A stretch of 25,965 bases of DNA from Sedimentisphaerales bacterium (GTDB lineage: Bacteria; Planctomycetota; Phycisphaerae; Sedimentisphaerales; SG8-4), in contig JAFGJR010000330.1 of the NCBI GenBank assembly GCA_016928975.1, positions 1 to 25,965 on the forward strand, given 5' to 3'. The notes beneath the pieces are model-generated. The model did not search any database and was not told the origin of the DNA. It was given only the letters and a program-made list of their open reading frames with translations. Both the position numbers and the translations under genes were made by a program. Below, in pieces: positions 1 through 25,965 of the stretch. How positions within the stretch are numbered: position 1 is the stretch's first letter; every line of letters begins with the position of its first letter.

Positions 1-20
1 AGCCTACGGAGATCACTGCG

Positions 21-80
21 GTGGGTCCATTTTCGATGCCGATTCTACTCCCCGACGTGGGGCCCTTTTACATGCCGATT
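21..80. repeat. Two 24-nt direct repeats, probable insertion-element end
   Basis: Two 24-nt units at 21-44 and 57-80 match at 20 of 24 positions, with a 36-nt period. Both begin GTGGG, carry a TTTT run in the middle and end ATGCCGATT. Multiple direct repeats of about this size are known at the termini of IS21-family elements. No transposase is visible because the window starts here, so the family assignment is recalled, not proven. The right copy supplies the last codons and stop of the adjacent minus-strand VCBS-type gene. Confidence 0.45.
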
Positions 81-457
81 TCCAGCTCAGTCCGTGGCTT
101 GCCGGTGTTGCGGTACCAGGAGTTGCCGGCGGCCTGGTCGATCCAGCCGTCGCCGTCGACGTCGAACGCGGTTCCGCCGACGTCGGTCGCGCCCCCATCG
201 CCCAGATCGTGCTGAATCCACTGGTCCGGGCCAGCGTACTCGAACCACCACGTTCTCTTGCGCTCGCCGACGACCCAATCCAGGTCGCCGTCCTTGTCGA
301 TATCGGCGAGCGAGGTCTGTCCCATCTCGTACCCGACCTCCGCGATCGTATGACACTCGAATCGCGGCATCGCGCCTCGCGCCGGTCCCGGCGTGAACGT
401 GACGACGGCCAGAAACATTGTCACAAGAACGATTGGCTGGCTGCGGCGAGCGAACAT
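68..457 (-). CDS. FG-GAP/VCBS-type secreted protein, 3'-truncated
   Basis: A 129-aa protein with an N-terminal signal peptide (hydrophobic segment at about residues 9-29, ending near GPARGA). It continues with two Asp-rich repeat cores, SLADIDKDGDLDWVVGE and TAFDVDGDGWIDQAAG, the calcium-binding loop pattern of FG-GAP/VCBS beta-propeller repeats. The ATG at 457 is chosen over the longer frame because AAAGGAG lies just upstream and the signal peptide begins there. Family members normally have several more blades, so the protein is short. The frame ends inside a direct repeat that looks like an insertion-element end, and the final residues (about TELEIGM) probably come from that repeat. An exported surface or extracellular protein is likely; whether the truncated form folds is unknown. 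Confidence 0.7.
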   Translation of the reverse strand: MFARRSQPIVLVTMFLAVVTFTPGPARGAMPRFECHTIAEVGYEMGQTSLADIDKDGDLDWVVGERKRTWWFEYAGPDQWIQHDLGDGGATDVGGTAFDVDGDGWIDQAAGNSWYRNTGKPRTELEIGM

Positions 458-614
458 ATCTACTCCTTTCCCGGTCCTGGTTGTCTTGCGGCGGTTCGTA
501 CCTGGCCGACAGCATACCCCACGCGGGATTGACAAGCAAGTCCGCACCCCGGACGCCGAAACGTTCAAAAAGCACGACGCGGGCTCACTTCATTCGGCCA
601 CAACCCAAGAATGG

Positions 615-696
615 CTCACACAAAGGCACGAAGATCACAAAGAAGACCGTTGCAGAGATATTCCTGGGTCTCTGTGGCTTCGTGGCTCCGTGTGAG
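615..696. repeat. Palindromic repeat with 28-29 nt arms
   Basis: The left arm at 615-643 begins CTCACACAAAGGCACGAAG. The right arm at 669-696 is its imperfect reverse complement, ending GCTTCGTGGCTCCGTGTGAG. About 23 positions pair, around a 25-nt loop. It lies between genes and would form a long hairpin on either strand. Elements of this look are scattered in many environmental bacterial genomes as REP-like repeats. No protein is likely to be encoded here, although frames run through it. Confidence 0.65.
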
Positions 697-833
697 AATC
701 AAGTGTTTATCCTGCAAGGGTTTGCATCACGCAGGAATCTGCGCAGGAAGACGAGGCTCGAACAAGTGGTGGGACGAGTGGGCCGGGTTTTGCCGTTTTC
801 TCTGCTTGACGTGCCCGACTGGACAAGCTATAA

Positions 834-975
834 CTGCGCCCGATAGTTGGAGCGGATTGCATGGTGGAAGTGCAAGAGCATCTGGGCCGAAGCAACGTCA
901 GGACGACGATGATCTATACTCAATGTCCCCAATCGGGCACCGTCAGGCGTGCGAAGCCCCGTGGATGATTTGTAG
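834..975 (+). pseudogene. Degenerate 3' tail of an integron integrase (tyrosine recombinase), relic 1
   Basis: One frame from 834 reads LRPIVGADCMVEVQEHLG and then RSNVRTTMIYTQ. This matches the C-terminal region of IntI/XerC-type tyrosine recombinases, where 'GADIRTVQELLGHxxVxTTMIYTH' contains the box II HxLGH segment and the catalytic Tyr; Y is kept at codon 915-917. A frameshift follows. The next frame reads VRSPVDDL and stops at TAG 973-975, which is the very typical IntI carboxy end (GVRSPLDxL). A TAA stands immediately before 834 in the same frame, so no intact gene exists. The region from 697 to 833 may hold older, unrecognisable parts. The relic faces the same way as the following cassette, as in integrons with inverted integrase genes. 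Confidence 0.7.
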
Positions 976-1012
976 AGGAGAAACGAAGGTGTTGTATGCG
1001 GAAACCATATAT

Positions 1013-1093
1013 CACCCCACCCCAGGCGGGCCAGACATCCTAAGGGTTTGTAGTCACAAGACTTATGCCGACTCAAGTGGTGGGGTGTTAGGC
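1013..1093 (+). other. Putative attI or decayed attC with crossover site GTTAGGC
   Basis: GTTAGGC at 1087-1093 fits the GTTRRRY core site cut by integron integrases between G and TT. It lies 111 nt after the integrase tail. A perfect 9-nt inverted repeat (CACCCCACC at 1013-1021, GGTGGGGTG at 1079-1087) ends exactly at the presumed crossover G. The left side lacks the matching GCCTAAC box, so this is either an attI-type site or an attC that has lost its R'' box. Assignment rests on position and core motif only. Confidence 0.4.
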
Positions 1094-1498
1094 CGCAACT
1101 TCGCGGCCCATAGGTGTTATGAAGAAACCATAAAACCGTTGTTGGGCAGACATGGCATGCTCGCTACGATGAGGTCGAAAGGAGGACCAGTGGCGCGGTA
1201 TCGGGTGCACTACTTTTGGTCGATCACGTACTTCCCTGGAATGACTCCGTTCCACGAGAGCGGCGGCGCAGGAGACGATGTCATCGAGATTGACGCCGCC
1301 GATGTGAAACAGGCTAGAGAACTCGCTGCCGAGAAACTGGACCGGCAGCTTGCAGACGAGGTATCGCGACTCTCCGGCGATGATCGTTCCTACAATGTCA
1401 GCATCAAGAGGGTTGACTTGCTGTCGTGAGAGCCAGACTGCTGCCCAACAAGCCGATGCAGCGGACGCCGCTTCGCGTCGCCGCTGATCGGCAAGGCG
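1088..1498 (+). mobile_element. Probable single integron gene cassette
   Basis: The segment from the TT of GTTAGGC (1088) to the G of the terminal attC core (1498) has cassette layout: core site, short gap, one small gene at 1190-1429 in the standard orientation, and an attC hairpin 13 nt after the stop codon. Following the last core GTT the sequence reads CGCT rather than RRRY, as expected at the chromosomal edge of an array. The integrase beside it is broken, so mobility would need an integrase supplied elsewhere. Confidence 0.6.
1190..1429 (+). CDS. Hypothetical 79-aa cassette-encoded protein
   Basis: A small unrecognised soluble protein. The GTG at 1190 is chosen because GGAGG lies at 1181-1185, four bases upstream; in-frame ATG codons at 1157 and 1169 are alternatives. 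The frame stays open much further upstream, but that part runs through the palindromic repeat and the integrase relic and is unlikely to be coding. The protein starts with an aromatic stretch (YRVHYFWSITYFPG). It then has a region (VIEIDAADVKQARELAAEKLD) in which a beta-strand followed by a helix seems likely. No catalytic motif or membrane helix is visible. The gene sits between an attI-like point and an attC and is best read as integron cassette cargo. Confidence 0.6.
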   Translation: MARYRVHYFWSITYFPGMTPFHESGGAGDDVIEIDAADVKQARELAAEKLDRQLADEVSRLSGDDRSYNVSIKRVDLLS

Positions 1499-1504
1499 TT
1501 CGCT
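1443..1504 (+). other. attC recombination site
   Basis: R'' box GCCCAAC at 1443-1449 fits RYYYAAC. The hairpin pairs GCCGAT (1452-1457) with ATCGGC (1487-1492), CAGCGG (1459-1464) with CCGCTG (1481-1486), and CG (1466-1467) with CG (1479-1480). Two unpaired bases on one arm only (G1458, A1465) act as the extrahelical bases characteristic of attC. The loop contains GCTTCGCG, often found in short attC sites. The R' core GTT is at 1498-1500. Total length of about 62 nt is normal for a short attC. Confidence 0.75.
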
Positions 1505-1579
1505 AGTTGAATTTCGGAAGCTACCGGCTTTGCGCGTGGGAATTGAGAAGCCTGTGGCGTCTCGTGTGTTATGTGTCCG

Positions 1580-2917
1580 CTACGGGGTTGCGCTGATGCA
1601 GTAGAGGTGCTGCTTGCCTTTGAGGTAGATGCAGTCGGCGACGATGGCGGGGGAGGCGTCGATCTTGTCGTCGAGCTTATTCGTGGCCAGGATTTCGAAC
1701 CGTTCGGCGTTGCGGATGACCTGGGTCGTGCCGTCGCGGCCGACGAAGTAGACACGGCCGGCGGCTCCTACCGGGGACGCGTAGATCTCCCCGACCTCGT
1801 TCAGCGGCTGTCCCGTGAAGTGGGCCTTGCCGGTGGCGGCGTCGTAGCACGAGATCACGGCCTTATTGACGGAGCAGACGTAGAGCTTGTCCTCGTAGAG
1901 AATGGGCGAGGGGACGTAGGGTGTTCCTTTGTTGACCTGCCAGCGGATGGCGTCGGTGCCGGAGAGATCGCCGGTCCGCCCGAGCTGAATCGCCTGTAGA
2001 GCGCTGCTGCGAAAGCCGCTCGTGCAGAAGACCATGCCGAAGCCGGCCACGGGCGTCGGGATGACGTTCTGCGTCTGGCCGCTGCATTGCCAGATCACCT
2101 CGCCCGTCCGGGCATCATAGGCGCGGATGAGTTTCGTTGCGCTGACGATCACCTGGATCGTGCCGTTCACATCCGCCGTGGCCGGCGTCGCCCAGGAGGT
2201 GACTTCATCGCGGGGCTGTTTCCACAGGATCTGGCCGGTCGTCTTGTCCAGCGCGTGGAGGAACGACTCACCCTCGTGGTCCATCACGACGATCAGTGCA
2301 TCGCCCGCCAGAGCGGGGGAGCTGGCCTCGCCGAAAGCCATCTTCGTTGCCATCTTGCCCAGGTTCCGGCTCCATTTGTGCTCGCCGTTGAGATCGTAAC
2401 AGTGGACGCCCCGAGAGCCGAAGCTCGCCCAGACGTGCGTGCCGTCCGTGACCGGCGAGTACGAGGCAAAACCGTGATTCGGGTGCGTGCCCTCGTGCGG
2501 GACCTCCTCGCGGGCGGTCTTCTGCCAGAGGATTCGGCCGGTCGCACGGTCCATGCAGACCACGTCGAACTTGTACACGTTCTTCGGCGCCCGCCCGCCG
2601 TGAAACGGCACAGGAGTGTTTGCGTCGGACGTCGGCGTTGGCGTGCCCAAGCGATCCGTCTTGACGGCGGTGAGGAAGAAGATCTTGTCGGCCCATACGA
2701 CCGGGCTGGAGGTCCCTTCGCCCGGCACCGGGACCTTCCATTTGACGTTCTGCGTTTCGCTCCAGGTCAAGGGCGGCTGGCCCGTCGGTGCAACGCCACA
2801 GGCTCGCGGCCCGCGCCACGCCGGCCAATAGTCATCCGCCGACTCCGCGTGGATCGTGCCTGCCCATAGTGCCGAAACGAGGATAGAAGCCGTGATTGTC
2901 TCTGTGATTGCGCCCAC
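1580..2917 (-). CDS. Secreted PQQ-like beta-propeller repeat protein
   Basis: A 445-aa protein of the PQQ-binding-like beta-propeller superfamily (BamB-like), a large secreted group in Planctomycetota. The start is GTG at 2917, preceded by GGGAGGAAATCCA. A signal peptide covers about residues 1-24. The mature part opens with YWPAWRGPRACGVAP, the typical entry segment of the planctomycete group. Repeated strands of the form 'D..TG.ILW' follow: ATGRILWQKTA, KTTGQILWKQP, ARTGEVIWQCS, AATGKAHFTGQ. About seven blades are likely. There is no visible catalytic residue set for a quinoprotein dehydrogenase and no c-type haem motif, so a binding or scaffold role in the periplasm is more likely than alcohol oxidation. 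It faces away from the downstream amidohydrolase and appears monocistronic. Confidence 0.88.
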   Translation of the reverse strand: MGAITETITASILVSALWAGTIHAESADDYWPAWRGPRACGVAPTGQPPLTWSETQNVKWKVPVPGEGTSSPVVWADKIFFLTAVKTDRLGTPTPTSDANTPVPFHGGRAPKNVYKFDVVCMDRATGRILWQKTAREEVPHEGTHPNHGFASYSPVTDGTHVWASFGSRGVHCYDLNGEHKWSRNLGKMATKMAFGEASSPALAGDALIVVMDHEGESFLHALDKTTGQILWKQPRDEVTSWATPATADVNGTIQVIVSATKLIRAYDARTGEVIWQCSGQTQNVIPTPVAGFGMVFCTSGFRSSALQAIQLGRTGDLSGTDAIRWQVNKGTPYVPSPILYEDKLYVCSVNKAVISCYDAATGKAHFTGQPLNEVGEIYASPVGAAGRVYFVGRDGTTQVIRNAERFEILATNKLDDKIDASPAIVADCIYLKGKQHLYCISATP

Positions 2918-3088
2918 TGGATTTCCTCCCGTAAGCTGTTTCGTGTGTACCGATCATCGCCCCAACCAGGAAGGTGCGACCTACCTGCGAGTGTGCCCAG
3001 GATAGCAGATTATCCCAGGTCGTGCAATGGGATTGATGCCGGGCCCGGCGCATTGTATTCTTGTGATGAATCCGGTACCGTGAAGGGG

Positions 3089-3105
3089 ACAGGTCACAGA
3101 CCTGT
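3089..3105. repeat. Short perfect inverted repeat upstream of amidohydrolase gene
   Basis: ACAGGTC (3089-3095) and GACCTGT (3099-3105) flank a 3-nt loop, 40 nt before the start codon of the plus-strand amidohydrolase gene. It could be an operator-like palindrome or a small dispersed repeat. There is no U tract, so a terminator is unlikely. Confidence 0.35.
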
Positions 3106-3145
3106 TTGCCACGAGCAGTGCGCGATGAACATGTGAGGACGATCT

Positions 3146-4594
3146 ATGGCACGCAAGCGTTCGATTTCACGTCGTCATACACTCGCCGGCATGGGTGCGT
3201 TGGGCGCGTCGGCGTTCCTTGCGTCTGCAAGGTTGTCGGGAGAGACGCAAGATCTTGCGTCTCTACGTGGTGCCGCCACAGATACTCGGGTCAATCCGGC
3301 GATTGTCGAGAAGGTGTTCAGAACGACCCTGATCGACACGCACGAGCACCTGATCGAGGAGAAGGAGCGGCTGGCCGCCTCGCACCCGCGCGTTCAGGCG
3401 GACGATTGGAGCCTGCTGCTGAATCACTACCTCAATTCGGATCTGCTCGTGGCGGGGATGCCCGAGGAAGCGTACGACCGATTCTTTTCGCGTGAAACGA
3501 ATCCAGTGGACAAGTGGCGCATCCTGGAGCCGTACTGGCCGGCCGTGAAGAACACCGGGTACGGGCAGGCCGTGCGCATCGCCGTGCAGCAGATCTACGA
3601 GGTACAGGATCTGTCGGCCGAGACCGTCAAGAAGGTGCAGGCGGGTTACGAGCGGACGCGGGCGCCGGGATTCTATCGACGCATCCTGTCCGACCTCGGC
3701 AGGATCGAATCGTGCCAGGTGAACTGCCTGAGCAGGCCGTTCAATGAGTCGGACATGCCCACGCTGCTGATGCAGGACCTCAGTATCGTCGGGATGTTCG
3801 CCGGGCCGGACTTCAACGGCTTCGGCAAGCCGACCGGCATCGAGGTTCGCTCGTTGGCCGATTGGCATCGCGTGATCGACTGGTGGTTCGACAAGTATGC
3901 GAAGTATGCCGTCGCGGTCAAATCCCAGAACGCCTATAGCCGCGACATCGACTATGAGCAGGTCCCGGCGGAGAAAGCCGAGACTGTCTTCCAGAAGCGA
4001 CTGGCGAATGAGCCCCTGACAGCCGACGAGCGAAAGGCCCTGGAGGATCACCTGTTCTGGTACGCGGTGAACAAGGCGACCGAATGCAAGCTGCCGGTCA
4101 AGCTGCACACGGGCTACTATGCCGGCCAGAACTACATGCCGCTCGGCCGGCTACTGCACAATGCCGGCTCCGTTACGGACCTGTGCCGTGCGGCACCGCA
4201 GACCCGGTTCGTCTTCATGCACATCTGCTATCCGTACTACGAAGAGCTTCTCGCCGCTGCCAAGCACTATGCGAACGCCTACGTCGATATGTGCTGGTCC
4301 TGGATCATCAACCCGGTGGCGGCCAAGGACTTCCTGAAGAAATTCCTGGTGACCGCGCCAGCCAACAAGATCCTGACCTTCGGCGGCGACTATATCCCCG
4401 TCGAGCCCGTCCTCGGCCACGCGGCAATCGCCCGTCGGGGCATCGCCCTGGCCCTGAGCGAGCTGGTCGAGGAAGGCTGGCTGACCCTGGCCGACGCCAT
4501 GGACCTGATCGACCCCATCATGCACAACAACGCCCGCCATATCTTCAACCTGTCGGAGAAGGCCCGCCTCCTCCAAAGCGTATCCTGGACCTGA
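3146..4594 (+). CDS. Tat-exported amidohydrolase family protein
   Basis: A 482-aa protein of the metal-dependent amidohydrolase superfamily (amidohydrolase-2-like TIM barrel). The ATG at 3146 has GAGGA at 3135-3139. The N-terminus (RKRSISRRHTLAG) carries a twin-arginine signal with a hydrophobic stretch to about residue 28, pointing to export in folded, metal-loaded form. Metal-site motifs are visible in order: DTHEHL (H66, H68), KLHTGYY (H321), VFMHICYP (H359) and FGGDYIP (D415). The C-terminus, DPIMHNNARHIFNL, is typical of family members whose barrel ends with 'I...NA..lf.l'. Substrate cannot be read from the sequence; hydrolysis or decarboxylation of a carboxylated or lactone sugar derivative would fit the family. 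Residues 32-40 are encoded by a perfect palindrome located between the signal and the mature domain. Confidence 0.88.
   Translation: MARKRSISRRHTLAGMGALGASAFLASARLSGETQDLASLRGAATDTRVNPAIVEKVFRTTLIDTHEHLIEEKERLAASHPRVQADDWSLLLNHYLNSDLLVAGMPEEAYDRFFSRETNPVDKWRILEPYWPAVKNTGYGQAVRIAVQQIYEVQDLSAETVKKVQAGYERTRAPGFYRRILSDLGRIESCQVNCLSRPFNESDMPTLLMQDLSIVGMFAGPDFNGFGKPTGIEVRSLADWHRVIDWWFDKYAKYAVAVKSQNAYSRDIDYEQVPAEKAETVFQKRLANEPLTADERKALEDHLFWYAVNKATECKLPVKLHTGYYAGQNYMPLGRLLHNAGSVTDLCRAAPQTRFVFMHICYPYYEELLAAAKHYANAYVDMCWSWIINPVAAKDFLKKFLVTAPANKILTFGGDYIPVEPVLGHAAIARRGIALALSELVEEGWLTLADAMDLIDPIMHNNARHIFNLSEKARLLQSVSWT
3241..3264. repeat. Perfect 24-nt palindrome inside the amidohydrolase gene
   Basis: The 12-nt half AGAGACGCAAGA is followed directly by its exact reverse complement TCTTGCGTCTCT, with no loop. 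It encodes residues 32-40 (around TQDLASL) in the linker after the Tat signal, keeping the frame. Such a palindrome is not expected in a linker by chance and looks like a small dispersed element that landed in a tolerant position. Confidence 0.7.
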
Positions 4595-4670
4595 CCTGCC
4601 TTCTCGTGGATTCCGTTGCGTCGACAGACGCGACGTGTTAGCATCGTCGCAGCAAGCGAAGGAGAATCGG

Positions 4671-4784
4671 ATGCTGCGAGTGTTCGGGACACTTGGCCGG
4701 GGCGGCCTGAAGACGCCGATGTTCTATTCCCCTGTGGTCAATCGTGGACCGCCGGGCGTTTGCCGTCCGGTTGATGGGCTCTGA
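4671..4784 (+). pseudogene. Degenerate 3' tail of an integron integrase, relic 2
   Basis: This short frame reads LRVFGTLGRGGLKTPMFYS followed by VVNRGPPGVCRPVDGL and a stop. It aligns along its whole length with the IntI carboxy terminus, 'IRTVQELLGHxxLKTTMIYTHVVNRGPxGVRSPVDGL'. The catalytic Tyr is kept within MFYS. The box II His (LGH) has become Arg, the TTM motif is TPM and SP is RP, so the remnant is inactive and incomplete. Upstream of about 4650 the similarity is lost, within 60 nt of the amidohydrolase stop. A Shine-Dalgarno-like AAGGAGAATCGG precedes ATG 4671, but a 37-aa product is unlikely to matter. Like relic 1 it points toward an orphan small gene. Confidence 0.6.
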
Positions 4785-4900
4785 GCCAATCCGGGAGATC
4801 GTTGTGCTGATTCGTACAAGTAGTATCTGCAAACCTACAGAGAAGCGACGAGTGGGAACGAGTCACGACGCAATGCCCTTTGGACTGAGGAGAAAGAAAA

Positions 4901-5320
4901 ATGCCTGGAATGGAACTGACAGCGCAGATGCCGACTGGAACGCCGCAAGATTTGCACAAAGGATATGACTTCATCGACACCGGCGCGATGGGTGACTGCG
5001 TATCCGTTATCGTCGGTTGGAATCCGAATGCCAAGGGCTACATGGCTAACATGCGAGGATTTCACGGTTGGGGCGGTCTGCCCAACGTCAACTTCAAGGC
5101 TTTGTTCCGAGGAGTAGACAACAACAAGAGCACACAGGTCTGGATGATATCAGGATCGAGCAACAATTACCTAAAAGGCAGTTTTGGGATAGAAGGCAAC
5201 CGCGCACGGATACATGAGGAGGTGCAAAGAGCCGGTCTCACCGAGGTTCGTCAGATCCGCTGTATTCACGGTGTTCAGCAAGCGCAAGTCAACCGCTTCG
5301 GAGTGTGTACCAGGCGGTGA
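4901..5320 (+). CDS. Hypothetical 139-aa protein downstream of integrase relic 2
   Basis: An unrecognised protein. ATG 4901 follows GAGGAGAAAGAAAA, a plausible ribosome binding site with a long spacer. The sequence looks globular and coding in character: DLHKGYDFIDTGAMGDCVSV, then Asn-rich and aromatic strands (NVNFKALFRG, VWMISGSSNNYLKGSF), then a helix (ARIHEEVQRAG). The order of a GDCVSV strand and a later basic helix faintly recalls CheD-like or toxin-associated small domains, but I would not assign either. The last 20 residues look less structured and could reflect a frameshifted end. It begins 116 nt after the second integrase tail, which suggests integron cargo. I could not find a convincing attC downstream (5321-5500). 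Confidence 0.5.
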   Translation: MPGMELTAQMPTGTPQDLHKGYDFIDTGAMGDCVSVIVGWNPNAKGYMANMRGFHGWGGLPNVNFKALFRGVDNNKSTQVWMISGSSNNYLKGSFGIEGNRARIHEEVQRAGLTEVRQIRCIHGVQQAQVNRFGVCTRR

Positions 5321-5502
5321 GGGACTCGCGGCGGTTGCCATCACTCGGGCCTGCTTTCAGGACACCAAACGACGCTGGGAAGCGGCCCGGAGACAAACCA
5401 AGCCTGACGAGCCGCGAGGTCAGCCCGCGATCTCGAAACAAAACAGGCCGCGAGGGTGAGTCGTGGCCCGTGTGGTTGCGGTGATAAGGTTCTGGAGGCT
5501 GC

Positions 5503-6156
5503 TCAGAGCGTGTGGCGTCTGCGCAGCCAGCCGACCAGACCGGCGCCCAGTCCCAGCAACGCCAGAGCGCCGGGGGCGGGAATCGGGCTGGCCGTGATGA
5601 TTCTCACGTCGTCTATGCCGGACGTGGTGAACAGATTCACAGTCACGACGTTGCCGGCGAAGCTGGCGACATCCTGATAGGTGTCCTGTGGGATCTCGAG
5701 CCTGCGAAACGCCGGGTCGGCGTCATAGAATGCCGCTCCCAAACCCACGGACGTGTCGCTATTGGTCAGCAGGGAGTAGGTGCCTGTGTCCTTTGTAGCA
5801 TAGATCAGCCCCAGCACGGGCTGGCCGAAGGTGATGGTGCCGTGACCCTCGTACACGGAGGTCGGCGCGCCAACCGGGTCGAAGTGTACGATGTAGCTGG
5901 TCACTGCTGTTCCCGCCGCGATCGTGCCGCCGTCGGACAGCGTCAGGGGGGCTGCAAGCGTGATATCCTCGTTCTCGAGGAAGACCTGGGTCGTGTTCGC
6001 CGCGGTGACTTCGCGCGCCAGGGAGGTGGAAAGCTGGCCCATGTAGACCAGAGGCGCCGCAATGTTACCGGGCGTCACGCCCAAATCGGCCACCGTGGGC
6101 GCGCCATAGCTGCTCGCCGCAAAGACGAGGATTGCCACTATCGCTGCTCTCTTCAT
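5503..6156 (-). CDS. PEP-CTERM-like sorted extracellular protein
   Basis: A 217-aa exported protein. ATG 6156 is preferred over the GTG three bases earlier because AAGGAG lies at the right distance (GGAG-6 nt-ATG). The signal peptide is residues 1-19 (KRAAIVAILVFAASSYGA). The body is Thr/Ala/Gly-rich and beta-strand-like, with no enzyme motif. The C-terminus has the full tripartite sorting signal of the PEP-CTERM class in its planctomycete variant: IPAPGALALLGLGAGL, a hydrophobic helix, then WLRRRHTL. Such proteins are processed by an exosortase and placed at the surface or in the extracellular matrix; no exosortase is in the window. It is transcribed alone, about 270 nt downstream of the TldD/PmbA pair on the same strand. 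Confidence 0.85.
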   Translation of the reverse strand: MKRAAIVAILVFAASSYGAPTVADLGVTPGNIAAPLVYMGQLSTSLAREVTAANTTQVFLENEDITLAAPLTLSDGGTIAAGTAVTSYIVHFDPVGAPTSVYEGHGTITFGQPVLGLIYATKDTGTYSLLTNSDTSVGLGAAFYDADPAFRRLEIPQDTYQDVASFAGNVVTVNLFTTSGIDDVRIITASPIPAPGALALLGLGAGLVGWLRRRHTL

Positions 6157-6179
6157 CACTCACTCCTTCTTCTCCAGCC

Positions 6180-6200
6180 ATGCCCATGCGCGCATGGCAT
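6180..6200. other. Near-perfect palindrome in the leader of the PEP-CTERM-like gene
   Basis: ATGCCCATGCG at 6180-6190 pairs with CGCATGGCAT at 6191-6200, leaving one unpaired C. It lies 24-44 nt upstream of the minus-strand start codon at 6156, between the putative promoter and the ribosome binding site. It could be an operator or a 5'-UTR hairpin. Confidence 0.3.
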
Positions 6201-6255
6201 CTACCACCAACGCTCCCGGCAACGCGCAGACCACCCAGCGTTGCCTATATTGCCC

Positions 6256-6284
6256 ATTTTCTCGAAATACTCAGCGCATGTCAA
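6256..6284 (-). promoter_or_regulatory. Putative sigma70-type promoter for the PEP-CTERM-like gene
   Basis: On the minus strand TTGACA (6284-6279) is a perfect -35 hexamer. A 17-nt spacer leads to GAAAAT (6261-6256), a 4 of 6 match to the -10 consensus. The start codon lies 99 nt downstream. The surrounding sequence is the most AT-rich stretch between the two genes. Confidence 0.4.
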
Positions 6285-6428
6285 GCATAAATTCACAATT
6301 TTTTCCGAGATCGAAGGAGCATGTAGTGCTCCCCGGCTGTCATGCACAATCGGCGCCCGAGCGAGAGATCATCGCCTACGCCGGCAAGCGGGGCGCCACC
6401 TACAGGTTTCCGCCTTCCGGCATGCCTG

Positions 6429-7751
6429 CTACACGCCCGAGACGACTACGTCGGTGAAGACCAGGCTCGGTGTCCGTATGGAGGAGTAGGGCCACGGATC
6501 GTTCGCCACCTCCGCGAGCTTGTGCCAGAACTCCAGGTGGTTGCCGGCGATGTTCATCTCCGCGACGGCCTGCACCGGCTCGCCGTTCTCGAAGAGCTTG
6601 CCGATGATGCCGACCGAGGAGTCGCCCGTGGTCGAGTTGGAGTTGCCGCCGATGAAGCCGGTGATGAAGATCCCCTTGCCGAGGTCCTTCATGATCTCCT
6701 GCACGGACCGCTTTCCGGGCGGAATGATCAGATTCGATGGTCCGCCGGTCGTCGGTTCCCAGCCGAGCTTGCGGCTGTAGTACCAGTCCACGTAGAAATC
6801 CTTCAGTACGCCGGCTTCGATCATGACTCGCCTCTTCGCGGCGAATCCGTCGCCGTCGAAAAGGGAGCTGCCCAGTCCACCGACGACGAGCGGGTCATCG
6901 ATCAGCGTCAGGCGCTCGCTGGCGATTTCCTGGCCTTTCTTGTCCGCCAGGAAGGATCGCTTCTGCTGGATGTTGCGGCCGTACATGGCCGAGAGCAAGC
7001 CACTGAGAATCCTCGGAACGTTCTGGTTCTCGATGATGACCGGCAGAGTTGCCGTGTCGATCTTTCGGGCGCCGAGCAGATCGAGCGTGCGTTCTGCCGC
7101 CAGGGCCCCGATCCGTTCGGGCGCGGGCATGCCTTTTCGGCTGACGGACGCCGCGGTGCTGTAGCCGTTCGGCCTGCGGTCGCCCTCATCCTGGACGGTC
7201 ATCTCCGCACCGGCATAGAAACTCGTGGACTCCTGGACGCCTTCGAAACCATTGCTCGTCAGGGTGATCGACTCGGCGCGGCTGTCATGCTGCCCGGCGG
7301 TGACCGAGATCACCTTCGGCCCACCCTTGGCCAAACAGGCCGCCTCGATCGCCTTGACCGCATCGTGCCGCTGCTCGGGCGTCAGCGCCTCATAGCTTGC
7401 GTCGCGAATGCCCAGGTCGATGCTGGGCCGGCCTTCATAGTACCGTGGGTCGGGCAGCGTGCGGTAGGGGTCCTCCGCCAGCAATTTTGTCGAGGCCACC
7501 GCCCTGGCAATGAAGTCCTTCAACGCCTGCCGGCGCAAGTCCGACGTGCTCTGCGCCGAGTATCGCTGGTTCACGTAGGTCTCAATCCCGAGGTTTTTCG
7601 TGGAGGCCTCCTTGATCGTTTCGGGTTTGCGGTCCCGGTACTGGATTTCCACGAATCGCTCCTGCTGAATCGCAACGCGGCAGGCATCCGCGCCGGCCGT
7701 CTTTGCGGTCTCAATCGACCACTGCGCCAGATCGTACAGCTCCTTGTTCAT
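6429..7751 (-). CDS. PmbA/TldE-type subunit of a TldD/TldE metalloprotease
   Basis: A 440-aa protein of the PmbA/TldA (U62) family. ATG 7751 is chosen over a frame 20 codons longer because GGGGAGAAGAGAGC precedes it and the longer frame overlaps the upstream gene. The N-terminal half has the family's strand pattern (ERFVEIQYRDRKPETI). The C-terminal half has the conserved stretch LIIPPGKRSVQEIMKDLGKGIFITGFIGGNSN-type sequence and ends with FWHKLAEVANDPWPYSSIRTPSLVF, the usual family end. There is no HExxxH motif, as expected for the non-catalytic E-type partner. It starts 17 nt after the TldD stop, so the two form an operon. It has no signal peptide although its partner has a Tat signal. Confidence 0.85.
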   Translation of the reverse strand: MNKELYDLAQWSIETAKTAGADACRVAIQQERFVEIQYRDRKPETIKEASTKNLGIETYVNQRYSAQSTSDLRRQALKDFIARAVASTKLLAEDPYRTLPDPRYYEGRPSIDLGIRDASYEALTPEQRHDAVKAIEAACLAKGGPKVISVTAGQHDSRAESITLTSNGFEGVQESTSFYAGAEMTVQDEGDRRPNGYSTAASVSRKGMPAPERIGALAAERTLDLLGARKIDTATLPVIIENQNVPRILSGLLSAMYGRNIQQKRSFLADKKGQEIASERLTLIDDPLVVGGLGSSLFDGDGFAAKRRVMIEAGVLKDFYVDWYYSRKLGWEPTTGGPSNLIIPPGKRSVQEIMKDLGKGIFITGFIGGNSNSTTGDSSVGIIGKLFENGEPVQAVAEMNIAGNHLEFWHKLAEVANDPWPYSSIRTPSLVFTDVVVSGV

Positions 7752-7768
7752 GCTCTCTTCTCCCCGGC

Positions 7769-9301
7769 TCAAGCCTTCAAGCCACCGACGGTCATCGACT
7801 TCACCAGACAAGTCGGCAGGCCGAAACCGACGGGCACCGCCTGTCCATCCTTGCCACAGTAGCCGGCACCGCCCTGGTACATCTCCAGGTCGTTGGCCGC
7901 CATCGTGATGTTCCTGAGCATCTTCGGGCCGTTGCCCATAATGTTGACGTCCTTGATCGGTGCGGTCAGCTTGCCGTCCTCGATCAGGCGGCCCTGGGAC
8001 ACGTAGAACGCGAAATCGCCTTCACCGATCTTGACCTGCCCATTGCTCACGTCTTTGACGTAGATCCCTTTGCCTGCGCTCTTGATCACCTCTTCCGCCG
8101 TCGCGGGCCCCGCGAGCATATAGGTGTTTCGCATGCGAGGCAGGACGTAGTGCTCATAGCTTTGCCGCCGGCCGTTGCCCGTCGGTTGCACCTTGTAGTG
8201 CTTCGCGGAGATCCGGTCGTGCATGTAGCTGCGCAGGATGCCATCCTGGACCAGGACGGTCCTCTGGCCCGGCACGCCTTCGTCATCGACGTTGAGCGAG
8301 CCGGTCAGGCTGGGGTTCGTGCCGTCGTCGACGATGGTGACAAACGGCTCGGCCACCTGCTTGTCGATCATCGTCGCATAGGTGGAGATGCCCTTGCGGT
8401 TGAAGTCCGCCTCCATGCCGTGACCGATCGCCTCGTGCAGCAGGATTCCGGTGACTCCCGGCCCGAGCACGACCGGCATTTCGCCCGCCGGTGGCTGCAC
8501 GGCCTCAAAAAGGACTACGACCCGGTCCACCGCCTCATTGGCGACCTGATCGACCAGCGCCGGCGTGTAGAACGAGAAGTCCTTTCGACCGCCGAGGTGC
8601 CACGCCGCCTGTTCCGGCCTGCCGTCTTTGACGGCTACCACGCTGGCCAGGAGCCAGTCCTTTGGCAGCAGGTCCTCCGCCTTGACGCCGTCGCTGCTGA
8701 CCACCATCACCCGCTTCTGCTCGTCATGGAAGACAGCGTTGACTTTGACGACCAGTGAAGACCGGGCAAAGCACTTCTCATTCAGAGACTGCACCAGCGG
8801 GAGCTTGGATTCCAGAGGCACCGACGTCAGGAGCCTCTCCAGGGGGTAATGATTCGTGAACCTGGGTGTGACAAACTCGCCTGCCGGCTCGTGCGCCGAC
8901 GCATCGGCTATCGTGGCGGCCGTCGCGGCGGCGGCGAGCATGGATTCCGCCGTCAGGTCCTGCGTGAACCCGTACCCGACCTGATCGTCCCGGACCGTGC
9001 GGATGCCTGCGCCGAGGGACACGCTGCTATAGGCCTGGTTGACCTTGCCGTCCTCCAGCACGACATAGTTGGCGATCGTGTGCTCGAAGTACAAGTCCGC
9101 GAAATCGCCGCCTTTGGACAGCGCCCTGGCCAGCACGCGCCGGCACACGTCGTCCGTGATGCCGAACGCCGATTCGAAGTACCCCTTCTCGTCGGCCCGA
9201 GCCAGACTGTGCCATCCCGCGGGCAGCAACGATCCCACGGCTGCCGCCGAGGCGACCGCTCCTGTCTGTTTGAGAAATGACCGCCTTGTGAATGTCCTCA
9301 T
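7769..9301 (-). CDS. tldD: TldD-type metallopeptidase with Tat signal
   Basis: A 510-aa zinc metallopeptidase of family U62. The metal motif HEAIGH spans residues 289-294 inside LLHEAIGHGMEADF, and the conserved Cys of the CGKxGQ motif is at about residue 482; both match the TldD HExxxH plus Cys ligand set. With PmbA/TldE it forms a barrel-like protease that cleaves unfolded small peptides. Unlike the cytosolic enterobacterial protein, this copy starts with RTFTRRSFLKQTG and an Ala-rich hydrophobic stretch to about residue 27, a clear twin-arginine signal, so it should be exported or membrane-held. The start is supported by AGGGAGG six nt upstream. It is the first gene of the pair with the PmbA-like gene. 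Neighbouring Tat-signal oxidoreductase and amidohydrolase genes fit an exported-enzyme neighbourhood. Confidence 0.88.
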   Translation of the reverse strand: MRTFTRRSFLKQTGAVASAAAVGSLLPAGWHSLARADEKGYFESAFGITDDVCRRVLARALSKGGDFADLYFEHTIANYVVLEDGKVNQAYSSVSLGAGIRTVRDDQVGYGFTQDLTAESMLAAAATAATIADASAHEPAGEFVTPRFTNHYPLERLLTSVPLESKLPLVQSLNEKCFARSSLVVKVNAVFHDEQKRVMVVSSDGVKAEDLLPKDWLLASVVAVKDGRPEQAAWHLGGRKDFSFYTPALVDQVANEAVDRVVVLFEAVQPPAGEMPVVLGPGVTGILLHEAIGHGMEADFNRKGISTYATMIDKQVAEPFVTIVDDGTNPSLTGSLNVDDEGVPGQRTVLVQDGILRSYMHDRISAKHYKVQPTGNGRRQSYEHYVLPRMRNTYMLAGPATAEEVIKSAGKGIYVKDVSNGQVKIGEGDFAFYVSQGRLIEDGKLTAPIKDVNIMGNGPKMLRNITMAANDLEMYQGGAGYCGKDGQAVPVGFGLPTCLVKSMTVGGLKA

Positions 9302-9333
9302 ACAACCTCCCTGACGCTTGTCGTCTGTATTGG

Positions 9334-9981
9334 CTACCTGATTTTGCAGCTGATGGTCATGCCGTCGTTCTTCTCCATTGAGGCGCGGATTGTGACGGTG
9401 TCGTAGTCGGGGCTGTTCTGGACGTAATCGAGGAAGTCCTTCATGGCGCGGGCGGATTGGATGACATTGTCGGCCACGACGACGGCACCCACCTTGAGCT
9501 TGGGCTCGAGGATCTTGAGGTACTTGAAGTAGTCCCGCTTCAGCGCGTCGATGAACACGAAGTCGATCGGGCCTTCCAGGTTGGGCAGGGTCTTAAGGGC
9601 GTCGCCTTCCACGACGGTGACCACCTTCTCCAGGCCGACCTTTTCCAGGTTCTCGCGGGTCTCCTGGACGGCCGCCGGGTCAATGTCGTGGGTCCACAAG
9701 TGCCCGCCGGTCCGCTCGAAGGCGATTCCCATATTGATTGCGCCGTACCCGCTGGCGGCGCCGACCTCGACGCCTCGCTTGGCGCCGGAGCTTTCGATCA
9801 GGATGCGAAGCATCATCGCGTCGCCCGGCGTCGTGTTGAGACTGGTGCGATGGAAGTTGTCGACGAACTGTTTCCTGAATTCAGGACTCATTCTGTTCTG
9901 CTCCCCGGCATAGACGCACAGAGTGGCAAGGACCACCACGATAGCACACGACATCACGGCGACGAAGCGATGATTCTTCAT
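9334..9981 (-). CDS. Class I SAM-dependent O-methyltransferase with signal peptide
   Basis: A 215-aa protein. Residues 1-26 form a signal peptide or anchor (KNHRFVAVMSCAIVVVLATL). The rest is a compact Rossmann methyltransferase: motif I GVEVGAASGYGAINMG, motif II region LWTHDIDPAAV, a VVEGDALKTL strand, IDFVFIDALKRDYFKYL (the FIDA-x-K metal and catalytic segment of catechol/caffeoyl-CoA-type O-methyltransferases), and VVVADNVIQS. The start has GGGGAG seven nt upstream. It lies 32 nt upstream of the tldD start on the same strand and could be cotranscribed with that pair. Export of a SAM-dependent enzyme is unexpected because SAM is cytosolic; an uncleaved anchor keeping the domain inside is the alternative. 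Confidence 0.82.
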   Translation of the reverse strand: MKNHRFVAVMSCAIVVVLATLCVYAGEQNRMSPEFRKQFVDNFHRTSLNTTPGDAMMLRILIESSGAKRGVEVGAASGYGAINMGIAFERTGGHLWTHDIDPAAVQETRENLEKVGLEKVVTVVEGDALKTLPNLEGPIDFVFIDALKRDYFKYLKILEPKLKVGAVVVADNVIQSARAMKDFLDYVQNSPDYDTVTIRASMEKNDGMTISCKIR

Positions 9982-10072
9982 GAAGGACTCCCCAAGAGCA
10001 TTTGTGATTTACGATTCGGCGACGCACTTTTTCAGCTTCACACCTCAGACTTGACGCTTCACACTCTGCGTC

Positions 10073-10990
10073 TTACGCCACCTCGGCCAGAGCGGCATTC
10101 ATCTGCCGGATGGCCTCGTCGATTTCGGCGGCGCTCTTGAAGCCGATGGTGACGCAGTCGAGCAGGCCGCACTGCATGGCGAAGCGGATGGATTTCTCGC
10201 GGTCCTCGGGCCTGGTGAAGTCGCCCTCACCGACGATCTTCATGCCAATGACGCCCCGGCCTTTCTCGTGCATGCGCTTGAGCTGCTCCATCACGGCCGG
10301 CACATGCGACGCGTCGCTCCGGGCGTTCCACGATTTGGCATCCGGCGTGTCCATGTGGGCGCCCTGCGGATTGACGCGCACCAGGTGGACATCGACCCAG
10401 TCGAGCTCGACGCCCCGCGCCAGCGCGGGCAGGCTGTGGCAGGAGACGCCATGAGCCCGGATGATCTTCTTGTCCTTCGCCTCTTGCATCGCGTCCATCA
10501 CCCGCTTTCGTTGCTCGTCCCAGTCCGGGGTGATCGTGCAGTGGACGAGCAGGCTGTCGATGTAATCGACGCCGTACGTCTGGCGGTACTTGTCGATCTC
10601 CTCCAGGGGGTTGTCAGGCGCGCCGCCCATCTTGGTCTGGAGGAAGAGCTTTTCTCTCGGCAGGCCCGCGATGGCTTCTTTGAGCATGCCGTGCGTTCGA
10701 TACGACCGGGCGATGTCGATGAACGTGATGCCCTGGTCATAGGCATACTGGACGAGACGGTTGAAGCCCTCCTGGCCCAGTTCCTGCTGGACGCGGCCCG
10801 AGTTGGTGCCACAGCCGATGCCCAGCCGGCTGATCTTGATGCCGGTCTTGCCCAGCGGCACCTGATCGATGGCGGTCTTCTTCGGCCCGGACCACCCGAC
10901 CCTCGCCGCCACCGGCGACAACAGAATCCCGCCCGCCACCGCCGCCGTCCGTTCGATGAATTGTCGTCTGGTAAGTTCTCTTCGATGCAT
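10073..10990 (-). CDS. Tat-signal aldo/keto reductase
   Basis: A 305-aa aldo/keto reductase superfamily oxidoreductase. ATG 10990 is chosen over a longer frame because GGGGAG lies upstream and the Tat signal begins there (RRELTRRQFIERTAAVAGG). Barrel motifs are in order: VPLGKTGIKISRLGIGCG; the active-site Asp and Tyr in GITFIDIARSYRTHGM; the Lys in LFLQTKMGG; the His in DSLLVHCTI. All four catalytic tetrad positions are therefore present. NAD(P)H-dependent carbonyl reduction is the family reaction, although an exported form would more plausibly act as a Tat-carried cofactor-bound enzyme, as in planctomycete Tat oxidoreductases. No Fe-S cluster Cys motif is seen at the C-terminus. It lies 91 nt upstream of the methyltransferase on the same strand. 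Confidence 0.85.
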   Translation of the reverse strand: MHRRELTRRQFIERTAAVAGGILLSPVAARVGWSGPKKTAIDQVPLGKTGIKISRLGIGCGTNSGRVQQELGQEGFNRLVQYAYDQGITFIDIARSYRTHGMLKEAIAGLPREKLFLQTKMGGAPDNPLEEIDKYRQTYGVDYIDSLLVHCTITPDWDEQRKRVMDAMQEAKDKKIIRAHGVSCHSLPALARGVELDWVDVHLVRVNPQGAHMDTPDAKSWNARSDASHVPAVMEQLKRMHEKGRGVIGMKIVGEGDFTRPEDREKSIRFAMQCGLLDCVTIGFKSAAEIDEAIRQMNAALAEVA

Positions 10991-11125
10991 GAGTGACTCC
11001 CCATATTGTCGTTGCGTCTTCACCGCTCCGGTTCTCTGTCGTCCGTCCAGCGCCCCACGTAACCCGGGGCCCCTCCATCCTGCCAACCCCGCCCCCGAAA
11101 CGCAAGCTTTTTGTCGCTCAATACC

Positions 11126-11153
11126 TTGATTCGACCGCCAACCGTGCTATCAT
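11126..11153 (+). promoter_or_regulatory. Putative promoter for the toxin-tip/immunity pair
   Basis: TTGATT at 11126-11131 and TATCAT at 11148-11153 are separated by 16 nt. This plus-strand sigma70-like promoter lies in the divergent region between the aldo/keto reductase gene and the small plus-strand genes. It would read into the toxin-tip frame starting at about 11211. Confidence 0.35.
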
Positions 11154-11210
11154 GTCCATAGTTGATGAAACAGACGCGGACACTGGGAGTGTCATTCTGT
11201 AAAGGGGTAG

Positions 11211-11447
11211 ACGACTATTCCCAGGCTCGCAGAAGAACTCGTTGCTCAGTCTCGCGTGATTGCGAAGGGTCGTCGCATACGCGACCTGGGGAGACTCCTG
11301 AAGAAGTATGGTGGGATGCCCTCCATGTGGACCAAAAAGAGCAGCCCAGTGGTCGAGATCGGCGGGGGCAAGTACGAGTATCACTGGTATGAGCATCATG
11401 GACTCGGGAAATTCGAGGTCAAGAAGAAGAAGGTCAGAGACGTATGA
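11211..11447 (+). pseudogene. Orphan C-terminal tip resembling an Rhs/polymorphic toxin
   Basis: The frame is open from a TAG at 11208-11210 and reads TTIPRLAEELVAQSRVIAKG, then RRIRDLGRLLKKYGGMPSMW, and ends with EYHWYEHHGLGKFEVKKKK. The segment order (helix, 'IRDLGRLLKKYGG', 'W.KKSS', 'HWYEHHG.GK.E.K') matches what I recall from the last ~70 residues of many Rhs/RHS-repeat polymorphic toxins. Only GTG 11256 could start a 63-aa product, which would cut the first helix, and no good ribosome binding site precedes it. So this is probably a detached toxin module without its delivery protein. It overlaps the next gene by 4 nt (ATGA), the usual toxin-immunity arrangement. Family identity is from memory of sequence patterns and should be searched. 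Confidence 0.5.
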
Positions 11448-11770
11448 TTGTGAGATTGAAAGAGAAGAGCCCTGAGTTCCCGGATCTCACGCCGGATCAG
11501 CCGTACTTCGTCATAGGAATTGAGGCGAATGACTATCGCATCCTGAACGATCACGGTAAGCCGTACCTTTATCCTCCGGGTTTATTTGAGGTAATCGACT
11601 CGCACGAGCCGAGCATTTGGATCACCGAATATGGCGATGACGGAGAGCGCTATTCCTATCCGGCGGAACTGAATCAAGCAGGGTTCTTTGAAGACTATTT
11701 CGACGGGAAAGACGACGCTCTTTCCACCTTCTGGCACGTGGTGAACAAACGCCTGTCCGAGGCAGCTTGA
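11444..11770 (+). CDS. Putative immunity protein for the adjacent toxin tip
   Basis: A 108-aa acidic soluble protein, starting at the ATG that overlaps the stop of the toxin-like frame (ATGA at 11444-11447). Characteristic segments are YFVIGIEANDYRILNDHGKPY, LYPPGLFEVIDSHEP and AELNQAGFFEDYFDG. Its small size, acidity and coupling to a basic toxin-like tip fit an immunity protein that neutralises the toxin by binding. I recall similar sequences next to Rhs-type toxin ends but cannot name a domain with certainty. The gene appears intact, while the toxin lacks its large N-terminal carrier, as expected of a retained orphan immunity gene. Confidence 0.6.
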   Translation: MIVRLKEKSPEFPDLTPDQPYFVIGIEANDYRILNDHGKPYLYPPGLFEVIDSHEPSIWITEYGDDGERYSYPAELNQAGFFEDYFDGKDDALSTFWHVVNKRLSEAA

Positions 11771-11773
11771 GTA

Positions 11774-11909
11774 TGATTCACGACCTTGTTGCAGCCGTTT
11801 ACAGGGGCGGCTATCGCATCGAACTCCAATTCGACGATGGCGAGCGGGGAGTTCTTCCGGGGGTTCTTCGGTCAACGAAGAACTCGGCACGCCGGCCTGG
11901 GAAACGATC
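11774..11909 (+). pseudogene. DUF2442 gene remnant with internal deletion
   Basis: ATG 11774 opens with MIHDLVAAVYRGGYRI and ELQFDDGERGV, the N-terminal half of a DUF2442 protein. The sequence then leaves that frame. In another frame it reads VNEELGTPAWETIMSID, which resembles the C-terminal DUF2442 segment 'v.eElGTltW'. The middle (about 30 residues, normally containing 'FRxLDFFRxFxV') is missing, so a deletion has joined the two ends out of frame. The translated product would stop within about 45 codons. The second fragment runs in frame into the next gene. Confidence 0.55.
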
Positions 11910-12569
11910 ATGAGTATTGATGGTTACCTTCGCCAGTTCATAGAGGGTAGCGGCAAGAACAAGGGAAGGCGACCTGGAGAGCGGTACGCCTCTTTTGACT
12001 ATTGCTTCAACTACTTTCAGCAATTCCGAGATGACGGGCGATTAGCCAACATGGCTGATCAAACCAACCTCGAATTGTCATGTCTTCATCTTGCGTTCTA
12101 TCTTGCAAGCTGGGGGATGTTTCGTGGTTCATCATTCCTCCTTGAAAAGAGCGTCAAGTTCTTTGAGCCGCTTGTCGTCGCCATATCTAAGATGCCGAAG
12201 GGTATCTGGGCTGTAGATGCTGACAGATACACGGACGACAACATTACACTGTTGATCGAGTGCGCCGATAGGACTGCCGATGGCCTTGGCAGGGACAATA
12301 GACCGACGGACACACTGGTCACGAAGATCATGCTTGGAGTCTTTGGGAATGTCCCGGCATTCGACGGCAATTTCAAGAAGGGTTTTGGCTGCTATTCGTT
12401 TGGGGAGAGGAGTCTGAGGATGATCGGTGACTTCTACGAGGATCACAAGGCCCGGATCGACGCAGAAGTCATCTACACGTTTGACTTCTCTGGAAATGAG
12501 ACGAGGCGGCGGTACACAAAAGCAAAGATCATCGATATGATCGGCTTCATCAAAGGGCAAGAGATGTAG
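11910..12569 (+). CDS. Conserved-looking hypothetical protein, 219 aa
   Basis: A soluble protein starting at ATG 11910; only a weak GGGA lies upstream. It begins SIDGYLRQFIEGSGKNKG. It contains the compact segments ASFDYCFNYFQQFRDDG, LSCLHLAFYLASWGMFRGSS, RPTDTLVTKIMLGVFGNVPA and KRGFG-like KKGFGCYSFGERSLRMIGDF, and ends RRYTKAKIIDMIGFIKG. I recall proteins with the same 'FYLASWGMFRGSSFLL' and 'PTDTLVTKIMLGVFGNVPAFD' blocks scattered across bacteria as uncharacterised accessory genes, but know no function. It is mostly helical, with no signal peptide, membrane helix or obvious catalytic triad. It sits in the middle of the toxin/immunity and DUF2442 patch, with lower GC than the flanking housekeeping genes. 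Confidence 0.72.
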   Translation: MSIDGYLRQFIEGSGKNKGRRPGERYASFDYCFNYFQQFRDDGRLANMADQTNLELSCLHLAFYLASWGMFRGSSFLLEKSVKFFEPLVVAISKMPKGIWAVDADRYTDDNITLLIECADRTADGLGRDNRPTDTLVTKIMLGVFGNVPAFDGNFKKGFGCYSFGERSLRMIGDFYEDHKARIDAEVIYTFDFSGNETRRRYTKAKIIDMIGFIKGQEM

Positions 12570-12665
12570 AGGGCCGGCAAGCACCCAGACTCTACAGATT
12601 CCAGACCGGGCTCCGCCAGGTCGGGTTCTGACATCAAACAACTTGTGGATCGTGGGCCGACGTAA

Positions 12666-12674
12666 TGCTATGAT
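12666..12674 (+). promoter_or_regulatory. Extended -10 element before the DUF4160-DUF2442 pair
   Basis: TGCTATGAT contains the extended -10 pattern TGN followed by TATGAT (5 of 6 to TATAAT), 27 nt before the ATG at 12702. No convincing -35 hexamer is found at 17 nt (TTGTGG is at 20 nt), consistent with an extended -10 promoter. Confidence 0.35.
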
Positions 12675-12701
12675 GAGCGAGAATCTCATAGGAGCCTGAT
12701 T

Positions 12702-12956
12702 ATGCCAGTCATTGCTCGTTTTTACGGGATTGTCATCAAGATGTACTTCAGCCAGAGCGAGCATGGCGTCGCGCATTTTCACGCTGTTTATGGGGAGTTC
12801 AATGGCGTCTTCAATGTCGAGACTCTGGAGATGATGGAAGGCGATCTGCCAATAAGGGCGCAGCGGCTGGTCAAGGACTGGGCATCGCAATACCAGCGAG
12901 AGTTGCTGCGAATGTGGCAGACCAACGAATTCATGCAGTTGCCCGGTTTGGAGTAA
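12702..12956 (+). CDS. DUF4160 family protein
   Basis: An 84-aa protein with AGGAG at the right distance before ATG 12702. It opens MPVIARFYGIVIKMYFSQSE and continues EHGVAHFHAVYGEF, the signature of the DUF4160 family ('F.G..I.M...DH.PPHFHA.Y'), in which His residues line a putative active or binding site. A helix (LVKDWASQYQRELLRMW) forms the C-terminus. DUF4160 genes are very often followed directly by DUF2442 genes, as here (4 nt gap). The pair has been considered toxin-antitoxin-like, but the biochemical role is not established. Confidence 0.85.
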   Translation: MPVIARFYGIVIKMYFSQSEHGVAHFHAVYGEFNGVFNVETLEMMEGDLPIRAQRLVKDWASQYQRELLRMWQTNEFMQLPGLE

Positions 12957-12960
12957 CAAG

Positions 12961-13218
12961 ATGAACGCTCCCAAGGTTGAATCAGTCAAGCCGCTGGAAG
13001 GCAGGCGGTTGTTGGTCAAGTTCGTGAATGGCGTGGAGAAGGTCTACGACTGCAATCAACTGCTGCATCTGGAAATGTTCCAGTCGCTCAAGAATGAGGC
13101 GTTCTTCAAGTCGGTAAGAGTTGACACTGGGGGGTACGGCGTTTCCTGGAACGACGATGCGGACTTGAGTGAATACGAGTTGTGGGCCAATGGCAAAGAA
13201 CCTGCATTGGCGGGGTGA
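12961..13218 (+). CDS. DUF2442 family protein
   Basis: An 85-aa protein starting at ATG 12961, four nt after the DUF4160 stop, so probably translated from the same message. Family features are the N-terminal strand LLVKFVNGVEKVYD, 'LKNEAFFKSVRVD' and 'GYGVSWNDDADLSEYELW', corresponding to the 'F.F..V.vd..g..i.W....dis.e.ly' pattern of DUF2442. These proteins resemble small DNA-binding or antitoxin-like modules and commonly pair with DUF4160. A second, broken DUF2442 copy of a different subtype lies about 1 kb upstream (11774-11909). Confidence 0.85.
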   Translation: MNAPKVESVKPLEGRRLLVKFVNGVEKVYDCNQLLHLEMFQSLKNEAFFKSVRVDTGGYGVSWNDDADLSEYELWANGKEPALAG

Positions 13219-13222
13219 CGGT

Positions 13223-14386
13223 TCAGGGTTCCTGTGAGGTTCCGGTGAGGCGTTGGAGGGCGGCGTCTTTGTCTTTGGGGGCCATGTGGCTGTGGCGGAC
13301 GGCTTCGGCTAAGGTGGCAATCGTCTGGTCGTAGGTGCGGCGGTCGACGGGGTAGGGGGTGGCGTCCTTGCCGCCGTGGGCGAAGGAGTAACGAGCGGGG
13401 TCCTCGTAGGAGGGCTTGGCGCCGTAGATCACCTCGCCGACTAAGGACAGGGCGCGGACGGTCTTGGGGCCGACGCCTTCGGTGGCGACTAATTGCTCGT
13501 AATTCTTCGGGCGGGCGTCACAGAGCAGGCGGAGGATCTTTTCCAGGTAGCGGCTTTTCGAGAAGTCCTCGGCCAGGACCGGGTGCTGAGTGAACTCGGT
13601 GTTCTCCAGTTGCAGGAAGGTCAGTTGCTCGCCTTCTTTCCGCAGGCTCACCATCTTACTCAGGGGCGAGGCGTGGGCGCGGAGGATTTCGATATCCTTC
13701 ATCAAGGGCTGATAGCTGGCGTCCACCATCTCGACGCTGAGCTGCCGGCTCGACTCACTGTCGCGTGCGGTCAGGTTCAGCAGGTACTGCCGGCGGCTTG
13801 GGGCGACGATACCGGTGTGCGGCTCGCAGACAAGGTCGTGGACGTTCTCGGAGAACCAGTGATAGCGGCGAGCGGAGGCGTCGGCCTCGTTCATGCCCTG
13901 TTGCACGACCGCCCAGGCGCCGTTACGCGAGAAGAAGAATGCGTGGTGGTAGATCTGGTAGCCGTCCTGGACGAGCGAGTTGTCCACCTTGGCCGCCATG
14001 CGCGAGTTGTAGATGAGATTGTCCACGGCCCCGTCGGGCAGGCTGAGGGTATCGCCCCAGGCGGTGATCTCGTCGGGGGTCTTGCGCGAGGTTTTTCCCT
14101 TGCCGCCGCAGATGAACAGGCCGAGGTCCTTCTCCTCGTGGCGGATCGCCTCCTTCAATGCCGCCGTCAGGATCGTCGTCAGGCCGGAGGCGTTCCAGTC
14201 AAAAGCCAGCACCGTGCCGAGCGACTGAAACCAGACGGGGTCCGCGATCCGTCGCACGAACTCATCCGGCCCATACTCGGCCACCAGCACGCGGACCATC
14301 TGCCGGCCCAGCTTGACCATCCGCTGGAACAACCACGGCGGACACCGGCCATGGTCCAATGTGAATGTGGCAACTCCTCGACGCAT
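13223..14386 (-). CDS. DUF763 domain-containing protein
   Basis: A 387-aa protein matching the DUF763 family over its length. It starts RRGVATFTLDHGRCPPWLFQ and contains GLFICGGKGKTSRKTPDEI, YHHAFFFSRNGAWAVVQQGMN, RRYHWFSENVHDLVCEPHTGI and LLNLTARDSE. Near residues 290-315 is a helix-hairpin-helix-like element, LVATEGVGPKTVRALSLVGEVIYG, which suggests nucleic-acid binding. ATG 14386 has GAGG five nt upstream. The family occurs in archaea and scattered bacteria and has no settled function. The gene converges on the DUF2442 gene with only 4 nt between stops, so readthrough from the accessory patch would run antisense into it. Confidence 0.85.
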   Translation of the reverse strand: MRRGVATFTLDHGRCPPWLFQRMVKLGRQMVRVLVAEYGPDEFVRRIADPVWFQSLGTVLAFDWNASGLTTILTAALKEAIRHEEKDLGLFICGGKGKTSRKTPDEITAWGDTLSLPDGAVDNLIYNSRMAAKVDNSLVQDGYQIYHHAFFFSRNGAWAVVQQGMNEADASARRYHWFSENVHDLVCEPHTGIVAPSRRQYLLNLTARDSESSRQLSVEMVDASYQPLMKDIEILRAHASPLSKMVSLRKEGEQLTFLQLENTEFTQHPVLAEDFSKSRYLEKILRLLCDARPKNYEQLVATEGVGPKTVRALSLVGEVIYGAKPSYEDPARYSFAHGGKDATPYPVDRRTYDQTIATLAEAVRHSHMAPKDKDAALQRLTGTSQEP

Positions 14387-14614
14387 GTGACCTCATAGCC
14401 ATCACGTCACCAACCGACCATCTTCGCATTGTACCGCCTCCACAAGGCTGTAGCCATTTCGTTGGAACTGAATTCGATGCGGATGGGTGAAGGCAGGGGG
14501 GGAATCCCATTTCTGCCAAGCACTGTCCCCGGGCCTGTGTGATTGCCCCACAGCTCGCGGGGCTTGCCGAACATGGCGTGTTGCGAGCGCTGGCAGGGTC
14601 AACGCGGAAGGCGT

Positions 14615-14641
14615 CGGCGGCGGCTATCTCTGCCGCCGCCG
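14615..14641. terminator. Strong GC hairpin after the first sigma/membrane module
   Basis: CGGCGGCGGC (14615-14624) pairs perfectly with GCCGCCGCCG (14632-14641) around a 7-nt loop. It lies 21 nt beyond the stop of the minus-strand membrane-protein gene. No T run follows on the minus strand, so it is a candidate terminator or 3'-end stabiliser rather than a classical intrinsic terminator. Confidence 0.35.
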
Positions 14642-14661
14642 TCTTTGCAGTACTCTCCCCA

Positions 14662-16059
14662 CTACCGGCCGACGTTCTTCCGCTGAAGCGCCTGGTGGTC
14701 AGCATCGACCTGTTGGATCTTCTGCTCGGTAGTCACGAGCTTCTCAGGGGCATTCATTTGTTCATACAGGGCCTTCAGTTGCACGAGGGACAGCTTCCGC
14801 ATCGCGATGCCGACGAGCTGAACGATGTGCATGCCTTCGGGATCGCGATTCAGCAACTCTCCGAGATGCAGGGCGGCTTCAAGGGTCCTTTCGGCGGCCT
14901 GATAGTCTCCCGCCGATTGCCCGGTCTTCGCTCGGTCAATTAGCTCAAAGCACATCTTTCGGAGCATGTTGCACGATTCCAGGACGACCGGCATGACCTG
15001 CTCTCGTTCGTCCTGTTTCATCTTGACGAGGTCCGGCTCGGTCAACGTGAGCACATAGGGCTCGTTTTCGAATGTGATTTGTGCGTTCCAGTCGACGTCC
15101 AGAATGCTCTCGACGCCTTCGTTGGTCTGACCATTGGCCCAGAGTCGAAGTGCGGCGGCAATCTTCTTGCCTTCCTGGGAGTCCTCGGCGGCCGGCTTGA
15201 CATCGCTCCGGCTCATCAGGTTGGACAGAGCATAGCCGGATGGAACCGCCATGCTGAAGAGAGACTTGTCCGGGTCCGGATCCACAAGGAAATTCTCCAG
15301 GGTGAACACCAACTGGTTTCCGGGCGGCTTCAGCGCCGTCGAAACAATCTCCACCTTCAGAGGGAGGCCGGAATTGACCTGCGCCCACAGGGTGATCTCG
15401 TTGCGGAAGTATGCGTCCTGGTGCGCAAGAGTGAATCCGTGGGCCTTCATGCCTTCGACGGTCGCCTCACCCAGATCATCCTCTGCTCCGGTGCGCAGGC
15501 GCCACAGCTCCTCTATCGGACGCGAGCACAGCAACAGGAGTTGATCGGTTCCCGTATTGCGCGACTGCTCAAGCCCGTTTGTGTAGCGAACGGTCTTGGA
15601 CGGATGGAGCAGGAGCAACGATTTCCGCGATTCGAGATTCACGATTGTGGTGGCGTTTTCCGGCCCGGCTGTGTCATCGAAACGCGCGCGTCCCTGCTGA
15701 TACACGCTGCCTCGAACCGTCTTCTGGGCGTCGCCGGAACGAATCGTCAGATCGAAGCTGTAGCTGCTCCTTTGAAGGTGATCGAGGACCTCCGCGAGGG
15801 CGATGCCGGCCCCGGTCCCGTGCCAGAGCGATGCTGCCAGGATGATCCCGGCGAGCGTCACGACCGCCGCGGCGGCGAGTTTGGCTGATGAACTGTTCAT
15901 GATAAGCCTCCATATCCTCGGCTTTCGCCGGGGTGATCTGCGTTCCACGGCTTTCCCATAGGCTGTCTTCACTGTCTCGAAGACAGCCTCATCGGAAGCG
16001 GCGTTGGTCCGCACCACCGCGCTGTGGAACAGTTGTCTCATCTTGTCTGCGGAATTCAC
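14662..16059 (-). CDS. Sigma-coupled single-pass membrane protein, module 1
   Basis: A 465-aa protein. The N-terminal ~55 residues are cytoplasmic and share the pattern KMRQLFHSAVVRTNAASDEA - VFETVKTAY with the partners in modules 2 and 3. A membrane helix lies at about 60-79, followed by LWHGTGAGIALAEVLDHLQ. The outer part starts like a LolA/RseB-type lipoprotein-sensor fold (SSYSFDLTIRSGDAQKTVRG). It ends in a helical, repeat-like region (residues ~385-450) that may be TPR-like. The start is a GTG that overlaps the sigma gene stop (GTGA), so translation is coupled. By position and topology it is a candidate membrane regulator of the sigma factor, but it has no recognised zinc anti-sigma (ZAS) motif. 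Confidence 0.78.
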   Translation of the reverse strand: MNSADKMRQLFHSAVVRTNAASDEAVFETVKTAYGKAVERRSPRRKPRIWRLIMNSSSAKLAAAAVVTLAGIILAASLWHGTGAGIALAEVLDHLQRSSYSFDLTIRSGDAQKTVRGSVYQQGRARFDDTAGPENATTIVNLESRKSLLLLHPSKTVRYTNGLEQSRNTGTDQLLLLCSRPIEELWRLRTGAEDDLGEATVEGMKAHGFTLAHQDAYFRNEITLWAQVNSGLPLKVEIVSTALKPPGNQLVFTLENFLVDPDPDKSLFSMAVPSGYALSNLMSRSDVKPAAEDSQEGKKIAAALRLWANGQTNEGVESILDVDWNAQITFENEPYVLTLTEPDLVKMKQDEREQVMPVVLESCNMLRKMCFELIDRAKTGQSAGDYQAAERTLEAALHLGELLNRDPEGMHIVQLVGIAMRKLSLVQLKALYEQMNAPEKLVTTEQKIQQVDADHQALQRKNVGR

Positions 16060-16601
16060 GTTTCCACCTCACTGTTGAGCAATGCCCGCAGCTTCTCCAT
16101 GCCATACCGGTATCGCCCCTGCACAGTGTTGACCGATGTATTCTGGATTTCGGCAATCTCTCGAAACTCCATGCCTGCTTGGAATCGCAGCGTCACGGCC
16201 TCTCGCTGCTCCAGGGGCAGTCTGGACATTGCCTTTGTGATTTGCTGCATCTGTTCGTTCACTACGGCCCATTGATCGGGCGGACGGACTCGCGTGGTCT
16301 TTGTCGCCGCCCCGTCCGGTTGGGCCGCTTCGCGACGCCGGCAATCGCGCCGGAAGGTCCGAATCCGATTCACCAGACACGTGATCAGGAAGTTCTTCAG
16401 GTTGCCGTGATCGCTGATCCTGTCGAAGGACTCCGCCAGCTTCAGGAATACATCCTGAACAGCATCCTCTGCATCGTGAATATCGCCCATCAGGAGAATT
16501 GCCAGCCTGAGCAGACCGAGTTTGTGCCTGTCATAGATCAGCCGCAGGGCATCGACCCTGCCCCGTCGGAGTCTCGAGATGAGCCGTTCTTCTTCCCGCA
16601 T
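16056..16601 (-). CDS. ECF-type RNA polymerase sigma factor, module 1
   Basis: A 181-aa sigma-70 family factor of the ECF group. Region 2 is visible as DALRLIYDRHKLGLLRLAIL and DAEDAVQDVFLKLAESFDRI. Region 4 is AMSRLPLEQREAVTLRFQAG followed by the helix-turn-helix FREIAEIQNTSVNTVQGRYR. ATG 16601 is chosen by alignment with the other two copies, in which the same MxEExxLI start gives exactly 181 aa; a TTG at 16610 with AAGGA before it is the alternative. The gene is followed with a 4-nt overlap by the membrane partner. A promoter-like element shared with the other two modules lies 34 nt upstream. Confidence 0.87.
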   Translation of the reverse strand: MREEERLISRLRRGRVDALRLIYDRHKLGLLRLAILLMGDIHDAEDAVQDVFLKLAESFDRISDHGNLKNFLITCLVNRIRTFRRDCRRREAAQPDGAATKTTRVRPPDQWAVVNEQMQQITKAMSRLPLEQREAVTLRFQAGMEFREIAEIQNTSVNTVQGRYRYGMEKLRALLNSEVET

Positions 16602-16635
16602 GGCGCCCAAGCTGTCCTTGAATCGCGATTCTCTG

Positions 16636-16668
16636 CCCTATTACACTCCGAAACCGGGTACTTGCGTA
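16636..16668 (-). promoter_or_regulatory. Shared sigma-module promoter element, copy 1
   Basis: On the minus strand TACGCAA (16668-16662) and TAATAGGG (16643-16636) are separated by 18 nt that include GGTTT. The same two blocks with the same 18-nt spacing precede the other two sigma genes. The start codon is 34 nt downstream. It may be a -35/-10 pair for an ECF factor or the housekeeping sigma. Confidence 0.65.
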
Positions 16669-16780
16669 TGGGCCGGACAAAGAAATCTGCAGAAATGGAC
16701 CTCACAGGGGTGATGAGTGCCAACAGAAGGGGCCGGGTGGATGACCCGGCCCATAGGAGAATCGCCACGCTTTCACGCGG

Positions 16781-18121
16781 CTATTTTGGCAGGTCCTTTT
16801 CGAGCTCGGCCAGGGTCGCCGCGTCGACCGTCTCGGCGTGCAGGCTGCCGAAGATGACCCGGTACTGGTCGTCCGAGAGCTTCCATCGCAGCAGGACTTT
16901 GTCGGCATCCTCGGGCGTCACGATGTTGCCGTAGTACACCGGGTCCTTCTTGTCCTTCACGAGCGTCATGTAAAACATCGCCACGCCCTGAACCGGCATC
17001 ATCGCATTCATCACTTTCTTGGTTGTGTTGGCAGTTATCTGTTTGAGTGCCTCGTCCTTCGATACGCCACTCTCGAGCAACTTCTTGAGGGTGACGTCGT
17101 CCTTGCTGTTCGCGTCGGCGATCTTGGTGGTCTGTGACATGAGAGTCACATAGTCCAGCTTCTCCGGATATCGGCCGGTCCGATCGCCGAGCATCTTGAG
17201 GCCTTGGATCGCAGTCTCTTCATTGATCGCCGGCATTTTGATGGTGCCGCCGGGCATCGCCGTGTAGTCAGCCGGGATGACCGGCTTGAACGTCATGCCG
17301 TCCACCGGATAGTCCCACTGGAAGTCGTGCACCACGCCGTGCACCTGCATCTCGCCCATCTGCATGCCGATCTCCGACCGCACTGGAAGCTGGGTCTTGA
17401 CGTCGACCCAGATCTTCACGTCCACCGTGCCCATCACCCCTCCCAGATAGTTCGGATCGGTCGTGCGGAACCCCTCGACCACGACGCCGTCGATGCGGCT
17501 GCGGCCCAGGCTCTCGTACTTGCAGTTCAGGATCTGCTGGAGCATTGCGCCGGGATCATTGTTCTGCTGGCGGGACCTGGCGAGCAGGGTGTCGTCGAGG
17601 GCCATGCGAAGGTACGTTTTCTGCTCCGGCATGATGGAGATAATGGCCTTCTCCTGGGGCAGCATGTACGTCTCGTTGCGAGACATCTTTCCGCTGTTGG
17701 GGTCCACCGCGCCCATGGTCATCTTCATGCCGGCGTCCTGTGCGGACAGGATGGTGGCCTCCATCGTCTGATTCATGGGTGTGCCGGTGGGGCTTTTGCC
17801 GGTGACGGTCATCGTCATCTGGTACATGTACGCGGTGATCTGCTGGACCTGGGTCAGCACGTCTGCCAGGGCAATGCCTGACCCCGTGCCCCTCCAGAGG
17901 GTCAGACCCAGTGTGGCGGCGATGATAACGGCCGCGGCGACAGCGAGTTTTGCGATTGGACTTTTCATGGTCATTCTCCATCGACTCCATGCGAGTGTTT
18001 GGTTCTGTTGGGTCTTCTGCCGAGCCTGGAGCATGTCTTCATAGACCTGCTCGTCCGCATCCGGCCGGATGCTCAGCTCGGCCCTCTTGAACAACTGGCG
18101 AATGTCATCCGCGGGCTTCAT
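16781..18121 (-). CDS. Sigma-coupled single-pass membrane protein, module 2
   Basis: A 446-aa protein starting at the ATG that overlaps the sigma stop (ATGA at 18118-18121); a 71-codon upstream extension runs through the sigma gene and is rejected. The cytoplasmic segment is DDIRQLFKRAELSIRPDADE - QVYEDMLQARQ. The membrane helix is about residues 57-76 (KLAVAAAVIIAATLGLTL), followed by LWRGTGSGIALADVLTQVQ. The outer domain looks LolA/RseB-like: YMYQMTMTVTGKSPTG, then LPQEKAIISIMPEQKTYLRM, then GRSRIDGVVVEGFRTTDPNY, WVDVKTQLPVRSE and HDFQWDYPVDGMTFKPVIP. These last blocks recur almost unchanged in the module 3 protein. The C-terminus, VLLRWKLSDDQYRVIFGSLHAETV, is also shared. It is a putative sensor/regulator of the coupled sigma factor. 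Confidence 0.8.
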   Translation of the reverse strand: MKPADDIRQLFKRAELSIRPDADEQVYEDMLQARQKTQQNQTLAWSRWRMTMKSPIAKLAVAAAVIIAATLGLTLWRGTGSGIALADVLTQVQQITAYMYQMTMTVTGKSPTGTPMNQTMEATILSAQDAGMKMTMGAVDPNSGKMSRNETYMLPQEKAIISIMPEQKTYLRMALDDTLLARSRQQNNDPGAMLQQILNCKYESLGRSRIDGVVVEGFRTTDPNYLGGVMGTVDVKIWVDVKTQLPVRSEIGMQMGEMQVHGVVHDFQWDYPVDGMTFKPVIPADYTAMPGGTIKMPAINEETAIQGLKMLGDRTGRYPEKLDYVTLMSQTTKIADANSKDDVTLKKLLESGVSKDEALKQITANTTKKVMNAMMPVQGVAMFYMTLVKDKKDPVYYGNIVTPEDADKVLLRWKLSDDQYRVIFGSLHAETVDAATLAELEKDLPK

Positions 18122-18663
18122 TCGTGTACCTTGCCGTTTAACACGGACCGTAACCTTTCGATTCCATACCGGTATCGGCCTTTGACCGTATTCACCGACG
18201 CCTTCTGCAGTACGGCGATCTGCGAAAACGTCAGGTCCATCTCCATGTGAGAACAGATCACTTCGCGTTGCTCGTATGGCAACTGCTGCAGAGCTTTGCT
18301 CAGCAGCGACATCTCTTCGCTGAGAATTGCCCACTGCTGGGGCTCCGCCTCGCGAGAGGGCAGCAGGTCCGCCTCATCGAGCGGGCCTTCGCCGTGCCGG
18401 TTGCCGTCACGCACGTGGTTGCGCACCCGGTTGAGCACGCTGGCGACTAAGTAACCCTTGAGGCTGCCAGTCAGCCCGATGCGGTCGGCCGACTGCGCGA
18501 AACTGACGAACACATCGTGGACGATGTCTTCCGCCGTGTACAGATTGCCGACCAGCGTCATGGCGTACCGCAGCAGCTCGACTTTGTACTTGTCGTAGAT
18601 CTGCCGCAGGGCCTCCGGACGGCCCCGCTTGAATCTCAAGATCAGCAGCTTCTCTTCCATCAT
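18118..18663 (-). CDS. ECF-type RNA polymerase sigma factor, module 2
   Basis: A 181-aa ECF sigma factor. Region 2 is EALRQIYDKYKVELLRYAMT and TAEDIVHDVFVSFAQSADRI. Region 4 is ALQQLPYEQREVICSHMEMD followed by the helix-turn-helix FSQIAVLQKASVNTVKGRYR. Two ATG codons are in tandem (18663 and 18660); the first aligns with the other copies. No clear Shine-Dalgarno is visible in the short leader, which is common in Planctomycetota. The partner gene overlaps by 4 nt. The linker between regions 2 and 4 (GNRHGEGPLDEADLLPSREA) differs from the other two copies. Confidence 0.88.
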   Translation of the reverse strand: MMEEKLLILRFKRGRPEALRQIYDKYKVELLRYAMTLVGNLYTAEDIVHDVFVSFAQSADRIGLTGSLKGYLVASVLNRVRNHVRDGNRHGEGPLDEADLLPSREAEPQQWAILSEEMSLLSKALQQLPYEQREVICSHMEMDLTFSQIAVLQKASVNTVKGRYRYGIERLRSVLNGKVHE

Positions 18664-18697
18664 CGTGCACGCGTATCAGAAGAATGTCCACTCTTCA

Positions 18698-18730
18698 CCC
18701 TATTACACACGCAAACCCGCCCGTTGGGTA
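18698..18730 (-). promoter_or_regulatory. Shared sigma-module promoter element, copy 2
   Basis: On the minus strand TACCCAA (18730-18724) and TAATAGGG (18705-18698) are separated by 18 nt that include GGTTT. The start codon of the module 2 sigma gene is 34 nt downstream, exactly as in copy 1. Confidence 0.65.
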
Positions 18731-18875
18731 TATGCTGATGCGACGATTCTTCGCGAATGCACGGGTTTGGAGAGGTTCTGCGTGTGGCGGGTGGCGTCGT
18801 CAAGGCCGAAGACCTTGGCGACTCGCTGTCGTGAGTCAAAACTCGGGCGTCCTCTCACAATCCACTTCGTTCTCT

Positions 18876-19697
18876 TCACTTGCCCCCAGTCCCATTCAAC
18901 AAACCAGGTACGGTATCTGACAGGAAGCGTTTGGTCCTCTCGTATTTCCTGCGCACGGTATCCATTTCATTCTGAATCTGCCCTCCGCATGCTTGTGCCC
19001 TCTCATACTGATGCCGATCCTGCAATTCGTCAGTTGCCATCTGCTCCATGTCAAGTAGGGCATCCCAGACACGTCTCGCCTCATCTGGATTATCGTTGCC
19101 ATGCGCGGCGCGTGTGAAGTTCATGGTGCAGGCCGGCAGATTCTCCGTGTCATGGGCCTCAGATCCGTATCTCGGCTTGATTGGGACATCATAGTCCCGA
19201 TAGTAGTGTTGCCGCCAAACATCATACACCGTCTTCCCATCTGGGTCGTACCGTTTGAGCTTTTCGCACGCGGCGGGAGTTAGAATGAAGCCGAGCCAAT
19301 CTTGACGTTCCGCGTAGTCGTACGCTTCCACCAGTGCCGGTCCAATCAGCACATCACTTGACTCCACGTAAAGGTCGCCGACCGTTAGACTGCCGCGTAG
19401 TGGAATCCTGTGCAGGATCATTCTCTGGAAGAAGAGCCGGCAGGCAAAGTCCATTTTGCAGAAGGAGTCTTTCGAATCGTCCGTCGCAAAAAAGAGGAAG
19501 GTATCGGAGAACCATTTCGTCGTAACGTCACGGCCTTGCTTCTTTATTTCCGCCAACGCGTCCAGGTAATCCGCGAGGACAGTGGCAAGCTGATTCCGCT
19601 TGACTCTATTCCTGAAGCCAAGCAGATCGAAGTACCCCACCCAATAGGGCTTGTATCCAATGCCGGGGCTCTCCATAACCACCCTTTCATCTGCCAT
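18876..19697 (-). CDS. Nucleotide cyclase-like domain protein, 273 aa
   Basis: An unassigned soluble protein with a layout resembling class III nucleotidyl cyclases: KPYWVGYFDLLGFRNRVK (first metal-Asp strand, 'F.D..GF'), TKWFSDTFLFF (second Asp), and PLRGSLTVGDLYVESSDVLI followed by GPALVEAYDYAERQDWLGFI, which corresponds to the cyclase 'R.GI..G.v......iG.avn.A.rlE' block. The typical substrate Lys/Asp residues cannot be identified with certainty, so activity is unproven. The C-terminal ~80 residues form a charged helical region. Similar 'DLLGF' proteins are scattered as accessory genes. The start could instead be ATG 19676, with AAAGGG upstream. No effector gene of the Pycsar type adjoins it. 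Confidence 0.6.
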   Translation of the reverse strand: MADERVVMESPGIGYKPYWVGYFDLLGFRNRVKRNQLATVLADYLDALAEIKKQGRDVTTKWFSDTFLFFATDDSKDSFCKMDFACRLFFQRMILHRIPLRGSLTVGDLYVESSDVLIGPALVEAYDYAERQDWLGFILTPAACEKLKRYDPDGKTVYDVWRQHYYRDYDVPIKPRYGSEAHDTENLPACTMNFTRAAHGNDNPDEARRVWDALLDMEQMATDELQDRHQYERAQACGGQIQNEMDTVRRKYERTKRFLSDTVPGLLNGTGGK

Positions 19698-19754
19698 AAC
19701 GAGATTCGTCGATGGTAATACCTGTCTGCAATGCCGTAAAGCAACATTGTGGAA

Positions 19755-19784
19755 TTGACTGAAGGTCTTTGGCTGTGGTATGTT
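19755..19784 (+). promoter_or_regulatory. Putative promoter for the nucleotidyltransferase gene
   Basis: TTGACT (19755-19760) and TATGTT (19779-19784) are separated by 18 nt on the plus strand, 62 nt before ATG 19847. It sits in the divergent region between the cyclase-like and nucleotidyltransferase genes. Confidence 0.4.
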
Positions 19785-19846
19785 AGAATCAGCAGGGGCA
19801 TCTCTGATCTGTCATTGGATGCAAGCCCTTTTGGAGAAACGATGCC

Positions 19847-20149
19847 ATGAGCATTGTGGATGAGATAAAGGAGGATGTTGTTCGGCTTTGCGAACAGCAC
19901 GGGGTGAAAGAGCTGTACCTCTTTGGCTCTGCGTTGCGCGACGATTTCGGGCCACAGAGTGATGTCGATATGGCCGTGGTGTTTTCACGAGTGGGCATCG
20001 CCGGCAGTTTCGATCAGTACTTTGACTTCAAGACCGAGTTAGAGCGGTTGCTTGGACGCCCGGTGGATCTGGTATGTATAGGCAGTGTTCGCAACAGCGT
20101 TTTCCGGCGTGAACTCGATGAGACCAAGAGGCTCATCTATGCGGCATGA
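19847..20149 (+). CDS. MNT-type minimal nucleotidyltransferase (antitoxin-like)
   Basis: A 100-aa minimal nucleotidyltransferase. The catalytic pattern is intact: LYLFGSALRDDFGPQSDVDM contains GS-x10-DxD (GSALRDDFGPQSDVD), and LGRPVDLV holds the third acidic residue. Such proteins usually form the MNT half of HEPN/MNT toxin-antitoxin modules, where they adenylylate and silence the HEPN RNase. GGAGAAACGATGCC precedes the ATG. Usually a HEPN gene overlaps or adjoins. Here the downstream frame (ATG 20146, overlapping as ATGA) stops after 21 codons, directly before a REP-like hairpin, so the partner appears lost. Confidence 0.85.
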   Translation: MSIVDEIKEDVVRLCEQHGVKELYLFGSALRDDFGPQSDVDMAVVFSRVGIAGSFDQYFDFKTELERLLGRPVDLVCIGSVRNSVFRRELDETKRLIYAA

Positions 20150-20211
20150 TTCAGGATCTTGTAGAGAACAAAATGTGTGTTCTCAAATGCGACATCCTGT
20201 GTCTGTCCTGA
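20146..20211 (+). pseudogene. Possible remnant of a HEPN partner gene
   Basis: A frame beginning at the ATG that overlaps the nucleotidyltransferase stop reads MIQDLVENKMCVLKCDILCL and then stops. The overlap and the 'xLVxNKxxVL' opening resemble the start of HEPN (DUF86/HepT-like) toxins that follow MNT genes. Only about 20 codons remain, so this is a weak assignment based mainly on gene order. Confidence 0.3.
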
Positions 20212-20276
20212 TCTCGCTTGTCAGGGGATCTTGGAGACCCTAACTGAATGACCGTCTGACAAGGGTTGCCGGCCCA

Positions 20277-20348
20277 TGTCATTCCTGCGAAAGCAGGAAT
20301 CCACCTGCGCCGCGGCGTTCCTGGCCCCCTGCTTTCGCAGGGGTGACA
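20277..20348. repeat. REP-like double hairpin element
   Basis: The arms at 20277-20297 and 20328-20348 are inverted copies matching at 19 of 21 positions (TGTCA-NN-CCTGCGAAAGCAGG and its complement). Each arm also contains a small internal palindrome, CCTGC-GAAA-GCAGG in the left copy. This is the structure of a paired REP element. It separates the nucleotidyltransferase gene from the converging LamG-protein gene. Confidence 0.75.
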
Positions 20349-20372
20349 AAGGCCCACTCGCGGCTCGCCTCG

Positions 20373-22583
20373 TTAGGGAGTCTTAGGGGCTACGTTTGGC
20401 GAAGCTTCTTCGTACAGGGCGGTGATTTCATCCTCGGAGAGGGCGTAGCTGTAGATTCGGACCTCGTCGATCAGGCCGTGCCAGAAGCGGTTGGGACGCT
20501 CGCTGTTCTCGCCGATCAGCACGGGCTCGTCGTTGGTGGCGATCCGGCCGGAGGCGGGAGCGGAGGCGTCTAGCTTGCCGTCGATGTAGAGAGCAATCCG
20601 TGTGCCGTCATAGACTCCCACCGCGTGGTGCCATCGGTCGTCGTCCACCTTCGTGCGGCCGCGCGTCGCGCCCCACTCGTCGGCCGTCTTCAGGCCGAAG
20701 CAGGCGAAGAGCAGGCTGTTTGTGCCGCGGTTCTTCTGTAGCCGCCACGCTCTGTCGCCTTTTGTAACGAGGGCCTGGGACTCCTTGTCGAATGATGCGA
20801 TCTTGAACCAGGCGGCGACTGTGATTTGTCCGGTCATGTTGAATTCCGGATTGGCGCCGATCTCCACGTAGTCGCCCTTGCCATCGAACTGCAGTGCGCC
20901 GCCGGAGATGCCACTGGTCCACGTGGGGTCGCCGCGAATTTGCCCGGTGTGCCCATGGCCGCTTGCGTCCGTCACTTGCTTTCCGGCCTTGCCGTCAAAC
21001 CGCCACCAAGCCACGAGGCGGCCCGTATTGAACTGCCAGACTTGCCCAGGGGTGACGGCGTCATCGGCCTGGACTTCATCCACTCGCCAGGAGTATGACG
21101 TCTCTCGCGCAAGGGCGGGCAGTTGCGAGCATTGGGGCTCAGTGACGGTTGCCGCGAGGGTTAGTGAGTGCGAGTCCTGGCCGAAGTAGACCTTGTGTTG
21201 GACCGCTGCCAGACCAGGCGTCCACCGCAGTTCCAGGCTGGTGAGGGCACAGCCGACCGACCTGTCCGCAGGCTGTGGACCGGTGGCAACCGGTTGCAGA
21301 TTCAGCGGCGCTGCCTCCAGCTTGGCCAACTCATCGGCCAACACGTCCCGGGTCGTGAGGTCGCCGAGGATGACCTTGTAGCGCCCGTCGTCGAGCTTCC
21401 ATCGCAGGAGCACCGCGTGAGGCGACTGGGGCGTCACCGTGTCACCGAAGTAGGCCGGCTCCCTCTGCTCACTCGTGAGCATGCTGTGGAGCAGCCACAG
21501 GGCCGTGATCGGCATCATCTTCTGCATGAGGGGTCCGGCATTGTCCGGGTCCTGGATGTACGCCATCGCCTCTTCTTTCTTCATGCTCTTGATCTCGGGC
21601 AGGTACATGATGTAGGCCTTGAGGACCGGCTCGGTCAGGACTCTGGGGTACTGGCCGTTGAGTTCGACGCACAGCCTGAGTCCTTGGACCGCTGTCTCCT
21701 CGCTCATCGCCGGGACCCGGATAGACCCGCCGGCGGCATTGGCATAGCCGTCCGGTATGAGCGGCTGGAACATGGCTGGATCGATGGGCACGTCCCACTG
21801 GAAGTCGTGGCTGACACTGTGCACGACCGTGCCGTCGTTCCATTCGATGTTCTCCTCGGACCGCACGGGCAGTCCCGTCGCCACGTCCACCCACAGGCTC
21901 ACATCCACCCGGCGGGCTCCGCCCTTCGGGTAGTTGGGATCTGTTGTCCGAAATCCCTCCACCCCGGTGCCGTCGAGGGTCGATGCACCCAGACTGGCGT
22001 AGTCACAGCTCTGGAGCCGCACGAGCATCTCGCGGGCGTTGGGGATCTCCTCCCGCAGCTTGTCGGCCAGCCGATCATCGAAGTTGAAACGCATGTACGC
22101 CTTCTCGTCGTGCTGAATCACGACGGCGGTTCTCTCCTTTGGTACGATGTAGGCTTCCACGGCGACCTCGCCGGTGTCGGCATCGCGGAAGACCGCCTTC
22201 GTGCCGTAGTTCCTCGATATCCAGGACGTGGATTTCATCCGTCGGTCCTCGGGACTTGTGTGGGTGATCGTCGCCTCGCAGGTATAGGCGTCGATGCGTT
22301 CCAATCGGGCCAGAACGTCGGCCAGGGCCACTCCGGACCCGGTCCCTTGCCACAGCAGGATGGCGACGGCTCCGACGAGCATCACGACCGCCGCCACCGC
22401 CAGTCTTGTTCTTGTACTTCTCATAGCGAAACTCCATCTCATCGGCTCCCGTAGAGCCGGCTTGTTCTGTCTGGTTTCGAGGTATGCGGTCTTAATCGCC
22501 TCGAACATGGCATCGTCTACTCCGGCGGGTGTTCGCACGCTCGCAGCGCGGAGGTATCGTCTGATCTGCCCCATGGATCTCAT
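20373..22583 (-). CDS. Sigma-coupled membrane protein with C-terminal LamG domain, module 3
   Basis: A 736-aa protein and the largest of the three sigma partners. Its cytoplasmic segment is MGQIRRYLRAASVRTPAGVD - AMFEAIKTAYLETRQ. The membrane helix is about 61-78, then LWQGTGSGVALADVLARLE. The LolA/RseB-like outer domain (about 85-430) shares GVEGFRTTDPNYPKGG, LWVDVATGLPVRSEE, HDFQWDVPIDPAMFQPLIPD and LLRWKLDDGRYKVILGDL with the module 2 protein. An Fn3-like linker follows (about 440-520, ETSYSWRVDEVQ). The C-terminal LamG/concanavalin-like domain spans about 522-725 (LVAWWRFDGKAGKQVTDASG, ALQFDGKGDYVEIG, WHHAVGVYDGTRIALYIDG, GLIDEVRIYSYALSEDEI). LamG domains commonly bind carbohydrates. ATG 22583 overlaps the sigma stop (ATGA). 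Confidence 0.85.
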   Translation of the reverse strand: MRSMGQIRRYLRAASVRTPAGVDDAMFEAIKTAYLETRQNKPALREPMRWSFAMRSTRTRLAVAAVVMLVGAVAILLWQGTGSGVALADVLARLERIDAYTCEATITHTSPEDRRMKSTSWISRNYGTKAVFRDADTGEVAVEAYIVPKERTAVVIQHDEKAYMRFNFDDRLADKLREEIPNAREMLVRLQSCDYASLGASTLDGTGVEGFRTTDPNYPKGGARRVDVSLWVDVATGLPVRSEENIEWNDGTVVHSVSHDFQWDVPIDPAMFQPLIPDGYANAAGGSIRVPAMSEETAVQGLRLCVELNGQYPRVLTEPVLKAYIMYLPEIKSMKKEEAMAYIQDPDNAGPLMQKMMPITALWLLHSMLTSEQREPAYFGDTVTPQSPHAVLLRWKLDDGRYKVILGDLTTRDVLADELAKLEAAPLNLQPVATGPQPADRSVGCALTSLELRWTPGLAAVQHKVYFGQDSHSLTLAATVTEPQCSQLPALARETSYSWRVDEVQADDAVTPGQVWQFNTGRLVAWWRFDGKAGKQVTDASGHGHTGQIRGDPTWTSGISGGALQFDGKGDYVEIGANPEFNMTGQITVAAWFKIASFDKESQALVTKGDRAWRLQKNRGTNSLLFACFGLKTADEWGATRGRTKVDDDRWHHAVGVYDGTRIALYIDGKLDASAPASGRIATNDEPVLIGENSERPNRFWHGLIDEVRIYSYALSEDEITALYEEASPNVAPKTP

Positions 22584-23125
22584 AGTGTTTCCTCACCGTT
22601 GAGCAGCGACCGCAGCCTTCTCATTCCGTACCGGTATCGGCCTTGCACTGTGTACAGGGAGGCGCTCTGGATTCGGGCGATCTGCCGGAAGCCCAGTCGC
22701 GCATCCACTCGCAGCATGACGACTTCCCGCTGCTCCGGCGGCAACTGTGCCAAGGCCTCGCTGACCCGCCGCATCTCCTCGTTCAAAACGGCCCCCTCTT
22801 CGGGATCGCTGCCGGGGATTCGCACGACAGCGGGGTCGAGCGACACATCTGTTTCGTGACGACGGCTGGTACGATGCAGGGTCCGAACCCGATTCACCAA
22901 GCATGCCGTCAGGTAGCTCTTCAGGCTGCCGTGGATGTCGATCCGCTCGTAGGACTCGACCAGCTTGAGAAACACGTCCTGGACCGCGTCCTCGGATCGG
23001 CAGACGTCATCCGTCAGGGCAATCGCCAGCTTGAGCAGATCCACCTTGTACTTGTCGTAGATCCGCCGAAGGGCATCGATACTGCCTCGTCGCAATTTCC
23101 AGATGAGCAGCCTATCTTCCAACAT
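22580..23125 (-). CDS. ECF-type RNA polymerase sigma factor, module 3
   Basis: A 181-aa ECF sigma factor when started at ATG 23125; a 46-codon extension upstream crosses the promoter element and is rejected. Region 2 is DALRRIYDKYKVDLLKLAIA and RSEDAVQDVFLKLVESYERI. Region 4 is ALAQLPPEQREVVMLRVDAR followed by the helix-turn-helix FRQIARIQSASLYTVQGRYR. It aligns end to end with the other two copies in this window. The leader lacks a clear Shine-Dalgarno. The LamG membrane protein gene overlaps by 4 nt. Confidence 0.88.
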   Translation of the reverse strand: MLEDRLLIWKLRRGSIDALRRIYDKYKVDLLKLAIALTDDVCRSEDAVQDVFLKLVESYERIDIHGSLKSYLTACLVNRVRTLHRTSRRHETDVSLDPAVVRIPGSDPEEGAVLNEEMRRVSEALAQLPPEQREVVMLRVDARLGFRQIARIQSASLYTVQGRYRYGMRRLRSLLNGEETL

Positions 23126-23167
23126 CGTGCACGATCGCCCGTGAATTGCGGTTCCCGGCTCTCTTTG

Positions 23168-23200
23168 CCCTATTAGACTCCAAACCCCGCGGTTTGCGTA
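23168..23200 (-). promoter_or_regulatory. Shared sigma-module promoter element, copy 3
   Basis: On the minus strand TACGCAA (23200-23194) and TAATAGGG-like block (23175-23168, CTAATAGGG) are separated by 18 nt containing GGTTT. The start codon of the module 3 sigma gene is 42 nt downstream. Confidence 0.65.
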
Positions 23201-23330
23201 TAGCGGTCGCAAGAAATCCGGCTCTCGTTCAAACCACGTTCCTTGGATCGATAGGATTCGCACGGAATTTGCCTCCCACCGGGCGGAAAATGGCGCATTG
23301 TTTAGGTGGGGAGAGGCTGGGGGGTGATAG

Positions 23331-23741
23331 ATGGGCCAGGTGACGCAGATAGACGTTCAGCCGATGCAAGCGGCCCGCGAGGCACACGCCTTGCACTGGT
23401 GGGCAGCGGATTCCCGGACGTTGCGATGGTGTGTTGTGGAGCTCGTGTTGCCGGCGCTGACTGTGGTGGCGATGTCCGTGCTGACTGCCGTCCTGCTCGT
23501 GCTGGTTGTCAGCGCGGTGGCGGACATGGAGCTATCCTGGCAGGCTCGCCCGGGGAATCTCGATCCCTGGGCTGCCGCGTGCTTCGGCTCAACGATCCCG
23601 TGGAATCGGCAGATGGATGCCGAGTCTGGCGCCGGGATGGGCGAGTTGGTGTGGGACGAAGCCGGCACCGCCGAGCCGTGGCCGGGCTCCCTGGCAGACG
23701 ATCGACTCGATGTCTCCTGGGCCCGCTGGACGCCGCAGTAG
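23331..23741 (+). CDS. Small membrane protein, hypothetical
   Basis: A 136-aa protein starting at ATG 23331 after a G-rich stretch (GGGGGGTGATAG) that can act as ribosome binding site. A long hydrophobic segment at about residues 34-63 (VVELVLPALTVVAMSVLTAV and following) forms one or two membrane helices. The N-terminal 33 residues are probably cytoplasmic. The C-terminal ~70 residues are acidic and Trp-rich with no recognised domain. It is divergent from the module 3 sigma gene (about 200 nt between starts), and its stop abuts the converging TypA gene. Codon usage looks like its neighbours. Function unknown. Confidence 0.55.
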   Translation: MGQVTQIDVQPMQAAREAHALHWWAADSRTLRWCVVELVLPALTVVAMSVLTAVLLVLVVSAVADMELSWQARPGNLDPWAAACFGSTIPWNRQMDAESGAGMGELVWDEAGTAEPWPGSLADDRLDVSWARWTPQ

Positions 23742-25604
23742 CTACACGACGCTCCCCAGCCTCGCGAAGCGACGGCGCTGGCCCTCGCGGAGCAGGCGCT
23801 TGCGGATGCGCAGCGCGCCCGGCGTGATCTCCACCAGCTCGTCCTGCTGGACGTATTCCAGCATGGCCTCGAGACTCATGAGACGCGCCGGGCGAACGCG
23901 GGCGGCCTCGTCCTTGTTGGACTGACGCATGTTCGTCAACTGCTTGGCCTTGGCGGCGTTGACGACGATGTCATTGTCCTTGCAGTGCTCGCCGACGACC
24001 TGGCCCTCATAGATCGTGTCGCCCGGCTGGACGAAGAAGATGCCTCGATCGTAGAGGGCGTCGAGCGCGTACGCGGTGACCGTGCCGGTCTCGCTCTGGA
24101 TCAGCACGCCGGCCTGGCGGTCGGGGATCGAGCCGCGCATCGGCTCATATTGTTCAAACGTATGGTGCATGACCGCGCGGCCCTGCGTCGCCGTCAGGAG
24201 ACGCGCGTTGAGGCCGAACAGGCCGCGGGACGGGATCATGAATTCCATGTGCACGTAGTCGCTGGCGCTGCTTTTGGTGTCCATCCGCATCAGCTCGCTG
24301 CGGCGCGTGCCGATCAGGCTCATCACGGCGCTCTGGCAATCGCCGGGACATTCGATGACCAGCCGCTCGATGGGCTCCTGCGGGACGCCGTCGATCTCGT
24401 GAATGATCACCTGCGGCTTGCCCACGCACAGCTCGTAGCCCTCGCGGCGCATATTCTCCAGCAGAATCCCCAGGTGCATCAGCCCCCGGCCGGAGACGTT
24501 GAACTCGTCGGCCGATTGCCCCGGCTCCATGCGCAGCGCCACGTTCGTTTGGAGCTCCTTCTCCAGCCGGTCGCGGATCTGCAACGACGTGACGTACTTG
24601 CCATCCCGGCCTGCAAATGGGCCATTGTTGACCTGGAATGTCATACTCATCGTCGGCTCGTCAATCGCCACGATGGGCAGCGCGCTGGGCGCATCCGGGC
24701 AGGCGATCGTGTCGCCGATGTCCACCGGATCGAGACCCGCCACGGCGCAGATGTCCCCGGCCTGGACCTCCGTGGCGCGTCGCTTGGCGAGCCCTTCGAA
24801 GTCGTACAGTTGAATGACCTTCTGCTGCGTGTGATGTCCCTCGCGGTCGATCACCGTCACCGGCTGGGCCTGCGTCAGCTTGCCGGCGAAGATCTTGCCG
24901 ACGGCGACGCGCCCGACGTAGTCGGAATACTCCAGCGTCGTGACGAGCATCTGGAGGGGCTGGTCCGGATCGGCCTTGGGCGCCGGGATGGAATGGATGA
25001 TCGCCTCGTAGACCGGCTTGAGGTTCCTGTTCGGCTTCGCCATGTCTGTCGTCGCCCAGCCCTCCTTGGCGGAGGCGAAGATCACCGGGAAGTCCAGCGC
25101 ATCGTCGTTGGCCTCGAGCTCGACGAAGAGGTCGAAGACCTCGTTGACGACGTCGTTGGGCCGCGAGTCCGGTCGGTCCACCTTGTTGACCACGAGGATC
25201 GGTTTGAGCTTGTGATGCAGGGCCTTGCTCAGCACGAACCGCGTCTGCGGCATGGGCCCGTCGAAGGCATCGACGACGAGCAGCACGCCGTCGGTCATCT
25301 TGAGCACGCGCTCGACCTCGCCGCCGAAATCGGCGTGGCCGGGCGTATCGACGATGTTGATCTTGTACTCCCGACCGCCCCGGCCGGTGTAATGGATTGC
25401 GCAGTTCTTGCTGAGGATGGTGATGCCTCGCTCGCGTTCAAGCGGGTTGGAGTCCATAATCAGGTGGTGCTGCTCGCCGGCCAGCTTGTCCAGCTCTTCC
25501 GTGCGGAACGAGCCGGACTGGTAGAGGAGCTGGTCCACCAGCGTCGTCTTGCCGTGATCGACGTGGGCGATGATCGCCACGTTGCGTACATTCTCTGCGT
25601 ACAT
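23742..25604 (-). CDS. typA: Translational GTPase TypA/BipA
   Basis: A 620-aa protein close to the usual 600-620 aa of TypA/BipA, a ribosome-associated GTPase of the EF-G class involved in ribosome assembly and stress or cold adaptation. ATG 25604 begins [20 protein letters not shown], with TAGGA just upstream; a 15-codon longer frame is rejected. G1 is [10 protein letters not shown]3 is [12 protein letters not shown]4 is NKVDRPDS. The EF-G-like domain has [15 protein letters not shown]. The TypA-specific C-terminal part has [60 protein letters not shown] and the [20 protein letters not shown] end. All features of a functional copy are present. It converges with the small membrane protein gene with no gap. 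Confidence 0.96.
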
Positions 25605-25965
25605 ATTCCTACTTATCCGGGGAGCGGTGAATCCTGCAACCGCGCACACGCTATACAGGATGCGGCGTTGCCTTGTTCACCTGCCTTGAGGGGCCGCAAA
25701 TCCCCAACCGATTCGTAACCTACCCACAAACCCTGCATTCTACCAGACTGCCCACCCCAATGCAATCCCCGGCTTGCCACGACCAGACCCACACCGCCAA
25801 TTGGCTTTGTTTCACACCATCGCTGCGTCGATCATAACTCCTTTCCTGTGAAGTACTTAGCATCAGTTCCGCCGGCGCGAATTGGCTTTGTTTGACGCCT
25901 GCGTCAAAAGTCGGGACATTGCAAGAAGATGTGATAAGTGTTTATTTTGTATGGATTTATGTTAC
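25605..25965. other. Intergenic region upstream of typA
   Basis: About 360 nt with no supported gene. It contains two copies of a short repeat (25796-25900) and becomes AT-rich toward the window edge. I could not identify a convincing promoter for typA here. Confidence 0.5.
25796..25900. repeat. Two copies of the AATTGGCTTTGTTT repeat
   Basis: AATTGGCTTTGTTT occurs at 25799-25812 and 25880-25893, exactly 81 nt apart, within the wider match CGC(C/G)-repeat-(C/G)AC. In the second copy TTTGACGC is followed two nt later by GCGTCAAA, a perfect hairpin (25891-25908). The arrangement suggests a dispersed intergenic repeat present as a degenerate tandem pair. Confidence 0.55.

Follow-up and report, generated by a model that had tools for sequence, protein, structure and literature searches.

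Three putative ECF sigma/anti-sigma modules with a LolA/RseB-like sensor and a candidate internal start in a Sedimentisphaerales genome

Described systems and the layout of the locus

Planctomycetota carry very many ECF sigma factors, and the controllers of these are mostly unassigned. Several described systems resemble the three sigma/partner pairs analyzed here. RseA-RseB and MucA-MucB likewise combine an ECF anti-sigma factor with a LolA-fold periplasmic sensor; there, the sensor RseB forms a protein of its own and is bound to RseA. Class I anti-sigma factors with a ZAS (zf-HC2) domain, whose usual role is inhibition, carry this domain ahead of a membrane helix. The class I domain averages 101 +/- 33 aa (PMC7406223). 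The signal peptide of RsiV from Bacillus subtilis is its membrane anchor, and ligand binding leads to a first cut by signal peptidase (PMC6066255). Outside the ECF reclassification and a large planctomycete survey, our literature search found no paper on the N-termini described below or on a dual-start anti-sigma gene.

Unlike RseA-RseB, the partner proteins of our locus appear to unite sensor and sigma clamp in a single chain, and an internal start probably supplies the sensor in free form as well. They resemble RsiV in that the signal peptide would serve as the anchor, and the P0004 model places an A-x-A and then a helix at residues 84–93. However, they have no DUF4179 match (Pfam gave no match in P0002 or P0004, and only laminin-G in P0006), and their cleavage is presumed. 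In the class II pairs CnrY-CnrH and NepR-EcfG, the anti-sigma domain has two short helices, placed on sigma-4 and sigma-2. Our family resembles them in predicted two-helix layout and inferred contacts; it differs in a LolA/RseB-like sensor in the same chain, a candidate internal start, order-wide spread, and many paralogues.

The window is the entire 25,965-nucleotide stretch analyzed. A sequence-only reading had proposed three minus-strand pairs, and all six reading frames were found where it placed them. See Table 1 for the positions of all features. Every sigma factor is 181 aa, as claimed, and each partner does start inside the sigma stop codon (GTGA at 16056-16059, ATGA at 18118-18121, and ATGA at 22580-22583). 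Sigma factors 2 and 3 are 45% and 52% identical to sigma factor 1. Because P0001, P0003, and P0005 have sigma regions 2 and 4 only, with both Sigma70 regions above the Pfam cut-offs and TIGR02937 above its own, they belong to the ECF sigma factors. The mechanical open frames of sigma 1 (TTG) and sigma 3 (GTG) reach upstream of the starts used here. Alignment also bore out the features described as common to the partners: the N-terminal segment (over the first 95 aa, the other two show 41% and 45% identity to partner 1), a single membrane helix, and the motif LWxGTGxGxALAxVL. P0006 alone of the three has a C-terminal ConA/laminin-G-type domain.

Table 1. Features of the three modules in the window
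Feature	Position	Strand	Evidence
ECF sigma factor 1 (P0001, 181 aa)	16056..16601	-	Pfam Sigma70_r2/r4_2, TIGR02937
Partner 1 (P0002, 465 aa): putative anti-sigma segment, signal-anchor, LolA-like outer part	14662..16059	-	GTGA overlap, alignment
ECF sigma factor 2 (P0003, 181 aa)	18118..18663	-	Pfam, TIGR02937
Partner 2 (P0004, 446 aa)	16781..18121	-	ATGA overlap, AlphaFold model
ECF sigma factor 3 (P0005, 181 aa)	22580..23125	-	Pfam, TIGR02937
Partner 3 (P0006, 736 aa)	20373..22583	-	Translation, alignment
Putative short anti-sigma segment, partner 1, about residues 1-47	15919..16059	-	Alignment, family analyses
Putative short anti-sigma segment, partner 2, residues 1-45	17987..18121	-	Helices 3-13 and 20-40 in AlphaFold model, family analyses
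Putative short anti-sigma segment, partner 3, about residues 1-47	22443..22583	-	Alignment
Candidate internal Shine-Dalgarno GGAG + ATG, partner 1, residue 54	15898..15911	-	Base-level conservation
Candidate internal Shine-Dalgarno GGAG + ATG, partner 2, residue 52	17966..17979	-	Base-level conservation
Candidate internal Shine-Dalgarno GGAG (within Trp-Ser codons) + ATG, partner 3, residue 54	22422..22435	-	Sequence
Predicted membrane helix/signal-peptide core, partner 2, residues 55-78	17888..17959	-	AlphaFold model
A-L-A signal-peptidase-like site before outer domain, partner 1, residues 87-89	15793..15801	-	Alignment
A-L-A signal-peptidase-like site, partner 2, residues 84-86	17864..17872	-	Translation, A-x-A survey
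A-L-A signal-peptidase-like site, partner 3, residues 86-88	22320..22328	-	Translation, A-x-A survey
Predicted LolA/RseB-like outer domain, partner 2, residues 83-295	17237..17875	-	Foldseek, VIA-align
Extra C-terminal ConA/laminin-G-type domain, partner 3, residues 567-720	20424..20885	-	PF13385, 116 bits
Promoter-like element ATACSCAA-N15-GTSTAATAGGG, upstream of sigma 1	16636..16669	-	3 window matches
Promoter-like element, upstream of sigma 2	18698..18731	-	3 window matches
Promoter-like element, upstream of sigma 3	23168..23201	-	3 window matches

The promoter-like element lies upstream of all three operons (3 matches in the window, 0 expected), and relatives carry related upstream elements; autoregulation of the operons is likely. 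This element and the internal translation start are additions to the earlier reading.

The relatives that we located are Phycisphaerae (Planctomycetota). The earlier reading had held that partner genes found mostly without an adjacent sigma gene would speak against it; the related genomes gave 326 distinct sigma/partner pairs versus 5 partners without a sigma gene, with 14 more too close to a contig edge to judge. Pairing is thus far above chance in this comparison, and 206 of the 326 pairs have the -4 nt overlap. No natural sigma-partner fusion was seen among the first 224 of these pairs. Copies of the outer domain lacking an anti-sigma segment were sought among 67 ORFs outside the pair list; most of the 20 listed repeat pairs already counted or are fragments at contig edges, and a single one of these 20 (L005 2266-3688) has no recognizable N-terminus or sigma gene.

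The N-terminal segment and its sigma factor

No ZAS motif had been seen in the segment, and indeed both HxxxCxxC and PF13490 are absent from P0002, P0004, and P0006. A Pfam search up to E 1 matched no family to the window partners' N-termini, and the 16 Pfam families that the rows of a 55-row alignment matched (29 rows being partner N-termini) include no anti-sigma family. The sole anti-sigma-named NCBIfam match, NF052375 on P0004, was rejected at E 0.0095 and 15.9 bits against a cut-off of 100. None of the remaining NCBIfam matches (choice_anch_R, CU044_5270, and, at the C-terminus of P0006, TafC) refers to an anti-sigma. With the N-terminus profile searched against PDB sequences up to E 10, no anti-sigma chain, CnrY and NepR included, was among the 7 sequences listed.

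The AlphaFold model of P0004 has two N-terminal helices at low confidence (block pLDDT 40–69). We excluded a four-helix class I domain, which needs space for a bundle of three helices and for helix 4, given these two predicted helices and the short stretch before the membrane helix, which starts at residue 49–76 in 203 non-ZAS pairs versus 95–134 in 21 ZAS pairs. ZAS domains fill the equivalent slot in relatives' partners and share the sensor chassis there, and the second half of our segment profile aligns with the last 44 ZAS-profile columns at an hhalign probability of 95.6, partly from the shared juxtamembrane end. Unlike the ZAS domain of ~100 residues, our segment has ~50, lacks HxxxCxxC, has two predicted helices, and accompanies a different sigma clade. 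The suggestion of a new anti-sigma type therefore stands in part: Pfam names no family for the segment and PDB sequences gave no match, but its layout and inferred contacts are like those of class II (CnrY, NepR) and of helix 4 of class I.

Analyses of domain swapping, mirror trees, and coevolution give good support to the earlier proposal that this segment is the sigma-binding part of the partner. The 10 kinds of partner N-terminus require 9 changes on the sigma tree (324 rows), the minimum possible, versus 41 on the sensor-domain tree. The strongest couplings between sigma factor and partner, K27-D23 and H49-D29, are charge-complementary and stand alone. The sigma-2 surface that bears these inferred sites is the one covered by class I anti-sigmas (PMC7406223, Table 2). 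On sigma-4, couplings S173-K2 and M140-R8 reached 5.5 and 5.2 SD, with the largest shuffle at 5.4. Over the sigma tree, we counted just 12 and 17 changes at the coupled sigma sites, and 14 and 37 at the partner sites; when contrasts were limited to fully independent ones (6 and 7 pairs), they went in the expected direction, below significance. A looser closest-contrast count gave 59 same/0 opposite and 48 same/4 opposite, and we set it aside because mismatched control pairs were also one-sided (24/9 and 23/4).

The model of sigma plus segment, built from just 4 paired read-through rows and 26 sigma rows, predicts two helices for the segment; SigG1, a compact sigma whose entry names no anti-sigma, also fits it (3.1 Å over 156 residues). 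A pair model from unpaired partner rows was dropped, as MAFFT aligned those short rows to the N-terminus of sigma. On comparative evidence, the first ~50 partner residues form a short non-zinc anti-sigma domain that probably inhibits its sigma factor. It has no name in Pfam or NCBIfam, and the two predicted contact pairs open its specificity to direct testing.

The outer domain and the internal start

The LolA/RseB-like outer domain proposed earlier was recovered in the predicted fold by Foldseek and VIA-align, as a half-open beta-barrel with a helical lid. TM-scores from Foldseek are modest, the highest in the 50 rows listed being 0.68 (by target length). The ligand may be a lipid or lipoprotein. 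An A-x-A site is present in only 168 of 321 partners, versus 78 in shuffled segments.

Each partner gene has a ribosome-binding site and ATG directly ahead of the membrane helix. Among relatives, the Arg at -3 is an AGA/AGG codon in 261 of 262 cases, and the internal ATG is absent in 33 of 324 rows (6 with GTG/TTG, 27 with neither). Conservation of the Met is inflated because the search profile included it; that of the Shine-Dalgarno (SD) sequence is unaffected. Judged from this conservation, the internal start should additionally produce the sensor on its own, for export. We think it rather likely that the family is dual-start, the full-length product being a membrane anti-sigma factor with a lipid-binding sensor and the base-conserved internal start giving the free exported sensor. 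One gene would then supply RseA-like and RseB-like parts in a ratio set by translation, and any exported protein could be recruited by placing a sigma plus two-helix cassette ahead of its signal peptide, a simple rule for sensor exchange. If true, this nucleotide-conserved second start would mean two proteins per sensor gene, a fact that annotation would miss.

Proposed mechanism and alternatives

We hold with good confidence that these are three autoregulated ECF sigma/anti-sigma modules from a large family, each with a two-helix clamp fused to a LolA/RseB-like sensor and an internal start for free sensor. Sequence comparison supports the pairing, the joint inheritance of sigma and N-terminus, the conservation of the internal start, and the upstream element common to the operons; the folds of the segment and outer domain are predicted. 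Two helices in the first ~45 partner residues would clasp the sigma factor, helix 2 on the RNA polymerase-binding sigma-2 surface and helix 1 probably on sigma-4, so that a large folded or zinc-binding domain would be unnecessary. The membrane helix would be a signal peptide from an exported protein of LolA/RseB type, retained as an anchor, so that one chain would combine the sigma clamp with an external sensor of lipids or lipoproteins. From the internal ribosome-binding site and ATG, the sensor alone would be made with an ordinary signal peptide and exported as a free protein. Signal binding might lead to cleavage near A-x-A and within the membrane, and the released sigma would turn on the operon via its own promoter.

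Overlapping genes are seldom split by recombination, so co-inheritance could reflect gene linkage alone, with a segment that does not bind sigma. We consider this very improbable, as the sigma tree needs no change of N-terminal kind above the minimum, the two charge-complementary couplings stand apart, and the farther sigma-2 region correlates with the segment at 0.34, versus 0.28 for the adjoining membrane segment and 0.15 for the outer domain, although this ordering is nominal. It is quite unlikely, if less so, that the partner acts on sigma as a scaffold or positive co-regulator, in the manner of the FecR N-terminus on FecI. Association and coevolution are silent on the sign of the effect, and ECF activity requires the first 59 residues of FecR (PMC7406223, section 8); the ZAS domains in the equivalent slot and the location of the inferred sites on the class I-covered surface argue for an inhibitor.

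Finally, the modules could be as proposed while GGAG-N7-ATG is no translation start, being a relic or a recombination seam that joins sigma plus anti-sigma cassettes to exported proteins. In keeping with a seam, 12 clusters of cytoplasmic segment meet varied outer domains at this one point. Synonymous bias extends beyond the SD (0.55–1.1 bits also at codons -5, -4, +2, +3, +5, and +6), which points to conservation over a longer piece of DNA, and the weak mRNA structure at the ATG is mostly A+T richness (the A+T-corrected excess of 0.9 kcal/mol is no larger than that 45 nt upstream). We nevertheless regard a seam without a start as unlikely. The SD is mostly lost with the ATG, being kept in 10 of the 27 rows with neither ATG nor GTG/TTG, which are related rows, versus 285 of 291 with the ATG. 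Its 7-nt spacing is also the commonest at accepted partner starts (155 of 326, with 108 of the 326 lacking an SD), and in a stand-alone gene of genome G111 the equivalent region serves as a normal start.

The sigma/partner modules and their relatives

The three minus-strand sigma/partner pairs described in the sequence-only reading are present in the window. All three sigmas are 181 aa long with sigma regions 2 and 4, and each partner starts inside the sigma stop codon. An alignment confirms that the three partners have the N-terminal segment, the membrane helix, and the juxtamembrane motif in common. In outline, the module is an ordinary one, an ECF sigma paired with its membrane anti-sigma. 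Its unusual features are a short two-helix clamp carried on a LolA/RseB-like sensor, the exchange of this clamp and a zinc anti-sigma domain (ZAS, zf-HC2) on one chassis and, above all, a probable internal start conserved at the base level. No Pfam match was found for the N-terminus of any of the three window partners, and no anti-sigma chain was found among PDB sequences using partner 2 (P0004) as the query (E up to 1) or with a profile built from the N-termini (E up to 10).

We propose that the clamp would keep the sigma at the membrane, while the LolA/RseB-like part would sense lipid or lipoprotein, a ligand class suggested by the fold. Sigma release may go as in RsiV, for which a first cut by signal peptidase is described after ligand displaces the helices behind the site (PMC6066255).

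Positions of the modules, their neighbors, and single genes in related loci
Feature	Sequence	Position	Strand
Sigma 1 (P0001)	window	16056-16601	-
Partner 1 (P0002)	window	14662-16059	-
Sigma 2 (P0003)	window	18118-18663	-
Partner 2 (P0004)	window	16781-18121	-
Sigma 3 (P0005)	window	22580-23125	-
Partner 3 (P0006)	window	20373-22583	-
BamB-like propeller, neighbor of modules	window	1580-2917	
TldD/PmbA peptidase, neighbor of modules	window	7769-9301	
DUF763 protein, neighbor of modules	window	13223-14386	
273-aa protein with no Pfam hit, same strand as sigma 2 and upstream of it	window	18876-19697	-
MNT-type nucleotidyltransferase (PF18765, PF01909), between modules 2 and 3	window	19847-20149	+
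TypA/BipA GTPase, neighbor of modules	window	23742-25649	
LolA-like outer-domain copy	L005	2266-3688	+
ZAS-type partner just upstream of that copy	L141, same contig stretch	777-2247	
Stand-alone gene, genome G111	L280	1400-1640	

A protein search using P0004 residues 1–100 found 88 proteins among 628 candidates, with 71 of the 88 aligned over at least 86% of the query; Sedimentisphaerales is named in three database matches. Among 26 proteins examined at full length, several combine the membrane helix and outer domain with a different cytoplasmic part. A precomputed ZAS domain is on 3 of the 88, and further short kinds are on others. Scanning named genomes yielded nine loci with Phycisphaerae, Phycisphaerales, or Planctomycetota in their titles, and all nine of those genomes have 5–27 profile matches each (E 0.01). 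Up to 34 matches occur within a single genome (E 1e-5). At E 1e-6, matches were found in at least 88 of 118 sampled genomes from the order of genome G001, at least 81 of 397 at class level, and at least 4 of 294 at phylum level; these lower bounds come from at most 42, 12, and 17 candidates scored per genome, respectively, and include ZAS and other kinds, as the profile spans the membrane segment too. Based on this distribution and the Sedimentisphaerales-named matches, the family looks like an order-level expansion. Some related partners carry extra C-terminal parts: ankyrin repeats in P0077 (precomputed Pfam) and ~270 further residues in P0043 and P0047, comparable to the ConA domain of P0006.

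We extracted 326 distinct sigma/partner pairs from 271 records (32 duplicates removed), compared with 5 partners lacking a sigma within reach and 14 too close to a contig edge for judgement; nearly all records were picked via a profile of the partner N-terminus and membrane segment, and the pair counts are not representative of all sigma factors in these genomes. The sigma and partner genes overlap by 4 nt in 206 of the 326 pairs. Within the first 224, the membrane helix starts at residue 49–76 in non-zinc partners (n = 203) and at residue 95–134 in ZAS partners (n = 21). The outer-domain copy in L005 retains a membrane segment and has neither a recognizable anti-sigma segment nor its own sigma.

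A probable internal start

A Met lies ahead of the membrane helix at residue 52 in P0004 and residue 54 in P0002 and P0006, preceded by GGAG and then seven bases. Over 324 aligned rows, the codon at this site is ATG in 291, GTG/TTG in 6, and another codon in 27, with a Shine-Dalgarno (SD)-like tetramer at −14 to −5 in 285, 4, and 10 of these, respectively. A 7-nt SD spacing occurs in 273 of 278 and is also the commonest at accepted partner starts. At codon −3, 261 of 262 Arg residues are encoded by AGA/AGG and 17 of 17 Ser residues by AGT/AGC, compared with 33% AGR among Arg codons across the partners as a whole. Synonymous bias at this codon reaches 2.1 bits versus 0.07 by chance, with smaller biases (0.55–1.1 bits) at codons −5, −4, +2, +3, +5, and +6. 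Judged from the aligned genes, the constraint acts on bases, not residues.

After thinning to 215 rows (<40% identity), ATG with SD is found at the internal codon in 184 rows, versus 3 or fewer at any one of the other codons between −40 and +200. Of 1,391 out-of-frame ATGs, 101 have an SD. Rows with ATG and SD occur within all 12 N-terminus clusters, including 39 of 40 ZAS rows. Predicted mRNA structure in 160 sampled genes is weakest at the internal start among 31 offsets (−3.5 kcal/mol; the partner start has −5.0, and values within 50 nt range from −6.7 to −13.2), mostly because of A+T content; the A+T-corrected excess is 0.9, equal to that at −45 nt. The stand-alone gene in L280 lacks an anti-sigma segment and begins, ~100 nt downstream of the preceding stop, with the same initiation region (GGAGATTGACCATGAAAAGTACAATCACAAAG).

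Translation from the internal start would be predicted to yield a LolA-like protein carrying an ordinary signal peptide. In several structural alignments, P0004 residue 83 lies opposite residue 1 of mature LolA, and A-L-A occupies residues 84–86. An A-x-A is present in 168 of 321 partners versus 78 for shuffled segments, and its final Ala usually falls 31–36 residues past the internal Met. Possible roles of this free short form are ligand buffering, RseB-like competition, or acting as the effector itself.

Co-inheritance and inferred contacts

Clustered alone, the cytoplasmic segments form the window's kind (238), ZAS (40), and ten smaller clusters. On the sigma tree (324 rows), the ten kinds represented by at least two rows require 9 changes, the minimum possible, versus a mean of 83.5 for shuffled labels. 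Among the 186 pairs whose outer domains are homologous (11 kinds), the N-terminal kind changes 41 times on the outer-domain tree and 42 on the membrane-segment tree, versus 10 on the sigma tree. These counts indicate that sigma and cytoplasmic segment move as a unit, repeatedly joined to different sensors. Gene linkage alone is the weaker account of this co-inheritance, as the segment correlates with sigma-2 at 0.34, above the adjoining membrane segment (0.28) and the outer domain (0.15), across the 234 window-kind pairs left after omitting 8 of 242 for short sigma reads. An earlier 177-pair set gave a sigma-segment correlation of 0.50, whereas 500 within-genome shuffles reached at most 0.22. 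Eight further segment clusters in related loci, of 2–12 rows each (e.g., the "NDKWLDEAL" and "FKKLVNRLNI" kinds), each form one clade on the sigma tree and are likely additional short anti-sigma types.

In a mean-field coupling analysis of the 234 pairs (effective number 209), two couplings between the proteins stand out, one linking sigma K27 to partner D23 (12.8 SD) and the other sigma H49 to partner D29 (11.0 SD), compared with 8.8 for the strongest within-sigma coupling and a maximum of 5.4 in eight within-genome shuffles. On the tree, the two coupled sigma traits show only 12 and 17 changes and the partner sites 14 and 37, and there are not enough strictly independent contrasts for significance. 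At the sequence level, the coupled residues are charge-complementary: partners have D/E23 in 147 of 163 pairs with sigma K/R27 versus 4 of 71 with other residues, and D/E29 in 126 of 157 pairs with H49 versus 13 of 77 without. All three window pairs combine K27 with D23. Only pair 2 combines H49 with D29; pairs 1 and 3 have Q49 and either A29 or T29. The next two couplings, S173-K2 and M140-R8, are not clearly above shuffles and would fit helix 1 on sigma-4. K27 and H49 align to SigW K28 and Q50, and presumably correspond to about Q30 and Q51 of E. coli RpoE, matched by eye. Four crystal structures show class I anti-sigmas contacting positions 31 and 51 through helix 4 and the linker between helices 3 and 4 (PMC7406223). 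By our by-eye match, the K27 and H49 equivalents would fall approximately in or beside these positions.

A shared upstream element

All three window sigma genes are preceded, 35–76 nt upstream of the start codon, by ATACSCAA-N15-GTSTAATAGGG, which likely reflects autoregulation of the operons. The window contains three copies of TAATAGGG (0.06 expected) and three of the full pattern (0.00 expected), which was derived from these same three sites. Counting the three in the window, a related regular expression matches 17 of 231 upstream regions, versus 0.7 expected from the loci at large and 0 on the other strand. A two-block model finds the oriented element in 174 of 232 upstream regions versus 6 of 232 reversed, although it was trained on the same regions with its threshold fixed on the reversed set, so 174 is not a held-out figure. 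In ten related genomes, a strict pattern has seven sites spread over six genomes. Six lie ~580 nt ahead of an already collected partner, i.e., directly before its sigma gene, and the seventh precedes one more such sigma gene at a contig end.
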